Of a stretch of DNA of 64,000 nucleotides, positions 1-64,000 are shown one piece after another. The stretch covers positions 1 to 64,000 of the forward strand of contig NZ_JAKLLN010000011.1 in assembly GCF_023150065.1 (NCBI RefSeq). Reading direction: 5' to 3'. The notes under the pieces are model-generated. The model saw nothing but the letters and a program-made list of their open reading frames with translations. It had not been told where the DNA came from and searched no databases. The stretch's first letter is position 1, and every line of letters starts with the position of its first letter. The position numbers and the translations under genes were made by a program. The stretch is from Zoogloea sp. Lineage in GTDB: Bacteria; Pseudomonadota; Gammaproteobacteria; Burkholderiales; Rhodocyclaceae.

Positions 1-78
1 GCTTCACTTCGTTCGCTGTGATCAACTTACGGCGGGACTTCCACCCGCAGGAGGGCGCCCATGCTGGGCGCACAAAGC

Positions 79-106
79 AAAAAGCCCGGCATATGCCGGG
101 CTTTTT
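79..106 (-). terminator. Rho-independent terminator of the cold-shock gene
   Basis: A perfect 7-bp stem (GCCCGGC/GCCGGGC) with a 4-nt loop is flanked by five A on the left and five T on the right, so it can terminate in both directions. It lies about 50 nt after the stop codon of the minus-strand cold-shock gene, whose transcripts would end in its U-tract. Confidence 0.85.
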
Positions 107-156
107 GTGGAGCTCCTTCCTGCCCGGCGAAACGCCAGGCAGGCATCGGACGGTGA

Positions 157-363
157 TTACTCAGCCGTGCGGATGTTGGAAGCTTGCTGACCCTTCGGGC
201 CGGTGGTGACGTCGAAAGTCACGCGCTGACCTTCGGTCAGGGTCTTGAAGCCGGAGCCTTGGATAGCGGAGAAATGAGCGAAGAGGTCTTCACCGCCAGC
301 TTCCGGGGTGATGAAACCGAAGCCCTTGGAATCATTGAACCACTTCACGGTACCAGTTGCCAT
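157..363 (-). CDS. csp: Cold-shock protein, CspA family
   Basis: A 68-residue single cold-shock domain, the usual length for the family. It binds single-stranded RNA/DNA and acts as an RNA chaperone in the cytoplasm. The RNP1-type motif KGFGFI is at residues 13-18 and the RNP2-type segment DLFAHFSAI at 26-34. The start at 363 has an AAAGGA ribosome site just upstream. The gene stands alone between a terminator and a long untranslated leader, as is typical of CspA-type genes. Which paralogue this is (CspA, CspD or other) cannot be decided from one copy. Confidence 0.93.
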
Positions 364-797
364 TTTGAATATCCTTTAAAAGAAAAAGCAGGGACGTGCC
401 CTGAGGGTAGGGCGAAGCTCAAGATGGCGGGGTGATGAAGGAAAGACTGCCGCAGGACTGCGGGTACTGAACCAGACAACAACAACACTACTTGAAGATC
501 GCGATCCGTACTGTGCACTGTATTTACAGCCAACGCAAACACTATTTGGATGCCCAAAACAGGCAGACCCGCGCGCGTGCCTCATCGCCGGGCTTCAGGG
601 CGCCCCGGACGCAGGCGAAATAATGACATTGGACTTACCCTGCTTGCGAATGGCAACCGGAATGGCCGCCCCGGTGCCTAGGAAGCCCCAGCTGCGACAA
701 TCCACCGCATTCCACCGCGGGGAGGGAGGCGCTAAATTCACGGATCAGTCGGCCGCTGCCGGCTCCTGTCGTCCCGCGCTGCGGGGATAATCACCCG
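364..797. other. Intergenic region between csp and regB (434 bp)
   Basis: I see no convincing gene. On the minus strand it should hold the csp promoter and leader. The leader side is T-rich near the gene and contains a 6-bp hairpin (CCGCAG/CTGCGG, 448-461). The right part must hold the regB promoter, but I find no clear -35/-10 pair there. Short overlapping reading frames on both strands look like noise. Confidence 0.5.
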
Positions 798-2060
798 ATG
801 CCCCTGCCCCTCGCCACCCACGCCCCGTCCAGCCCCGTCGATGCCCTGCGCCGCCTGATCAACCTGCGCTGGCTGTCCATCAGCAGCATGCTGCTGGTCG
901 TGGTGCTGGTGCCCTGGCTGCTGGACATCCCCATCCCGGCCCGGGCGCTGCTGCCGGTGGCCGGGGCCCTGGTGCTGATCAACCTGCTGTCGCTGCTGCG
1001 GGTGGGTGGCCTGCGCGACGTTCATCCGGCCGAGCTGTTCCTGCAGCTGAGCGCCGACCTGGCCGCCTGGAGCGTATTCCTCTATTACACGGGCGGTGCC
1101 ACCAACCCCCTCATCTCCCTGCTGCTGCCCCTGGTGGCCATCGGCGCGGCCACCCTCACCGCCCCCTTCGCCTGGGCCATGGCCGCCTTGGCCGTGGCTG
1201 CCTACTCGGTACTGTGGGATTTCAACGAGCAGCTCGACATCTACGACTCGGGCCTCGCCGTGCACTGGCACCTGGCCGGCATGTGGCTCACCTTCGCGCT
1301 CTCTGCCGGGGTGATCGTGTGGTACGTGGTGCGCATGACCGCCGCCATCCGCAGCCGCGACCTGGCCCTGGCCGAAGCCCGCGAGGCCCGCCTGCGCAAC
1401 GAGCGCATTGTGGCCCTGGGCAATCTGGCCGCCGGCGCCGCCCATGAGCTGGGCACGCCCCTGGGCACCATGGCCATCCTGGCCGGCGAACTGGCGCGCA
1501 ACCCGAGCCTGGATGACGAGGTGCGCGCCGACGCCGAACTCCTGCGCGAGCAGGTGGGAAACTGCAAGGCCATCCTGGCGGGCCTGACCCTGCGCGCCGG
1601 CAGCCTGCGCGCCGAAGGCGGTGAGGTGCTGGCCACCGACCAGTGGCTGCGCGGCATCATCGAACGTTGGCGCCGCCTGCGCCCCCATGTTCCGCTGACC
1701 ACCACCTGCCAGTGTGGCGACCCGGCCCCGCGCCTGGTCGCCGATGCAACGCTAGAGCAGGCCATCCACAACATCATCAACAATGCCGCCGACGTGAGCC
1801 CCAACGGCGTCGAATGCGAGGTCGGAGTCGAAGAGGCACAGATCGTGGTCCGCGTGCTCGACCGCGGCCCCGGCCTGCCCCCCGGCTTTCGCCCGGGGCC
1901 GGAGCGCCCCCTGGACGGCAACAGCGACGGGCTGGGGATCGGCCTGCTGCTGGCCTTCGACGCCGTCGAGCGCTGCAGCGGCAGCATCGCCTTCTCCCCG
2001 CGCCCCGGTGGCGGCACCATCGCCACCCTCACCCTTCCCCTCTCAGCCCTTCGCCCATGA
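798..2060 (+). CDS. regB: Redox-sensing histidine kinase RegB/PrrB/ActS type
   Basis: Membrane sensor kinase of 420 residues. About six hydrophobic segments cover residues 25-180. The quinone-sensing motif GGxxNP of RegB is present as GGATNP at 99-104. The H-box has the RegB signature HELGTPLGT with the phospho-accepting histidine at about 216. The redox-active cysteine of RegB is matched by the Cys in REQVGNCKAIL (about 256). A HATPase domain fills the C-terminus with GLGIGL as its G-box. The stop overlaps the start of the response regulator (ATGA). Known RegB proteins sense the ubiquinone pool and cysteine oxidation and control respiration genes. The match of three signature elements makes the assignment strong. 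Confidence 0.88.
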   Translation: MPLPLATHAPSSPVDALRRLINLRWLSISSMLLVVVLVPWLLDIPIPARALLPVAGALVLINLLSLLRVGGLRDVHPAELFLQLSADLAAWSVFLYYTGGATNPLISLLLPLVAIGAATLTAPFAWAMAALAVAAYSVLWDFNEQLDIYDSGLAVHWHLAGMWLTFALSAGVIVWYVVRMTAAIRSRDLALAEAREARLRNERIVALGNLAAGAAHELGTPLGTMAILAGELARNPSLDDEVRADAELLREQVGNCKAILAGLTLRAGSLRAEGGEVLATDQWLRGIIERWRRLRPHVPLTTTCQCGDPAPRLVADATLEQAIHNIINNAADVSPNGVECEVGVEEAQIVVRVLDRGPGLPPGFRPGPERPLDGNSDGLGIGLLLAFDAVERCSGSIAFSPRPGGGTIATLTLPLSALRP

Positions 2061-2602
2061 GCCCGCAGGACGCCCCCCACATCCTCGTCATCGATGACGA
2101 CCCCGCCTTCAACCGCGTGCTCACCCGCGCCCTGGGCCAGCGCGGCTTTGCCGTCTTCGGTGCCCAGGAGCCCGAAACAGCCCTGAGCCTCGCCCGGGAA
2201 CACGAGCCGGAATACGTGATCCTCGACCTCAACATCGCCGGCAGTTCCGGGCTGCGCCTGATCGCTCCGCTGCTGGCCGTCAATCCGGACTGCCGCATCC
2301 TGGTGCTGACCGGTTACGCCAGCATCGCCACCACTGTGGACGCCATCAAGCTGGGTGCCACCCAGTACCTGGCCAAGCCCGCCGACGTGGACGCCATCCT
2401 GAAAGCCCTCAACGCCACCGATGTGGTCATCGCCGACGACGAGATGGCGGCTGGCCCGATGTCGGTGGACCGCCTCGAGTGGGAGCACATCCAGCGCGTG
2501 CTGGCCGAGAACGAGGGAAACATCTCGGCCACCGCGCGAGCGCTTAAAATGCACCGTCGCACATTGCAACGGAAGCTGGCCAAGCGGCCGGTCAAGGAAT
2601 GA
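2057..2602 (+). CDS. regA: Response regulator RegA/PrrA/ActR type
   Basis: A 181-residue regulator with an N-terminal receiver (acidic pocket DDD at 13-15, phospho-acceptor Asp57, conserved Lys108) and a C-terminal Fis-type helix-turn-helix at about 155-177 (NISATARALKMHRRTLQRKL), the fixed RegA architecture and length. The start is taken at the ATGA overlapping the regB stop. An upstream in-frame extension would run through regB and is not real. It is the cognate partner of RegB and in other proteobacteria controls redox-responsive genes such as terminal oxidases and denitrification genes. The next gene hslR also overlaps it by ATGA, so the three form one operon. Confidence 0.9.
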   Translation: MSPQDAPHILVIDDDPAFNRVLTRALGQRGFAVFGAQEPETALSLAREHEPEYVILDLNIAGSSGLRLIAPLLAVNPDCRILVLTGYASIATTVDAIKLGATQYLAKPADVDAILKALNATDVVIADDEMAAGPMSVDRLEWEHIQRVLAENEGNISATARALKMHRRTLQRKLAKRPVKE

Positions 2603-3000
2603 AACCAACGGAAGACCACGACGCACGCGTCCGCCTCGACAAATGGCTGTGGGCAGCACGCTTCTACAAACATCGCACCCAGGCCACCGAAGCCGTGGAC
2701 GGGGGAAAGATCCAGCTCAACGGCATCCGGGTGAAGCCGGCCCGGGACGTGAAGATCGGCGACCGCATCGACATCCAGATCGGTGACAGTCATTTTTGCG
2801 TCGAAGTGAAGGGCATCGCCGACAAGCGCGGCAGCGCCACCATCGCCCAGAGCCTCTACGAGGAGACGGCCGACAGCGTGGCCGCCCGGGAAGCCCAGCG
2901 GGAGCAGCGCAAGCTCGCCGCCACACCGGGCTCCGACATCCACGGCCGCCCCACCAAGCGTGACCGCCGCCAGATCGGGCGCATGATGGGCGGAGACTGA
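2599..3000 (+). CDS. hslR: S4-domain RNA-binding heat-shock protein, Hsp15 type
   Basis: A 133-residue basic protein. The S4 RNA-binding fold occupies roughly residues 10-60 (VRLDKWLWAARFYKHRT and DGGKIQLNGIRVKPARDVK). A charged helical tail follows (about 85-133, rich in R, K and Q). Hsp15 binds free 50S subunits that carry nascent chains and helps recycle stalled ribosomes. Length and the opening LDKWLWAARF agree with the family. The start overlaps the regA stop by ATGA, so it is translationally coupled to the redox regulator. Confidence 0.9.
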   Translation: MKPTEDHDARVRLDKWLWAARFYKHRTQATEAVDGGKIQLNGIRVKPARDVKIGDRIDIQIGDSHFCVEVKGIADKRGSATIAQSLYEETADSVAAREAQREQRKLAATPGSDIHGRPTKRDRRQIGRMMGGD

Positions 3001-3022
3001 GCGCCCATCGGCACCGCGCTCA
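2998..3022. terminator. Hairpin spanning two convergent stop codons
   Basis: A 7-bp inverted repeat TGAGCGC/GCGCTCA with an 11-nt loop separates hslR (plus) from the OmpA-like lipoprotein gene (minus). Each arm contains the stop codon of one of the convergent genes. There is no T-tract, so termination activity is a guess. Confidence 0.4.
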
Positions 3023-4303
3023 GCAACCGATCACCTTGAACTCGACGCGGCGGTCCAGCACATCACTGGCGTCGTCGCGCCCGTTGCCGATCATCATCTG
3101 CGTGGATCCCGCACCGCTGGCGATGATGCGCTTGCCCAGGCCCGTCGACGCAGCGTCCAGCCGGCTGCGCACGTACTCGGCCCGCAGCAGGGACAGGCGC
3201 TCATTCAAGGGCTCGGGGCCCGTCGCGCTGGTATGCCCTGCCACTTCGAGGCAGGTTCCGGCCGTACTCGCGGTCTGCGTGGCGATGGCCTTCAGCCACC
3301 CCGTGTAAGAAGCACTCAGCGGACCGCCCTGCACGAAGGCGGTCGAGCCGGGCCGGAACAGGAACTTGACCGCCAGACGGCGGTTTTCGAGGCCGAAGTC
3401 GACAATCCGGTCGAAGGCCGCCGAGGCCTGATCCTTGCGGCCCAGCTTTAGGTTGGCCAGGTAGATGCCATTGAGCACGCGGAATTGCTTGCCCGTGGGC
3501 GTCGCCGCCACCCTGGCGTAAAGATCGAGCGCGTCCCGATAACGGCCTGCATCGTAGGCTTCGATGGCCTCCGACACGAGCGCCGCTGACGTGATGCGCT
3601 CCAGGTAGGCCGGATTGATGGGGTCTCCCGCCTTCGTTCCCTGGCAGGTGCGGATATAACCGTTCGTCGCCGGGTCTTCGGACCAGGCTGGCGCGTCCCT
3701 GAAGAAGGGCAACGGCGTCGGATCGACCCCTTCGGGCAAGGCAAAGGCCAGCCCCTTGCTGACCAGCTTGCCACTGCGCAGATCCGCCAATGCCAGACAG
3801 ATCCGGTACGCCTGACGCGGGCCCGAGGTCTGACGTTGAGCGTTGACGCCGGTGAAGGTGCCAATCAGCACCAGCGGGCCCTGGGCGACGGTGGCCGCCG
3901 AAAAGGGCTGCACCTCATACTGGGGATACTGCGTGCGCATCATCCGGGCAAGGCGCTCACCCATGGACTTTGTCGCCATCGTCTGGGCCCCTGTCATGCC
4001 ATCGATCAGGGGGTCGATCACCACACGGTACCGCCCCCCGGGCGATGCACTCTCGGGCGGCAGCTTGGCATTGCTGAACAGCGCCGTCGCCGCACTGAGC
4101 ACGGCCTTGTCGTAGGCCTGGATGGGAGGAGGTGCAGGGGGAGGAACTGCAGCGGCCGGAGGCGGCGGTGCAGTCCCCTGCTCACTACCGGGGGCGGCAG
4201 GGGCCGGATCCGGGCTGCGACAGCCCCCTGCCACCAGCACCGCCATCAACACCGTCACCCACAACACATCTCGGCCACGGGACGAACAGAAGCGCGTGCG
4301 CAT
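3020..4303 (-). CDS. OmpA-family outer-membrane lipoprotein
   Basis: A 427-residue protein with a signal peptide ending in a lipobox (LVAGGC, Cys28), then a Pro/Ala-rich linker (about 30-62). The central part includes a TPR-like helical stretch (EAYDAGRYRDALDLYARV and a following pair of helices). The C-terminal third is an OmpA-like peptidoglycan-binding domain (EVAGHTSATGPEPLNERLSL, then RAEYVRSRL, ending DRRVEFKVI). It probably anchors the outer membrane to peptidoglycan. The OmpA motif here has T-S-A-T-G in place of the common TD-x-x-G. It is monocistronic as far as I can see, and its precise role is unknown. Confidence 0.75.
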   Translation of the reverse strand: MRTRFCSSRGRDVLWVTVLMAVLVAGGCRSPDPAPAAPGSEQGTAPPPPAAAVPPPAPPPIQAYDKAVLSAATALFSNAKLPPESASPGGRYRVVIDPLIDGMTGAQTMATKSMGERLARMMRTQYPQYEVQPFSAATVAQGPLVLIGTFTGVNAQRQTSGPRQAYRICLALADLRSGKLVSKGLAFALPEGVDPTPLPFFRDAPAWSEDPATNGYIRTCQGTKAGDPINPAYLERITSAALVSEAIEAYDAGRYRDALDLYARVAATPTGKQFRVLNGIYLANLKLGRKDQASAAFDRIVDFGLENRRLAVKFLFRPGSTAFVQGGPLSASYTGWLKAIATQTASTAGTCLEVAGHTSATGPEPLNERLSLLRAEYVRSRLDAASTGLGKRIIASGAGSTQMMIGNGRDDASDVLDRRVEFKVIGC

Positions 4304-4343
4304 TGCCGATGCTCCTTCTGGTTCGAACGACAGAATGGAATAG

Positions 4344-4380
4344 CAGACAGAGCCTGCTGCCGGCAGGCTCTCGCCGTCTG
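4344..4380. terminator. Strong hairpin between the AEC transporter and lipoprotein genes
   Basis: The arms AGAGCCTGC and GCAGGCTCT form a 9-bp stem, and outer CAGAC/GTCTG repeats extend it. It lies 50 bp after the AEC gene (minus strand) and upstream of the lipoprotein gene. There is no clear U-tract, so it may be a terminator or an mRNA-stabilising hairpin. Confidence 0.4.
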
Positions 4381-4432
4381 AAATTCACTCTAGCATGCAA
4401 TCCGCGAGGGAGAAGGGCCGGATGCCTGCGTC

Positions 4433-5305
4433 CTAGAGGCCGATGGCCAGCGCCAGGGGCAGGAAGGCCAGGGCGGCCACATTGCCGATCAGCACGATGG
4501 AGGCCACCTTTTCGGGCTCCTGGTGGTAGCGCTCGGCAAAGATGTAGTTGAGCACCGCCGGCGGCAGGGCGCCGAAGACCAGCAGCAAGGCCCGCTCCCG
4601 TTCGGGCAGGGGCACCACCAGCATGACGGCGGCCGCCAGCAGCATGCCGATCACCGGCCGGGCCGCAGCCCCGATCAGGCCCAGGCGGATCTCGCCGATG
4701 CGCGACTCGGTGAGGCGTACGCCCAGGGCGAAAAGCATCAGGGGAATGGAGATCTCCCCGAGCATGCGGATGGCGATCATCGCCGGCTCCCACACCTCGA
4801 AGCCACTCAAGCCCACCGCCAGCCCCGCCATGGTGGCCAGCACGGACGGGACCTTCCAGATGCCGCCGAGCTTGATCTGATGATCCAGCAGCCAGGCGCC
4901 GAAGGAAAAGTGCAGCAGGTTGGAGACCATGAACATAACCACCGCCGGCGCCAGGGCCTGCTCACCAAAGGCCAGCACGGCCAGGGGCAGCCCCAGGTTG
5001 CCGCAGTTGTTGAACATGATGGGCGGCACCAGGGTCTTCGGGGCGATGCCGAGGAGCCGGGCGGCCAGCAGGCCTAGCAGCCCGGAGCCGACCACCACCG
5101 CCAGGGTGGCCGCCAGCAGGGGCAGGAACTCGGTGATATGGAAGGACTTGTTGGCCAGCGCCCCGAACACCAGGGCCGGCACGAACACGTCCATGTTCAG
5201 CTTGTTGGCGTGGGACAGATCGGGCTTGGCCCGCCGACCGACCAGAAAGCCGATGGCAGTGATGGCGAACAGCGGAAAGAGGATGGAGACGATGCGCAGC
5301 AACAT
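4433..5305 (-). CDS. AEC-family (auxin efflux carrier-like) permease
   Basis: A 290-residue hydrophobic protein with about ten membrane segments arranged as two halves. The family motif region GNLGLPLAVLAFGE lies in the middle of the first half, with an IMFNN motif just before it. Bacterial AEC members export or import small organic acids such as malonate or malate, or amino-acid derivatives. The substrate cannot be told from sequence. It is slightly shorter than many members (about 310 residues) but has a clean start at 5305 and no sign of truncation. It is followed by a hairpin and does not form an obvious operon with hslU. Confidence 0.8.
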   Translation of the reverse strand: MLLRIVSILFPLFAITAIGFLVGRRAKPDLSHANKLNMDVFVPALVFGALANKSFHITEFLPLLAATLAVVVGSGLLGLLAARLLGIAPKTLVPPIMFNNCGNLGLPLAVLAFGEQALAPAVVMFMVSNLLHFSFGAWLLDHQIKLGGIWKVPSVLATMAGLAVGLSGFEVWEPAMIAIRMLGEISIPLMLFALGVRLTESRIGEIRLGLIGAAARPVIGMLLAAAVMLVVPLPERERALLLVFGALPPAVLNYIFAERYHQEPEKVASIVLIGNVAALAFLPLALAIGL

Positions 5306-5398
5306 GACCGGAAACCTTGGAGTCCGGACAGGCGCCGGTAGAGACCCGATTGTAGGGCCGACCCCGGGGGGCCGGCGTCGGGGTTTTCCCGAAAGGGC

Positions 5399-6727
5399 TT
5401 ACAGCACGTAGCGGGCCAGATCCTCGCGCTGGGCCAGCATCTCGAGGCGGCCATCCACGTAGGCCGCGTCAATACGCACCGTTTCGGTACCGGCCTTGCC
5501 GGCCTCGAAGGCGAGCTCTTCGAGGAGCTTCTCCATCACCGTGTACAGCCGCCGGGCACCGATGTTCTCGGTCTTCTCGTTCACCTGGAAGGCGATCTCC
5601 GCCAGGCGGCGGATACCATCGGGCGCAAACTCCAGGCTCACGTCGTCGGTGGCGAGAAGCGCCTCGTATTGCCGCGTCAGGCAGGCATCGGTCTGGGTCA
5701 GGATGCACTCGAAGTCCTCCACCGACAGGGAGTCCAGCTCCACGCGGATGGGGAAACGACCCTGCAGTTCGGGAATCAGATCACTCGGGCGGGACAGATG
5801 GAAGGCACCGCTGGCGATGAACAGGATGTGATCGGTCTTGATCATCCCGTACTTGGTGCTGATTGTGGTGCCTTCCACCAGGGGCAGCAGATCCCGCTGC
5901 ACGCCCTGGCGCGACACGTCGGCACCATGGGCATCGGAGCGGGTGGCGATCTTGTCGATCTCGTCGAGAAAGACGATGCCGTTCTGCTCCACCATGCGCA
6001 GGGCCTCGGCCTTCATCTCCTCCTCGTTGACCAGCTTGGCGGCCTCCTCGTCGGTGAGGAGCTTCATGGCCTCGCTGATCTTCAGCTTGCGGGACTTCTT
6101 CTTTCCGCCGCCAATGTTCTGGAACATGCTCTGGAGCTGGCCGGTGAGCTCTTCCATGCCCGGGGGGGCGAGGATCTCGGCGCTCATGCCGGGCACGGAC
6201 ACCTCGATGTCCACTTCCTTGTCGTCCAGGTCGCCCTCGCGCAGCTTCTTGCGGAATTTCTGGCGGGTGGCGTTTTCCTCGGCGCTGGCCGGCTCGGCCC
6301 CGAAGCCCACGGTGGAGCGGGCCGGCGGCAGCAGGATGTCGAGCACCCGGTCCTCGGCCGCATCCTGGGCCCGGTCGCGGACCTTCTTCATGGCCTGCTC
6401 GCGGTGGGACTTGATGGCGATTTCCACCAGATCGCGGATGATGGTGTCCACATCCCGGCCGACGTAGCCCACTTCGGTGAACTTGGTGGCCTCGATCTTG
6501 ATGAAGGGGGCGTTGGCCAGGCGGGCCAGGCGACGGGCGATCTCAGTCTTGCCGACCCCGGTGGGGCCGATCATCAGGATGTTCTTGGGGGTGATCTCGC
6601 TCTTCAGCGGCTCGGCCACCTGGGCGCGCCGCCAGCGGTTGCGCAGGGCCACGGCCACCGCCTTCTTGGCCTTGCGCTGGCCGACGATGTGCTTGTCGAG
6701 TTCGGAGACGATCTCCGGAGGGGTCAT
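5399..6727 (-). CDS. hslU: ATP-dependent protease ATPase subunit HslU (ClpY)
   Basis: A 442-residue AAA+ unfoldase that threads substrates into the HslV peptidase. The protein opens [17 protein letters not shown]. The Walker A is GPTGVGKT and the Walker B FLDEIDKI. The inserted I-domain lies between them (about 110-240) and the sensor region is near the C-terminus, which ends DLARYVL, the tail that docks on HslV. A longer in-frame start 36 nt upstream overlaps the hslV stop and is rejected because the family begins at MTP. It starts 5 nt after hslV, so the pair is one operon. Confidence 0.96.
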
Positions 6728-6732
6728 CTGGG

Positions 6733-7272
6733 TCACGGCTTCAGCACCTCGATGGTGTGGCAATGATTAGTGTAGATGCACAGGTCGCCGGCGATGGTCA
6801 GGGACTTCTTGACCACGTCCTCCGGCGCCAGCTCGGTGTTTTCGATCAGGCCCCGGGCGGCGGCCTGGGCGTAGGCGCCACCACTGCCGATGGCCACGAT
6901 GCCCTGCTCGGGCTCGAGCACGTCGCCGTTACCGGTGATGATCAGGGAATTGTCCAGGTCGGCCACCGCCAGCATGGCTTCCAGCCGGCGCAGGGCACGG
7001 TCGGTGCGCCAGTCCTTGGCCAGTTCGACGGCGCTGCGCACCAGGTTGCCCTGGTGCTTCTCGAGCTTGGCCTCGAAGCGTTCGAAGAGGGTGAAGGCAT
7101 CGGCCGTGCCGCCGGCAAAACCCGCCAGGATGCGGTCCTGGTAGAGCTTGCGCACCTTGCGGGCGCTGGCCTTGATGACGATGTTGCCCAGGGTGACCTG
7201 GCCGTCGCCGCCAAGGGCAACGTGCCGGCCGCGCCGGACCGAGAGGATGGTAGTGCCGTGATATTGTTCCAT
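6733..7272 (-). CDS. hslV: ATP-dependent protease peptidase subunit HslV (ClpQ)
   Basis: A 179-residue proteasome-like threonine peptidase. Processing after residue 6 or so would expose the catalytic threonine in [14 protein letters not shown]. The conserved GDGQVTLGN (22-30), GFAGGTADA (51-59) and [13 protein letters not shown] (128-140) segments are all present. It assembles as a double hexamer capped by HslU. The start is fixed by family alignment at 7272. The longer frame reading up to 8202 is antisense noise inside the neighbouring gene. Confidence 0.96.
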
Positions 7273-7346
7273 GGGATGGATATGGGGATCGAAAAAGCAA
7301 TTACAAGCCCCACCCGGCGCGCCTCCAGGCGGCCGCCACCGCCCAC

Positions 7347-8582
7347 TCAACCGCGCAGTTCGATGCGCGCCACCTGGTGGAGTCCCATCACCTGCATCAG
7401 CGCGGCGACCATGGAATTGACGCCCTTCAGCACCACCAGACGCCCCTGGGCGTGGAGCTGGGAGACGATGTTGAAGAGGGTGCCGGCCGAGACGAAATCC
7501 ATGCGCCGAAGCTGGCTGCAATCCACCTCCACCTTGGTGCGCCCGCTGGCAAAGGCGGTGATCTTGCGCAGCACTTCGGTATTGGGACCGACGACCTCGC
7601 CATCCAGGCGGTAGATATCGCTGATCTGCACGTCCAGCACCTCGGCCCCCGTCTGGCTGGCCGTGAGTTCGGGCGGTGGCTCCCAGGAGGGCGGCGACTC
7701 CTCGAAGGTCATGGCGAAATCGACCGCCAGCTCCTCGAAGCGGTCGTTCTGTTCGGTGTACTGCAGCACTTCGAGCAGCAGCAGCCAGACCGGCTTCTGC
7801 TCGGCCTTGCCGGGGGTGACCACGCCCCCCAGCACGGAGGCGAGATGTCCGGCCCCCACCAGGGACAGCCGGATCTTGGCCTTGCGCAGCCCGCGCACGG
7901 CCCGCAGCAGCAACTCCGCACCGGCGTTGTCCACGCCACGCAGGCGGCTCAGGTCGATGCGCAGGGCGCCGGTGCGCATACCGATCTGGATGAGCTGGGC
8001 AAACTGCCCTGCAGCCTGACCATTGAGGATGCCGGAAAGATTGACGGTCTGGACCTTGGCTTCGGTGCCCCTGGCCCCCTGGGGAGAAAGGTCGAGCCAG
8101 GCCGGAGGAGAGCGCTCGAACTCGGTGGCGTAGCTGAGGCTGAGCGCCTCGAAGCGCTCCCGGTGGCCGATCAGGCGCAGCAGATCGAGGAGCATGCCCC
8201 ACAGGGTCAACCGGGCGTCGGCACCCTTGGTGGTGTCGAGGGCATGCTCGAGAACGGCGCGGGCTTCGTCGTAGCCGCCATTGGCGTAAAGGATGGCGGC
8301 CTCTTCGGCCGAGGGAGACATTTCATCGACACCCTCCTCCACGTGCACCTTGTCGGCACACTGGGCCATGACACGCTTCAGGTCGCCACCGGCAATGGTG
8401 AAATCGAGGGACGAGGTTTCGTTGCGCGCCTTGCCCGGCAGCCGTGACAGCGGCGCCTGGGAGAGGGGCGGGGGTGAAGCAGGCGGGCGGGCGCCACCCT
8501 GGACGGGGTCGGTGCCGACCCGGGGACGCGGTGCTGGACTTCCGGCAGGCGCAGGCTTCTTGCCGAAAAACGGTAGCGCCAC
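7347..8582 (-). CDS. Protein with two tandem helical-plus-STAS modules
   Basis: A 411-residue soluble protein. After a Pro-rich disordered N-terminus (about 10-50) come two copies of one module. Copy 1 has helices at 125-160 ending [11 protein letters not shown] and a STAS-like domain at about 176-255 with [19 protein letters not shown]. Copy 2 has helices at 265-300 ending [11 protein letters not shown] and a STAS domain at about 315-411 with [22 protein letters not shown] domains act as nucleotide-binding or anti-sigma-antagonist switches. The usual phospho-accepting Ser/Thr position reads N-A-G-A in copy 1 and V-S-A-G in copy 2, so only the second could be phosphorylated. It lies between znuB and hslV. 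Function unknown. Confidence 0.7.
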
Positions 8583-8653
8583 TCCACTTCCTCCAGTTTG
8601 GTTTGATCAGGGATTAAACAGGATAACACTCAACAAAGCATGAGCAGCCTGAT

Positions 8654-9445
8654 TTACAAGCGGTCGGATTTCACACCCAGCAGCAGGATCAGGGCAACCA
8701 GAAGCACTGCACAAACCGGGCCGAAAGGCTGATCGAAAGCCAGCGACAACGCAAAGGCAAGGCTGTATCCGCCCATGCCGATGAGCGCCGCCAGACCCAG
8801 TCCGAATCGCCAGCTGCGGCCAAAACGGTAGGCCACCAGCGGCGGAACGAACACCAGGGCAAAAGCCGCCATCACGCCGATGCTGACCGTAGCGAGGGCG
8901 ATCACCACACCGGCCAGCAGATCGAAGAGCATCAGCCGCGGCCGCGCGTCCAGCCCCCGGGCCTGGTGAAACTCGGGGAAGAAGCGCGCCAGCAGCAGGG
9001 GCCGGTTGAGACGCAGCAGCACCGGGACGGCCCCGGCGCAGACCAGTCCGACGGCCAGCAGATGCCCTTCGCCGGTAAAGTACAGCTGACCATCGAACAG
9101 GGCATGCCCGGCCTGCTCGGCCAGCGGATGGTTGGCCACCAGCAGCACCCCGGCACCCCAGGCGAGGAGCATCATCAGGGCGTAGGCGTTGGCCCCTGCG
9201 GCGGCCGCGATACCCTTGGCCAGGGCCGCCAGCAAGGCCGCCAGGGCGCCACCGGCGAGCATCGGCCAGCCGAGCACCATGGCCAGCAAGGCCCCCGCCG
9301 AAGCCATCTGGGCGAAGGCCAGCGCAGCCAGCCACTCGCCGCGCAGGCGCAGGTACATGCCGATCAGGGGCAGCAGGCCAGCCAGCAGCAGGCCGGTGAA
9401 AAACGGTACCCGGAAGAGCGGGTCGAAAAGCAGTTCGAAACTCAT
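8654..9445 (-). CDS. znuB: Metal (zinc/manganese) ABC transporter permease
   Basis: A 263-residue ABC-3 family inner-membrane permease with about eight hydrophobic segments. It opens MSFELLFDPLFRVPFFTGLL. The ATG at 9445 overlaps the stop of the ATPase gene (ATGA), which fixes the start. A longer frame adds 16 residues of antisense-like sequence and is rejected. With the ATPase and the solute-binding protein upstream it forms a complete zinc or manganese importer. Zinc is favoured because the run also contains a CobW-type GTPase. Confidence 0.85.
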   Translation of the reverse strand: MSFELLFDPLFRVPFFTGLLLAGLLPLIGMYLRLRGEWLAALAFAQMASAGALLAMVLGWPMLAGGALAALLAALAKGIAAAAGANAYALMMLLAWGAGVLLVANHPLAEQAGHALFDGQLYFTGEGHLLAVGLVCAGAVPVLLRLNRPLLLARFFPEFHQARGLDARPRLMLFDLLAGVVIALATVSIGVMAAFALVFVPPLVAYRFGRSWRFGLGLAALIGMGGYSLAFALSLAFDQPFGPVCAVLLVALILLLGVKSDRL

Positions 9446-10032
9446 TGCACCGGCACCACCTTGTCGACGCCCACCTCGATCACCCGGGTACACACCCGGT
9501 CGATCAGCGCCGGGTCGTGGGAGACGATGACGATGCCCTGGTCAGCATGGGCGCGGCCGAGCCAGTCGGCCAGGTAATCCACCCCGGCCCGGTCGAGATT
9601 GTTGCTGGGCTCATCGAGCAGCACGATGTCCGCCGGCGCCGCCAGACAGGCCCACAGCCGCAGAAACTGGAGCTGACCACCGGACAGGCGGTCGAGCCGC
9701 CAGTCGAGCCGCTCGGTCAGCCATGGCGGCAGCCCGGCCGGCGCAGCGCCGGTCAGGGCCAGCAGCTCCCTGCCAGTAAGGGGCACGCCGCGCAGGTCGT
9801 CAAAACCCTGGGCCTGGTGGGAAATGGCCAGCCCGGGCGCCTTCTCGACACGCCCGCCAAACACCTTCACGCCGCCCCACAGGGCCTTCAGCAGAGTGGA
9901 CTTGCCGGCGCCATTGGGGCCGGCAAGTCCGAGGATCTCGCCGCGACGCAACTCGAAGGTCAGGGGGCCGGCCACCGGGGTCGCGTAGCCCGCCATCAGC
10001 CCGGTCACGCGAAGCAGGATCCCGTCCATCAC
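9442..10032 (-). CDS. znuC: Metal ABC transporter ATP-binding protein
   Basis: A 196-residue ABC ATPase with Walker A GPNGAGKST, the signature RLSGGQLQFLRL, Walker B IVLLDEPSNNLD and the switch histidine in IVIVSHDPAL. It is shorter than E. coli ZnuC (about 250 residues), lacking part of the C-terminal region, but all catalytic motifs are intact. The two first codons are both ATG, so 10032 or 10029 is possible. It sits 6 nt after the binding-protein gene and overlaps the permease. Confidence 0.87.
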   Translation of the reverse strand: MMDGILLRVTGLMAGYATPVAGPLTFELRRGEILGLAGPNGAGKSTLLKALWGGVKVFGGRVEKAPGLAISHQAQGFDDLRGVPLTGRELLALTGAAPAGLPPWLTERLDWRLDRLSGGQLQFLRLWACLAAPADIVLLDEPSNNLDRAGVDYLADWLGRAHADQGIVIVSHDPALIDRVCTRVIEVGVDKVVPVQ

Positions 10033-10038
10033 ATCTCC

Positions 10039-10947
10039 TTACTTGAGGCCGCCGAGCAGGCGCTGCACGGTATCGTCGAACAGCGCCGTCAGATCCCCCG
10101 CCGCCGGGTTTCCGCCAACGGTGAAGGGCAGCACCACCACCGGGATGCCGGCCCGCTCGGCAAGCCAATCCGAGGCGGTCGGGCGGGCGTAGGCCGCGCG
10201 CAGGATCATCCGTGCCGGCGTCTCCTTCTGGCGCGCCAGCAGGCTGGCCAGATGGGCACTGCCGGGCTCCACGCCGGGCTTGGGCTCCAGGGCGCCCAGC
10301 TCCTTCAGGCCGAGCCAGTCGGCCATGTAGGCAAAGGAGCGATGCTGGACCCACACCGGCACGCCGCGCAAGGGCGCGGCAGCCTGTGCCCAGCGGGCCA
10401 TTGCCGCCTGCCAGCGCGCGCTGAAGCGGGCCAGGTTGGCAGCGTAGGCGCTGGCGCCGGCCGGATCAACCTGGCTCAGCCGGGCGCTCAGGGCTTCGGC
10501 AACCTTCAGGATGTTGCGCGGATCGGTCTGGACGTGAGGGTTGCCCCCCGGGTGCACATCGCCGTCGGCGCGATCGAGGCGGGCCGGCACTTCGATCAGC
10601 CGGACAGCGCCGGCGGCTTCGAAATAGCCGGGTTGGCCAGGCTGGATGGCGGCATTGCCGGCTTCCCGCAAGACCACCGGCAGCCAGCCGATCTCCAGAT
10701 CGGCCCCGGTGGCCACCACCAGCTGGCTGCCCCGGGCGCGGGCAATCAGCGACGGTTTGGCCTCGATGCGATGGGGGTCCTGCAGGGCGTTGGTGGCGGC
10801 AAACACCTGGACCCGCTCACCACCGATCTCCTTCGCCAGGGCCGCCCATTCGGGCACCGTGGCGAAGACGTTGAGGGCGGCAAAGGCAGGCAGGGCCAGC
10901 GCCGCCAGGAAGACAGCGGCAAGATGAAGCATCAGTTTCGCAAACAT
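10039..10947 (-). CDS. znuA: Zinc ABC transporter periplasmic binding protein (cluster A-I)
   Basis: A 302-residue protein with a signal peptide (cleavage after about AFA-ALNV). Candidate metal-ligand histidines lie in QDPHRIEAKP, in the loop GNPHVQTDP and in VQHRSFAYM, and a late acidic residue may complete the site. The long His-rich loop typical of E. coli ZnuA is reduced to a short DGDVHPGGNPH segment. The start at 10947 (MFAKLML) is preferred over one 15 nt upstream because it has GAGGAG seven bases upstream. It delivers Zn2+ (or Mn2+) to the ZnuBC-type transporter encoded directly downstream. Confidence 0.85.
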   Translation of the reverse strand: MFAKLMLHLAAVFLAALALPAFAALNVFATVPEWAALAKEIGGERVQVFAATNALQDPHRIEAKPSLIARARGSQLVVATGADLEIGWLPVVLREAGNAAIQPGQPGYFEAAGAVRLIEVPARLDRADGDVHPGGNPHVQTDPRNILKVAEALSARLSQVDPAGASAYAANLARFSARWQAAMARWAQAAAPLRGVPVWVQHRSFAYMADWLGLKELGALEPKPGVEPGSAHLASLLARQKETPARMILRAAYARPTASDWLAERAGIPVVVLPFTVGGNPAAGDLTALFDDTVQRLLGGLK

Positions 10948-10958
10948 GGCGGGGCTCC

Positions 10959-12416
10959 TCAAAACTTATGGGCGCCATGGGCGCCGAGGCTCATGATGTA
11001 TTGCAGCCAGACCTGGTTGTCGGGCTCGTCCCGGCGGGACTTGTCGCGGGCCAGCTGCAGGCGCAGGCGGGAAAACTCCGACGGAGACCAATCCAGCATC
11101 GCCGACTGGCGGCTGGCGTTGTAACCCGCCAGGAGGGGCAGACCCGCCGGGTCGAGACTGCCGAGATTGGCCGTGCCGCTGTCGAGCCAGTCGCCACGCA
11201 CCCCCACGCGCCAGCGCGGCATGAACTGATACACCGCCTGGAGATAGCTGCCGGACTGGCGGAAACGGGCCGCCGAACTGGCCTCGGCGAGGCCGCCGAT
11301 GTCGTAGTTCAGATCGCCGCTTTCGCGCCGCTGGAAATACTCCCCCTGCACTTTCAGATTGGTCACGCTACTGTTGCCGTTGGGCGCCCATTTGTAGACG
11401 AAATCGGCAATCCAGGTCTGACTGCGCCCCGAGAAACTGTGGGCGAGGGCCGTACCGGCGGCATCGGCGCCATCCTCGAAACCCCGCTCCCGCGGATTGG
11501 TGCGCACATGGGACAGGCCCACCTGCCACGCGGACTCGGTGCCGATGTCACCGCCGAGGTGGGCGAAGGCGGTCCACAGGCCCGCCCCATTGCGATTGCG
11601 CTCGGCGCCGGGGAATTTCTGCCCGCTGGCCACTTCGGTGCCCAGCTCGAGGAGAAGATCCGTGGGCGCCACCCAGCGCAGTTGCACGCCGTCGTTCTGC
11701 AGGCGATAGCCGAAGAAGGCCTTGTAGGCCAGCGGCGCGTCGGCGAAGTCCCATTCGTGGGGGTGCTGCTGGTTGAGGTAACCCACCCCGGACAGGAAAC
11801 GCCCGGCCTTGACCTTCAGGCCGGAGGACAGACCCAGGGTTTCCACGTTCACTTCCTCCACCTCGACCACCCCGGCACCGTCATCTTCAGCCAGGGCGAA
11901 ACGGGCGTTGGCGCGGAACAGGTGGTCCACGTTGGCCGAGAAGGCCAGCTCCGACTCACCCAGCGAGAAGCCCTTGCGGGGAGGGCCGACTTCGCCACCC
12001 GAGGGGATGAAACCGTCGATGCGGTAGGCGCCCGGATCGCGCTGGAAACGGGTGAACTTGCTGTCGATGATCAGGGAAATGGAGGGATTGAAGGCGCTCT
12101 CGGCCACCGGCCGGCGTGCCACGCTGTCGGCGGCGGCCTGGGCCTCGGCGGCGCGGGCCTCGACCTTGGCCACGGACTGGACCGCGGTGCTGGCGGTGGA
12201 ACCGGCCGCTGCCGCGGCGGTGGCCGCACCGGCGGCACGCTGCTCGGTTTCGGCCAGCCGGCGCTCGAGGGCCTCGATGCGCTGTTGGTAGGTATCGCGC
12301 AGCTCACGGATCTGCTGGCGGAGTTGTTTCAGATCGGCATCGGATGCCGCGGAGGCGACGGCCGGAAAGGCCGCGGCGAGGGCGACGCAAAGCGCGCCGG
12401 GACGAACGAAAGTCAT
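10959..12416 (-). CDS. Predicted outer-membrane beta-barrel protein of the zinc cluster
   Basis: A 485-residue exported protein: signal peptide (1-24), a coiled coil at about 27-60 (DLKQLRQQIRELRDTYQQRI), an Ala-rich linker, then a long region of alternating hydrophobic and polar strands from about 110 to the end. It finishes MSLGAHGAHKF with a terminal Phe, as outer-membrane barrel proteins do. The N-terminal coiled coil followed by a barrel resembles trimeric porins and Zn-regulated outer-membrane proteins. It lies 12 nt upstream of znuA, so it is probably the outer-membrane entry route for the same metal. The exact family name is uncertain. Confidence 0.7.
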   Translation of the reverse strand: MTFVRPGALCVALAAAFPAVASAASDADLKQLRQQIRELRDTYQQRIEALERRLAETEQRAAGAATAAAAAGSTASTAVQSVAKVEARAAEAQAAADSVARRPVAESAFNPSISLIIDSKFTRFQRDPGAYRIDGFIPSGGEVGPPRKGFSLGESELAFSANVDHLFRANARFALAEDDGAGVVEVEEVNVETLGLSSGLKVKAGRFLSGVGYLNQQHPHEWDFADAPLAYKAFFGYRLQNDGVQLRWVAPTDLLLELGTEVASGQKFPGAERNRNGAGLWTAFAHLGGDIGTESAWQVGLSHVRTNPRERGFEDGADAAGTALAHSFSGRSQTWIADFVYKWAPNGNSSVTNLKVQGEYFQRRESGDLNYDIGGLAEASSAARFRQSGSYLQAVYQFMPRWRVGVRGDWLDSGTANLGSLDPAGLPLLAGYNASRQSAMLDWSPSEFSRLRLQLARDKSRRDEPDNQVWLQYIMSLGAHGAHKF

Positions 12417-12500
12417 GGCTCGGATCTCCTGGGATCGGTCCTGAAATGGGGGCTGCCGGCGCTGGCAGAGCCGGCACCGGTCATCACGAAAGGAACGGAG

Positions 12501-12860
12501 TCAGGAGAAAGTGGGCGGCCCCCGGGCGTGGGGCCGGGGCAGGCGCAGGGCGCCGGGGAGAAGATCAGGCGCAGCGGGAAGCGTAAGCGCCTGGACATCG
12601 ACATCCAGCACCGGCACCGCGGGCGGCAGCGCCGCCACCAGGTCGGCCGCCGCCAGGCACAGCAGGCAGGCCTCATGGCGCTCGGCGGCAGGCACGCCAC
12701 CGTCCCGGGTGGCCTGGGCGACCAGCGTGTCGCCCCGGGCCAGGCTTGCCAGATCGCCCACGTGACCGACGGCATGGGCGGCAGCAAAGATCTGCGCACA
12801 GACCAGCAGCAACGCTAGGGCGCTGCGCAGCAGGGCCGAGGAGCGGGCCGGCAACTTCAT
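12501..12860 (-). CDS. Small exported protein with Cys pair (DUF2946-like)
   Basis: 119 residues with an N-terminal hydrophobic segment (about 8-30, ending AQIFAAAHA), which looks like a signal peptide or membrane anchor. His residues follow (HAVGHVGD) and then HEACLLCLAAADL with a CxxC pair at about 64-67. The C-terminus is Pro-rich. Proteins of this style (DUF2946) occur beside metal transporters. A metal-binding role is inference from the His/Cys content and from the position between a CobW-type GTPase (4-nt overlap) and the outer-membrane protein gene. Confidence 0.6.
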   Translation of the reverse strand: MKLPARSSALLRSALALLLVCAQIFAAAHAVGHVGDLASLARGDTLVAQATRDGGVPAAERHEACLLCLAAADLVAALPPAVPVLDVDVQALTLPAAPDLLPGALRLPRPHARGPPTFS

Positions 12861-13924
12861 GCAGCACGCTCCGGCTCGGCCGGACAGAAGCAGGCGAAGG
12901 CCTGATCGACGATTTCCCGCGGCAGGTCGCGGACGATGAAGACCAGGCGGGTGGCACGCATCTCATCCGGCCAGGCAGGCAGGGCCGCCTCCGGGTAGCG
13001 CAGGTGATGCACGCACTGGATGACACGGGGCAACGCTTCACCCCGGACATGGACGATGCCCTTCACCCGCAGCAGCTGATCGCCCTTGAGCCCCTGCAGC
13101 ATGTCCAGGGCGGTGGAGAAATCGCCCCAGGCCACCGGCGCGTCGATACGCACCACGAAGGCATGGACCGAGGCGTCGTGACGATTCGCATCGGCCACCG
13201 CCGTACGCGCCCGCGGCGCATAAGGGTGGGCTGCCGCACGCGCCGCCACGGCCTCGTCGGCCAGCCAGCGGGCAACATCGGTACTCTTGCGGGCCGGGTT
13301 CCACAGGCCGCAGTCGAGGACGGCCTCGGGGGCGACGACGCCCTCTTGCACGCGCAGTTGCGGCGCCCCGGGGTTGAGGCCGGCCAGGCGTGCTTCAAGG
13401 CTTTCCAGCACTGCGGGGGCAGCCTGGTCGCATTTGGTGATGAGCAGACGATCCGCCATGGCCACCTGCTTGACGGCTTCGGGCTGGCGCGCCAGTTGTT
13501 CCGCGCCGAACACGGCATCCACCGCCGTGATCACCCCATCCAGGCGGAAACGCTCGGCGATGAAGAAGTCCTGCATGAGGGTGAACAGCACCGGGGCCGG
13601 ATCGGCCAGGCCGGTGGTTTCGATGACAATGCGCTCGAGGGCGGGCAGCTCACGGCGCAAGCGGCGCATGAACAGCGCCCGCAGGGTCCGCGTCAGGTCA
13701 CCACGGACCGTGCAGCACAGGCAACCGGATTCGAGGAGAACGAGGTTTTCGTCGATGTGCTCGACGAGAAGATGATCAATCGGCACGGCGCCGAACTCGT
13801 TCATCACCACCACCGTACCCGCCAGCTCGGGCTGGCGCAGCAGGTGATTGAGGACGGTGGTCTTGCCTGCCCCGAGAAATCCGGTAAGCAGGGAGACAGG
13901 AATGCGATGCACCGGAACGGTCAT
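12857..13924 (-). CDS. CobW/ZNG-type G3E GTPase (metal chaperone)
   Basis: A 355-residue G3E GTPase with P-loop GFLGAGKTT, the metal-binding motif GCLCC (in ESGCLCCTVRGDL), a Walker B-like ERIVIETTGLADP, and the guanine-specificity stretch TKCD. A CobW C-terminal domain covers about 240-350. Such proteins insert zinc or cobalt into client enzymes. Being in the znu run points to zinc allocation (ZigA/ZNG class). The start at 13924 (MTVPVHRIPVSLLTG) is chosen by family alignment. The much longer frame upstream is antisense to dksA. It begins 37 nt after dksA. Confidence 0.87.
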   Translation of the reverse strand: MTVPVHRIPVSLLTGFLGAGKTTVLNHLLRQPELAGTVVVMNEFGAVPIDHLLVEHIDENLVLLESGCLCCTVRGDLTRTLRALFMRRLRRELPALERIVIETTGLADPAPVLFTLMQDFFIAERFRLDGVITAVDAVFGAEQLARQPEAVKQVAMADRLLITKCDQAAPAVLESLEARLAGLNPGAPQLRVQEGVVAPEAVLDCGLWNPARKSTDVARWLADEAVAARAAAHPYAPRARTAVADANRHDASVHAFVVRIDAPVAWGDFSTALDMLQGLKGDQLLRVKGIVHVRGEALPRVIQCVHHLRYPEAALPAWPDEMRATRLVFIVRDLPREIVDQAFACFCPAEPERAA

Positions 13925-13961
13925 GGATTGCGTTGCCGTCCCGGCAAAGCCAGGCCGGGGA

Positions 13962-14396
13962 TTACTCCCCGTACAGCTTCTGGGTACGTTCGCGACGCTC
14001 CTGGGCGTCGATGGACAGGGTCGCGGTCGGACGGGCCAGCAGGCGGCCGATACCGATCGGATCACCGGTCTCCTCGCACCAGCCGTATTCGCCTTCGGCG
14101 ATCCGACCCAGGGCTTCGTCGATCTTCTTGAGCAGCTTGCGCTCCCGGTCACGGACGCGCAGTTCCAGTGCATGCTCCTCTTCCACCGTGGCCCGGTCGG
14201 CCGGATCGGCGACGAGTTCGTTCTCGCGCAGATTGGCACCGGTGCTGGCAGCGTTCTCGAGCAGCTCGTCACGCATCCTGGAGAGACGGACCCGGAAGAA
14301 CTCCAGCTGGGCCGGGTTCATGTAATCGTCTTCCGGCATGGCCAGCATTTCGGCCTCGGTCAGCAGCTTCTCATTGCTTGTCGTGGTTGCAACCAT
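13962..14396 (-). CDS. dksA: RNA polymerase-binding transcription factor DksA, single-Cys form
   Basis: 144 residues. A coiled coil carries the tip motif DPADRAT (64-70) needed for action with ppGpp on RNA polymerase. The C-terminal globular part reads YGWCEETGDPIG and ARPTATLSIDAQERRE. Of the four zinc cysteines of E. coli DksA only Cys107 remains. The other positions hold T, S and A, so this form should not need zinc. The start has a GGGAGGA ribosome site. It is the first gene of the minus-strand run that continues with the CobW GTPase and znu genes. In some proteobacteria a Cys-poor DksA replaces the zinc form during zinc limitation. Confidence 0.9.
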   Translation of the reverse strand: MVATTTSNEKLLTEAEMLAMPEDDYMNPAQLEFFRVRLSRMRDELLENAASTGANLRENELVADPADRATVEEEHALELRVRDRERKLLKKIDEALGRIAEGEYGWCEETGDPIGIGRLLARPTATLSIDAQERRERTQKLYGE

Positions 14397-14705
14397 GTCT
14401 CATTCCTCCCATGAATCGAATGTCGGGCATCAAGGCCCGGGCCGGCCGGGACTGCAGCCGGTTTCTCGACTCTTACAAGTCCTGCGGGGCATTCTGCCGC
14501 AAACAGCTTCGCGATACCTGTGCATCTGTTGTCCGGAACAATGCACAAAACGCACCAGTTCGCGTTCAAGGCCGCGATTCTAGGCACAGGATTGCTGCAA
14601 TTACAACGTCCCTCAGGCAAACCCGGGCATCGGAGCCAACATTCTGAAACAACGAATGAAGCCCTGCGCTTCGGAACAAGGGGGCTCATACTGTAAAATG
14701 TTGCG
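14397..14705. other. Divergent dksA/ybgC control region (309 bp)
   Basis: No coding sequence is credible here. The dksA ribosome site (GGGAGGA) lies at the left end. Near the right end a -10-like TAAAAT (14694-14699) sits only seven bases from the ybgC ATG, with a weak TTCGGA (14670) as a possible -35. I looked for a Zur-type AT-rich palindrome before dksA and saw none. Confidence 0.45.
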
Positions 14706-15146
14706 ATGCACGCGCCGAAACACCCCGTAAACAACCCGCACAAACCCGGCTTCACGCTACCGGTGCGGGTTTACTACGAGGATACCGACGCTGCAGGCGT
14801 CGTGTACTACGCCAACTACCTCAAATTCTGCGAGCGGGCCCGGACCGACTGGTTGCGCGCCACCGGCTTCGGGCAGAAAGCCCTGGCTGCCGAGCAGCAT
14901 ATCGTATTTGTCGTCCGTACCGTGAAGGCCGATTACCTCCAGGCCGCCGTGCTCGACGACGAACTCGAGGTACGCACCACCATCGAGCGCCTCGGCGGCG
15001 CCAGCCTGGTGTTTGCCCAGAAGATCCTGCGCGACGGCCAGATCATCTTCAACGCCCTGATCACCATCGCCTGCATCGACCTCGACTCCCGCAAGGCCGC
15101 CCCGATCCCCCCTGCTGTGCGCGCACAGTTCGCCACCCTGGTTTAA
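14706..15146 (+). CDS. ybgC: Acyl-CoA thioesterase YbgC, Tol-Pal associated
   Basis: A 146-residue hotdog-fold thioesterase. The catalytic motif YYEDTDAAGVVYYANYLKF (residues about 23-41) contains the Asp and downstream Tyr/His region of the 4-hydroxybenzoyl-CoA thioesterase family. It hydrolyses short acyl-CoA or acyl-ACP and is the conserved first gene of tol-pal operons. TolQ begins 4 nt after its stop. There is no Shine-Dalgarno before the ATG, and a -10 element lies so near that the mRNA may be leaderless. Confidence 0.92.
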   Translation: MHAPKHPVNNPHKPGFTLPVRVYYEDTDAAGVVYYANYLKFCERARTDWLRATGFGQKALAAEQHIVFVVRTVKADYLQAAVLDDELEVRTTIERLGGASLVFAQKILRDGQIIFNALITIACIDLDSRKAAPIPPAVRAQFATLV

Positions 15147-15150
15147 TCCG

Positions 15151-15825
<675 letters not shown>

Positions 15826-15844
15826 TCGCCGGAGCCCCGACGCC

Positions 15845-16258
15845 ATGCGCCAACGCCGCCTGATGAACCAGATCAACGTCGTGCCCTACATCGACGTGAT
15901 GCTGGTGCTGCTCGTGATCTTCATGGTCACCGCGCCGATGATCCAGTCCGGCTCGGTGAACCTGCCCAGCGTGGACAAGGTCCCCGCCCCGCCCACCGAC
16001 GCCATGGTGGTGCAGGTCAAGCCCGACGGTGAGCTGGCCCTGCGCCAGACCAGCGGCTCCCCCGAGAAGGCCCTCAACCGCAAGGACCTGATCGGCGAGG
16101 TGCAGGCCGCCGTGTCCGCCAACCCGGGCCAGTCGGTGATCATCGCCGCCGACAAGAGCGTCAAGTACGAGCTGGTGATGAACACCCTCAACGACCTGCG
16201 CAACGCGGGTGTCAATAAAGTCGGCCTGCAGACGCAGGTCGGCAAGTCGTCCCGATGA
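15845..16258 (+). CDS. tolR: Tol-Pal system protein TolR (ExbD family)
   Basis: 137 residues: one N-terminal membrane helix with the proton-path aspartate in VVPYIDVMLVLLVIFM (Asp17), then a periplasmic domain with the typical ending that binds peptidoglycan (VIIAADKSVKYELVMNTLND). It pairs with TolQ. The start at 15845 follows tolQ by 19 nt, and the stop overlaps the tolA start (ATGA). Confidence 0.94.
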   Translation: MRQRRLMNQINVVPYIDVMLVLLVIFMVTAPMIQSGSVNLPSVDKVPAPPTDAMVVQVKPDGELALRQTSGSPEKALNRKDLIGEVQAAVSANPGQSVIIAADKSVKYELVMNTLNDLRNAGVNKVGLQTQVGKSSR

Positions 16259-17160
16259 ATCCAGCAATGCCCGCCAACGAGCGGGGCAAGTGGTCGTCCC
16301 TGGCCCTGGCTGCGGGGGTGCACATCGCCCTCGGCATGTTCCTGTTCTACGGCGTGCGCTGGCAGAACCGCCTGCCCGACGCCGTGGAAGTGGAGCTGGT
16401 GAGCGCGCCCTTGCCCGCCGCCGTGGTGGCGCCTCCGCCCCCCCCTGCTCCGCCCCGCCCAGCCCCCCGGCCGGCGCCCCCCGAGCCCGACGACGAGCCG
16501 GAGCCCGCACCGCCGCCGCGCAAGCACCCGGACATCGCCATCAAGGCGCCGGAACCCAAGAAGACACCGCCCAAGCCGGTCAAAGAGGTCGAAAAGCCCC
16601 CCAAGCCGGACCCGAAGCCCGAGCCCAGGCCCAAACCGGAACCCAAACCGAAGCCTGAGCCGAAACCCGAACCGGCAAAGGTCGAGAAGCCGGTCAAGCC
16701 GGTGGAAAAGCCGGTCAAGACCGACAAGAATGCCAAGGCCGATGCCGAGAAGGCCCGGGAGCTGGAAGATCGCCGCATGCGCGAGCTGATGGCCCGGGAC
16801 TCGGAAAAAGCTAAGCAAACGGGCGAAATCCAGAAGGAGCTCGCACGACTTGCCAATGAACAGGCCAAGGCGGCCAACAGCAAGGCACTGAGGGCTTACA
16901 CGAATAAGATTGCTTCGAAAGTGAAGGGCAACATCGTCCTTCCGCCCGGAGTATCCGGCGATCCCTATGCAGTTTTTTACGTAGATCAGCTACCGGACGG
17001 CTCAGTAATCGAGGTCCGACTCAGGCGCTCTACAGGAAATCCGCAACTGGATGCAGCTATCGAACGTGCGATCCAGAAATCAAGCCCTCTGCCAAAGCCA
17101 GACAAACCGGAACTATTTGAACGAACTCTGAATTTCGAGTTCTACCCGCTCCGCGACTAA
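16255..17160 (+). CDS. tolA: Tol-Pal system protein TolA
   Basis: 301 residues in three domains. An N-terminal anchor helix lies at about 14-33 (SSLALAAGVHIALGMFLF). A long Pro/Lys/Glu repeat-rich periplasmic spacer covers 60-170 with KPEPKP-type repeats. An Ala/Lys helix and a C-terminal TonB-like globular domain follow at about 215-301 (GVSGDPYAVFYVDQL to LNFEFYP). It transmits TolQR force to Pal and TolB. From about base 16800 the codon use changes: many codons end in A or T (TCA, GTA, CTA), unlike the rest of the operon. The composition step coincides with the start of the C-terminal part. Confidence 0.92.
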   Translation: MNPAMPANERGKWSSLALAAGVHIALGMFLFYGVRWQNRLPDAVEVELVSAPLPAAVVAPPPPPAPPRPAPRPAPPEPDDEPEPAPPPRKHPDIAIKAPEPKKTPPKPVKEVEKPPKPDPKPEPRPKPEPKPKPEPKPEPAKVEKPVKPVEKPVKTDKNAKADAEKARELEDRRMRELMARDSEKAKQTGEIQKELARLANEQAKAANSKALRAYTNKIASKVKGNIVLPPGVSGDPYAVFYVDQLPDGSVIEVRLRRSTGNPQLDAAIERAIQKSSPLPKPDKPELFERTLNFEFYPLRD

Positions 17161-17181
17161 ACCCACGGTGACCCCACACCC

Positions 17182-18465
17182 ATGACCCAACGCATCCTGA
17201 CCTTCCTGCGCGGCACGGCCACCGTCTGCGCGCTGGCCCTTGCGTCCCTGGCACAGGCCCAGCTTTCCATCGAGATCACCGGCGCCGGCGCCAACCGCAT
17301 GCCGGTGGCCATCGCTAGCTTCGAGGGCGAAAGTACCCTGCCCCGCGCCGTCACCGACGTAGTGCGCGCCGACCTGGAGCGCAGCGGCCTGTTCAAGATG
17401 GTCGAGCTCGGCCCCTCGCCCATGGGCGCCGATACACCGCCCGACTTCGGCCGCGTGCGCTCCCGCGGTGCAGATGCCTTTGCCGTAGGCACCGTTGCCC
17501 CCTCGGGCAGCGGCCGCTACCAGGTGCAGTTCCGCCTCTTCGATGCCGCCAAGCAGGTCAGTCTGGGCAGCCAGGCCATGGTGATGGCCCCCAACCAGTA
17601 CCGCACCACCGGCCATCGCATTGCCGACTTCATCTACGAGAAGCTCACCGGCGAGCCCGGCGTGTTCTCCACCCGCATCGCCTACGTGCTGAAATCCGGT
17701 CCGCGCTACGAGCTGCAGATCGCCGACGCCGACGGCAGCAACGCCCAGACCGCCCTGGCCTCCAAGGAACCGATCATCTCCCCGGCCTGGTCGCCCGACG
17801 GCACCCGCCTGGCCTATGTGTCCTTCGAGGCCAAGAAGCCGGTGGTGTACGTGCACTCCCTGGCCACCGGCCAGCGCAACGTGGCTGCCAACTTCAAGGG
17901 CTCCAATTCGGCCCCGGCCTGGTCGCCCGACGGCCGCCGCCTGGCGGTGGTCCTGACCAAGGACGGCCAGTCCCAGCTCTACTCGGTCAACGCCGACGGC
18001 TCCGGCGTGCAGCGCCTGGCCTCCTCCTCGGGCATCGACACCGAGCCGGCCTGGTCCACCGACGGCTGGATCTACTTCACCTCCGACCGGGGCGGCAGCC
18101 CGCAGATCTACCGGGTTCCGGCCGGCGGCGGCGACGCCCAGCGGGTCAGCTTCGAAGGCAGCTACAACGTCAGCCCGCGCCCGTCTCCCGATGGCAAGAG
18201 CCTGGTCTATGTGTCCCGTAACGGCGGCCGCTTCCAGGTCACCATGCTCGACCTGGGCTCCCGCCAGACCCAAATCCTGACCGACTCGGCCAAGGACGAA
18301 TCCCCCAGCTTCGCCCCCAACGGGCGCATGGTGCTCTACGCCACCGAAGTCGGCGGCCGCGGCGTACTGGCCGCCGTGTCGTCCGACGGTCGTGTCAAGC
18401 AGCGTCTGTCGGTACAATCCGGCGACGTCCGCGAACCCGCCTGGGGTCCGCAGCCGCGCAACTGA
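17182..18465 (+). CDS. tolB: Tol-Pal system periplasmic beta-propeller TolB
   Basis: 427 residues with a signal peptide cut near AQA-QLSI. The N-terminal alpha/beta domain covers about 28-160. A six-bladed propeller follows, with repeated PAWSPDG-type motifs (SPAWSPDGTRLAY, APAWSPDGRRLAV, EPAWSTDGWIYF, SPRPSPDGKSLVY, SFAPNGRMVLY). It interacts with Pal and TolA and helps free Pal during septation. Length equals the family average. Its stop lies 61 nt before pal. Confidence 0.96.
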   Translation: MTQRILTFLRGTATVCALALASLAQAQLSIEITGAGANRMPVAIASFEGESTLPRAVTDVVRADLERSGLFKMVELGPSPMGADTPPDFGRVRSRGADAFAVGTVAPSGSGRYQVQFRLFDAAKQVSLGSQAMVMAPNQYRTTGHRIADFIYEKLTGEPGVFSTRIAYVLKSGPRYELQIADADGSNAQTALASKEPIISPAWSPDGTRLAYVSFEAKKPVVYVHSLATGQRNVAANFKGSNSAPAWSPDGRRLAVVLTKDGQSQLYSVNADGSGVQRLASSSGIDTEPAWSTDGWIYFTSDRGGSPQIYRVPAGGGDAQRVSFEGSYNVSPRPSPDGKSLVYVSRNGGRFQVTMLDLGSRQTQILTDSAKDESPSFAPNGRMVLYATEVGGRGVLAAVSSDGRVKQRLSVQSGDVREPAWGPQPRN

Positions 18466-18526
18466 CACCTATAAAACCTACACTCCCTTCCCACCCCGCC
18501 CCTTGCTTGCTCCCGGAGCCCACACC

Positions 18527-19084
18527 ATGAAGTACACCCGCGTTGCCCTGTCCCTGATCACCGTCGGCCTGCTGGCCGCCTGCACCTCTTCCCCCCCCAC
18601 CGATGGCCAGAGCGCCGTCGCCGTCGAAGACCGCTCCAGCGGTGCTGCCAGCTCCGGCGTGGATAACAGCCGTGTTGTCCCCGTCGACGCCGGCTCCGCC
18701 AATGGCAAGAGCGCCTACCCCGAGCTCAAGGACCCCAAGAGCGTCCTGTCCAAGCGCAGCGTGCTGTTCGACTACGACAGCTACGTGATCAAAGACCAGT
18801 ACCGCTCGCTGGTTGAAGCCCACGCCAAGTTCCTGACCAGCCACCCCAACGTCAAGATGCTGATCCAGGGCAACACCGACGAACGCGGCAGCCGCGAGTA
18901 CAACCTGGCCCTCGGCCAGAAGCGTGCCGACGCCGTCAAGAAAGCCCTGACCCTGCTGGGCGTGTCCGAAGGCCAGCTCGAGTCCGTCAGCCTCGGCGAA
19001 GAAAAGCCCAGCTGCGGCGATGCCAGCGAGTCCTGCTGGTCCGCCAACCGTCGCGGCGACATGCTTTATTCGGGTGAATTCTGA
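18527..19084 (+). CDS. pal: Peptidoglycan-associated lipoprotein Pal
   Basis: 185 residues: signal peptide with lipobox LLAAC (lipidated Cys19), a flexible stretch, then an OmpA-type domain with SVLFDYDSYVIKD, the peptidoglycan-binding motif GNTDERGSREYNLALGQKRA and a C-terminal pair of cysteines (about 163 and 170). It tethers the outer membrane to peptidoglycan at the division site. The start at 18527 is set by the lipoprotein signal. An in-frame extension upstream would overlap tolB. Its last base is shared with the first base of cpoB (TGATG). Confidence 0.96.
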   Translation: MKYTRVALSLITVGLLAACTSSPPTDGQSAVAVEDRSSGAASSGVDNSRVVPVDAGSANGKSAYPELKDPKSVLSKRSVLFDYDSYVIKDQYRSLVEAHAKFLTSHPNVKMLIQGNTDERGSREYNLALGQKRADAVKKALTLLGVSEGQLESVSLGEEKPSCGDASESCWSANRRGDMLYSGEF

Positions 19085-19836
19085 TGTTCCGGCGCCTTCT
19101 GCCCCGCCTGACGGCAGCACTGCTGGCGGGGCTGATCATCGCCCCGGCCCAGGCCGGCCTGTTTGACGACGATGAAGCCCGGGCGCGCATCAATGCCATG
19201 CGCACCGAGCTCAGCGGCCGTCTCGACAAGCTGGAAGCGAGCGCCCGGGCCCAGCTCGAGCTCGCCAACCAGATCGACCTGCTGAAAACCGAGATCGCCC
19301 GCCTGCGCGGTGAAAACGAGGTGCTCAGCAACGACCTGGCCAATGCCATCAAGCGGCAGAAGGACTTTTACCTCGATCTCGACAACCGCCTGCGCAAACT
19401 CGAGACCCCCGCCGCCAGCACCGACGCCGCCCCCCAGGCTGCGCCGGCGGCGGCGGCCGTCGACCCGGCAGCGGAGAGCCGCGACTACGAAGCGGCGCTG
19501 ACCCAGCTGCGCGGCGGCAAGTACAAGGAAGCCGCAGGCAGCTTCATCGCCTTCACCAAGGCTTACCCGAACAGCAGCTTCCTGCCCAGCGCCCACTTCT
19601 GGGCTGCCAGCGCCCTGTATCAGCAGAAAGACAACATCGGCGCCGCCGAACACTACGGCAAGGTGGCCAACCAGTGGCCCGACGACAGCCGTGCGCCGGA
19701 CGCCCTGCTCGGCCTGGCCAGCACCCAGCAGGCCCGCAACGACAACGTCGGCGCCACCCGCAGCCTCGAGAAGCTGGTCTCCCGCTACCCGAGCAGCTCG
19801 GCCGCGCAGATTGCCCGGCAACGCCTGAAGAAGTGA
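19084..19836 (+). CDS. cpoB: Cell division coordinator CpoB (YbgF)
   Basis: 250 residues: signal peptide cut after about AQA-GLFD, a trimerising coiled coil (about 32-108), an Ala/Pro linker, and a C-terminal TPR domain (about 131-250) with three repeats such as YEAALTQLRGGKYKEAAGSF. It links PBP1B activity to Tol-driven constriction in the periplasm. It is the last gene of the ybgC-tolQRAB-pal-cpoB block, whose order is fully conserved here. Confidence 0.93.
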   Translation: MFRRLLPRLTAALLAGLIIAPAQAGLFDDDEARARINAMRTELSGRLDKLEASARAQLELANQIDLLKTEIARLRGENEVLSNDLANAIKRQKDFYLDLDNRLRKLETPAASTDAAPQAAPAAAAVDPAAESRDYEAALTQLRGGKYKEAAGSFIAFTKAYPNSSFLPSAHFWAASALYQQKDNIGAAEHYGKVANQWPDDSRAPDALLGLASTQQARNDNVGATRSLEKLVSRYPSSSAAQIARQRLKK

Positions 19837-19889
19837 AAAACCCGCCAGCCCCGGGCCCGTCGGCCGGGGCTGTCACCGCACGCTCCGCC

Positions 19890-20549
19890 ATGCCCTCTAC
19901 CGGTCGCCCCGTCACCCTCCGCATCACCGAGATCTTCCACTCCCTCCAGGGTGAAACCTCCCGGGCCGGCCTGCCCACGGTCTTCGTGCGCCTCACCGGT
20001 TGCCCCCTGCGCTGCAGCTGGTGCGACACCGAGTATTCCTTCACCGGCGGCACTACCCGCAACCTCGACGACATCCTGGCCGACGTCGCTTCACACCACT
20101 GCCAGACGGTCTGCGTGACCGGCGGCGAGCCGCTCTCCCAGAAAAACTGCCTGCCCCTGCTGAGCGCCCTGTGCGATGCCGGCTATTCGGTCTCCCTGGA
20201 AACCAGCGGCGCCATCGACATCTCCGGGGTGGACCCGCGGGTGTCACGCATCATGGACCTCAAGGCCCCCGGCTCCGGCGAGGAGGCCCGCAACCTGTTG
20301 ACCAACATTCCCCTGCTCACCCGGCACGACGAACTCAAGCTGGTGCTGGCCGGAGAGGCCGACTACGCATGGGCCAAGGCCCAGATCGCCGAATACGGCC
20401 TGACCGAACGCTGCCCGGTGCTGCTGGCGCCGGTGCAGGGCCAGTTGCAGCCGGCCGACCTGGCAGCCTGGATCCTGCGTGACCGGCTGCCGGTGCGCAT
20501 GCAGGTCCAGCTCCACAAAATCATCTGGGGCAACGAACCCGGCCGCTGA
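19890..20549 (+). CDS. queE: 7-carboxy-7-deazaguanine synthase QueE (radical SAM)
   Basis: 219 residues. The radical-SAM cluster is CPLRCSWC with Cys38, Cys42 and Cys45 (CX3CX2C), preceded by ITEIFHSLQGETSRAGLPTVF, which is diagnostic for QueE. It converts 6-carboxytetrahydropterin to CDG in queuosine synthesis. I chose the ATG at 19890. A GTG at 19833 would give 19 more residues of low-complexity Pro/Ala sequence and is less likely. It is followed by queC, the next enzyme of the pathway. Confidence 0.93.
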   Translation: MPSTGRPVTLRITEIFHSLQGETSRAGLPTVFVRLTGCPLRCSWCDTEYSFTGGTTRNLDDILADVASHHCQTVCVTGGEPLSQKNCLPLLSALCDAGYSVSLETSGAIDISGVDPRVSRIMDLKAPGSGEEARNLLTNIPLLTRHDELKLVLAGEADYAWAKAQIAEYGLTERCPVLLAPVQGQLQPADLAAWILRDRLPVRMQVQLHKIIWGNEPGR

Positions 20550-20618
20550 ATCCGTCCGGCGGTCGTGCCCCGTCGACCGCCGGTCGACGTTACTATTTTC
20601 CGAGACACCGGAGAAATC

Positions 20619-21302
20619 ATGACTACCCCACGCCCCCGCGCCCTCGTCCTGCTCTCGGGCGGGCTTGATTCCGCCACCTGCCTGGCCATCGCCCGTGCCG
20701 AAGGCTTCGACGCCTATGCCCTGTCGGTCGAATACGGCCAGCGCCACGCCGCCGAGCTCGCCGCCGCCCAGCGCGTGGCCAAGGCTCTCGGCGCCAGCGC
20801 CCACCGGGTCGCCCACGTGGACCTGGGCCAGTTCGGCGGCTCCGCCCTCACCGACCCGGCCCTGGCCGTACCTACCGACGGCCTGGAAGGCGGCATCCCG
20901 ATCACCTACGTCCCGGCCCGCAACACCATCATGCTGTCCATCGCCCTGGCCTGGGCCGAGGTGCTAGAGGCCGACCACATTTACGTCGGCGTCAATGCGG
21001 TAGACTACTCGGGCTACCCCGACTGCCGCCCGGCCTTCATCAACGCCTTCGAAGCCATGGCCAACCTCGCCACCAAGGCAGGCGTGGAGGGCCACAAGCT
21101 GCACATCCACGCCCCGCTGATCGACCTCTCCAAGGCCGACATCATTCGCCGTGGCACCGCCCTGGGGGTGGATTACGGCCTCACCGTGTCCTGCTACCAG
21201 GCGGACGACGAGGGCCGCGCCTGCGGCCTGTGCGACGCCTGCCGGCTGCGCCGGGCCGGCTTCGAAGCCGCCGGTGTAGCCGACCCGACCCCATACCGCT
21301 GA
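20619..21302 (+). CDS. queC: 7-cyano-7-deazaguanine synthase QueC
   Basis: 227 residues. The PP-loop is [13 protein letters not shown] (about 11-23). The C-terminal zinc site is formed by Cys residues in [23 protein letters not shown]. It turns CDG into preQ0 with ATP and ammonia for queuosine in tRNA. The start at 20619 has a GGAGA ribosome site. Upstream in-frame codons are ignored. It lies 69 nt after queE in a two-gene queuosine unit. Confidence 0.95.
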
Positions 21303-21315
21303 CCCCTGCCCGGCC

Positions 21316-22422
21316 ATGGACGCCAGCACGCCCCTCCCCCTCGCTCCGGCCACCCTGGCCTGGCTGGCGTTTGCCATCGGCGGCGTGTTCGGCCTGGCCG
21401 CCCAGCGCAGCAACTTCTGCACCATGGGGGCCATCGCCGACATCCTCATCATGGAGGACTGGACCCGTCTGCGCATGTGGGCCCTGGCCGCCGCCACCGC
21501 CATCGCCGGCACCACCGCCTTGCAGATGAACGGGCTGATCGACGTGCATGGCTCCATTTACACCGGCGCCCGCCTGCCCTGGCTGTCCCACATCGTCGGC
21601 GGCGCCCTCTTCGGCATCGGCATGACCCTGGCCTCCGGCTGCGGCGCCAAGACCCTGGTACGCCTTGGCGGCGGCAACCTCAAGTCACTGGTGGTCTTCG
21701 TCTTCCTCGGGCTTTCCGCCTACATGACGCTCCGCGGCCTTTTTGGCGGCTGGCGCAGCGCCTGGCTCGACCCCTTCGTCGTCCAGTTCGACACCCACCA
21801 GGACCTTCCCACCCTGATCGCGACCCGTTTCGCTCTCGACATCCGCAGCGCCTGGCTGGCCTGCGCCGTGGTGGCGGCCGGCGGCCTCGGCCTGTTCGCC
21901 CTGTCGAGCCGTGAGATGTGGCGCCCCGCCCCCCTGTTCGGCAGCCTCGCCATCGGCGCCACCATCGTGGCGGGCTGGACCCTGAGCGGCTACCTGGGCT
22001 ACCTGCCTGAAGATCCGGAGACCCTCGAACCGGCCTTCCTGGCCACCAACAGCGGGCGCATGGAATCCCTCAGCTTCGTCGCCCCCCTCGCTTACTCCCT
22101 TGATCTGCTGATGCTGTGGACCGACAAGAGCCGCAGCGTCACTCTGGGTATCGCCCTGACGCTCGGCGTCATTGCCGGCTCCCTGCTGGCCGCGCTGCTC
22201 GGCCGCAGCTTCCGGATCGAGAGCTTTCGTGACGCCCCCGACCTGGCCCGCCACCTCGCCGGCGCCATGCTGATGGGCTTTGGCGGCGTCACCGCCCTGG
22301 GCTGCACCATCGGCCAGGGACTGAGCGGATTGTCCACCCTGGCCCTCGGCGCAGCCCTCACCGTGGCCGCAATTGTGGCGGGCGCCAGCCTGTCGATAAA
22401 AATTCAGCTACGAAACGCTTGA
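21316..22422 (+). CDS. YeeE/YedE-family sulfur-compound transporter
   Basis: 368 residues with about nine or ten membrane segments. The conserved cysteine motifs of the family are visible: AQRSNFCTMGA near the start, LASGCGAKTLVRLGGGN in the middle and LGCTIGQGLSG near the end. YeeE (TsuA) imports thiosulfate through three such Cys sites, so uptake of thiosulfate or a related sulfur species is likely. It begins 13 nt after queC and may be co-transcribed with it. The stop codon overlaps the -35 box of the tRNA-Lys promoter. Confidence 0.82.
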   Translation: MDASTPLPLAPATLAWLAFAIGGVFGLAAQRSNFCTMGAIADILIMEDWTRLRMWALAAATAIAGTTALQMNGLIDVHGSIYTGARLPWLSHIVGGALFGIGMTLASGCGAKTLVRLGGGNLKSLVVFVFLGLSAYMTLRGLFGGWRSAWLDPFVVQFDTHQDLPTLIATRFALDIRSAWLACAVVAAGGLGLFALSSREMWRPAPLFGSLAIGATIVAGWTLSGYLGYLPEDPETLEPAFLATNSGRMESLSFVAPLAYSLDLLMLWTDKSRSVTLGIALTLGVIAGSLLAALLGRSFRIESFRDAPDLARHLAGAMLMGFGGVTALGCTIGQGLSGLSTLALGAALTVAAIVAGASLSIKIQLRNA

Positions 22423-22446
22423 CGTAATTTTTGGTAGGGCTATAAT
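22419..22446 (+). promoter_or_regulatory. Sigma-70 promoter of tRNA-Lys(UUU)
   Basis: TTGACG (22419-22424) and TATAAT (22441-22446) are separated by 16 bp, and the tRNA begins 17 bp after the -10. The -35 element contains the TGA stop codon of the upstream transporter gene. Confidence 0.85.
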
Positions 22447-22462
22447 GCGCGTCTCTTCCGGG

Positions 22463-22538
22463 GGGTCGGTAGCTCAGTCGGTAGAGCAGCGGACTTTTAA
22501 TCCGTTGGTCGCGAGTTCGAATCTCGCCCGACCCACCA
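22463..22538 (+). tRNA. tRNA-Lys, anticodon UUU
   Basis: 76 nt including an encoded CCA. Acceptor stem GGGTCGG/CCGACCC, D-arm GCTC..GAGC, anticodon stem GCGGA/TCCGT with loop CTTTTAA giving anticodon TTT, and T-arm with GTTCGAATC. All cloverleaf arms pair. It reads AAA and AAG codons. Confidence 0.97.
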
Positions 22539-22550
22539 ACCGTTGGTGGG
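22532..22550 (+). repeat. Inverted repeat overlapping the tRNA 3' end
   Basis: CCCACCAAC (22532-22540) and GTTGGTGGG (22542-22550) form a perfect 9-bp inverted repeat around one base. The left arm includes three bases of the acceptor stem, the discriminator and the CCA end of tRNA-Lys(UUU). It may guide 3' processing or weakly terminate between the two tRNAs. Confidence 0.6.
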
Positions 22551-22576
22551 GCTATAATACCGGCTCCTGTAAGAAT

Positions 22577-22652
22577 GGGTTGTTAGCTCAGTTGGTAGAG
22601 CAGCGGACTCTTAATCCGTAGGTCGAGTGTTCGAGCCACTCACAACCCACCA
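22577..22652 (+). tRNA. tRNA-Lys, anticodon CUU
   Basis: 76 nt including CCA. Acceptor GGGTTGT/ACAACCC, D-arm as in the upstream copy, anticodon stem GCGGA/TCCGT with loop CTCTTAA giving anticodon CTT, and T-arm GAGTG/CACTC around TTCGAGC. A separate TATAAT at 22553-22558 suggests it can be transcribed from its own start as well as from the upstream promoter. It reads AAG codons, the preferred lysine codon in this GC-rich genome. Confidence 0.95.
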
Positions 22653-22662
22653 GATTGCAGAG

Positions 22663-22695
22663 ACAAGGCCACCCAACGCGGTGGCCTTGTTTTTT
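22663..22695 (+). terminator. Rho-independent terminator after the tRNA-Lys pair
   Basis: An 11-bp perfect stem (ACAAGGCCACC/GGTGGCCTTGT) with a six-base loop is followed by a run of T. It ends the tRNA transcript 10 nt after the second tRNA. Confidence 0.93.
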
Positions 22696-22924
22696 GGTGC
22701 ATCAGGAGGAAACTCCACGCATCGGGCAGCAGTACAACAGTGTTCATCTTCGCCTGCGATTCTGTTCGTGGGCACCCGTCGCCGGCCCGCCGAACAAAGA
22801 GCCGACATTCGATCGCCATCGCCCCTTCAGGCCTCGGCGCAAACTGGCCCACCACGGCGGTGGCGGGCCGCGGCCGACACGCCCCACACAGGGACGCCGC
22901 CCGGCCACCCACAAGGAGCCCGAC

Positions 22925-23188
22925 ATGGCCAAGGAAGAACTGATTGAAATGCATGGCAGCGTCACCGAAGTGCTGCCCGACGGTCGTTACCGCGTCACCC
23001 TCGACAACGGCCACACCCTGATCGCCTACTCCGGCGGCAAGCTGAAGAAGAACCACATCCGCATCATCGCCGGCGATGAAGTGACCCTCGAAATGTCGCC
23101 CTACGATCTGTCCAAGGGCCGCATCACCTTCCGCCACCTGCCGGCACGCCCCGGCGGTGCGCCGTCGCCGGCCCCGCGCCGCTACTGA
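22925..23188 (+). CDS. infA: Translation initiation factor IF-1
   Basis: 87 residues. The S1-like OB fold starts [20 protein letters not shown] and continues through [19 protein letters not shown] to [13 protein letters not shown]. The extra 15 residues at the C-terminus (Pro/Ala/Arg-rich) exceed the 72-residue E. coli form. Betaproteobacteria often carry such a longer stand-alone copy. The start at 22925 has AAGGAG seven bases upstream. Whether a second infA exists in the ribosomal operon cannot be seen from this window. Confidence 0.95.
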
Positions 23189-23201
23189 GCGACATGCCCT
23201 G

Positions 23202-23234
23202 AAGCCCCTGCCGGAAACGCCAGGGGCTTTTTTG
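23202..23234 (+). terminator. Rho-independent terminator of infA
   Basis: Stem AAGCCCCTG/CAGGGGCTT followed by a seven-T tract, 13 nt after the infA stop. It also lies after the end of the convergent sensor-kinase gene. Confidence 0.92.
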
Positions 23235-23269
23235 TATCCGTACGCGCCGGCCGAAAGGGGGCCAAGAGC

Positions 23270-24832
23270 TCAGCCCGGGGCCTGGCGCGGCAACCACACC
23301 CGGAAGGTGCTGCCACGCCCCGGCTCGCTGCGCACGTCGATGCGGCCACCGTGCTTGCTGACAATGTCGTAGGAGATGGACAAGCCCAGCCCCGTCCCCT
23401 TGCCGACCGGCTTGGTGGTGTAGAAGGGGTCAAAGATCCGCGCCAGCACTTCCGGGCGCATGCCCCTGCCGCTGTCCTCGACTTCAATCCAGACCTGCTC
23501 GGCGTCATGCCCGCTGCGCACGGTGATGACGCCCCGCGCCTCGATGGCCTGGGCGGCGTTGACCAGCAGGTTCATCACCACCTGGTTGATCTGGGCGGGC
23601 AGACAGGGCACCCGCGGCAGCGCGGCATCGTACTGGCGCACCACCTCGGCCTTGTACTTGATCTCGTTCCAGACCACGTTGAGGGTGCATTCGATGCCGG
23701 CATTGAGGTCGGCTTCCTGCCATTCGGCGCTGTCCAGGCGGGAGAATTCCTTCAGATCGGCAACGATCTTGCGCACCCGGTCGAGACCATCGCGGGATTC
23801 GCGGACGAGGTCGACGCTGTCGGCCTTGATGTAGTCGAAGTCCGCCGCAACGAAATCCGCCTCCGTGGCCGTACCGGCCCGGCACGCCTCCAGCAAGCGG
23901 ACCATGGCCTCGTTGTAGCCCTTCAGGGCCCCCAGATTGGAATTGACGAAACCCACCGGGTTGTTGATCTCATGGGCGATGCCCGCCGCCAGCACGCCGA
24001 TGGAGGCCATTTTCTCCGACTGGAGCAACTGCCCGTGGGCTTCCTCCAGTTCCCCGATCTTGCCTGCCAGTTCGAACCAGCGCCGACGCAGCAGCTCCAG
24101 CAGCCCCCAGCCCACCGCCGTCACCACCAGCAGGGCCACGCCGTGGGCCAGCACGGTCTGCCGGATGCCGTCGCGGGTGGCCGCCTCGATGGGGCCATAG
24201 CCCTGGGACACGCTGATACCCCCGCGCACGTCCCCGACCTTGTAGCCCTGCTTGGCATGGCAGGCCATGCAGCTTTCCTGCACGCGCAAGGGCGCCATGT
24301 AGCGCAGCATGGTGCCCCGCGGGCCATTCTCGGTGCCCATGGTCTCCGCCACACCCCGCTCGAAGGCCTCCAGGGAGCGGCGCTCCCAGTCATCGGCCAG
24401 ATTGGCCGGCCGGATCGGCTTCAGGCTGGTCAGGCGAAACTCCACGCCCCCGTCCGATGCCGCCATGCCGGCGATCAGCCGGGTCATGTAGGCCGGGTTG
24501 ATCATGGTCATGGCCACCCCGTCAGTGGTCATCACGTCCCGCCGGGCGTGCTCCAAATAGGGATTGGGCTGGGTGTCCGGTGTAACCGGCACATACACAC
24601 CGCCATGGCTGGCGTTCCAGTTGCGGGTCAGCATGACCATGCGGAACATGTTGCGCGCCCCTTCGATGGCCACCCGCGTGGACTGCTCGCGGATCTCGGT
24701 GATCTGCAGTTCCAGGGAAGCCAGCACCACCACCGCCCACACTGCCAGGGGCAGCAGCCACCAGGCCCGCGAGCGGATGAGCTTGGGAATCGAACGAAGC
24801 CTGGCCGGGCCAAGCGGTGCTGAAGCGGACAT
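23270..24832 (-). CDS. Sensor histidine kinase with c-type heme (DUF3365/Tll0287-like) input domain
   Basis: 520 residues. Membrane helix 1 is at about 24-42. A periplasmic domain (43-225) ends with the heme motif ESCMACH (Cys188, Cys191, His192) inside the sequence family called DUF3365. Helix 2 is at 228-248. A short coiled coil precedes a HisKA-type kinase with H-box GIAHEINNPVGF (His287) and a HATPase domain with VEDSGRGM and GKGTGLGLS. Heme attached in the periplasm suggests sensing of redox state or a diatomic gas such as NO. No response regulator is adjacent, so the partner is unknown. Confidence 0.85.
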   Translation of the reverse strand: MSASAPLGPARLRSIPKLIRSRAWWLLPLAVWAVVVLASLELQITEIREQSTRVAIEGARNMFRMVMLTRNWNASHGGVYVPVTPDTQPNPYLEHARRDVMTTDGVAMTMINPAYMTRLIAGMAASDGGVEFRLTSLKPIRPANLADDWERRSLEAFERGVAETMGTENGPRGTMLRYMAPLRVQESCMACHAKQGYKVGDVRGGISVSQGYGPIEAATRDGIRQTVLAHGVALLVVTAVGWGLLELLRRRWFELAGKIGELEEAHGQLLQSEKMASIGVLAAGIAHEINNPVGFVNSNLGALKGYNEAMVRLLEACRAGTATEADFVAADFDYIKADSVDLVRESRDGLDRVRKIVADLKEFSRLDSAEWQEADLNAGIECTLNVVWNEIKYKAEVVRQYDAALPRVPCLPAQINQVVMNLLVNAAQAIEARGVITVRSGHDAEQVWIEVEDSGRGMRPEVLARIFDPFYTTKPVGKGTGLGLSISYDIVSKHGGRIDVRSEPGRGSTFRVWLPRQAPG

Positions 24833-25052
24833 GAGCGGATGATCGGAACGGAGTCCAGGCTTATAACGGCGCCACCGCCGTCAAACTGACCCCGGAAGAA
24901 ACGATCATCCTGCTTTTCCCATCAAGCAGACTCTTGACGGCGGGCAACTACGCCCGATGGCGGAGCGTTTAAGGTACCTGTCTGGGCCGACCTCGGCCCC
25001 ACCGATACCGGACAACGCGCCGGCGCAAGCTTCATCGAACAGGAGAGACCCC

Positions 25053-25559
25053 ATGCTCACGCTCCAGCAACTGCTCGATTCGTCGGGCAAGGACAACATC
25101 GATGCCCTGCGGACGCTTTACGAAGGGACCTTCGTATGCGCCCAGCGCCTGATCGCATTGAACCTCAGGGCCACCCAGTCGATCATGGAGAGCAACGTCT
25201 CGGGCATCAAGGCGGTGATGAGCGCCAAGGGCGTGCCGGGTTTCTGCGAAACCCAGTCGGAGATCGCCCACAAGCTGATCCAGCAGACGGTGGGCTACGC
25301 CGTGGACTTCAACGAGGTGATCGCCGAAAACCAGAATGAGCTCTCCGGGCTGCTCAAGGCGCGCTCCAGCTCGCTGGAGAAGGTGATCACCAGCAACAGC
25401 GCACCGGAGGCCTACGCAGCCGCGGGCGGGACGATGATGGTGGACGTGGTGCGGACCATGCTCGACGCCGCCACCAACTCGCGCAACTACATGCTGGAGA
25501 TGGCCCGGCAGGTGGATGCCTCGGTGGCAGGTGGCCTCGACAAGACCAGCGAAACCTGA
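25053..25559 (+). CDS. phaP: Phasin-family protein
   Basis: 168 residues, almost wholly helical, without Trp, fitting the phasin family that coats polyhydroxyalkanoate granules. It has the typical amphipathic central helices (LIALNLRATQSIMESNVSGIK, read 67-87 approx) and a C-terminal helix (MMVDVVRTMLDAATNSRNY). The start at 25053 has AGGAGA upstream. A longer frame from 24957 lacks a ribosome site. It stands alone, and no PHA synthase is nearby. The subfamily assignment rests on overall pattern only. Confidence 0.72.
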   Translation: MLTLQQLLDSSGKDNIDALRTLYEGTFVCAQRLIALNLRATQSIMESNVSGIKAVMSAKGVPGFCETQSEIAHKLIQQTVGYAVDFNEVIAENQNELSGLLKARSSSLEKVITSNSAPEAYAAAGGTMMVDVVRTMLDAATNSRNYMLEMARQVDASVAGGLDKTSET

Positions 25560-25610
25560 ACACACCTGGCGCGGGGAACGCGGGAGGCCGACCCCATGGT
25601 CAGCCTGCGG

Positions 25611-26327
25611 CTATGCCTCGGGCCAGACCCCCTGCTCGGCCAGCTGGCGACTGGCAGCCTCGCTCCAGCCCCGGTTGGCCGCCGGGCTCGCCGGGCTGGG
25701 GTGCAGCACCCGCCCCACCTGCACGGGCAAACCCGCCAGGGCCTGACGGGCCCGCTGCTCGGCCCAGGCCCCCACGCCGATCACCCACTCGGGCTGCAGG
25801 GTCTCGATGACCTGTCGCAGATGGCGATCACAGGCCGCCAGCAAGGGGCCCTGCTCCGCTGCCGGGAGCTTGTCGGGGGTGAGGTTGCGCCCCCCCTCGA
25901 AAAACGCCAGGGGGCAGTAATTGGCCACGAAATGCTCGGCAAAGAAGGCCTCCGCCGTACCGAAACGCTCGGCAAACAGGCCCCACAGGCGCCGGCCGCT
26001 CACCTCCGAGCGGGCACAGGCAAAGCCCTCGATGGGCCGCTTGGGGTTCTCGACGGCGGGCTTCAGCACCTCCGCCTCGATCCCCATCCAGTCCCTCACC
26101 ACGGCAATCTCGCCAAAGGGCACGCCGGTCTGGACCATGCCGAAGGGGCCCGGGTTCATGCCCACAAACACCACCCGCTTGCGCCCCTGCCCGTAGCGCT
26201 GGAGATAGGCCGCGTTGGGCGCCCAGGCGTAGGTCAGGGGGTTGTAGACATGGGACACCGGCGGCGCGAAGCGCATGTCGTCGAGGGTGTCGGAAAGGGC
26301 GCGGGCGGCGGTTTCGAGGGAAGTCAT
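25611..26327 (-). CDS. SMUG-type single-strand-selective uracil-DNA glycosylase
   Basis: 238 residues of the uracil-DNA glycosylase superfamily. Motif 1 is GMNPGPFGMVQTGVPFG, with Asn in place of the Asp of family-1 enzymes. Motif 2 is LHPSPASPAANRGW near the C-terminus, the hallmark of SMUG1-like proteins. It removes uracil and oxidised pyrimidines during base-excision repair. The ATG at 26327 is used, and a GTG two codons earlier is also possible. It shares its short upstream spacer with the AmpG-like gene, which ends 24 bp away on the same strand. Confidence 0.85.
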   Translation of the reverse strand: MTSLETAARALSDTLDDMRFAPPVSHVYNPLTYAWAPNAAYLQRYGQGRKRVVFVGMNPGPFGMVQTGVPFGEIAVVRDWMGIEAEVLKPAVENPKRPIEGFACARSEVSGRRLWGLFAERFGTAEAFFAEHFVANYCPLAFFEGGRNLTPDKLPAAEQGPLLAACDRHLRQVIETLQPEWVIGVGAWAEQRARQALAGLPVQVGRVLHPSPASPAANRGWSEAASRQLAEQGVWPEA

Positions 26328-26351
26328 GGACACAGGATGCAGGTGAGAGGA

Positions 26352-27614
26352 TCAGGCACTGCCTTCCGGACGCTCGTTCCAGGGTGCCACCTTGAACAGC
26401 AGCAGCATGCCGGGAATGGCCAGCACACCGCACAGCAGGAAGAAGTTGTACCAGCCCATGGCCTCCACCAGCCAGCCGGCCGAGGCATTGATGAAGGTAC
26501 GTGGCACGGCCATCAGGCTGGTGAACAGGGCCAGCTGGGTGGCGGTGTAGGCCGGATGGGTGGTGCGGGCCATGTAGGCCACGAAGGCCGTGGTGCCCAG
26601 CCCCACACCCAGCGCCTCCAGGCCGATGACCACCGCCAGCACGCCCAGGCGGGCCGTATCCGACTCGCCCGGCCCCAGCCAGGCCAGCCAGGCAAAGCCG
26701 TAGATGGCCACCCACTGCACCACCCCGAAGACCCACAGGGCCCGGTTGATGCCCAGCTTGACCATCCACAGTCCCCCCAGCAGCCCGCCGATCACGCTCG
26801 GCCACAACCCGGCGTTCTTGGCGATCAGGCCGATCTCGGTCTTGGAGTAGCCCATGTCCAGATAGAAGGGCGTGGCCAGGGCCGTACACAGGGAGTCACC
26901 AAGCTTGTAGAGGAAGATGAAGGCCAGCACCACCAGGGCCGACTGCACCCCGTGACGGCCGAAGAACTCGCGAAAGGGCTCGACCACCGCATCCCGCAGC
27001 GTGCGGGGAGCACCGGCCGCCGTGACCGGCTCCTTGACCATCAGGGTCATGGCCAGGCCGGGGGCCATGAACAGGGCCGTCACCAGGAAGACCTGCTGCC
27101 AGGGCAGATGGTCCGCCAGCACCAGGGACAGGGAGCCCGGTACCAGCCCGGCCAGCTTGTAGGCGTTCACATGGATGGCGTTGCCGATGCCCAGCTCGAT
27201 CTCCGGCAGCAACTCGCGCCGATAGGCGTCCAGCACGATGTCCTGGGTGGCCGACAGGAAAGCAATCAGGGCCGTCAGGCCGACGACCATCCCCAGCTCG
27301 GCGGTGGGCGACAGGGTGCCAAGCCAAGCGATGGCGCCCAGCAGCACCAGCTGGGTGGCCCCCATCCAGCCTCGCCGCCGCCCCAGCAGGGGCAGGGCGT
27401 AGCGATCGAGGAAGGGCGACCAGATGAATTTCCAGGTGTAGGGAAACTGGATCAGCGCAAAGGCGCCGATGGCCTTCAGGGACAGCCCCTCGGTCTTCAG
27501 CCAGGCGGGCACCAGGTTGAGCAGCAGGTAGAGGGGCAGGCCCGAAGAGAAGCCGGTCAGCACGCAGATGAGCATGCGGCGGTTGGCGAGGGCGCGCCAG
27601 GGGGAGGCTGTCAT
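26352..27614 (-). CDS. ampG: AmpG-like major facilitator permease
   Basis: 420 residues with about twelve membrane segments. The start of the protein (LICVLTGFSSGLPLYLLLNLVPAWL, read 12-36 approx) and FPYTWKFIWSPFLDR are typical of AmpG, the inner-membrane importer of GlcNAc-anhydro-muropeptides for cell-wall recycling. SATQDIVLDAYRRELL is the conserved loop between segments 4 and 5. ATG 27614 (MTASPWRAL) is preferred over 27635. The downstream glycosylase gene is only 24 nt away, suggesting one transcript. Confidence 0.83.
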   Translation of the reverse strand: MTASPWRALANRRMLICVLTGFSSGLPLYLLLNLVPAWLKTEGLSLKAIGAFALIQFPYTWKFIWSPFLDRYALPLLGRRRGWMGATQLVLLGAIAWLGTLSPTAELGMVVGLTALIAFLSATQDIVLDAYRRELLPEIELGIGNAIHVNAYKLAGLVPGSLSLVLADHLPWQQVFLVTALFMAPGLAMTLMVKEPVTAAGAPRTLRDAVVEPFREFFGRHGVQSALVVLAFIFLYKLGDSLCTALATPFYLDMGYSKTEIGLIAKNAGLWPSVIGGLLGGLWMVKLGINRALWVFGVVQWVAIYGFAWLAWLGPGESDTARLGVLAVVIGLEALGVGLGTTAFVAYMARTTHPAYTATQLALFTSLMAVPRTFINASAGWLVEAMGWYNFFLLCGVLAIPGMLLLFKVAPWNERPEGSA

Positions 27615-27727
27615 GGGGAGGCGTCGTTGGAACAAGCGCCCGATGATAACAATCGGTTACTTGATTCCGGCCGCCGGGCACCGAAAAATGCGGGAATCAG
27701 GGTAAAAAATATAAGGAGGAGACACGC

Positions 27728-28042
27728 ATGCACCACCTCACCGTCGTATTCCGGGCCGACCGGGAATACGAATTCAATGTCCACGCCACCGACATCGCCA
27801 ACCTCTCCAGCGAAGCCGCCAGGGAATGGCTGCAGGAGGAATTCGACGAGCTTGAATGCACGCCCAGCAACCCGGTCGGCAAGGTGCTCATCCTCGACGT
27901 GATCCTCAACGTCGCCAAGTATGGCGGCGAGCAGCGCTTTGCCCAGGGCGGGGCATGGGCCACCCAGTTTGCCACCTGCGTCGCCGTGGTGCTGGACCGT
28001 CCCAGCGTGCGCATCGACGTTCCCGGCTTCGTGGTGGGCTGA
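27728..28042 (+). CDS. Small conserved-looking protein of unknown function
   Basis: 104 residues. I do not recognise it. It has a strong AAGGAGGA ribosome site, good codon use and an orderly mix of strands and helices: LTVVFRADREYEFNVHATD, a helix SSEAAREWLQEEFDELE, and a C-terminal strand region with Val-rich VAVVLDRPSVRIDVPGF. There is no signal peptide or membrane segment. A TTGATT (27660-27665) with AAAAAT 17 bp on may be its promoter. The following ICMT-like gene starts 24 nt later and may be co-transcribed. Confidence 0.6.
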   Translation: MHHLTVVFRADREYEFNVHATDIANLSSEAAREWLQEEFDELECTPSNPVGKVLILDVILNVAKYGGEQRFAQGGAWATQFATCVAVVLDRPSVRIDVPGFVVG

Positions 28043-28066
28043 GCCCCCACGGAAGCCTCCCACGGC

Positions 28067-28555
28067 ATGAATCTCCCTCCCTGGTGGCAAGGCCGGCGCG
28101 GGGAGGGCTATGTGGCCGTACAGGCGGTGCTGTTCGGGCTGCTCCTGTTCGGACCGACCGGCAAAGCGGCCCTGCCCCCATGGCCGGCGGCGCTCGGCAA
28201 GGTAGCCCCAGGCTACGGGCTGGTGCTGCTGGTGGTCGGGGTGCTGATTGCCGTGTGCGCCGCCATCGGCCTGGGGCGTAACCTCACGCCCCTGCCCCAT
28301 CCCCGGGACGACTGCCAGCTGGTGGAAACGGGCCTCTACGCCTGGGTGCGCCACCCGATCTACTGCGGGCTGATCCTTGCCGCCCTGGGCTGGGCCCTGT
28401 TCGTTCAGGGCTGGCTGACCCTGGCCTGGGCCGGCCTGCTGCTGGCGTTCTTCGATATCAAGTCACGACGCGAGGAAGCCTGGCTGATGGCCCGCTTTCC
28501 AGGCTACGCAGCCTACCGGCGGCGGGTGCGCAAGCTGATTCCCTACCTCTACTGA
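28067..28555 (+). CDS. Isoprenylcysteine/phospholipid methyltransferase-family membrane protein
   Basis: 162 residues with four hydrophobic segments. The family signature at about 91-110 reads YAWVRHPIYCGLILAALGW, followed by a C-terminal REEAWLMARFPGYAAYRRRVRKLIPYLY, which matches the ICMT/PEMT fold (RHPxY, and late E and R residues binding SAM). Bacterial members methylate lipids or isoprenoid-like compounds, and the substrate is unknown. It ends 9 bp before the convergent GGDEF gene. Confidence 0.78.
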   Translation: MNLPPWWQGRRGEGYVAVQAVLFGLLLFGPTGKAALPPWPAALGKVAPGYGLVLLVVGVLIAVCAAIGLGRNLTPLPHPRDDCQLVETGLYAWVRHPIYCGLILAALGWALFVQGWLTLAWAGLLLAFFDIKSRREEAWLMARFPGYAAYRRRVRKLIPYLY

Positions 28556-28564
28556 AACCGCGGC

Positions 28565-29503
28565 TCAGCCCAGCTCGGCCCGGTTGCGGCCGCCGCGTTT
28601 GGCCTGATAGAGATTGGCATCCGCGGTGCGGAACAGGGGTACCAGGGAACCCTCGGCGCGGGCCACGCGAACCCCGCCGACCGACAGGGTTACGACACCC
28701 CACCCGGCATTCTCGGCATGGGAGATCGCCGCACCGTGCACTGCCGTGACCACCGCCTGGGCAACCCTGGCATAGCCCTCGGCGGAGACGGCGGGCAGGA
28801 TCAGCGAGAACTCCTCTCCACCGTAACGGGCCGCGAAGGCACCCCGGGCCAGGCCCGCGGCATTGGCCTTGTCTCCCACGTCGGCCAGGATGCGTGCAAT
28901 CGCCCGCAGACAGTCGTCACCGGCCTGATGGCCGTAGTGATCGTTGTAGCGCTTGAAGTGGTCCACATCGAGCATCAGCAGGCCGAAGGGTGCCTCCAGG
29001 CGCGTCGCCTCGGCCCACTGGTTGTCGAGGCGCAAATCCATGTGGCGTCGGTTGAAGAGGCCGGTCAGGCCGTCATGGCTGGCCAGCGCCTCCAGCTTGC
29101 GGTTGGCCCGGGACAGCTCGGCACGCAGGGCCGCGATACGCGCCATGGCCTTCATCTTGGCCTCGAGCACGGCCTCGGGCATCGACTTGGCGATGAAGTC
29201 ATCCCCCCCCGCCTCGATGGCCATCACCAGGTTTTCGTGGGTGTCGGAGGCGGTCAGGAAGATGATCGGGGTCCAGGCCCAGTCTTCGTTGGCTTCCAGG
29301 GCCCGGATCCGCTGGGCGGCCTCGAAACCGTTCATCACCGGCATCTCGATGTCCATCAGCACCAGATCCGGTGGTGCATCCCGGAAGCGGGACAGCGCCA
29401 CCTCGCCGTTCTCGGCAAAGACCACTTCATGACCAATGGTCGTCAGGCGCGCGCCGATGACCGTTGCCACGGCCCGGGAGTCATCCACCAGCAGAATCCG
29501 CAT
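28565..29503 (-). CDS. Response regulator with GGDEF diguanylate cyclase domain
   Basis: 312 residues. The receiver domain covers 1-120 (acidic DD at 7-8, phospho-acceptor in LVLMDIEMPVMNGFEA, Lys in FIAKSMPEAVLEAKM). A linker helix is at 125-145. The GGDEF domain covers about 148-310 with active site ARYGGEEFSLILP. An inhibitory RxxD I-site is not visible at its usual place before GGEEF, so product feedback may be weak. It probably makes cyclic di-GMP when phosphorylated. No kinase is adjacent. Confidence 0.87.
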   Translation of the reverse strand: MRILLVDDSRAVATVIGARLTTIGHEVVFAENGEVALSRFRDAPPDLVLMDIEMPVMNGFEAAQRIRALEANEDWAWTPIIFLTASDTHENLVMAIEAGGDDFIAKSMPEAVLEAKMKAMARIAALRAELSRANRKLEALASHDGLTGLFNRRHMDLRLDNQWAEATRLEAPFGLLMLDVDHFKRYNDHYGHQAGDDCLRAIARILADVGDKANAAGLARGAFAARYGGEEFSLILPAVSAEGYARVAQAVVTAVHGAAISHAENAGWGVVTLSVGGVRVARAEGSLVPLFRTADANLYQAKRGGRNRAELG

Positions 29504-29599
29504 TGCCCCGCCTGCCCATTGTTATAACTAAAGAGATAGTAACGCAGCAAAGCCCCAAAACTTGAGGGGACTTTCCACCCTCCACACATGCCCCGGAAC

Positions 29600-29613
29600 T
29601 TGGGACAGATCAA
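29600..29613 (+). promoter_or_regulatory. Possible FNR/DNR box before norE
   Basis: TTGGGACAGATCAA matches the TTGAT-N4-ATCAA dyad at 8 of 10 positions (right half perfect). Its centre is 41.5 bp before the ATG at 29648. Class II activation would then place transcription start at the start codon itself. Confidence 0.45.
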
Positions 29614-29647
29614 GGCCGGCCGGCCCCACCCCGGCGACACTCCGGAC

Positions 29648-30241
29648 ATGGACCTTGCCCCCCCCTCCCCCCCTCCCCATGGCCCGGCCTCGGCACCGCC
29701 GGGCGACTTGGCGATCTGGTTCTTCATCCTGGCCGAACTGCTGGCCTTCGGCGTGTTTTTTGCCGCCTACGCCTTTGCCCGGGCCCGCAACGTCGAGCTC
29801 TTCGACACCATGCAGCAGACTCTCGACCGCCAGGCCGGCGCCCTCAACACCGTGCTGCTGATCAGCGGCAGCGCCTGCGTGGCCCGGGCCGTGGAAGCTG
29901 TCGGAAGAGCCCGCTCCGCCACCGGTGCCCGCTGGCTGCTGGCCGGCATCGCCTGCGGTGGCGGCTTTCTGGTGGTGAAGGGCATCGAATATGCCGACAA
30001 GTTCGGCGCCGGCATCAACCTGTCCACCAACACCTTCTACATGTTCTACCTGTCCCTCACCTTCTTTCACTTCATGCACGTCATCCTCGGCATGGTGATC
30101 CTGGTGGCCCTGTGGTTCAAAACCCGCCAGGGCGCCTACGGACCGGCGGACATGAACGGCATCGAAAGCGGCGCCGCCTACTGGCACATGGTGGATCTGG
30201 TGTGGATCGTCCTCTTTCCGCTGGTCTATGTAATGCGATGA
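29648..30241 (+). CDS. norE: Nitric-oxide reductase accessory protein NorE (cytochrome oxidase subunit III-like)
   Basis: 197 residues with about five membrane segments and the heme-copper oxidase subunit III fold: PGDLAIWFFILAELLAFGVFF, NTVLLISGSACVARAVE, STNTFYMFYLSLTFFHFMHVI and a terminal YWHMVDLVWIVLFPLVYVMR. NorE supports NO reductase activity. It starts a norE-norF-norQ block. I prefer the ATG at 29648 to the in-frame one at 29588, because the longer version would run through a likely FNR/DNR site and adds only Pro/Gly-rich residues. There is no clear ribosome site at either. Confidence 0.82.
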   Translation: MDLAPPSPPPHGPASAPPGDLAIWFFILAELLAFGVFFAAYAFARARNVELFDTMQQTLDRQAGALNTVLLISGSACVARAVEAVGRARSATGARWLLAGIACGGGFLVVKGIEYADKFGAGINLSTNTFYMFYLSLTFFHFMHVILGMVILVALWFKTRQGAYGPADMNGIESGAAYWHMVDLVWIVLFPLVYVMR

Positions 30242-30510
30242 ACACCCGCCATCTCAACACCGTCTGGGTCGTGCTGTTGCTGGCCACCCTCGCCACCTTC
30301 GCAATCGGCGAGGCGGGCGACACGCTCGGCATCACCGGCCCGGTGGCCATGCTGCTGCTCCTGGCCATCAGCATCGTCAAGGGACGCCTCGTGGTGCTGG
30401 ACTTCATGGGCCTGCGCGGCGTCAAATTCTTCTGGCGCAGCCTGCTCGTCGGCTGGCTGCTCCTCGTGTCGGCCCTCATCGCCGTCGCCTACTGGATCGC
30501 TCTCAAATGA
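30238..30510 (+). CDS. norF: NorF-like small membrane protein (cytochrome oxidase subunit IV-like)
   Basis: 90 residues with three hydrophobic segments: about 8-24, 32-47 and 66-88. The spacing, with KGRLVVLDFMGLRG between the second and third segments, is that of NorF/COX4-like proteins of denitrification clusters. The start overlaps the norE stop (ATGA) and the stop overlaps the norQ start (ATGA), so the three genes are translationally coupled. Confidence 0.78.
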   Translation: MNTRHLNTVWVVLLLATLATFAIGEAGDTLGITGPVAMLLLLAISIVKGRLVVLDFMGLRGVKFFWRSLLVGWLLLVSALIAVAYWIALK

Positions 30511-31304
30511 ATGCCCCCATGACCACCCACGCTCCCTTTTACGAACCGGCCGGCAACGAGATCGAAGTCTTCGAGCAGGCCTGGAAGAACCGCCTGCCCC
30601 TGCTCATCAAGGGCCCCACCGGTGTCGGCAAGACCCGCTTCGTGGCCCACATGGCCGCCCGCCTCGGCTTGCCGCTATACACCGTGGCCTGCCACGACGA
30701 CCTCACCGCGGCCGACCTGGTGGGCCGCCACCTCCTCGGCGACGGGCAGACCGTGTGGAGCGACGGCCCCCTGACCCGCGCCGTGCGGGAGGGCGGGATC
30801 TGCTACCTGGACGAAGTGGTCGAGGCCCGCCGGGACACCACCGTGGTCATCCACCCCCTGGCCGATGACCGCCGCGTGCTGCCCATCGAGCGCACCGGCG
30901 AGCTTCTCCACGCCCCCGACAATTTCATGCTGGTGATGTCCTACAACCCGGGTTACCAGAACTTCCTGAAGGGCCTCAAGCCCTCCACCCGCCAGCGCTT
31001 CATCAGCCTGCGCTTCGACTTCCCCGCCGCTGCCCGGGAAGAATCCATCCTGCAGGGGGAAGCCGGCTGTGACCCGATGCTGGCAAAGCAGCTCGTCTCC
31101 ATTGCCGGGCGCCTGCGCAGCCTGAAGGACGTGGACCTGGAGGAAGTCGTATCCACCCGCCTGCTGGTGTACGCCGCCAAGCTGGTGAAGGTCGGCCTCG
31201 ACCCGGTGGAGGCCTGCCGTTCGGCGCTGGTGGAAAGCCTGACCGACGACATGGATGTGGCGGATGCGCTGCTGGAGGTGGTACGCGCAACGTTTGGACG
31301 CTGA
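30507..31304 (+). CDS. norQ: MoxR-family AAA ATPase NorQ/CbbQ
   Basis: 265 residues: Walker A GPTGVGKT (about 36-43), Walker B with GICYLDEVVEARRDT, sensor 1 VMSYNPGYQNFLKGLKPSTRQRF, and a C-terminal CbbQ lid domain (about 200-265). NorQ works with the VWA protein NorD to insert the non-heme iron of NO reductase. NorD normally lies next to norQ or norB. Here a PEP-CTERM gene follows and no norD is in the window. CbbQ (Rubisco activase) is nearly identical in pattern, but the neighbours norE and norF favour NorQ. Confidence 0.85.
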   Translation: MNAPMTTHAPFYEPAGNEIEVFEQAWKNRLPLLIKGPTGVGKTRFVAHMAARLGLPLYTVACHDDLTAADLVGRHLLGDGQTVWSDGPLTRAVREGGICYLDEVVEARRDTTVVIHPLADDRRVLPIERTGELLHAPDNFMLVMSYNPGYQNFLKGLKPSTRQRFISLRFDFPAAAREESILQGEAGCDPMLAKQLVSIAGRLRSLKDVDLEEVVSTRLLVYAAKLVKVGLDPVEACRSALVESLTDDMDVADALLEVVRATFGR

Positions 31305-31475
31305 CGGCCGCGTCTGCAAACAAGGGTTACGTGCCCTTCGGGCAATAACCATGATACTAAAATGGAATTGACCTTCCGCAGTCCGTAAGCTGCGAAAAGC
31401 CCGGAGTTCCACCAGACTCCCGGGGCACGGGTGATCTGGCGGGACACCTTCCTCAGTATCCTGGAGACGCCCACC

Positions 31476-32327
31476 ATGAATGTCCTGCCATCCTTCAAGC
31501 ACAGCCTGCTTTCCACCACCGCCCTCGCCACGGCGCTGCTGGCCTCGCCCGCATCGGCGACCCTGCTCTTCGGGCAGGGGGGCGACATCGCCTGGACCTC
31601 GCCGGTGCTGGAGCTCAACGGCTCCGCCCACGCCTACGACCCGGGCAGCGGCATGGTGCTGCGCCTGACCGACAACGTCGGCAGCCAGGCCGGCACTGCC
31701 TTCTTCGACAATCCCTACGTGCTGGGTCACAACAGTGACTTCAGCACCAGCTTCACCTTCCAGATCACGTCCCCGGGCAACCCGCTCACCAATCGCTCGG
31801 ACGGCCTGGCCTTCGTGATCGCCACCAGCCCGACCAGCCTGGGCGGCGGCGGGGGTGGCATGGGCTACGGCAGCACCAACCCCCTGTCCCCCAGCCTGGC
31901 CATCGAGTTCGACACCCACTGGAACGGCTTTGACCTTTCGGACAGCCATATCGGGGTGATGAAGAACGGCAACGAGACGCTGCATCTGGCCCAGACCAAT
32001 GTGCCCGCAAGCATGGACAACGGCGACGTCTGGAAGGCCACCATCAACTACTTCGGCCAGGGCGACCTGCTGGTGGTGAAACTGGTGGACCTGAACAATC
32101 CCGCCGTCACCGCCTCCCTGAGCTACACCATCGACATCGCCAGTCTGATGGGCTGCGGCGCGGCCGGCTGCGTCAATTCCTACTTCGGTCTGTCGGCGGG
32201 CACGGGCGGCGGCTATGCCAATCACGACGTTCTCGCCTGGTCGCTGGCGGTGCCGGAGCCCGGGAGCCTGCTGCTGTCGGCCCTCGGACTGGGCATGCTG
32301 GGCGGCGTGATGCGGCGCCGTCGCTGA
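31476..32327 (+). CDS. PEP-CTERM exported protein with legume-type lectin domain
   Basis: 283 residues. A signal peptide ends about SPASATLLFG. An L-type lectin-like domain covers 28-255, including SDGLAFVIATSPTSLGGGGGG and LAIEFDTHWNGFD (a strand motif of legume lectins). The C-terminal sorting signal is VPEPGSLLLSALGLGMLGGV followed by RRRR. PEP-CTERM proteins are cut and exported by exosortase to the surface or extracellular matrix. The start at 31476 has CTGGAG upstream. A longer frame from 31431 lacks a signal peptide at its start. It follows norQ by 171 bp and has no functional link to it that I can see. Confidence 0.85.
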   Translation: MNVLPSFKHSLLSTTALATALLASPASATLLFGQGGDIAWTSPVLELNGSAHAYDPGSGMVLRLTDNVGSQAGTAFFDNPYVLGHNSDFSTSFTFQITSPGNPLTNRSDGLAFVIATSPTSLGGGGGGMGYGSTNPLSPSLAIEFDTHWNGFDLSDSHIGVMKNGNETLHLAQTNVPASMDNGDVWKATINYFGQGDLLVVKLVDLNNPAVTASLSYTIDIASLMGCGAAGCVNSYFGLSAGTGGGYANHDVLAWSLAVPEPGSLLLSALGLGMLGGVMRRRR

Positions 32328-32361
32328 ACTCGACTCCACGCCCGGCCGGATCACCACACGT

Positions 32362-32395
32362 AAAAAGGCCCGGACGGGGAATCCCCGTCCGGGCC
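32362..32395. terminator. Bidirectional terminator between convergent PEP-CTERM genes
   Basis: A 13-bp near-perfect stem GGCCCGGACGGGG/CCCCGTCCGGGCC is preceded by five A. On the minus strand these become the U-tract, ending the 32424-33086 gene. The plus-strand lectin gene also runs into it. Confidence 0.85.
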
Positions 32396-32423
32396 ACTCA
32401 AGCAGTACCGCTCGGGTCTGCGA

Positions 32424-33086
32424 TCAGGCCTGCGTCTTGCGGCGCATCACGCCCAGGCCGGCAAGGCCGAGGGCAGCCAGGGCCATGCTGGCGGGTTCGG
32501 GCACCTGCTGGCGAGCGCGCATCTCGATGGCATCGATGGCCAGTGCATTATGGGAGCCATCATGCAGGGACAGGCCGGCAATACCATCGCGCAGCAGGAT
32601 GGTGTCGAAGCCACCGCCTTCGAAACCGAGATAGTGGAAGCTGGTGGTCTGCGCAACCGAACCGGACAGCACCAGCGCACCGTCGTCCCACAGCTCGAAG
32701 TAGGCACGGGAGTGCGAGGAATTGCCACTGCCGATCACGAAGCCCACATCACCAAAATCCAGGCCGCTGGAGAGGCTCAGCGAGGTGTAGCCAAAGTCAC
32801 CGCCGTTGGGGTACCAGGCGCGGTTGCCGTCCCTACCACCGGGGTTGTAGGTCACCCAGATACCGTAGGGGGACGGGTTGATCTGCTGCACGGTGATACC
32901 GCCTTCGGTGTAGGCACCGCTCCCGGTGTACATCGTCCCGTCGTTGGGCACGCTCTCGAAGCTGTTGAACTGGGTGCGTTCGGTGTTGTTGATGAAGTCG
33001 GTGGTATGCACCACGGGTGCGGCCTGAACGGCACCGGCAGCAAGAACGGCACACAGGGTAGCGAGTGAATGGCCAAGCAGTTTCAT
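32424..33086 (-). CDS. PEP-CTERM exported protein
   Basis: 220 residues. The signal peptide is at 1-22 (MKLLGHSLATLCAVLAAGAV). A beta-rich domain resembles carbohydrate-binding modules, with FGYTSLSLSSGLDFGDVGFVIG and AYFELWDDGALVLSGSV. The sorting signal is VPEPASMALAALGLAGLGVMRRKTQA (last 26 residues). The start at 33086 is chosen for the signal peptide. The longer frame upstream contains the leader dyad and is unlikely. It converges with the lectin-type PEP-CTERM gene. Confidence 0.82.
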   Translation of the reverse strand: MKLLGHSLATLCAVLAAGAVQAAPVVHTTDFINNTERTQFNSFESVPNDGTMYTGSGAYTEGGITVQQINPSPYGIWVTYNPGGRDGNRAWYPNGGDFGYTSLSLSSGLDFGDVGFVIGSGNSSHSRAYFELWDDGALVLSGSVAQTTSFHYLGFEGGGFDTILLRDGIAGLSLHDGSHNALAIDAIEMRARQQVPEPASMALAALGLAGLGVMRRKTQA

Positions 33087-33120
33087 GAAGGTCCCCGGCA
33101 ACATCAGGCACGATCGCTGA

Positions 33121-33165
33121 TGCGCAGCAAATGTCAAAAAATGTAATGTGACGTAACGCTGCGCA
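33121..33165 (-). repeat. Long interrupted dyad in the leader of a PEP-CTERM gene
   Basis: TGCGCAGC (33121-33128) and GCTGCGCA (33158-33165) are perfect complements 29 bp apart. Inside lie GTCA (33133-33136) and TGAC (about 33149-33152), a second smaller dyad. If the TACAAT just outside it is a -10 box, the dyad would lie in the 5' untranslated RNA. Confidence 0.55.
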
Positions 33166-33430
33166 TTGTAGGGGGCGGTACCGGGCATCCGAAGCGGCCA
33201 CCAGAAGCCCCCGCGACATCCATCACGGCAGTTTGGTGACGTCGTTCTCGAAGTACCCGAAACCCCTCGAATCCCCCCGGATCCGGCACATCAGGCCGCC
33301 CGCAAGCGCCAGGCGGTCACCCCGACGAGGGAGGGGACCAAAGGTGACATCCGTCGACTTTTCTTACACAGATGCGAAAAAATCACCACTCTTCGCCGGA
33401 AAACCGTTGATTTATAACGACTCTCAATCC

Positions 33431-33446
33431 GGGTTTGCAAATTGCT
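33431..33446 (+). promoter_or_regulatory. Sigma-54-like promoter for a PEP-CTERM gene
   Basis: GGGTTTGCAAATTGCT keeps the invariant GG (-24) and GC (-12) in the right spacing and has TTGCT at the -12 element, although the -24 side TTT differs from CAC. Known PEP-CTERM/exosortase systems use the PrsK-PrsR pair with RpoN. It would leave a leader of about 200 nt. Confidence 0.45.
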
Positions 33447-33658
33447 AGAGAGGAATCGAGCGGCACCGCGGAAGCCGGGAGCGAGGAAAAGATCGCCCGG
33501 GCAGCTGCGCCACCCGCTGCAATCGACGTGTCCCGGAGTCGTGGGCAGTCAGGCCGGAGTCGTGCAGCCCCACCAACTCCCGCCTGCGGATTGTGAAAGT
33601 GAGCCCAGGACGAGCCAGGACGATCCTAAATCGAGTCTGTCACCCAAAAAGGCGCCCC

Positions 33659-34450
33659 ATGATCCGCAAACTCACCCTGCTGGCTCTGGCCAGCACCACG
33701 CTGCTTGCCGCCGTCAATGCCAGCGCTGCCGTCTACACCTTCGGGACCCCGACCCACGCCCTGCCGGCCGTCAGCGGCAATGGGCTTACCGGGCAACTGT
33801 GGACCAACGTCAACCCGAACACCGACACCCTGAGCCAGGCCCAGACCATCATCAACGGCGGGTTTGCGACGGCCAATTTCCGGGCGACGACCGTCGACTT
33901 CCCGAGCGGCCCGGCGGGTACCACATCCACCTCGGCCACCTACAGCTCGGTGCTCGACGCAGTCGCCCAGAGCACGCTGGACAACAGCAGCGTTCTGCCG
34001 GACGACGTGCTCAACACCGTCATGCGCTTCGCGGGCTTCTTCGGCGTCCAGAACGCCGGCGAGGTGTGGACCTTCCGGCTTCCGTCCGACGACGGCAGCG
34101 CGGTGGACATCCAGGGCACACGCATCCTCGATAACGACGGCATTCACAGTTTCGGCGGCCCCACCACCACGGTGGAGTTCACCACCCCCGGCCTGTACGC
34201 CATCAACGTACTGTTCTTCGAGTCCCAGGCCACCGAGTGGGGGCTGGAGTTCCAGGGCGGCCTGAACGGCGCCTCCCCCACCACGGCCTTGACTCCGCGC
34301 CTGTACACGCTGGTGGATTTCGCCACGCCCGACGACGAGCGCCTGGACAGCATCCAGCCCAACGCTGTCCCCGCTCCCGGCAGCCTGTCGCTGATCGGCG
34401 CCGGCCTGCTTGCCGCTCTCGGCTTCCGCAAGCGCAGTTCCCGGCGCTGA
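33659..34450 (+). CDS. PEP-CTERM-type exported protein with PA14-like domain (PAP variant)
   Basis: 263 residues. A signal peptide ends at about NASAAVYTF. A domain at about 70-215 resembles PA14 (MRFAGFFGVQNAGEVWTFRL, DDGSAVDIQGTRILDNDG and TPGLYAINVLFFESQATEWG), a fold that binds carbohydrates. The C-terminal sorting segment is VPAPGSLSLIGAGLLAALGFRKRSSRR (read from about 237), with PAP instead of PEP. The hydrophobic helix and basic tail are intact, so it is probably still an exosortase substrate. The start at 33659 is chosen for the signal peptide. Confidence 0.82.
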   Translation: MIRKLTLLALASTTLLAAVNASAAVYTFGTPTHALPAVSGNGLTGQLWTNVNPNTDTLSQAQTIINGGFATANFRATTVDFPSGPAGTTSTSATYSSVLDAVAQSTLDNSSVLPDDVLNTVMRFAGFFGVQNAGEVWTFRLPSDDGSAVDIQGTRILDNDGIHSFGGPTTTVEFTTPGLYAINVLFFESQATEWGLEFQGGLNGASPTTALTPRLYTLVDFATPDDERLDSIQPNAVPAPGSLSLIGAGLLAALGFRKRSSRR

Positions 34451-34460
34451 ATCCGCAGCA

Positions 34461-34499
34461 AAGCCATCCGGGCGCGGCAAGGCGCGCGTCCGGATGCTT
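34461..34499. terminator. Hairpin between convergent PEP-CTERM gene and metH
   Basis: CATCCGG and CCGGATG form the core stem, extended inward by GCGCG/CGCGC and outward by AAGC/GCTT. It lies 10 nt after the PEP-CTERM stop and 27 nt after metH on the other strand, so it can serve both. Confidence 0.6.
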
Positions 34500-34525
34500 G
34501 TCTTAGGGGCCGGGTCTGATGTCGC

Positions 34526-38227
<3,702 letters not shown>

Positions 38228-38270
38228 GGATCTACCTCGGGTGCGTAAGACACAGCCGGAGGCGACGGAT

Positions 38271-38322
38271 GCAAAAGCAAACGGCGCGGCAAACCCGGCT
38301 GGAAGGTTTGCGAGCGCCGTTG
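38271..38322 (-). terminator. Conditional terminator / expression platform of the SAH riboswitch
   Basis: On the minus strand the 3' arm of the aptamer (CAACGGCG, from 38322) can pair with CGCCGTT (38286-38280), and inside this GCAAACC (38311-38305) pairs with GGTTTGC (38295-38289). This gives about 15 bp with a small internal loop, followed by TTTGCTTTTGC. The hairpin excludes aptamer folding, so ligand binding should prevent termination and switch metH on. This is inferred from pairing alone. Confidence 0.55.
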
Positions 38323-38376
38323 TGGGTTGCCGAGCCTGGCCCGCTGGATCAGCAGGTCGCAACGCTCCTCGGCAAG
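38308..38376 (-). promoter_or_regulatory. SAH (S-adenosylhomocysteine) riboswitch aptamer
   Basis: Read on the minus strand, the segment begins CCGAGGAGCGTTGCGACC, later has CCAGGCTCGGCAACC and ends CAACGGCGCTC. This is the consensus of the SAH riboswitch. CCGAG pairs with CTCGG and GAGCG with CGCTC, giving the LL-type pseudoknot. In betaproteobacteria this riboswitch stands before ahcY and metH, and high SAH turns expression on. The position directly in the metH leader agrees. Confidence 0.88.
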
Positions 38377-38382
38377 GCCCGG

Positions 38383-38412
38383 ATTTTACGGGGTTTTCGG
38401 GCCGCTTGCCAA
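38383..38412 (-). promoter_or_regulatory. Promoter of the metH riboswitch transcript
   Basis: TTGGCA (38412-38407) and TAAAAT (38388-38383) are spaced by 18 bp on the minus strand. Transcription would start near 38376, right at the 5' edge of the aptamer. The promoter lies two bases after the stop codon of the small gene upstream. Confidence 0.7.
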
Positions 38413-38414
38413 GC

Positions 38415-38666
38415 TCAGGCGGCGGCCCGCAGGGCTCCCTCTGTCAGGGACTCCCGGGCGTCATCCTTCCACCAGCCCAGGGCCGCGTAGTAGCCCTCCC
38501 ACACGCAACCATTGCAGCCCCGGCCGCAGCAGGTGGTGGGCGGCGGCGGCGGATTGCGGTGGGCCACCCCGGCACTCGCCAGCAGGGCGCGGATCGCGGC
38601 GATCTGGGCCTCGGCCTCGTTCAGGTCGGCGGGGCGGCGATCGAAGGGGCTGGCGGCAGTGGTCAT
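38415..38666 (-). CDS. Small oxidoreductase-like (PF09791-type) cysteine protein
   Basis: 83 residues. An N-terminal helix ([20 protein letters not shown]) is followed by [29 protein letters not shown], which carries four cysteines in CC-x3-C-x2-C spacing, the hallmark of the short oxidoreductase-like domain found in bacteria and mitochondria. Function is unknown, and metal or cluster binding is likely. The start at 38666 is chosen for its GGAGACC ribosome site. The ORF could run 25 codons further upstream. Confidence 0.72.
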
Positions 38667-38811
38667 GAACGGTCTCCGGCGGGGGTCGCGAAGATAGCAC
38701 TCGGCGGCCCGCCCGGAAAGCCACTTCATCACACCGAACAAACGCCCTTGTCATTGCCCGGGCATGACATGGCGCTTAAAATCCGGCCCGATCACCCAAC
38801 CGGAGTCCGCA

Positions 38812-40131
38812 GTGCCCCAAGTCCATTCGATCCTCTTCTTCGGCGACATCCTCCCCGGGCACGACGCCATCAGCTGCCGGCGTCAGCTCCAGGTGCTGCT
38901 CAAATGCCCGCCGGAAACCATGGACAGCGTGTTTTCGGGCGGACGGGTGTGCCTGCGCAAGGGGCTGGACGAGGCCGACGCCCGACGCTACCAGACGCGC
39001 CTGGAGGCCATCGGGCTGCGCATCGTGATCGATCCGCCGCTCACCCCCCCGGCCCCTGCCGCCGCCGAGCCTGAGCCCGCCCCTTCCCTTAGACCGCTTC
39101 CACAACAGACCCCGGAACTCGCCCCGCCGCCAGCCCCCCAACCGGCGCCGGAGCCCACCCCCAGGGCCACAGTGCCCGCCCCGGCGGCCGTCGAGCTCAT
39201 CAACTGCCCGGCCTGCGGCGAGGAGCAGCCACGCCGCACCCTGTGCCGCGCCTGCTCCATCGACATGCCCCGTTTCGCCGCCTCCCGGGCCGCACCGCCG
39301 CCCGCCAAGGCGGACCGCCCTGCCGTCACCTACATGCTGACACCCGACGCCCCCTCGCCGGTGCTGGCCGACAGCGGCATTGTCGGCCTGGGCTTCCGGG
39401 GTCGCTTCGGGCGCCGCAACTTCGCGCTTACCGGGCTGCTGACCCTCGGCGGCACCCTGGTCCTGGCCCTCCTCGCCTTCACCCTGGGCATCCCGGGCAT
39501 GCTGATCGGCGGCCTCGGGATGCTCCTGATGTTCATCTACGGCACCCGCAGCACCGTGTTCCGCCTCCACGACCTGGGCCTCAGCGGGTGGTGGACGCTG
39601 GTCACCTGGATCCCCTATCTGGGCGGGGTAGCCGCGCTGCTGCTGCTCGTGGTGCCCGGCCAGAAAGGCAGCAATGCCTGGGGCGAGCCGGCCCGCCCGG
39701 TGTCGGCGGTCGGGCTGCTGGGGGGAATGGCGCTGATCGGTGGCGCCCTCTTCCTCGCCATCAGCATCTTCGGCACCCAACTGCCGTCCATGCCGGAGCT
39801 GCCCGGTGTACCCGGCAACGAAACAGGCAAAGCGGCCTTCACCGAGCGCTACGACGCCAGCCGCGACCGGATCGTCATGTATTCCCTGAGCACCTGCGGC
39901 TTCTGCGCCGAAAAGCGCCAACAGTTCGACCGCATGGGCGTGCGCTATGTCGAGCTCATGATCGACGAAGACCCGGTCGCCGAGGCGCGCCTCAACAGCC
40001 GCCTGCGTGAGGCCGGTCTGGACAGCGGCGCCATCGGCACGCCGATCATCGAGGTCAATGGCACCCTGCTGCCCAACAACCCCGGCTTCAGCGAAATCGG
40101 ACTGCACCTGAGTCGGGCAACGAAGATCTGA
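38812..40131 (+). CDS. Zinc-ribbon / DUF805 membrane / glutaredoxin-like fusion protein
   Basis: 439 residues from a GTG start (with CGGAGTCC upstream). Residues 1-75 form a small alpha/beta domain of unknown type. 76-126 is a Pro-rich linker. 132-148 is a zinc ribbon CPAC-x8-CRAC. 195-325 is a DUF805 membrane domain with about four helices and the motif FRLHDLGLSGWW. 353-439 is a glutaredoxin-like domain with active site STCGFC (Cys362, Cys365), then GTPIIEVNGTLLPNN. The redox domain should lie in the cytoplasm. I know glutaredoxin fused to DUF805 only poorly. Role unknown, possibly membrane thiol homeostasis. Confidence 0.78.
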   Translation: MPQVHSILFFGDILPGHDAISCRRQLQVLLKCPPETMDSVFSGGRVCLRKGLDEADARRYQTRLEAIGLRIVIDPPLTPPAPAAAEPEPAPSLRPLPQQTPELAPPPAPQPAPEPTPRATVPAPAAVELINCPACGEEQPRRTLCRACSIDMPRFAASRAAPPPAKADRPAVTYMLTPDAPSPVLADSGIVGLGFRGRFGRRNFALTGLLTLGGTLVLALLAFTLGIPGMLIGGLGMLLMFIYGTRSTVFRLHDLGLSGWWTLVTWIPYLGGVAALLLLVVPGQKGSNAWGEPARPVSAVGLLGGMALIGGALFLAISIFGTQLPSMPELPGVPGNETGKAAFTERYDASRDRIVMYSLSTCGFCAEKRQQFDRMGVRYVELMIDEDPVAEARLNSRLREAGLDSGAIGTPIIEVNGTLLPNNPGFSEIGLHLSRATKI

Positions 40132-40186
40132 AGCATCAGCCCGGTTGCATGGCAGAATCGGCAGGTCAGCACCCCGGGTGACCAGG

Positions 40187-40801
40187 ATGATCAGCATCTA
40201 CCAGCTCAAGCCCCGCTTCCAGGCGCTGCTCCGGCCCATCGTCGGCCGGCTGGCCGCGGCCGGCATCACGGCCAATCAGGTCACCCTGGCGGCCATGCTG
40301 ATCTCGCTGGTGCTGGGCCTGGGGCTGTTCCTCAACACCGACAGCAGCCGCGCCTTCCTGCTGCTGCCCCTGTGGATGTTCCTGCGCATGGCCTTCAACG
40401 CGGTGGATGGCATGCTGGCGCGGGAGTTCGGCCAGCAGTCCCCCCTCGGCGCCTACTTCAACGAGCTGTCCGACGTACTCTCCGATGCCGCCCTCTACCT
40501 GCCCTTCGTGGCGGTGGCACCCTTCGGCTGGGGCAGCGTCGGAGCGGTGATCTTCCTGTCGGCGGTCTCCGAGATGGCCGGCGCCCTCGGCCCCATGGTC
40601 GGCGCCCCGCGCCAGTACGACGGCCCCATGGGCAAGAGCGACCGGGCCTTCCTGTTCGGCGCCCTCGGCCTGTGGCTGGGCTTGGCCGGCAGCCTGCCCG
40701 ACGCTGCCTTCTGGATCATGCCGGTGGCGGCTCTGGCCATCCTGCTCAACACCTTCAACCGCATCCGCAGCGGTGTCCGCCAGGCCCGCAATCCACACTG
40801 A
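40187..40801 (+). CDS. ynbA: CDP-alcohol phosphatidyltransferase, YnbA-like
   Basis: 204 residues with about six membrane segments. The family motif appears as N-x2-DG-x2-AR-x8-G-x3-N-x3-D (NAVDGMLAREFG to GAYFNELSD), so two of the four usual aspartates are asparagine. It would transfer a phosphatidyl group from CDP-diacylglycerol to an alcohol. The ATG at 40187 has CAGG upstream, and the frame before it is not coding. It is the first gene of an eight-gene head-to-tail block. The gene content matches E. coli ynbABCD, whose product is not known to me. Confidence 0.82.
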   Translation: MISIYQLKPRFQALLRPIVGRLAAAGITANQVTLAAMLISLVLGLGLFLNTDSSRAFLLLPLWMFLRMAFNAVDGMLAREFGQQSPLGAYFNELSDVLSDAALYLPFVAVAPFGWGSVGAVIFLSAVSEMAGALGPMVGAPRQYDGPMGKSDRAFLFGALGLWLGLAGSLPDAAFWIMPVAALAILLNTFNRIRSGVRQARNPH

Positions 40802-40809
40802 GGTCAGCG

Positions 40810-42567
40810 ATGAACACACCCCGCCCGGTCTCCGAACACCATTTCGAAACCCACGACGGGGTGCATCTGTTCTACCGCCACTGGCCCGCCACCGCTCCGC
40901 GCCGGGGTGCCGTGGTGATGTTCCACCGGGGCCACGAACACTCCGGCCGCATCGCCCACCTGGCCGACGAGCTGGACCTGCCCGGTTTCGACTTCTTCGC
41001 CTGGGACGCCCGCGGCCACGGCCACTCCCCGGGGGCCCGGGGCCACTCCCCCAGCTTCGGCACCTCGGTGCGCGACGTGCAGACCTTCGTCGATCACATC
41101 CACACGCACCACGGCATCGCCCACGCCGACATGGCCGTGCTGGCCCAGAGCGTCGGCGCGGTGCTGGTGGCCACCTGGGCCCACGACTACGCCCCGCGGG
41201 TGCGCTGCCTGGTGCTCGCCTCGCCGGCCTTCCAGGTCAAGCTCTACGTTCCCTTCGCCCGCCCGGGCCTGGCCCTGCTCGAAAAGCTGCGCGGCAACTT
41301 CTTCGTCAACAGCTACGTCAAGGCCAAGTTCCTGACCCACGACCCGGCCCGCCAGCGCAGCTACGACAAGGACCCGCTGATCGCCCGGGCCATCTCGGTG
41401 AACATCCTGCTCGGTCTTTACGAGGCCGCCGAGCGGGTCGTGGCCGACGCCCAGGCCATCACCCTGCCCACCCAGCTGCTCATCTCCGGCGCCGACTGGG
41501 TGGTGCATCACGGGCCCCAGCACCGCTTCTTCGACGGGTTGGGCTCGGCGGTCAAGGAGAAGCACGTCCTCGACGGCTTCTACCACGACACCCTCGGCGA
41601 GCAGGACCGAAAGCTCGCCACCGACAAGGCCCGGGACTTCATCCTGCGCCAGTTCGACCACCCGGCCGCTCCGGTGAGCCTGCTCGATGCCGACCAGCAC
41701 GGCGCCACCCGGGACGAGTCCGACGCCCTGACCCGCCCCCTCTCCCCGCTCAGCCCCCGCGGCCTCTACTGGGCCGCCTACCGGGCCAGCATGAAGCTCG
41801 GCGGCCACCTGTCGGCGGGCATCGCCCTGGGCCACCGCACCGGCTTCGACTCGGGCAGCACCCTCGACTACGTCTATCGCGACACCGCCACCGGCAGCGG
41901 CCCCCTGGGCCGGGCCATGGACCGCAACTACCTCGACGCCATCGGCTGGCGCGGCATCCGCCAGCGCAAGCGCCACCTGGAAGAGCTCCTGCGCCTGGCC
42001 CTCGGCCAGCTGCACACCGAGGGGCGCCCCCTGCGGGTGCTGGACATCGCCGCCGGCCACGGCCGCTACGTGCTCGAAGCCCTGACCGAAGCCCCGCGCC
42101 GTCCCGACACCATCCTGCTGCGCGACTTCAGCGACATCAACGTGCGCGATGGCGCCGCCCTGATCCGCGAGAAGGGCCTGGAGGCCATCGCCCGCTTCGA
42201 GAAGGGCGACGCCTTCGACCGGGCCTCGGTGGCCGGCGTGTCGCCCCGCCCCACCATCGGCATCGTCTCCGGCCTCTACGAGCTGTTTCCCGACAACACC
42301 ATGGTGAGCCGCTCCCTGGCCGGCATGGCCGACGCCATCGAGCCCGGCGGCCTGCTGATCTACACCGGCCAGCCCTGGCACCCCCAGCTCGAACTCATCG
42401 CCCGGGCCCTCACCAGCCACCGGGGGGGCCAGGCCTGGGTGATGCGCCGACGCAGCCAGGCCGAGATGGACCAGCTGGTGGACGCCGCCGGCTTCGACAA
42501 GCTCGAACAGCGCATCGACGAATGGGGCATCTTCACCGTGTCCCTGGCCCGGCGCCGCGCCCCATGA
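40810..42567 (+). CDS. ynbC: Bifunctional alpha/beta hydrolase - SAM methyltransferase, YnbC-like
   Basis: 585 residues. The N-terminal half (1-310) is a monoacylglycerol-lipase-like hydrolase: DFFAWDARGHGHSPG, nucleophile elbow AQSVG (Ser about 114, with Ala where Gly is usual), and a late catalytic His in LDGFYHDTLGE. The C-terminal half (about 330-585) is a class I methyltransferase with SAM motif VLDIAAGHGRYVLEAL and a final Tyr/Gly-rich segment LLIYTGQPWHPQLE. Length equals that of E. coli YnbC as I recall it. It could deacylate a lipid and methylate a headgroup. It overlaps the next gene by ATGA. Confidence 0.85.
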   Translation: MNTPRPVSEHHFETHDGVHLFYRHWPATAPRRGAVVMFHRGHEHSGRIAHLADELDLPGFDFFAWDARGHGHSPGARGHSPSFGTSVRDVQTFVDHIHTHHGIAHADMAVLAQSVGAVLVATWAHDYAPRVRCLVLASPAFQVKLYVPFARPGLALLEKLRGNFFVNSYVKAKFLTHDPARQRSYDKDPLIARAISVNILLGLYEAAERVVADAQAITLPTQLLISGADWVVHHGPQHRFFDGLGSAVKEKHVLDGFYHDTLGEQDRKLATDKARDFILRQFDHPAAPVSLLDADQHGATRDESDALTRPLSPLSPRGLYWAAYRASMKLGGHLSAGIALGHRTGFDSGSTLDYVYRDTATGSGPLGRAMDRNYLDAIGWRGIRQRKRHLEELLRLALGQLHTEGRPLRVLDIAAGHGRYVLEALTEAPRRPDTILLRDFSDINVRDGAALIREKGLEAIARFEKGDAFDRASVAGVSPRPTIGIVSGLYELFPDNTMVSRSLAGMADAIEPGGLLIYTGQPWHPQLELIARALTSHRGGQAWVMRRRSQAEMDQLVDAAGFDKLEQRIDEWGIFTVSLARRRAP

Positions 42568-43901
42568 ACAGCCGGGCCGCCCCCGCCACCGCCATTCCCT
42601 GGCAGCGGGGCGTCGCCTGGCTGCTCTTTCTGGGGCCCTTTTTCTTCCTCAGCTACGGCTTCGCCAACACCATGGCGGCCCGCTGGCAGGTGAGCGACAG
42701 CCTGGTGTATGGCTGGGAGCGGCACATCCCCTTTCTGCCCTGGACCATCCTGCCCTACTGGTCCATCGACCTGTTCTACGGCTTGTCCTTCCTGCTGTGC
42801 CGCACTGCCCTGCAGGTAGACCGCCACGCCCTGCGCCTGCTCACCGCCCAGCTCGTATCGGTGGCCTGCTTCCTGGCCTTTCCCCTGCGCTTCAGCTTCG
42901 CCCGCCCCGAATCCGACGGGCTTTTCGGCGCCCTCTTCGACGCCCTGGCCGGGTTCGATCTGCCCTACAACCAGGCGCCCTCCCTGCACATCAGCCTGCT
43001 CGTCATCCTGTGGGTGCGTTTTGCCGCCGCCACCCGCGGTCCCCTGCGCGGGCTGGTGGATGCCTGGGCCGCCCTGATCGCCGTATCGGTGCTCACCACC
43101 TACCAGCACCATTTCATCGATCTTCCCAGCGGCGCCCTGGTGGGCCTGCTGTGCCTGTGGCTGTGGCCGGATGAAGGCCCGACGCCCTTCTCTGCCGCCC
43201 GCTGGACGCACAGCCCCGAGCGGCGCCGGCTGGCCGGCCATTACCTGGTCGGCGCCCTGGCCGCGGCCGGCCTGGGCATCCTGCTCGGGGGTGGAGGGCT
43301 GGTGCTCATCTGGCTGGGCATCGCCCTGGCCCTGGTGGCCCTCAACTACGCCTTCATCGGCCCCGCCGGTTTCCAGAAGCACGCCGGCCGCCACAGCCTC
43401 GGCGCGGCCCTGCTGCTGGCTCCCTACACCCTCGGTGCCTGGCTCAATGCGCGCCTGTGGACCCGCCGCGCCCCCGCCCCCGGCCTGATCGCCGATGGCG
43501 TGTGGCTGGGCCGCCTGCCCGACAGCCAGGCGATGCAGGCCGGCGGCTTCCGCGCCCTCGTCGACCTCACCGCCGAACTGCCCGCCCCCTGGGGCGACTG
43601 GGCCTACACCCAGCTCGCCTGGCTCGATCTGGTGCCGCCCGACAGCAGCCAGCTGGAGCAAGCCGCCGCCGCCATCGAGCGCCTGCGCCGGCACGGACCG
43701 GTGCTGGTGTGCTGCGCCCTGGGCTACTCGCGCAGCGCCAGCGCAGTGGCCGCCTGGCTGCTGGCCACCGGCCGGGCAGCCTCGCCGGAGGCTGCGCTGG
43801 CCATCCTGCAGCGTTCCCGGCCCCGGGTGGTGCTGGGCCCGCGGCACCGCCAGGCCCTGGCCCGGGTCATCCCGCCGGCGGAGCTCAGCGGTGGCGCCTG
43901 A
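42564..43901 (+). CDS. ynbD: PAP2 / dual-specificity phosphatase fusion, YnbD-like
   Basis: 445 residues. The N-terminal membrane part (about 10-290) has a PAP2-type active site with NQAPSLHISLLVIL and TTYQHHFIDLPSGALVG (PSLH in place of PSGH). The C-terminal cytosolic domain (about 310-445) is a dual-specificity phosphatase with VLVCCALGYSRSASAVAAW, the CX5R catalytic loop. Such phosphatases include PTPMT1, which removes phosphate from phosphatidylglycerol phosphate, so a lipid-phosphate role is plausible. It is overlapped by ynbC at its start and by the next small gene at its end. Confidence 0.85.
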   Translation: MNSRAAPATAIPWQRGVAWLLFLGPFFFLSYGFANTMAARWQVSDSLVYGWERHIPFLPWTILPYWSIDLFYGLSFLLCRTALQVDRHALRLLTAQLVSVACFLAFPLRFSFARPESDGLFGALFDALAGFDLPYNQAPSLHISLLVILWVRFAAATRGPLRGLVDAWAALIAVSVLTTYQHHFIDLPSGALVGLLCLWLWPDEGPTPFSAARWTHSPERRRLAGHYLVGALAAAGLGILLGGGGLVLIWLGIALALVALNYAFIGPAGFQKHAGRHSLGAALLLAPYTLGAWLNARLWTRRAPAPGLIADGVWLGRLPDSQAMQAGGFRALVDLTAELPAPWGDWAYTQLAWLDLVPPDSSQLEQAAAAIERLRRHGPVLVCCALGYSRSASAVAAWLLATGRAASPEAALAILQRSRPRVVLGPRHRQALARVIPPAELSGGA

Positions 43902-44364
43902 TACCCCTGACATTCCCTGCACCCGCGCCGCAGCAGCCCGCGCGGCCCTCACCGCCGCCACCCTGGCCCAGGGACGCGACCTGCATCTGCTCAGCCTGTG
44001 CCTGCTGCTGCCCGCCCTCGCCGCCCTGTTGCTGGCCCCCGGCGGCCCGGCCCGCAGCGCCTGCCTCACCCTGAGCCTGGTGGCCGGCACCGTGCAGGTC
44101 TACCATGCCCTGCGCTGCGGCCTCGATGCAGCGCTGTTCGCCCACTGGGCCACGTGCTGGAGCCGGCCCACGGCAAGCGATGCCGACGTCGATGCCGACC
44201 TGCAGGCCTTCGACCATGCCCTAGCTGAGGACTTCGGGCGCGCCCCCCTGACGCCGCGCCCCCTGGCCGAGCGGGTCCGCGGCGCCCTCGGCCTGCTGCG
44301 CCGCCAGGCCCTTGCCCTGGGCATTCAGGGCCTCACCTTGCTCGCCGCCATGGCCGCGGGCTGA
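43891..44364 (+). CDS. Small membrane protein of the ynb-like operon
   Basis: 157 residues from a GTG overlapping the end of ynbD by 11 bp. I do not recognise a family. Two N-terminal helices (about 30-65: LLSLCLLLPALAALLLAPGG and LTLSLVAGTVQVYHALRCG) form a hairpin. A polar region with DADVDADLQAFDHALAEDF follows, then a third hydrophobic stretch at the end (ALGIQGLTLLAAMAAG). The gene lies between lipid enzymes, so it may be a scaffold. The start is uncertain. Confidence 0.6.
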   Translation: MAPDTPDIPCTRAAAARAALTAATLAQGRDLHLLSLCLLLPALAALLLAPGGPARSACLTLSLVAGTVQVYHALRCGLDAALFAHWATCWSRPTASDADVDADLQAFDHALAEDFGRAPLTPRPLAERVRGALGLLRRQALALGIQGLTLLAAMAAG

Positions 44365-44378
44365 ACCCGGACAACCCG

Positions 44379-45002
44379 ATGTTTGTCGACCGCCTCCTCG
44401 CCTCCGCCCTGTGCGGCTTTGCCCGCGCCCTCACCGGCGTCCGTGCCCTGTGGCTGGGCAGCGAACCCGACGCCCGCCCCCGGGTGTACTTCGCCAACCA
44501 CCGCAGCCACGGGGATTTCGTGCTGATCTGGGCGTCCCTGCCACCGCCCCTGCGCCGCCGCACCCGGCCGGTGGCCGGCGCCGATTACTGGCTCACCACA
44601 AGCCTGCGCCGCTTCCTGATCAACCGGGTCTTCCGCGGGGTGTGCATCGACCGCCGCCCCGGGCGCAACGGCCCCAACCCGGTTGAGCAGATGGGCGAAG
44701 CCCTGGGCGCCGGTGAATCCCTGATCCTCTTTCCCGAAGGCACCCGCAACATGGGCGACGGCCTGCTGCCCTTCAAGAGCGGCCTGCACCACCTGGCCAA
44801 GGCCCACCCGGAGGCCGAGCTGATCCCCGTGTGGATCGAGAACCTGGGCCGGGTGATGCCCAAGGGCAGCCTGATCCCGGTACCCCTGCTGTGCACCCTG
44901 AGCTTCGGCCCACCCCTGAGCCCGGTGGACGGGGAGAGCCGCGAGGCCTTCCTGACCCGCGCCCGTACCGCCCTCCTCGACCTCGCCCCCCCCGCCGACT
45001 GA
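44379..45002 (+). CDS. 1-acyl-glycerol-3-phosphate acyltransferase-like protein (PlsC family)
   Basis: 207 residues. The acyltransferase HX4D motif is in FANHRSHGDFVLIWA, and the substrate motif FPEGTRNMGDG follows, both diagnostic for the PlsC family. FRGVCIDRR between them is a typical third block. It is shorter than PlsC (about 240) and has one N-terminal hydrophobic segment. It would acylate a lysophosphatidic acid-like substrate or remodel a lysophospholipid. It starts 14 nt after the small membrane protein. Confidence 0.85.
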   Translation: MFVDRLLASALCGFARALTGVRALWLGSEPDARPRVYFANHRSHGDFVLIWASLPPPLRRRTRPVAGADYWLTTSLRRFLINRVFRGVCIDRRPGRNGPNPVEQMGEALGAGESLILFPEGTRNMGDGLLPFKSGLHHLAKAHPEAELIPVWIENLGRVMPKGSLIPVPLLCTLSFGPPLSPVDGESREAFLTRARTALLDLAPPAD

Positions 45003-45017
45003 ACCCGGGTTGAACCC

Positions 45018-45962
45018 ATGAACGCATCCCACGACCTCATCACCGTCTTCGGCGGCATCTTCGGCCTGCTGGCCGTGTTCAGCCTGATCGGCGCCGGGCT
45101 CAAATACCGGGTCGCCCGGGGTCAGCCCCACGGCGTCATCGACAACCTCAACGCCCGCATCAAGGCCTGGTGGGCCATGATCGCCCTCATCGGCGCGGCC
45201 ATCTGGATCGGCCCCTGGGGCGTGATCGCCCTGTTCGCCTTCATCTCCTTCCAGTGCCTGCGGGAGTTCATCTCCCTCACCCACACCCGGCTCGGCGACC
45301 ACCGGGCCCTGCTGTGGAGCTTCTTCGTCTTCCTGCCGGCCCAGTACTGGCTCATCGCCACCCACTGGTACGGCCTGTTCTCCATCCTGATCCCGGTCTA
45401 TGCCTTCCTGCTGCTGCCCATCTCCTCGTCCCTGGGGGCCGACACCACGCGCTTCCTGGAGCGGGCGGCCAAGGTGCAATGGGGGCTGATGATCTGCGTG
45501 TACTGCCTGTCCCACGTGCCCGCCCTGCTCACCCTGGACATCGCCGGTTACGCCGGGCGCAACATGCTGCTGATCGTCTTCCTGATCCTCACCGTGCAGT
45601 CCAGCGACGTCTTCCAGTACGTGTGGGGCAAGCTCATCGGCAAGCGCAAGGTGTCGCCGGCCATCTCGCCCTCCAAGACCGTCGAGGGCCTGGTGGGCGG
45701 CGTGCTCACCTCCACCGCCGTCGGCGCCGCCCTGTGGTGGATCACCCCCTTCACGCCCCTGGAGGCCGGCCTGATCGCCCTGGTCATCAACGTGATGGGC
45801 TTCTTCGGCGGCTTCGTGCTGTCCGCCATCAAGCGCGACCGGGGGGTGAAGGACTGGGGCGCCATGATCGAAGGCCACGGCGGCATGCTCGACCGGGTGG
45901 ATTCGATCAGCTTCTCCGCCCCCATCTTCTTCCACATCGTGCGCTACTGGTGGGTGGCATGA
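45018..45962 (+). CDS. ynbB: Phosphatidate cytidylyltransferase, YnbB/CdsA-like
   Basis: 314 residues with about eight membrane helices. The CdsA signature near the C-terminus is SAIKRDRGVKDWGAMIEGHG followed by GMLDRVDS. The substrate region SDVFQYVWGKLIGKRKVSPAISPSKT precedes it. It makes CDP-diacylglycerol from phosphatidate and CTP. As the window cannot show whether another cdsA exists, calling it YnbB rather than the housekeeping enzyme rests on its neighbours. It overlaps the kinase gene by ATGA. Confidence 0.86.
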   Translation: MNASHDLITVFGGIFGLLAVFSLIGAGLKYRVARGQPHGVIDNLNARIKAWWAMIALIGAAIWIGPWGVIALFAFISFQCLREFISLTHTRLGDHRALLWSFFVFLPAQYWLIATHWYGLFSILIPVYAFLLLPISSSLGADTTRFLERAAKVQWGLMICVYCLSHVPALLTLDIAGYAGRNMLLIVFLILTVQSSDVFQYVWGKLIGKRKVSPAISPSKTVEGLVGGVLTSTAVGAALWWITPFTPLEAGLIALVINVMGFFGGFVLSAIKRDRGVKDWGAMIEGHGGMLDRVDSISFSAPIFFHIVRYWWVA

Positions 45963-47377
45963 GCACGGCCCCACTGCCCGACTGGCTGGCGCGCTTCCAG
46001 GCCCGTCTCGGCGCCGAGCTCATCGAAACCCACATCTCCTGGCTGCTCCTCGCCGACGGCTTCGTCTGGAAGCTGAAGAAGCCCCTGAGCCTGCCCTTCC
46101 TCGATTACGCCACCGCCGAGCAGCGCCGCTTCTGCTGCCATGAAGAGCTGCGCCTCAATCGGCGTTTCGCCCCCGGACTCTACCTGGGCCTGGAAGAGGT
46201 GGACGACAGCGGCGAGTGCGCCGTGAAGATGCGGCGCTTTGCCGAGAGCCAGCGCCTGGATCACGTCTGCGACCGGGGCGGGCTCGGCCCCGACGCCCTC
46301 ACCAGCCTGGCCCGCAGCCTCCACGCCTTCCACCGGGGCGCCGCCGTGGCCGATGCCCGCAGTTCCTGGGGCGAGCCCGATGCGGTCCTGGCCCCTGCCC
46401 TCGACAATTTCGCCACCCTGCTCACCCTGCAACCCGGCGAGGCCCGCCGCCTGGCGCGCCTGCAGGCCTGGACGCAGGCCGAATTCGACCGCCAGCGCAG
46501 CCTGTTTGCCGCCCGCAAGGCCGGTGGCCACATCCGCGAATGCCACGGTGATCTGCACCTGGGCAACCTGGTGCTCCTCGACGGGCAGGTGGTGCCCTTC
46601 GACTGCATCGAGTTCAACCCCGCCCTGCGCTGGATCGACGTGGCCTCCGAACTCGCCTTCACCTGGATGGACCTCCTCGACCACCACCGGCCCGACCTGG
46701 CGGCCTGGCTCCTGAGCGCCTGGCTGGAGGAATCGGGGGACGTGAGCGGCGTGCCGCTGCTGCGCTTCTATGCGGTGTACAAGGCCATGGTGCGGGCCAA
46801 GGTGGCCGCCCTGTCGGGCAACCCACAGGGCGTGGCAGACTACCTGGAGCTGGCCGAGCGCCTCACCACGCCCCCCGCAGCACGCCTGATCATCACCCAC
46901 GGCCTGTCCGGCTCCGGCAAGACGGTGCGCAGCGCCGCCCTGCTGATGGCCGACCCTGCCGCAACCACCCTGCGCCTGCGCTCCGACGTGGAACGCAAGC
47001 GCCTCCACGGCCTGCCGGCCCTGGCCACCAGCCGGCGCGACACCCGGCGCGGCGGCATCTACACGCCTGAAGCCACCCGGCTCACCTTCGCCTACCTGGC
47101 AGAAGCGGCCGGGCACATGCTCGATGCCGGCTGGTCGGTGATCGTCGACGCGGCTTTCCTGAAGCGTACCGAGCGGGATGACTTCCGGGCCATCGCCCTC
47201 CGTCATGGCGCGGCCTTCGCCATCCTGGCCTGCTCCGCACCAGAAGACGAACTGCGCCGGCGCCTGGAGGCACGCCGCGGCGACGCATCCGAGGCCACGG
47301 TCGCGGTGCTCGAGCAGCAACTGGGCTGGATGGAGCCTCTGGCACCGGACGAGCTGAACTACGTGCTGCCGCCCTGA
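45959..47377 (+). CDS. Bifunctional APH-fold kinase and P-loop ATPase
   Basis: 472 residues. The N-terminal part (1-300) has the aminoglycoside/choline-kinase fold: WLLLADGFVWKLKKPLSLPFLDY, Brenner-type catalytic HGDLHLGNLVLLDGQ and downstream PFDCIEFN (DFG-like). The C-terminal part (about 305-472) has Walker A THGLSGSGKTVRS and AAA-like nucleotide-kinase features (VIVDAAFLKRTERDDF). Similar fusions are often called AAA plus phosphotransferase proteins. The true substrate is unknown. Its 4-nt overlap with ynbB suggests a joint function. It is the last gene of the operon. Confidence 0.8.
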   Translation: MSTAPLPDWLARFQARLGAELIETHISWLLLADGFVWKLKKPLSLPFLDYATAEQRRFCCHEELRLNRRFAPGLYLGLEEVDDSGECAVKMRRFAESQRLDHVCDRGGLGPDALTSLARSLHAFHRGAAVADARSSWGEPDAVLAPALDNFATLLTLQPGEARRLARLQAWTQAEFDRQRSLFAARKAGGHIRECHGDLHLGNLVLLDGQVVPFDCIEFNPALRWIDVASELAFTWMDLLDHHRPDLAAWLLSAWLEESGDVSGVPLLRFYAVYKAMVRAKVAALSGNPQGVADYLELAERLTTPPAARLIITHGLSGSGKTVRSAALLMADPAATTLRLRSDVERKRLHGLPALATSRRDTRRGGIYTPEATRLTFAYLAEAAGHMLDAGWSVIVDAAFLKRTERDDFRAIALRHGAAFAILACSAPEDELRRRLEARRGDASEATVAVLEQQLGWMEPLAPDELNYVLPP

Positions 47378-47490
47378 GAGCGCAATCGAGCGCCCGCAGG
47401 CACTGCATGAGGGTGGCGGAGCAGGAAAGCCGCGCCCCCCGAGAGCAGGATGCACCCGAAACTAGGTTACCAACACCTGTCCACGCACCC

Positions 47491-47814
47491 TCAACGCAGG
47501 GAGCCGACGTAGCGCTGGGTCGGGTGGGTGGCCTCCGGGCGGGCGGTGCGCAGGCGCTCCAGCAGGCCCGGCCCGCTACGCTCGGTAGCGGGGCTGGAGG
47601 TGGCCGCAGGCGTGTCCAGCTCCATTGCCAGGCGCAGGCGGGCACTCAGTTCGGCGAGCTCGGGGTTGCCGGTGGCCACGGCCAGGCGCACCACCTCGCG
47701 GGCGTAGTCCTTGTTCGCGCGCATGTATTCCACATCGGTGATGCGGTTGCTGACCCGCCGCATCAACAGGTGGATCCGGCCAAGCAGGCCGTAGATGACG
47801 GAATCAGATTCCAT
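47491..47814 (-). CDS. Helical protein of unknown function downstream of amt
   Basis: 107 residues. I do not recognise it. It is almost all helical (SVIYGLLGRIHLLMRRVSN, DYAREVVRLAVATGNPELAELSARLRLAMEL) with a polar Ser/Pro/Arg-rich C-terminus. No signal peptide or membrane segment is seen. The start has a GGGAGCCTCC ribosome site, and it begins 51 nt after amt on the same strand. It may be co-transcribed with the ammonium transporter. Confidence 0.55.
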   Translation of the reverse strand: MESDSVIYGLLGRIHLLMRRVSNRITDVEYMRANKDYAREVVRLAVATGNPELAELSARLRLAMELDTPAATSSPATERSGPGLLERLRTARPEATHPTQRYVGSLR

Positions 47815-47865
47815 GGAGGCTCCCTTGATTTCAGATGACCGGGTTTGGTGTGGCGCCCAGGGCGC

Positions 47866-49155
47866 TCAGGCGATGGCCTCGCCGTGCTCGCTCAGATCAA
47901 GCCCGTCGCGCTCGGTGTGCTCGCCGACCCGCAGGCCCACCAGCCGGTCGATCACCATCAGCACGACCAGGGTCATGCCGCCGCTGTAGACGAGGGTGGC
48001 GCAGATGCCAGCGAGCTGCACCAGGATGTCGCCACGCAGGCCACCGATGGCCGGGGTGGCCAGCCAGCCGGTGAGCAGGGCTCCGATCATGCCGCCGACA
48101 CCATGGATGCCGAAGGCGTCGAGCGCATCGTCGCAGCGCAATACGCGCTTCAACACGGTAGCACCGAGATAACAGCCCACCCCTGCCAGGGCGCCGATCA
48201 GCAGGGCGGAAGTGGGGGTGACGAAGCCCGAGGCGGGTGTCACTGCCACCAACCCTCCCACGGCGCCCGAGACCAGGCCGAGGGCACTGGGGCGGCCGCG
48301 GACCAGCCACTCTGCCCCCATCCACGCCACTGCCGCCGTGGCCGCCGCCAGCTGGGTGGCCAGCATCGCCATGCCTGCCCGGGCGTCGGCCGCCAGCCCT
48401 GAGCCGGCGTTGAAGCCGAACCAGCCCACCCACAGCAGGGCCGCCCCGGTGAGAGTCAGGGCCAGGTTGTAGGGCGTCATGGGCTGACGTCCGTAGCCGC
48501 TGCGGGGCCCGACGTAGAGGGCACACACCAGCCCGGCCACGCCCGCATTGACATGCACCACCGTGCCGCCGGCGTAGTCCAGTGCACCCAGCAGCGCCAG
48601 CCAGCCGTCCGGGGCCCATACCCAGTGGGCCACCGGGGCGTACACCAGCACCGACCACAGGGCTGCAAACAGCAGTACGGCCGGGAACTTCATGCGCTCG
48701 GCAAAGGCCCCCGGCACCAGCGCGGTGGTGATGATGGCAAAGCTGAGCTGGAACATCGCGAACACCGATTCGGGCACTCCACCGCTCAGGGAGTCCAGGC
48801 TCAGCCCGTCGAGAAACAGGCGGTCCAGCCCGCCCACGAAGGCCGAGCCCGGGCGCATCGCCAGGCTGTAGCCGGCGACGCACCAGGTGAGGGTCACCAC
48901 CGCGGCGATGGCGATGGTCTGGGTCATGGTGGCGAGCACGTTCTTGCGTCTGACCATACCGCCGTAGAACAGGGCCAGGCCGGGCAGGGTCATCAACAGC
49001 ACCAGGGCGGTGGCCACCAGCATCCAGGCGGTGTGGCCGGAGTCCGCCCGGACGGCGGCCACACCATCCGCCAGGGCTGCGACAGGCAGGCACAGAGCGC
49101 CCAGACACAGGGCGGGCGCGACGCGAAGGGAACCGGAACGGCGGCTTCCAGGCAT
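47866..49155 (-). CDS. amt: Ammonium transporter (Amt/MEP/Rh family)
   Basis: 429 residues: signal peptide (1-24, ending AALADG), then eleven membrane helices. The signature region is ALDYAGGTVVHVNAGVAGLV. The phenylalanine gate and twin-histidine pore residues are in FAMFQLSFAIITTALVPGAFAERM, VVHVNAGV and FGIHGVGGMIG. It conducts ammonia/ammonium. No glnK lies next to it, unlike most amt genes. The start at 49155 is chosen for its signal peptide. Another ATG at 49179 adds eight residues. Upstream lie a sigma-54 promoter and an NtrC box. Confidence 0.9.
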   Translation of the reverse strand: MPGSRRSGSLRVAPALCLGALCLPVAALADGVAAVRADSGHTAWMLVATALVLLMTLPGLALFYGGMVRRKNVLATMTQTIAIAAVVTLTWCVAGYSLAMRPGSAFVGGLDRLFLDGLSLDSLSGGVPESVFAMFQLSFAIITTALVPGAFAERMKFPAVLLFAALWSVLVYAPVAHWVWAPDGWLALLGALDYAGGTVVHVNAGVAGLVCALYVGPRSGYGRQPMTPYNLALTLTGAALLWVGWFGFNAGSGLAADARAGMAMLATQLAAATAAVAWMGAEWLVRGRPSALGLVSGAVGGLVAVTPASGFVTPTSALLIGALAGVGCYLGATVLKRVLRCDDALDAFGIHGVGGMIGALLTGWLATPAIGGLRGDILVQLAGICATLVYSGGMTLVVLMVIDRLVGLRVGEHTERDGLDLSEHGEAIA

Positions 49156-49207
49156 GGGGGCTCTCTGAAAAAGGAACATCGCCTCTGAAGGGCGGATGTG
49201 CACCTGC

Positions 49208-49223
49208 AGCAAAACCTGTGCCG
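49208..49223 (-). promoter_or_regulatory. Sigma-54 promoter of amt
   Basis: On the minus strand the element reads CGGCACAGGTTTTGCT: GG at -24, GC at -12 and TTGCT in the -12 box, close to the TGGCACG-N4-TTGCT consensus. Transcription would start near 49197, about 42 nt before the chosen ATG. A second, weaker GG-N10-GC element is at 49254-49268. Confidence 0.75.
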
Positions 49224-49295
49224 GGAGAAAACACCGGCAAACCCCTGCCCTCTGCGCAAAACGTGCCCAGGTCTGGCCCACCCTCGCCCTGTCGG

Positions 49296-49310
49296 GCACC
49301 AAGTCGGTGC
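49296..49310 (-). promoter_or_regulatory. NtrC-binding site upstream of amt
   Basis: GCACC-GACTT-GGTGC is a perfect 5+5 dyad matching the NtrC consensus GCACC-N5-GGTGC. Its centre lies about 106 bp before the predicted sigma-54 start, the normal distance for an enhancer. This predicts induction under nitrogen limitation. Confidence 0.72.
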
Positions 49311-49361
49311 TCCGATCAGGTCCTGCCGTTGATCGCCCGCATTCTCAGCCCCCATAAACAA

Positions 49362-49386
49362 CAAGCCCGGCATTGCGCCGGGCTTG
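49362..49386 (-). terminator. Terminator hairpin after norB
   Basis: CAAGCCCGGC and GCCGGGCTTG form a 10-bp perfect stem with a 5-nt loop, 24 nt after norB. It is followed on the minus strand by TTGTTTA, a short U-rich tract. Confidence 0.75.
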
Positions 49387-49410
49387 AGGGTGTTGCGACT
49401 AGCGGGTGTT

Positions 49411-50817
<1,407 letters not shown>

Positions 50818-51243
50818 TCAGCCTTCGATGTTGGGCGGCCAGTTGGCTGTGTTGATCTCGGACGAGTACTTCAGGAACTCGACGAGGTCATTCAGCTGCT
50901 GCTCGGTCAGATGGAAGTTGGGCATCTGACGGCGACCCGGTGCGCCGGTGGGCTGGGACTGGATCCAGGCCTTGATGAACTCAGGCCCGCGCCGTTTGTA
51001 GACGTTGCCCAGTTCCGGGGCGAAGTAGGCGCCCTCACCCATCAGGGTGTGGCAGCCGATGCAGTTGTTGACCTCCCACACCTTCTTGCCGGCGATGACG
51101 GACGGCGTGAGGTTGGCGCGGTTGTCCCGCTTGGGAATGGCCTGCATCGAATCGAAGGTCAGCGCGAGGAACAGGAGCGCAAAGAAAACGGTGCCCCCAT
51201 AGAAGATGTTTCGCGCCATGGATTTTGTGAATGTCCCGCTCAT
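50818..51243 (-). CDS. norC: Nitric oxide reductase small subunit NorC (c-type cytochrome)
   Basis: 141 residues. The membrane anchor is at about 10-30 (NIFYGGTVFFALLFLALTF). A c-type heme domain has NNCIGCHTLMGEGAYFAPEL, with Met as sixth ligand in RQMPNFHLT. It brings electrons from cytochrome c to NorB. The start at 51243 has GGGAGG upstream. Codons before it lie in the promoter region and are rejected. An FNR/DNR-like dyad is found 80 bp upstream. Confidence 0.96.
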   Translation of the reverse strand: MSGTFTKSMARNIFYGGTVFFALLFLALTFDSMQAIPKRDNRANLTPSVIAGKKVWEVNNCIGCHTLMGEGAYFAPELGNVYKRRGPEFIKAWIQSQPTGAPGRRQMPNFHLTEQQLNDLVEFLKYSSEINTANWPPNIEG

Positions 51244-51316
51244 GGAACCTCCCTGGATGGCTTCGCTGCACGGCGCAGCTTGGGGCGGATGTTCCGGATC
51301 GGTGGGGGTGACGTCC

Positions 51317-51330
51317 TTGACTGTGGTCAA
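51317..51330 (-). promoter_or_regulatory. FNR/DNR-type box before norCB
   Basis: TTGAC-CACA-GTCAA (minus strand) is a perfect dyad and agrees with TTGAT-N4-ATCAA at 8 of 10 positions. Its centre at 51323.5 predicts, by class II spacing, a start near 51282 with GAACAT as a -10-like element. Confidence 0.65.
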
Positions 51331-51371
51331 GGTGGCCGGACGGGGCCGATCGACGCGGGCCCGGCGGGCCC

Positions 51372-53411
51372 TCAAGCAGCGCTGGCGGCCTTCTTGAAGC
51401 AGTGCAGGAGCGTGGCGAAAAGCACTTCCGGATCAACGGGTTTGGCGACGAAATCGTTCATTCCCGCCTCGAGGCAGCGGGCCCGGTCCTCGACGAAGGC
51501 ATTGGCGGTCATGGCAACGATGGGCACACGCTTGCCGCCTGGCAGCTCCCGGATCCGCCGGGTGGCCTCGAGACCATCCATGTTGGGCATCTGCACATCC
51601 ATCAGGATCAGGTCGAAGGGCTGCCGGGCCAGCAGCGCCAGCGCCTGGACGCCATCCTCGGCGCACACCACGACCTGCCCGACATCCAGCAACATCATCG
51701 AGGCGATTTCCCGGTTGATGATCTCGTCCTCGACCAGCAGGATCCGACGCCCGGGATAGTCCCGGGCAAGGGTGTCCTCGGCCTGGCCGGGCGGTGATGA
51801 GGGGAGCTCAGGCCGGATGGCGGCCTGGCGCCGCAGCCGCGCGGTAAACCAGAAGGTGCTGCCCTGCCCCACCACGCTGTCTGCCCCGGCCGTCCCGCCC
51901 ATGCGTTCGGCCAGTTTGTGGGTGATGGCCAGGCCCAGGCCGGTACCACCGTGCTTGCGGGTCAGGGTGTTGTCAGCCTGCTCGAAGGCCGTGAACAGCC
52001 GCGGCAGGACCTCCGTCGGAATGCCGCCCCCCGTGTCCCGCACCTCGAAGCGCAGCAGGGCGCTGTCGGCCGTCAGCTCTTCCAGGGCCACGCGCAGGCT
52101 CACCCTGCCGGCAGCGGTGAACTTGACGGCATTGGCGCCGTAGTTGAGCAATGCCTGCTGCACCGCGGTCGAGTCACCGAGGAGGTCGTCCGGCAGCGCA
52201 TCCATCTCGGCCTCCAGCCGCAGCCCCTTGGCCTGGGCGCGGGCGTGCAGCATCGACAGGACATTGTTGAGGATGCTGCCCACCTGGATCGGGGCTTCCG
52301 CCAGCACGAACTTGCCGGCCTCGATCTTCGACAGTTCCAGCACCGCGTTGATGATGTTGAGCAGGTGCTCACCGGCATCTTCGAGCTTGTCGAGCTGTTC
52401 CCGCTGGCGCTCGCTCAGCCCGCCCCGGCGGATGAGATAGGCCATCCCGGTGATGGCATTGAGCGGGGTCCGGATCTCGTGGCTCATGTTGGCCAGGAAG
52501 GCGCTCTTGGCCACGCTGGCGGCCTCGGCGGCTTCCTTGGCCCGGGACAGCTCGGCGGTGCGTGCTTCGACCAGCTGCTCCAGGCTGTCCCGGTGGCGGG
52601 CCAGCTCATCCTGGGCGGCCTTGGAGGCGGTGATGTCGCGAGTGATGGAGAGCAGGCCGGGAACGCCGTTGATCATCATCGGTGAGACCGAGAAGGTGCC
52701 CCAGAAAATCTCCCCGCCCTTCTTGCGGAAACGCGCCTCCAGCTGCAGGCGGGTCTGGCTGTTGCGCAGCTTCTCACTGAACGCCTTGCGGTCTTCCGGA
52801 TTGGCCCAGATGCCCAGCTCGAGGGAGCTGTGGCCGATGATCTCGTCCCGGGCATAGCCGGTGATATCGACGAAGGCCTGATTGACATCGATGTACACCC
52901 CGTCGGCCAGGGTGGTGATGGCAACCGCGTCGAGGGTGGTCTGGAAGGCCGTACGGTAGCGCTGCTCGCTGTCGGCCTGCGCACGCTGGGACTGGATGAT
53001 GTCGGAGACGTCGCGGAAGTACCAGGCGCGCCCCCGGAAGGCACCGTCGGGGCCACCCAGGGCGGTGGTATGACGCCGCAGGGTGCGGCCATCACGCAAC
53101 TGGATGTCGCTCACGTCGTCCAGCTGAAGGTCGGCATACAAGGCTGCCACCCGAGTGGCAAAGGCCTCCGGATCGGATACCCGGGCCAGGGCCTTGTCGA
53201 TCAGGCTGGCCTCGTCGGTACCGTAAAGGGACGCCAGCGCCCCTTCTGGCCGGGGCAGGCCCCACACGGAGAAGAAGCGCTCATTCACCGAGACGAGCTT
53301 GCGCTCGCGGTCCACCACGAGAATGCCGTCGGGCACGCCGTTGAGGATGGCCCGCTGCAGCGAGGCCTGCAGGTCACCCCGCCCGTTCTCCTCGATATCC
53401 ATCTCAACCAT
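51372..53411 (-). CDS. PAS-PAS hybrid sensor histidine kinase with C-terminal receiver
   Basis: 679 residues, without membrane helices. PAS 1 is at about 20-135 and PAS 2 at 150-262 ([21 protein letters not shown], ending [10 protein letters not shown]). A coiled coil is at 265-300. HisKA has [18 protein letters not shown] (His311). HATPase has [18 protein letters not shown]. The receiver at about 550-675 has [12 protein letters not shown], acceptor [13 protein letters not shown] and Lys in FVAKPVDPE. The start is at 53411, and 53402 is equally possible. The position between napC and norCB suggests it senses a nitrogen-oxide or redox cue. No other partner is in view. Confidence 0.88.
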
Positions 53412-53565
53412 ACGGGCTCCAGCGCCTCTCATCACGCAACCGACATAGACTTGGGAGTTTACTCCGGCCAACCTGAACCGCGCGCGCCTTCTCCTGAAAG
53501 CCCTCGTCACCGGCGCTTCGACAGGGGGCCCTGAACCCATGCGCCCATGCGGGGCACACAAGCGA

Positions 53566-53587
53566 ACGGGCCGCACAGGCGGCCCGT
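53566..53587 (-). terminator. Hairpin after napC
   Basis: ACGGGCCGC and GCGGCCCGT form a 9-bp perfect stem with a 4-nt loop, 57 nt past the napC stop. The following tract on the minus strand (TTCGCTTG) is only weakly T-rich. Confidence 0.5.
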
Positions 53588-53643
53588 CCACTCCCCACGC
53601 CAGGCCTGACGGCCCGGCGTTCTGCTCCCCCACTGCTCCGGGT

Positions 53644-54303
53644 TCAGCCCTTGGTCGCCTTGTCGGCGTCCTTCCCGGCTTCGCCGGGCTTCGGCGTCGT
53701 CGGGTGGAATTCCTCGGGGGTTGCGCCTTCCTTCGGCGCACCGATGGCCTGCTCGACTTCGGGCAGGGCGTGGGCGATGCCCTTGTGGCAGTCGATACAG
53801 GTCTTGCCTTCGTTCAGGCCGGTCTGGTGCATCCTGGACGAACGACGGCCCTGTTCGGCGTAGTCGAAGCTGTCGAAGTTGTGGCAGTTGCGGCACTCGC
53901 GGGAGTCGGTCTTCTTCATCCGTTCCCATTCATGCTTGGCCAGCTCCAGGCGCTTGGCATTGAACTTCTCCGGCGTGTCGATGGTGCCGAGGATCTTGTG
54001 CAGCACCTCGTTGGAGGCCTGGATCTTGCGGATGATCTTGGGGCCCCACTCCTTGGGCACGTGGCAGTCCGGGCAGGTGGCACGGACGCCCGAGCGGTTG
54101 GAGGCGTGGATGGTGTTGCGGTATTCCTGGTAAACGTTGTCCTTCATCTCGTGACACGAGATGCAGAACGCTTCCCGGTTGGTCCATTCCATGGCGGTGT
54201 TGAAGGCACCCCAGAAGAGGATGCCGCCGATGAACAGCATCGCGGCAAATCCCCAACCCAGTGATCGGATGCGGCCGATGAGGCCCTTGTTGTTGGTTTC
54301 CAT
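53644..54303 (-). CDS. napC: Membrane-anchored tetraheme cytochrome c NapC
   Basis: 219 residues. One N-terminal helix (about 15-36) anchors a periplasmic domain with four CxxCH motifs (CISCH, CPDCH, CRNCH, CIDCH). It oxidises quinol and passes electrons to NapB-NapA. The tail (about 190-219) is Pro/Lys-rich and longer than usual. It is the last gene of the nap operon, 26 nt after napB. Confidence 0.95.
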
Positions 54304-54329
54304 TTATCCGAACTCCCGTGGTCTGTCGG

Positions 54330-54821
54330 TCAGCGCATGCCGGTGCCGGGCTTGAAGGTGTTGCCCACCAGCGGCTTGGCGTCGCTCTGGGGCACGTGGC
54401 ACTGGTTGCAGAAATAGCGGCGGGGCGACACGCTGGACAGCTCCTCGCCTTCCCGGGTCTTGAAGTGGGTCACCGAGATCTTGGTGGCACCGCTCTCCTT
54501 GGCGCGAGCCCAGGCGTGGCAGTCCAGACACTTGTTGAAGTTCTTGGTGACGGTGTAGCCCTTGATGGTATGGGGGATCAGCGGCGGTTGCTGCACGAAA
54601 TCCCGGGGCAGGGGCGCCTGGTCGCGGCCATAGCGGGTGCCGTCGCCTTCCGGATCGGAGGCATCGATCTCGGCCCCGCGCAGGCTCTGCAGCTTGACGG
54701 GGGCTTCGGTGACGGCCACGGCGGCAGCGGGGGCGAGGAAGGTCTGCGCCAGGCCCATGGAGAGGGTCAAGGCCAGGGCGGCAGCGCGCAGGCGGGTGGT
54801 ATTGAAGGTCGGCTTGTTCAT
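54330..54821 (-). CDS. napB: Periplasmic nitrate reductase electron-transfer subunit NapB (diheme)
   Basis: 163 residues: signal peptide (about 1-32), heme motifs CLDCH and CNQCH, and the conserved PPLIPHTIKGYTVTKNFNK before the first heme. It forms the small subunit bound to NapA. The ATG at 54821 has AAGGAG seven bases upstream. A GTG directly before it is ignored. It overlaps the napH stop by one base (TGATG). Confidence 0.95.
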   Translation of the reverse strand: MNKPTFNTTRLRAAALALTLSMGLAQTFLAPAAAVAVTEAPVKLQSLRGAEIDASDPEGDGTRYGRDQAPLPRDFVQQPPLIPHTIKGYTVTKNFNKCLDCHAWARAKESGATKISVTHFKTREGEELSSVSPRRYFCNQCHVPQSDAKPLVGNTFKPGTGMR

Positions 54822-55693
54822 CACTCGCTCCTTTGGTCGAACCTATGAGTCATCTTGAAAACCTGTTTGTCGCACACATCGATACAGCGGCCGCAGGTGG
54901 TGCAGTCCGGGGCCAGAATGAGGGGGTGGGTCTGCCCCACCTGCTTGAGGGCGGGACGGATCACTTGGGGTTCGGGACAGACTGCAAAGCAATCCATGCA
55001 GTCGTCGCAGGCCTTGCGGTTGGGGGCGGCCACGCGCACCAGCGCCGTCTTGCCAAGCAGCCCGTAGAAGGCGCCCATGGGGCACAGGTGGCCGCACCAG
55101 CCGCGGCTGGCCACCAGCACGTCGTAGATGAAGATGCCGGCGATGACGAAGAGGCCCCCGCCCATGCCGAAGATCAGCCCCCGGTGCAGCAGGGACACGG
55201 GATTGACCCACTCCCAGGCCAGGCTGCCGGTGAGGGCGGCGGCCACCAGCAGGCCGCCGAGCAGCCAGTAACGGGTGGCGGCGTCGGGCACCCGGCCGGT
55301 CTTGATGCCCAGGCGGCGGCGCGTCCAGGCGGCGGCGTCGGTGACCACATTGACCGGGCAGGCCCAGCTGCAGAACACCCGCCCGCCCACCAGCAGGTAG
55401 AAGCCGAGGACGATGGCGGCGCCGATCAGGGCCGAGGAATAAGGCAGGTGGCCGGTAACGAGGGTCTGCAGCACCAGCAGGGGGTCGGTCAGGGGCAGCA
55501 CGCCCAGGGTCAGCGACGAGGACAGGTTGCCCTTGGCGATCCACAGGCCGAACCACGGCCCGGTGAGGAAGGCCAGCAGGATCAGCAGCTGGCTGCTGCG
55601 CCGCAGGATCAGCCAGCGCTGGTGCTGCCACAGGCTGCGGGCCGGGGCGCAGGCAGCCGGCGCGGGCTTGGAGGGGAGGGTGCTGGTCGCCAT
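54821..55693 (-). CDS. napH: Ferredoxin-type quinol dehydrogenase membrane subunit NapH
   Basis: 290 residues with four membrane helices, CPV motifs FCSWACPVNVVT and WCGHLCPMGAF, and two C-terminal [4Fe-4S] motifs (CDDCMDCFAVCPEP and CTTCGRCIDVC). It oxidises quinol and hands electrons to NapG in the periplasm. I take the start at 55693, two bases after the napG stop. An alternative ATG five codons upstream overlaps napG. Confidence 0.93.
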   Translation of the reverse strand: MATSTLPSKPAPAACAPARSLWQHQRWLILRRSSQLLILLAFLTGPWFGLWIAKGNLSSSLTLGVLPLTDPLLVLQTLVTGHLPYSSALIGAAIVLGFYLLVGGRVFCSWACPVNVVTDAAAWTRRRLGIKTGRVPDAATRYWLLGGLLVAAALTGSLAWEWVNPVSLLHRGLIFGMGGGLFVIAGIFIYDVLVASRGWCGHLCPMGAFYGLLGKTALVRVAAPNRKACDDCMDCFAVCPEPQVIRPALKQVGQTHPLILAPDCTTCGRCIDVCDKQVFKMTHRFDQRSE

Positions 55694-55695
55694 GC

Positions 55696-56622
55696 TCACG
55701 GCTTCCATTTGGAGTTGAGGCCGCTGACGCCCTTGGGCGGTGGCACTGGAGGTGCGGCAGGCGCAGCGGGGGCCGGCGGAAGCCCGGCACCGGATGCGCC
55801 AGGCGCCACCACGGTCTCGGTGGCCTGGCGGCCGGCGGTGGGGCCGTCGAAGCCACGCACCGGCATCTCGACCTGTTCTCCGATCAGCGAACCACCGTGG
55901 CGGGCCTTTTCTTCCCAGCCCTTGCGGTAGTGGGCCGGCAGGGCCCCCTGGGCGAGCTCCCGGGGGAAGACCTTGATGGCCGCCACCGGCAGCACACAGG
56001 ATTTTTCGCACTTGCCACAGCCCGTGCACGCGTCCGAATGGACGGTGGGCAGCAGCATGGCATGACGGTCGGAGCGGGGGTTGTGCTGGGTCTCGAGGGT
56101 GATGGCCTTGTCGATCACCGGGCAGACCCGGTAGCACACGTCACAGCGCAGGCCGAGGAAATTGAGGCAGCTCTCGTGGTCCACGAGGGCCGCAAGCCCC
56201 ATGCGGGCCTGGTTGATGTCGGTCAGCTCCCGGTCCAGGGCCCCGGTGGGGCAGGCCTTGACGCAGGGGATGTCCTCGCACATCTCGCAGGGCACGCTGC
56301 GGGCATGGAAATACGGGGTGCCGGTGGGCACCGGGTCACCCAGATCGGACAGCTTCAGGGTGTCATAGGGGCAGTCGCGCACGCACAGACCACAGCGCAC
56401 GCAGGCCGCCAGAAAGTCGGATTCGGGCAGGGCACCGGGCGGGCGGATGGCCTGGGCCGGCAGCGCCGCGGCGCTGCGCGAATACAGACCCGCCCCCAGG
56501 GCCAGCAGGCAGCCGCCACCGGCAGCGGCAGCCACGCTGTTGATGAACTTCCGCCGGCCCACCGACGCCGGGGTGGTGGCGGCAGGAGCCTTGCTGGCGG
56601 GTTTCGTCTGACCGGTGTCCAT
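55696..56622 (-). CDS. napG: Periplasmic ferredoxin-type protein NapG
   Basis: 308 residues. The Tat signal is [16 protein letters not shown] (about 21-36). Four ferredoxin-like clusters follow: [35 protein letters not shown] and [11 protein letters not shown]. The C-terminal 40 residues are Pro/Ala-rich, an extension beyond the family average. It accepts electrons from NapH and passes them toward NapAB. It starts 51 nt after napA. Confidence 0.94.
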
Positions 56623-56673
56623 GATCTTTCTCGTTCAGGGCGCCCCGTCCGGCGGACGGAGCGCCGCCAACGC

Positions 56674-59229
56674 TCAGGCGCGCACCACCTTGACGGCGCA
56701 CTTCTTGTAGTCGGTCTCCTTGGAGATCGGGCAGGTGGCGTCGAGGGTGAGCTTGTTGACCAGCTTCGATTCGTCGAAGAAGGGCACGAAGATCAGGCCG
56801 ACCGGCGGCTTGTTGCGGCCCTTGGTCTCGATGCGGGCGGTCATCTCGCCACGGCGGGACTGGACCTTCACCACCATGCCGCGCTGCAGGCCGCGCTTCT
56901 TGGCGTCGTCCGGGTGCATGAAGACCTGGGCCTCGGGCACGGCCTTGTGCAGCTCGGGCACGCGCCGGGTCATGGTGCCGGTGTGCCAGTGTTCGAGCAC
57001 GCGGCCGGTGCACAGCCACAGATCGAACTCGGCATCGGGCTTCTCGGGAGGATCCTGGTAGGGCAGCGCGAAGATGACGGCCTTGCCGTCCTTGTGGCCG
57101 TAGAACTTCACGCCCTCGCCCGCCTTCACGTAGGGGTCATAGCCCTCGCGGAAGCGCCACAGGGTTTCCTTGCCATCGACCACCGGCCAGCGCAGGCCGC
57201 GGGCCTTGTGGTAGACGTCGAAGAGGGCCAGGTCATGGCCATGGCCGCGGCCGAACAGGGCGTATTCCTCGAACAGGCCCTTCTGCACGTAGTAACCGAA
57301 GGCCTCGGACTCGTCGTTGGTGTAGTTCTTGATGGCGTGCTCGTTGACCTTGACGGTCTCGCTCTTCGGGAACTTGTTCACCACCTTGTTGGCATAGAGC
57401 ACGTCGTACAGGGTCTTGCCCTTCAGCTCGGGCTTCTTGGCGATCAGCTCGGCCGGCCACACCTCCTCGACCTTGAAGCGCTTGGAGAATTCCATGTATT
57501 GCCACAGATCGGACTTGGCCTCGCCGGGGGCCTTGACCTGCTGACGCCACACCTGGGTGCGACGCTCGGCGTTGCCGAAGGCGCCCTCCTTCTCGGTCCA
57601 CATGGCCGAGGGCAGGATCAGGTCGGCGGCCAGGGCGGACACGGTGGGGTACACATCCGACACCACCACGAAGGCCACGGGGTTGCGCCAGCCCGGGTAG
57701 ATCTCTTGGTTGACGTTGGGGCCGGCCTGCATGTTGTTGGTGGTGCTGGTCCAGTAGCACTTGATCTTGCCGTCCTTCAGGGCGCGGCTCTGGGCCACGG
57801 CGTGGAGGCCGATCTTGTCGGGGATGGTGCCATCGGGCAGTTGCCAGATTTCCTCGGCGTGGTGGCGATGCTCGGGGTTGGTCACCACCATGTCGGCGGG
57901 CAGGCGGTGGGCAAAGGTGCCCACTTCCCGGGCGGTACCGCAGGCGGAGGGCTGGCCAGTGAGGGAGAAGGGGCCGGAGCCGGGGGTGGAGATCTTGCCC
58001 ACCAGCAAGTGGACGTTGTAGATCATGTTGTTCACCCAGGTGCCGCGGGTGTGCTGGTTGAAGCCCATGGTCCAGAAGCTGACGACCTTCTTCTTGGGGT
58101 CGGCATAGATTTCGGCGAGCTTCTTGAGGCGGTCCTGCGGCACGCCGGAGAGCTTGGAGACCTTCTCGACGGTGTATTCGGAGACGAACTTCTTGAACTC
58201 TTCGAAGGTGCTCGGGCGGGAGTCGTTCGGGTTGTTCTTGGGCTTGCCTTCGGCGCCGGGGTAGCCGTTGAACTTGGCGTCCTTCTCCAGGGCATGGGCC
58301 GGGCGCAGGCCAAAGCCGATGTCGGTCTCGCCCATCTTGAAGTTCACGTTCTTCTTGACGAACTCCTGGTTAACCTTGCCGGTCTGGATGATGTAGTTGC
58401 AGATGTAGTTGAGGATGGCCAGATCGGTCTGTGGCGTGAAGATCATGCCGTTGTCGGCCAGCTCGAAGCTGCGGTGCTCGAAGGTGGACAGCACGTGCAC
58501 CTGGGTGTCGGTCTTGGTCAGGCGTCGGTCGGTGATGCGTGTCCACAGGATGGGGTGCATCTCGGCCATGTTGGAACCCCACAGCACGAAGGCGTCGGCC
58601 TGCTCGATGTCGTCGTAGCAGCCCATCGGCTCGTCGATGCCGAAGGTGCGCATGAAGCCGGTCACCGCCGAGGCCATGCAGTGCCGGGCGTTGGGATCGA
58701 GGTTGTTGGAGCGGAAGCCGGCCTTCATCAGCTTGGAGGCGGCATAGCCTTCCCAGATGGTCCACTGGCCCGAGCCGAACATGGCGATGGAGGTGGGGCC
58801 GGTGGTCTTGAGGGCTTCCTTCCACTTCTCGGCCATGATGTCGAAGGCCGCATTCCAGCTGATCGGGGTGAAGTCGCCGTTCTTGTCGTACTTGCCGTTC
58901 TTCATGCGCAGCAGCGGGCGGGTCAGGCGGTCCTCGCCGTACATGATCTTGGACAGGAAGTAGCCCTTGATGCAGTTGAGGCCCCGGTTGACCTGGGAAT
59001 CCGGGTCGCCCTGGGTGGCCACCACGCGGCCGTTCTGCACACCCACCAGCACCGAACAGCCCGTCCCGCAGAAGCGGCAGGCGGCCTTGTCCCAGCGCAC
59101 GGCGGAACTGTTTTCGGCGGCAGCAGGAGCCGCCTCTTTGGCGGCCAGGGCGGGCAGGGAAACGCCGGCCGTGGCGGCAGCCGTGGCAATGGCCTGGGTC
59201 TTGATGAAATCGCGTCGGTTGATGGTCAT
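56674..59229 (-). CDS. napA: Periplasmic nitrate reductase catalytic subunit NapA
   Basis: 851 residues: Tat signal [20 protein letters not shown], then the [4Fe-4S] site with Cys51, Cys54, Cys58 and Cys86, and the molybdenum ligand Cys184 in [16 protein letters not shown]. Molybdopterin guanine-dinucleotide domains cover the rest, including [16 protein letters not shown]. It reduces nitrate to nitrite. It is slightly longer than E. coli NapA (828), mostly in the linker after the signal. The start overlaps napD by ATGA. Confidence 0.97.
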
Positions 59230-59528
59230 GATTGAGCCTCCTCGCAGGGGGAATTCACGGAATGCGTGGCTGGGGTTTCGTTAAAGCTCGCCGGCAGCGG
59301 TGTGTCGGTGTGTTCGTAGGCCAGGGTGGCGGCCAGCACCTGGGGCACCCGGTGCAGGGCAATGAGGGTGTCGGACATGGACGCCCCTTCGGCATCCTCG
59401 ACGGTCACCACGAGCTTGCCGTCCTCGGACATGCCATGGCATTCAACGCCGGGAAAGGCAGTCAGGGCGGCCTCGGCCTCGGCACGGGTTTCCGGCTTGA
59501 TGCGCAGGACAAGACTGACAATGTTCAT
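59226..59528 (-). CDS. napD: NapA signal-peptide chaperone NapD
   Basis: 100 residues of the small ferredoxin-like NapD fold: [20 protein letters not shown], then [20 protein letters not shown] and a helix [19 protein letters not shown]. It binds the Tat signal of NapA until the cofactor is inserted. The start at 59528 overlaps the napF stop. The longer frame upstream is inside napF. The C-terminal 15 residues are less conserved. Confidence 0.93.
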
Positions 59529-60025
59529 GAAGGCTCCTGAGCAGGATTGACGGCGACGCGCTGGATCGCGACGACAGGACAGGGCGCGATGCAGGCACCG
59601 CAACCGGTGCATGCCGTGTTATCCACATCGGGGAGGGGAACCCCGCCAAGACGGGGACGAAAGCGGATCGCGCCGGCATCACACAGTTCGCCGCAGACGC
59701 GGCACTCCACGTTCTGGGCCGCCAGACAGCCTTCGCCAATGGCGATACCGAAAGACCAGGGCGCCTGCTCGACGTCCCGGCCGATGGCCCCGGTGGAACA
59801 CACCCGCGCACAGTCACCGCACAGGGTGCAGTGGGCATCCGAGAAGTCCGCCTCCGGATAGCCACCCTGCCCTGCCACCAGCAACTGCGTGGGGCAGGCC
59901 TTGAGGCAATCGTTGCAGCGGGTGCAGCGATCCAGGAAAAGGGGCTCGGCTGCACTCCAGGGCGGACGGAATGGCGTCGGCCCGGGCGCACGACCACCCA
60001 GAAAACGACGACGGGAAACATCCAT
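59525..60025 (-). CDS. napF: Ferredoxin-type protein NapF
   Basis: 166 residues with four ferredoxin-like cysteine groups: CTRCNDCLKACP, CTLCGDCARVC, CRVCGELC and CTGCGACIAPCP. A twin-arginine-like SRRRFLGG lies at the very N-terminus, although NapF stays in the cytoplasm. It helps mature NapA. It is the first gene of the napFDAGHBC operon and follows the proposed DNR/FNR-controlled promoter. Confidence 0.93.
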   Translation of the reverse strand: MDVSRRRFLGGRAPGPTPFRPPWSAAEPLFLDRCTRCNDCLKACPTQLLVAGQGGYPEADFSDAHCTLCGDCARVCSTGAIGRDVEQAPWSFGIAIGEGCLAAQNVECRVCGELCDAGAIRFRPRLGGVPLPDVDNTACTGCGACIAPCPVVAIQRVAVNPAQEPS

Positions 60026-60057
60026 GACTGGCTCAGGGTTTTTTGCGGTGTGGGGCG

Positions 60058-60099
60058 ATCCTAAGTCTCACCTTAGGAAAAAACCTTGATCCGTGCCAA
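60058..60099 (-). promoter_or_regulatory. Nap operon promoter with FNR/DNR box at -41.5
   Basis: The dyad TTGGC-ACGG-ATCAA (minus strand, 60099-60086) matches TTGAT-N4-ATCAA at 8 of 10 positions. A TAGGAT at 60063-60058 stands at the -10 position when the start is placed 41.5 bp from the dyad centre (about 60051). A small hairpin CCTAAG/CTTAGG lies between them. Leader length is about 26 nt. Confidence 0.68.
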
Positions 60100-60192
60100 G
60101 AAACACCCCGATGGCGCTACCCATACCGGGGGAGACGTCCCTTCAGGGGGGCGCGCCCCCCGTCAGCCCCGTTGCGGCCCTGCATGAAGGGC

Positions 60193-60220
60193 TTGCATTT
60201 AACTAGACAATCAGTCTAAT
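60193..60220 (+). promoter_or_regulatory. acuR promoter with AcuR-type operator 1
   Basis: TTGCAT (60193-60198) and TCTAAT (60215-60220), spaced 16 bp, form a promoter. The dyad TAGAC-AATCA-GTCTA (60204-60218) overlaps the spacer and the -10, so a repressor bound there would block transcription. The same dyad occurs before acuI. Confidence 0.72.
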
Positions 60221-60228
60221 ATTTCCAC

Positions 60229-60867
60229 ATGCATACCGATCAGCCCGTCGCCCGTCGGCGTGGCCGCCCCCCCCGGCAACGCAACGAGCTCACCGACACC
60301 CGTGAGTTGTTGCTGCGCGCAGGTCTTGAGGTGCTCACCGAGAAGGGTTTCTCGGCCACTGGCATCGACGAGATTCTGGGCCGCGTCGGAGTTCCCAAGG
60401 GGTCGTTCTATCACTACTTCAACAGCAAGGAGGCCTTTGGCCTTGCGCTGATCGAGGGCTACGGGCGCTTCTTTGCACGCAAGCTGGACCGTCATCTCGG
60501 CAACCGGGCGCTCCCGCCCCTGCTGCGCCTGCATGCTTTTGTGGACGACGCCAGGGACGGCATGGCGCGGCACGCATTCCGCCGCGGCTGCCTGATCGGC
60601 AACCTCGGTCAGGAGATGGGGGCGCTGCCCGAGAGTTTTCGCGATCGCCTCCGGGACACTTTCGAGGACTGGCAGGCCCGCTTTTCGGCCTGCCTCGTTG
60701 AAGCCCGGGAGGCCGGCGAGATCGCCGCCGATGCCGACACCGACCAGCTCGCGGCTTTCTTCTGGATCGGCTGGGAGGGCGCAGTGCTGCGCGCCAAGCT
60801 GGAAAAAAGTGCAAAGCCGCTCGAATTGTTTGCCGGACTGTTTTTTGCCAGCCTGCCCCGGGGCTGA
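60229..60867 (+). CDS. acuR: TetR-family repressor, AcuR-like
   Basis: 212 residues. The N-terminal TetR helix-turn-helix is at about 22-65 (TDTRELLLRAGLEVLTEKGF, ATGIDEILGRVGVPKGSFYHYF). The C-terminal ligand domain (about 70-210) has the AcuR-type stretch RRGCLIGNLGQEMGALPESF. AcuR represses the acryloyl-CoA reductase gene and is released by acrylate. The neighbour acuI supports this. It is autoregulated if the operator in its own promoter is used. The start at 60229 is uncertain because no good ribosome site is visible. Confidence 0.85.
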   Translation: MHTDQPVARRRGRPPRQRNELTDTRELLLRAGLEVLTEKGFSATGIDEILGRVGVPKGSFYHYFNSKEAFGLALIEGYGRFFARKLDRHLGNRALPPLLRLHAFVDDARDGMARHAFRRGCLIGNLGQEMGALPESFRDRLRDTFEDWQARFSACLVEAREAGEIAADADTDQLAAFFWIGWEGAVLRAKLEKSAKPLELFAGLFFASLPRG

Positions 60868-60871
60868 TTTT

Positions 60872-60900
60872 TTCAACCGTTAATAGACGATCAGTCTAAA
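60872..60900 (+). promoter_or_regulatory. acuI promoter with AcuR-type operator 2
   Basis: TAGAC-GATCA-GTCTA (60884-60898) matches operator 1 in 14 of 15 positions. TTCAAC (60872-60877) and TCTAAA (60895-60900), spaced 17 bp, are possible promoter boxes. The operator overlaps the -10. GGAGGA just after serves as the ribosome site of acuI. Confidence 0.7.
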
Positions 60901-60910
60901 TGGAGGAGAC

Positions 60911-61894
60911 ATGTTCAAGGGAATCCTGATCGAGAAGGACGAGTCCGGTTACCGTGCGGCGGTGCAGGACCTCGACGAAGCGCTGCTCCCCGAGGGGGAT
61001 GTGACCGTCAGGGTGAGCCACTCGACGCTCAACTACAAGGACGGCCTTGCCATCACCGGCCAGGCACCCGTGGTACGACGCTTTCCCATGGTCCCCGGGA
61101 TCGATTTCGCGGGCGTGGTGGAAAGCAGCACGCATCCAGCCTATCGGCCGGGCGACGCCGTGGTGCTCAACGGCTGGGGAGTGGGCGAGGTGCACTGGGG
61201 TGGCCTCGCGCAGACGGCGCGGGTCAACGGCGACTGGCTGGTACCCCTGCCCCAGGCCTTCTCCGCGCAGCAGGCCATGGCCATCGGCACCGCGGGCTAC
61301 ACCGCCATGCTCTGCGTGCTTGCCCTGGAACGCCACGGCGTGACGCCCGGGCAGGGTGAAATCCTGGTCACCGGCGCTGCGGGCGGCGTGGGCAGCGTTG
61401 CGGTGGCCGTGCTCGCCAAACTCGGCTACACGGTGGTTGCCGCCACCGGTCGCCCCGGGGACGCCGCCTACCTGAAGACCCTGGGCGTCCGCGAGATCAT
61501 CGAGCGTTCCGTTCTGGCCTCCCCCGGGAAACCCCTGGGAAAGGAACGCTGGGCCGGTGCCGTGGATGTGGTGGGGAGCCACGTGCTCGCCAACGTCTGC
61601 GCCGGCATGAAGTACCGGGGCGTGGTCACGGCCTGCGGCCTGGCAGCCGGCATGGACTTTCCGGCAAGCGTCGCACCTTTCATCCTCCGCGGCGTCACCC
61701 TGGCGGGTATCGACAGCGTGATGTGCCCACGGGCCGAGCGTCTGGTGGCCTGGCAACGTCTGGCCAGCGATCTGGATATCGCCCGGCTCGGCACCATCAG
61801 CCGGGAGATCGGACTGGCCGAAGCCATCCCCCTTGCGGCCGGGCTGCTCAGGGGCGAAGTACGCGGCCGGGTCGTCGTGGACGTCAATCGCTAA
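60911..61894 (+). CDS. acuI: Acryloyl-CoA reductase AcuI (YhdH family, NADPH)
   Basis: 327 residues of the MDR superfamily. The N-terminal GroES-like part has [13 protein letters not shown] and [10 protein letters not shown]. The Rossmann fold is signalled by [20 protein letters not shown], with NADP-binding A-x-TGRPGD after it. YhdH/AcuI proteins have the specific [14 protein letters not shown] segment, present here. They reduce toxic acryloyl-CoA to propionyl-CoA. The ATG at 60911 has GGAGGA upstream. It is probably controlled by AcuR. Confidence 0.9.
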
Positions 61895-61946
61895 CCCCCC
61901 ATCAACAACAACACCTCAAAACACTCATCAAACGAAGGAGAACAGC

Positions 61947-62525
61947 ATGACCCAAACCCCCCACGCACCCGTGAGCCGCTTTCCGGTCCCCGAACTCAAG
62001 GACATGCCCGAGGACATCCGGGCCCGGATCCTCGCCGTCCAGGAGAAATCCGGCTTCATCCCCAATGTGTTCCTGACCCTGGCCCACCGGCCGGACGAGT
62101 TCCGGGCCTTCTTTGCCTATCACGACGCCCTGATGGACAAGCCCGGCAACCTCACCAAGGCCGAACGGGAAATGATCGTGGTGGCGACAAGCAACGTGAA
62201 TCAATGCCAGTACTGCGTGATCGCCCACGGTGCCATCCTGCGCGTTCGCGCCAAGAACCCGCTGATTGCCGACCAGGTCGCCACCAACTACCGCAAGGCC
62301 GACATCACCCCGCGCCAGAAGGCCATGCTGGATTTCGCCATGAAGGTCTCCCAGAACGCCCACCTGGCCGGCGAAGCCGATTTCGAAGCCCTCAAGGCCC
62401 ATGGCTTCAACGATGACGACATCTGGGACATTGCCGGCATCTCGGCCTTCTTCGGCATGTCCAACCGCATCGCCAACGTGACGAACATGCGCCCCAACGC
62501 CGAGTTCTACGCCCTCGGCCGCTAG
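61947..62525 (+). CDS. Peroxidase-related AhpD/carboxymuconolactone-decarboxylase-family protein
   Basis: 192 residues, mainly helical. The active-site CxxC is in [15 protein letters not shown] (Cys and nearby His typical of AhpD), in a protein of the uncharacterised peroxidase-related group. It may reduce peroxides or act as a decarboxylase. The start has AAGGAG upstream. It lies 52 nt after acuI, so co-transcription with the acrylate-detoxification gene is likely. The stop overlaps the stop of the convergent kinase (CTAG). Confidence 0.82.
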
Positions 62526-64000
62526 GCAGCCGATCGCCCGAGCCACGTCAGCAAGGCACGGTAAAGTCTGTCGGGATCGACGGGTTTGGAAACAAAGTCG
62601 TTCATCCCGGCAGCCATGCACCGCGCCCGGTCGTCGCTGAACGCGTTGGCGGTCATGGCCACGATGGGCACCTCCCGCCCCCCGTCGAGCTGCCGGATGG
62701 CGCGGGTCGCCGCCACGCCGTCCATGCGCGGCATCTGCATGTCCATCAGGATCAGGGCGTAGGTCCCCGCCGGCGCCCGCTGAAATTCGGCGACGGCCTC
62801 CTCCCCATCCACAGCCCGGCCATACAGCAGGCCAACATCGTCCAGGATCGCCTGGGCAACCAGCATGTTGATCTCGTTGTCCTCGACGACCAGGATTCGG
62901 GCGCCGGAGAATCGCTCCCGCACCTGCGCCGCCACCGCCTCTACGTCCCCCAGCGGCGCGGCGTCCTGCAAGGCCTCGGCGGCCTTCCTGAGGCGTACGG
63001 TGAACCAGAAGGTGCTGCCCTTGCCGGGGACACTCTCGCCCCCCGCGTCCCCGCCCATCAGCTGCGCCAGACGGCGGGTGATCGCCAGCCCCAGCCCGGT
63101 CCCACCAAAACTGCGGACCGTCGAGGAGTCCGCCTGCTCGAAGGGCACAAACAGCCGGTCGACCACCTCAGGAGCAATCCCGATCCCCGTATCCACGACC
63201 TCGAAGCGGAGAGCCACGTGATCGTCGGACTCCTCCTCCATGATCGTCCTGACGGTCACCGCGCCCTCCCGGGTGAACTTGACCGCATTGCTCACCAGAT
63301 TGAGCAGGGCCTGGGTGAGGCGCATGGAATCCCCCTGCAACGCCACAGGCGGGAAATCCAGCTCGGTCCTGAGCTGGAGCCCCTTGGCACTGGCCGTCTC
63401 GGCCACCATCGCACACACGTTGACCGGCAGGGCGCGGATATCCACCGTGTCTTCAGCCAGTTGCAGCTTGCCCGCCTCGATCTTGGAGAAATCGAGGATG
63501 TCATTGATGATGCCGAGAAGGTGCTTGCCTGAGGACTCGATCCTGACAAGCTTGTCGGCCGTATCAGGCTCGTGCCGCCGTCCGCGCAACACCGCCGAAA
63601 GGCCGATGATGGCGTTCAGCGGAGTGCGGATTTCGTGGCTCATGTTGGCCAGAAAGCGACCTTTCGCCAGATTGGCTGCTTCGGCCGCCAACTTCGCATC
63701 CGACAGGGCCGCCGTCCGCTCCTCGACCATGGCCTCCAGGTGGCTGCGATGGCGCGCCAGCTCCTCTTCGGCCTCCTTGAGCCGGGTGATATCCACCGCC
63801 ACCCCAGCCCAGACCGCGCCCCCGCTCAAACGCTCCACCGGCGCCGACCGGACCTGCAGCCAGACCTGCCGGCCGGCCGCCGGGTTGAACATCAGCACCC
63901 CCGAGTACTCGCTCAGATCACGCAGGCACACGGCTTCGTCCGCCTGGTACCGGGCAAGGGACTCCGGCGCCATCAGCGCGAACAGGGGCCGGGCGTCCAC
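62522..64000 (-). CDS. Hybrid sensor histidine kinase (N-terminus beyond the window)
   Basis: The visible 492 residues start inside or near a PAS domain ([30 protein letters not shown]), then a coiled coil, HisKA with [18 protein letters not shown], HATPase with [19 protein letters not shown], and a C-terminal receiver with [29 protein letters not shown] and FVSKPVDPD. The architecture is the same as the PAS-PAS hybrid kinase at 51372-53411, and the sequences look like paralogues. The gene runs off the right edge, so its true start and sensory input are unknown. Confidence 0.88.

What the first reader, a model, noticed from the sequence alone, without database searches (positions are those of the whole stretch)
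40187..47377. ynb-like phospholipid operon expanded with acyltransferase and kinase
Seven genes in one orientation, mostly overlapping or within 16 nt, give a possible complete path: PlsC-like acyltransferase, CdsA-like synthase, CDP-alcohol transferase, lipid-phosphate phosphatase, hydrolase-methyltransferase, plus a choline-kinase-fold protein. The content matches E. coli ynbABCD (function unknown to me), with extra genes. I infer a dedicated pathway that builds or remodels a minor phospholipid, maybe one with a methylated headgroup.
Basis: partly seen in the sequence, partly recalled or inferred. Interest (0 to 1): 0.82.

Follow-up and report, generated by a model that had tools for sequence, protein, structure and literature searches.

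The report
Zoogloea copy of Arc1/Ynb lipid operon
This is a six-gene set that probably builds a special membrane lipid; relatives of it help Pseudomonas survive attack by rival bacteria and sit unexplained in E. coli, its lipid product is still unknown, and the seventh gene, a kinase, is only a neighbour.

Summary
The seven genes exist as described. Six of them (A-C-D-E-P-B, 40187-45962) are a widespread module: 75 of 80 named loci keep the order A-C-D-(E)-P-B. By gene count, predicted functions and published annotation it corresponds to arc1A-F (PA2541-36) of Pseudomonas aeruginosa, a defence cluster against type VI secretion attack (PMC8926400); no P. aeruginosa sequence was compared here. 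E. coli ynbABCD lacks the acyltransferase and gene E, so the window is not 'ynb expanded'. The kinase (45959-47377) is in 23 of 23 genomes of the genus, 12 of them without the module, and is judged a resident neighbour. Least expected: the CDP-alcohol transferase A has Asn for the first and third Asp of the family's metal-binding signature in 103 of 104 relatives; 49 of 49 non-Ynb control proteins have Asp. It keeps two phosphate-binding Arg of PIP synthases. Best model: phosphatidic acid, CDP-diacylglycerol, phosphatidyl-X-phosphate, phosphatidyl-X, then finishing by a lipase/methyltransferase. Product and role in Zoogloea are inferred.

The parts
40187..40801 (+). A: CDP-alcohol phosphotransferase (YnbA/Arc1A type), Asn at positions D1 (N71) and D3 (N92) of the signature
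40810..42567 (+). C: monoacylglycerol-lipase-like hydrolase fused to a methyltransferase (YnbC type)
42564..43901 (+). D: PAP2-like membrane domain plus dual-specificity phosphatase domain (YnbD type)
43891..44364 (+). E: 157-residue helical protein of no known family, recurrent after D
44379..45002 (+). P: PlsC-like acyltransferase with HX4D and PEGTR motifs
45018..45962 (+). B: second CdsA-like CDP-diacylglycerol synthase (YnbB type) with the family signature
45959..47377 (+). K: APH-like/AAA_33 kinase, adjacent resident gene, judged not part of the module

Best explanation
Region 40187-45962 is a Zoogloea copy of the Arc1/Ynb module: a self-contained membrane pathway, separate from the housekeeping one, that makes a minor phospholipid protecting the envelope, probably during attack by other bacteria. 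Proposed route: P acylates lysophosphatidic acid to phosphatidic acid; B makes CDP-diacylglycerol; A joins it to a phosphorylated alcohol other than inositol phosphate, giving phosphatidyl-X-phosphate; the DSP domain of D removes the phosphate; C finishes or recycles the lipid by trimming an acyl chain and/or methylating; E is a membrane accessory. Shown here: gene content, order, conservation, catalytic motifs, independence of the kinase. From papers: antagonism defence by arc1A-F in P. aeruginosa. Inferred: every reaction, their order, the product and the role in Zoogloea.
For: Order A-C-D-(E)-P-B in 75 of 80 named loci, many of them Pseudomonas. Arc1 in P. aeruginosa: six genes, five of them predicted for phospholipid metabolism, defence phenotype (PMC8926400); PA2536 annotated phosphatidate cytidylyltransferase and PA2537 acyltransferase, fitting B and P at the 3' end. 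Motifs of P in 94 of 94 (HX4D) and 93 of 94 (PEGTR), of B in 95 of 101. A: fold closest to PIP synthases; R153 and R192, aligned with the phosphate-binding R155 and R195 of the M. tuberculosis PIP synthase, invariant in 67 of 67. DSP motif in 95 of 106 D proteins. C hydrolase half nearest to monoglyceride lipases. Presence or absence as a unit in the genus; plasmid-borne copies.
Against: No enzyme was assayed and no lipid is known. A lacks two of four metal-binding Asp, so it may not be an ordinary transferase. Arc1 in P. aeruginosa could not be tied to one effector. The P. aeruginosa control route is not seen here: no CsrA family match in the genome, no A.GGA motif in the 12 Zoogloea rows printed. 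T6SS co-occurrence is weak: TssC in 9 of 14 with and 5 of 16 without the module. Related genomes of the genus do without the module (12 of 23).
Confidence: 0.6

Rival explanations
1. Damage repair rather than a new lipid: C degrades lysophospholipids or monoacylglycerol left by phospholipases, and P, B, A and D rebuild ordinary phosphatidylglycerol from the pieces.
For: C's hydrolase half is nearest to monoglyceride lipases and weakly matches lysophospholipase L2 below cut-off; four Arc1 products resemble phosphatidylglycerol synthesis enzymes.
Against: The methyltransferase half has no role in it. A is nearer to PIP than to PGP synthases. In P. aeruginosa the Arc1 defect was not relieved by inactivating single B. 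thailandensis effectors, two phospholipases among those present.
Confidence: 0.18
2. A is not a transferase but a substrate-binding or regulatory protein of the transferase fold, and the module only supplies CDP-diacylglycerol and remodels lipids.
For: Two of four metal-ligand Asp replaced in 103 of 104.
Against: D2, D4 (the presumed base), the Gly/Ala residues and both phosphate-binding Arg stay invariant, unusual for a dead enzyme.
Confidence: 0.1
3. Backup for a pyrophosphate-linked glycolipid (MPIase-like): B supplies CDP-diacylglycerol for GlcNAc-PP-diacylglycerol and the other genes process that glycolipid.
For: Overproduced E. coli YnbB raised MPIase (PMC6362211 passages).
Against: Deletion of ynbB did not change MPIase significantly, and ynbB was not needed for phosphoglyceride-linked ECA (PMC8609368 passages); it leaves A, C and D unexplained.
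Confidence: 0.06
4. A seven-gene pathway in which kinase K makes the phosphorylated acceptor for A.
For: 4-nt overlap with B; B followed by K in 9 of 9 same-genus module loci on contigs that reach it.
Against: K in 23 of 23 genomes of the genus, 12 of them without gene C; no module gene between metH and K in 7 of 9 module-less loci read; no K hit in 76 of 80 named loci, six of which end too early to tell, nor in 8 of 8 loci outside the genus.
Confidence: 0.06

Closest known systems
arc1A-F (PA2541-36), antagonism resistance cluster 1 of Pseudomonas aeruginosa (PMC8926400)
   Same: Six genes, five predicted for phospholipid metabolism; cytidylyltransferase and acyltransferase at the 3' end; same six-gene order in the other Pseudomonas loci seen
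   Different: Gac/Rsm control not found here; no direct sequence comparison with P. aeruginosa was possible; defence role untested in Zoogloea
E. coli K-12 ynbABCD
   Same: Homologues of A, B, C and D, 39-58 % identical, same Asn signature in YnbA
   Different: Order A-B-C-D; no adjacent acyltransferase, no gene E
Phosphatidylinositol-phosphate synthases (CDP-alcohol phosphotransferase family)
   Same: Fold (TM 0.63-0.76 by query length), D2 and D4, two phosphate-binding Arg
   Different: D1 and D3 are Asn; the position of the Arg reported as conserved in inositol-phosphate users is V, I, A, L or M

Membership tests
Arc1 (arc1A-F) | Six-gene set: CDP-alcohol transferase, hydrolase-methyltransferase, phosphatase, small protein, acyltransferase, CdsA-like, in one operon | tested here: met
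   compared with Pseudomonas loci and with the published description, not with P. aeruginosa sequence
Arc1 (arc1A-F) | Control by Gac/Rsm (RsmA site at the first gene) | tested here: not met
   No CsrA/RsmA family match in the genome, 97.85 % complete; no A.GGA motif in 12 Zoogloea rows printed. Gac proteins reported absent outside gamma-proteobacteria (PMC11888443 passages). This concerns regulation; the gene set itself is met
Arc1 (arc1A-F) | Defence against T6SS attack | not testable with these tools
   needs competition assays
ynbABCD | Homologues of all four genes, clustered | tested here: met
CDP-alcohol phosphotransferase family | Fold and membership of the PF01066 profile | tested here: met
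CDP-alcohol phosphotransferase family | Full signature with four Asp (D1-D4) | tested here: not met
   D1 and D3 are Asn in 103 of 104 and 67 of 67; so a divergent member, activity open
Phosphatidylinositol-phosphate synthase | Arg after D4 reported for inositol-phosphate users | tested here: not met
   V97 in the window; V 58, I 5, A 2, L 1, M 1 of 67; criterion from PMC6506517 passages
MPIase biosynthesis | Needed for the MPIase level | not testable with these tools
   E. coli ynbB deletion had no significant effect (PMC6362211 passages)

The most novel reading that the evidence does not exclude
Gene A founds a subfamily of CDP-alcohol phosphotransferases with a rebuilt metal site (Asn for two of four Asp, with invariant E93, E129 and D152 as candidate substitutes) that makes a so far undescribed phosphatidyl-X-phosphate. 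The dephosphorylated and then methylated or trimmed lipid is the protective product of Arc1, of E. coli ynbABCD and of the plasmid-borne copies alike.
Probability: 0.33. Interest if true: 0.72.

Novelty: new member of a known kind. Interest (0 to 1): 0.45.

Why it matters
I found no settled function for E. coli ynbABCD in the papers searched, though ynbC is in 4559 of 5426 complete E. coli genomes. Linking it to arc1A-F gives it a testable role (survival under bacterial attack), and the family-wide Asn substitutions name one enzyme to assay first. If the module makes a new lipid, it would be an envelope defence lipid carried by chromosomes and plasmids.

Tried and rejected
Kinase as pathway member: rejected. 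MPIase backup: kept as a weak rival. RsmA/CsrA control in Zoogloea: not supported. T6SS co-occurrence: TssC in 9 of 14 genomes with the module and 5 of 16 without (30 of the 36 genus and family genomes were given, six left out); no significance test was run and the genomes are related. Known anti-phage family: no PADLOC match at E 0.001 for any of the seven proteins. Arc3A family (DUF2339) in this genome: none. Gene E: Pfam scan of 72 members gave only scattered matches, at most 3 members for one family, best E 0.0018; one solved chain at E 2.4; its fold could not be searched. Trees of K (23 rows) and metH (16 rows) each ask for three changes of module presence; gain and loss are not told apart. 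Promoter and terminator scan of 38300-47900 showed no site at 40187 or after 47377. E in the Citrobacter plasmid: only a 6-bit match, not counted.

The gene E profile was built from tblastn-found E genes (58, the window's added) of the same loci, so the 93 of 101 is partly circular. The phosphatase motif was missing by my first pattern in 15 of 103 D proteins and by a looser one in 11 of 106: five cut by contig ends, L190 truncated, L117 short, four full-length (L131, L191, L103, L104). B signature missing in 6 of 101, C nucleophile and C SAM motif each missing in 2 of 108. Twenty of the 51 controls were picked by hand from lower-scoring rows.

Full report
What is there. Seven genes on the + strand at 40187-47377 are real and closely packed (families). 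A is a CDP-alcohol phosphotransferase, C a hydrolase fused to a methyltransferase, D a PAP2-like plus dual-specificity phosphatase, E an unknown 157-residue protein, P a PlsC-like acyltransferase, B a CdsA-like synthase, K an APH-like/AAA_33 kinase. A, B, C and D are 45, 39, 58 and 40 % identical to E. coli YnbA, YnbB, YnbC and YnbD. The genome's genus includes contigs that the named collection lists as Zoogloea (equal contig lengths). It holds a second CdsA and two other CDP-alcohol transferases with ordinary signatures, so this set is not the only, housekeeping pathway.

What belongs together. In the 80 named loci kept from a scan with gene C, 75 show A-C-D-P-B in this order on one strand, 45 of them with E recognised by tblastn; four break off at a contig end in or after D, and one, also cut in D, reads B-P-A-C-D. 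A profile search found an E-like gene after D in 93 of 101 loci whose D frame ends in a stop. So the six-gene set is the usual form among these loci. E. coli K-12 has A-B-C-D with no acyltransferase or E next to them. A Citrobacter plasmid with IncF replicons has A-B-P-C-D followed by a 136-residue gene with only a marginal match to E, and a 19-kb Burkholderia ambifaria plasmid has A-C-D-E on one strand and P and B on the other. The reading 'ynb expanded' is therefore the wrong way round.

The kinase is a neighbour. A search with K found it in 30 of 36 genomes, among them 23 of 23 of the genus, partial in two, while gene C is in 11 of those 23. Nine of the 12 module-less genomes were read around K. 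In seven, metH and K follow each other with 0.55-1.7 kb between and no module gene (two of the seven hold the glutaredoxin/DUF805 gene there); in one, other genes lie between; in one the contig begins near K. In the named loci K follows B in four of 80, all Zoogloea. The 4-nt overlap with B may mean co-transcription.

Known counterpart. P. aeruginosa PA2541-36 was named arc1A-F, antagonism resistance cluster 1. Of that paper (PMC8926400) I saw the outline, sections 5 and 6 and passages. It states that five of the six genes are predicted for phospholipid biosynthesis or metabolism, four with homology to phosphatidylglycerol synthesis enzymes; that the operon is under Gac/Rsm control; that it contributes to survival against the T6SS of Burkholderia thailandensis; and that no single-effector mutation tested relieved the Arc1 defect. 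PA2536 is listed as a probable phosphatidate cytidylyltransferase (PMC8190622 passage) and PA2537 as a probable acyltransferase (PMC2246019 passages), which fits B and P. PA2541 is cited as a target with a single known RsmA site (PMC4066749 passage). P. aeruginosa was not among the loci returned, so the match rests on gene count, annotation and the order in other Pseudomonas. The word-start term 'ynb' has no occurrence in the main text of the Arc paper, and the listings of my paper searches showed no paper that joins ynbABCD with Arc1; they cover the open library only, and I saw mostly listings.

Other hints from E. coli. YnbB overproduction raised MPIase but its deletion did not change it significantly (PMC6362211 passages); ynbB was not needed for phosphoglyceride-linked ECA (PMC8609368 passages). 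A ynbC insertion was among mutants with raised polyphosphate in one strain background, while the Keio deletion was not (PMC2435150 passages). ynbC is one line in a table of mutated genes of a persistence study (PMC13313352 passage). None settles the function.

The odd enzyme. CDP-alcohol phosphotransferases are described by the signature D1xxD2GxxAR...GxxxD3xxxD4; the Asp residues bind metal and D4 is the presumed base (PMC4634129 and PMC6506517 passages). In A and its relatives D1 and D3 are Asn: 103 of 104 proteins (the other, L117, shows Asn at both places but departs before D4), and 67 of 67 in an alignment that includes E. coli YnbA and plasmid copies. As control, 51 loci of PF01066 (two of this genome, 29 best hits, 20 picked by hand from lower-scoring rows, from 40 genomes of the phylum) gave 47 with Asp at all four places, two that my pattern missed but with Asp at both places by eye, and two with the Asn pattern. 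Those two are YnbA-type: one lies in a full A-C-D-P-B cluster, the other beside B and P alone. So Asp stands in 49 of 49 others. The model of A is confident (mean pLDDT 93.8) and nearest to PIP synthases, TM 0.63-0.76 by query length, with AF2299 at 0.69-0.71 and PGP synthase at 0.48-0.55. Residues aligned with the two Arg that bind the phosphate of inositol phosphate are invariant, whereas the place of the Arg reported as conserved in inositol-phosphate users holds V in 58 of 67, I in 5, A in 2, L in 1, M in 1. I infer a phosphorylated acceptor other than inositol phosphate.

Mechanism. P and B give CDP-diacylglycerol; A gives phosphatidyl-X-phosphate; D, whose C-terminal part resembles dual-specificity phosphatases, removes the phosphate. 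That a DSP-type enzyme does such a step elsewhere (PTPMT1) is recalled, from no call. C, with a half like monoacylglycerol lipases and a methyltransferase half, trims and/or methylates. E is modelled as all-helical (mean pLDDT 92.9) and by its hydrophobic stretches is probably in the membrane. All reactions are inferred.

Distribution and setting. Gene C is in 17 of 60 relatives and, at E below 1e-80, in 10 of 369 genomes drawn across the class, this one included. In plasmid records 36 of 72,556 match, 29 over at least 80 % of the query. ynbC is in 4559 of 5426 complete E. coli genomes; the plasmid form matches three E. coli genomes over 73-75 % of its length. Control differs from P. aeruginosa: no CsrA family match in this genome and no A.GGA motif in the 100 bases before A in the 12 Zoogloea rows printed (10 genomes), while 54 of 104 rows in all have one within 40 bases of the start. 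TssC is present in this genome; 9 of 14 module-bearing and 5 of 16 module-less genomes have it, which establishes no link.

Verdict. What stays open and worth testing is the lipid and the altered active site of A.

Noticed in passing
38764-40131: A glutaredoxin plus DUF805 gene lies 55 nt before A; in other module-bearing Zoogloea loci it is only about 32-80 % identical while its neighbours are far more alike, and it is not recognised in some.
   Followed up: partly
L242 6779-8858: A genome of the same phylum has only A, B and P side by side, with the Asn signature in A and no C or D hit in 18 kb; perhaps the minimal core of the pathway.
   Followed up: partly
L190, L192: IncF-type plasmids of E. 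coli and Citrobacter carry the module; the E. coli copy lies some 6 kb from a colicin M gene and is broken in A and D.
   Followed up: partly
29588-31304 and 49411-51375: Genes that by eye look like nitric-oxide reductase parts (NorE- and NorQ-like on one side, NorB- and NorC-like on the other) flank the region some 20 kb apart (translations; names recalled, no family search).
   Followed up: no
31431-34450: Three reading frames end in PEP-CTERM-like tails (VPEPGSLLL..., VPEPASMAL..., VPAPGSLSL...) (translations; motif name recalled).
   Followed up: no
whole genome G000: No CsrA family match was found in this 97.85 % complete genome.
   Followed up: no
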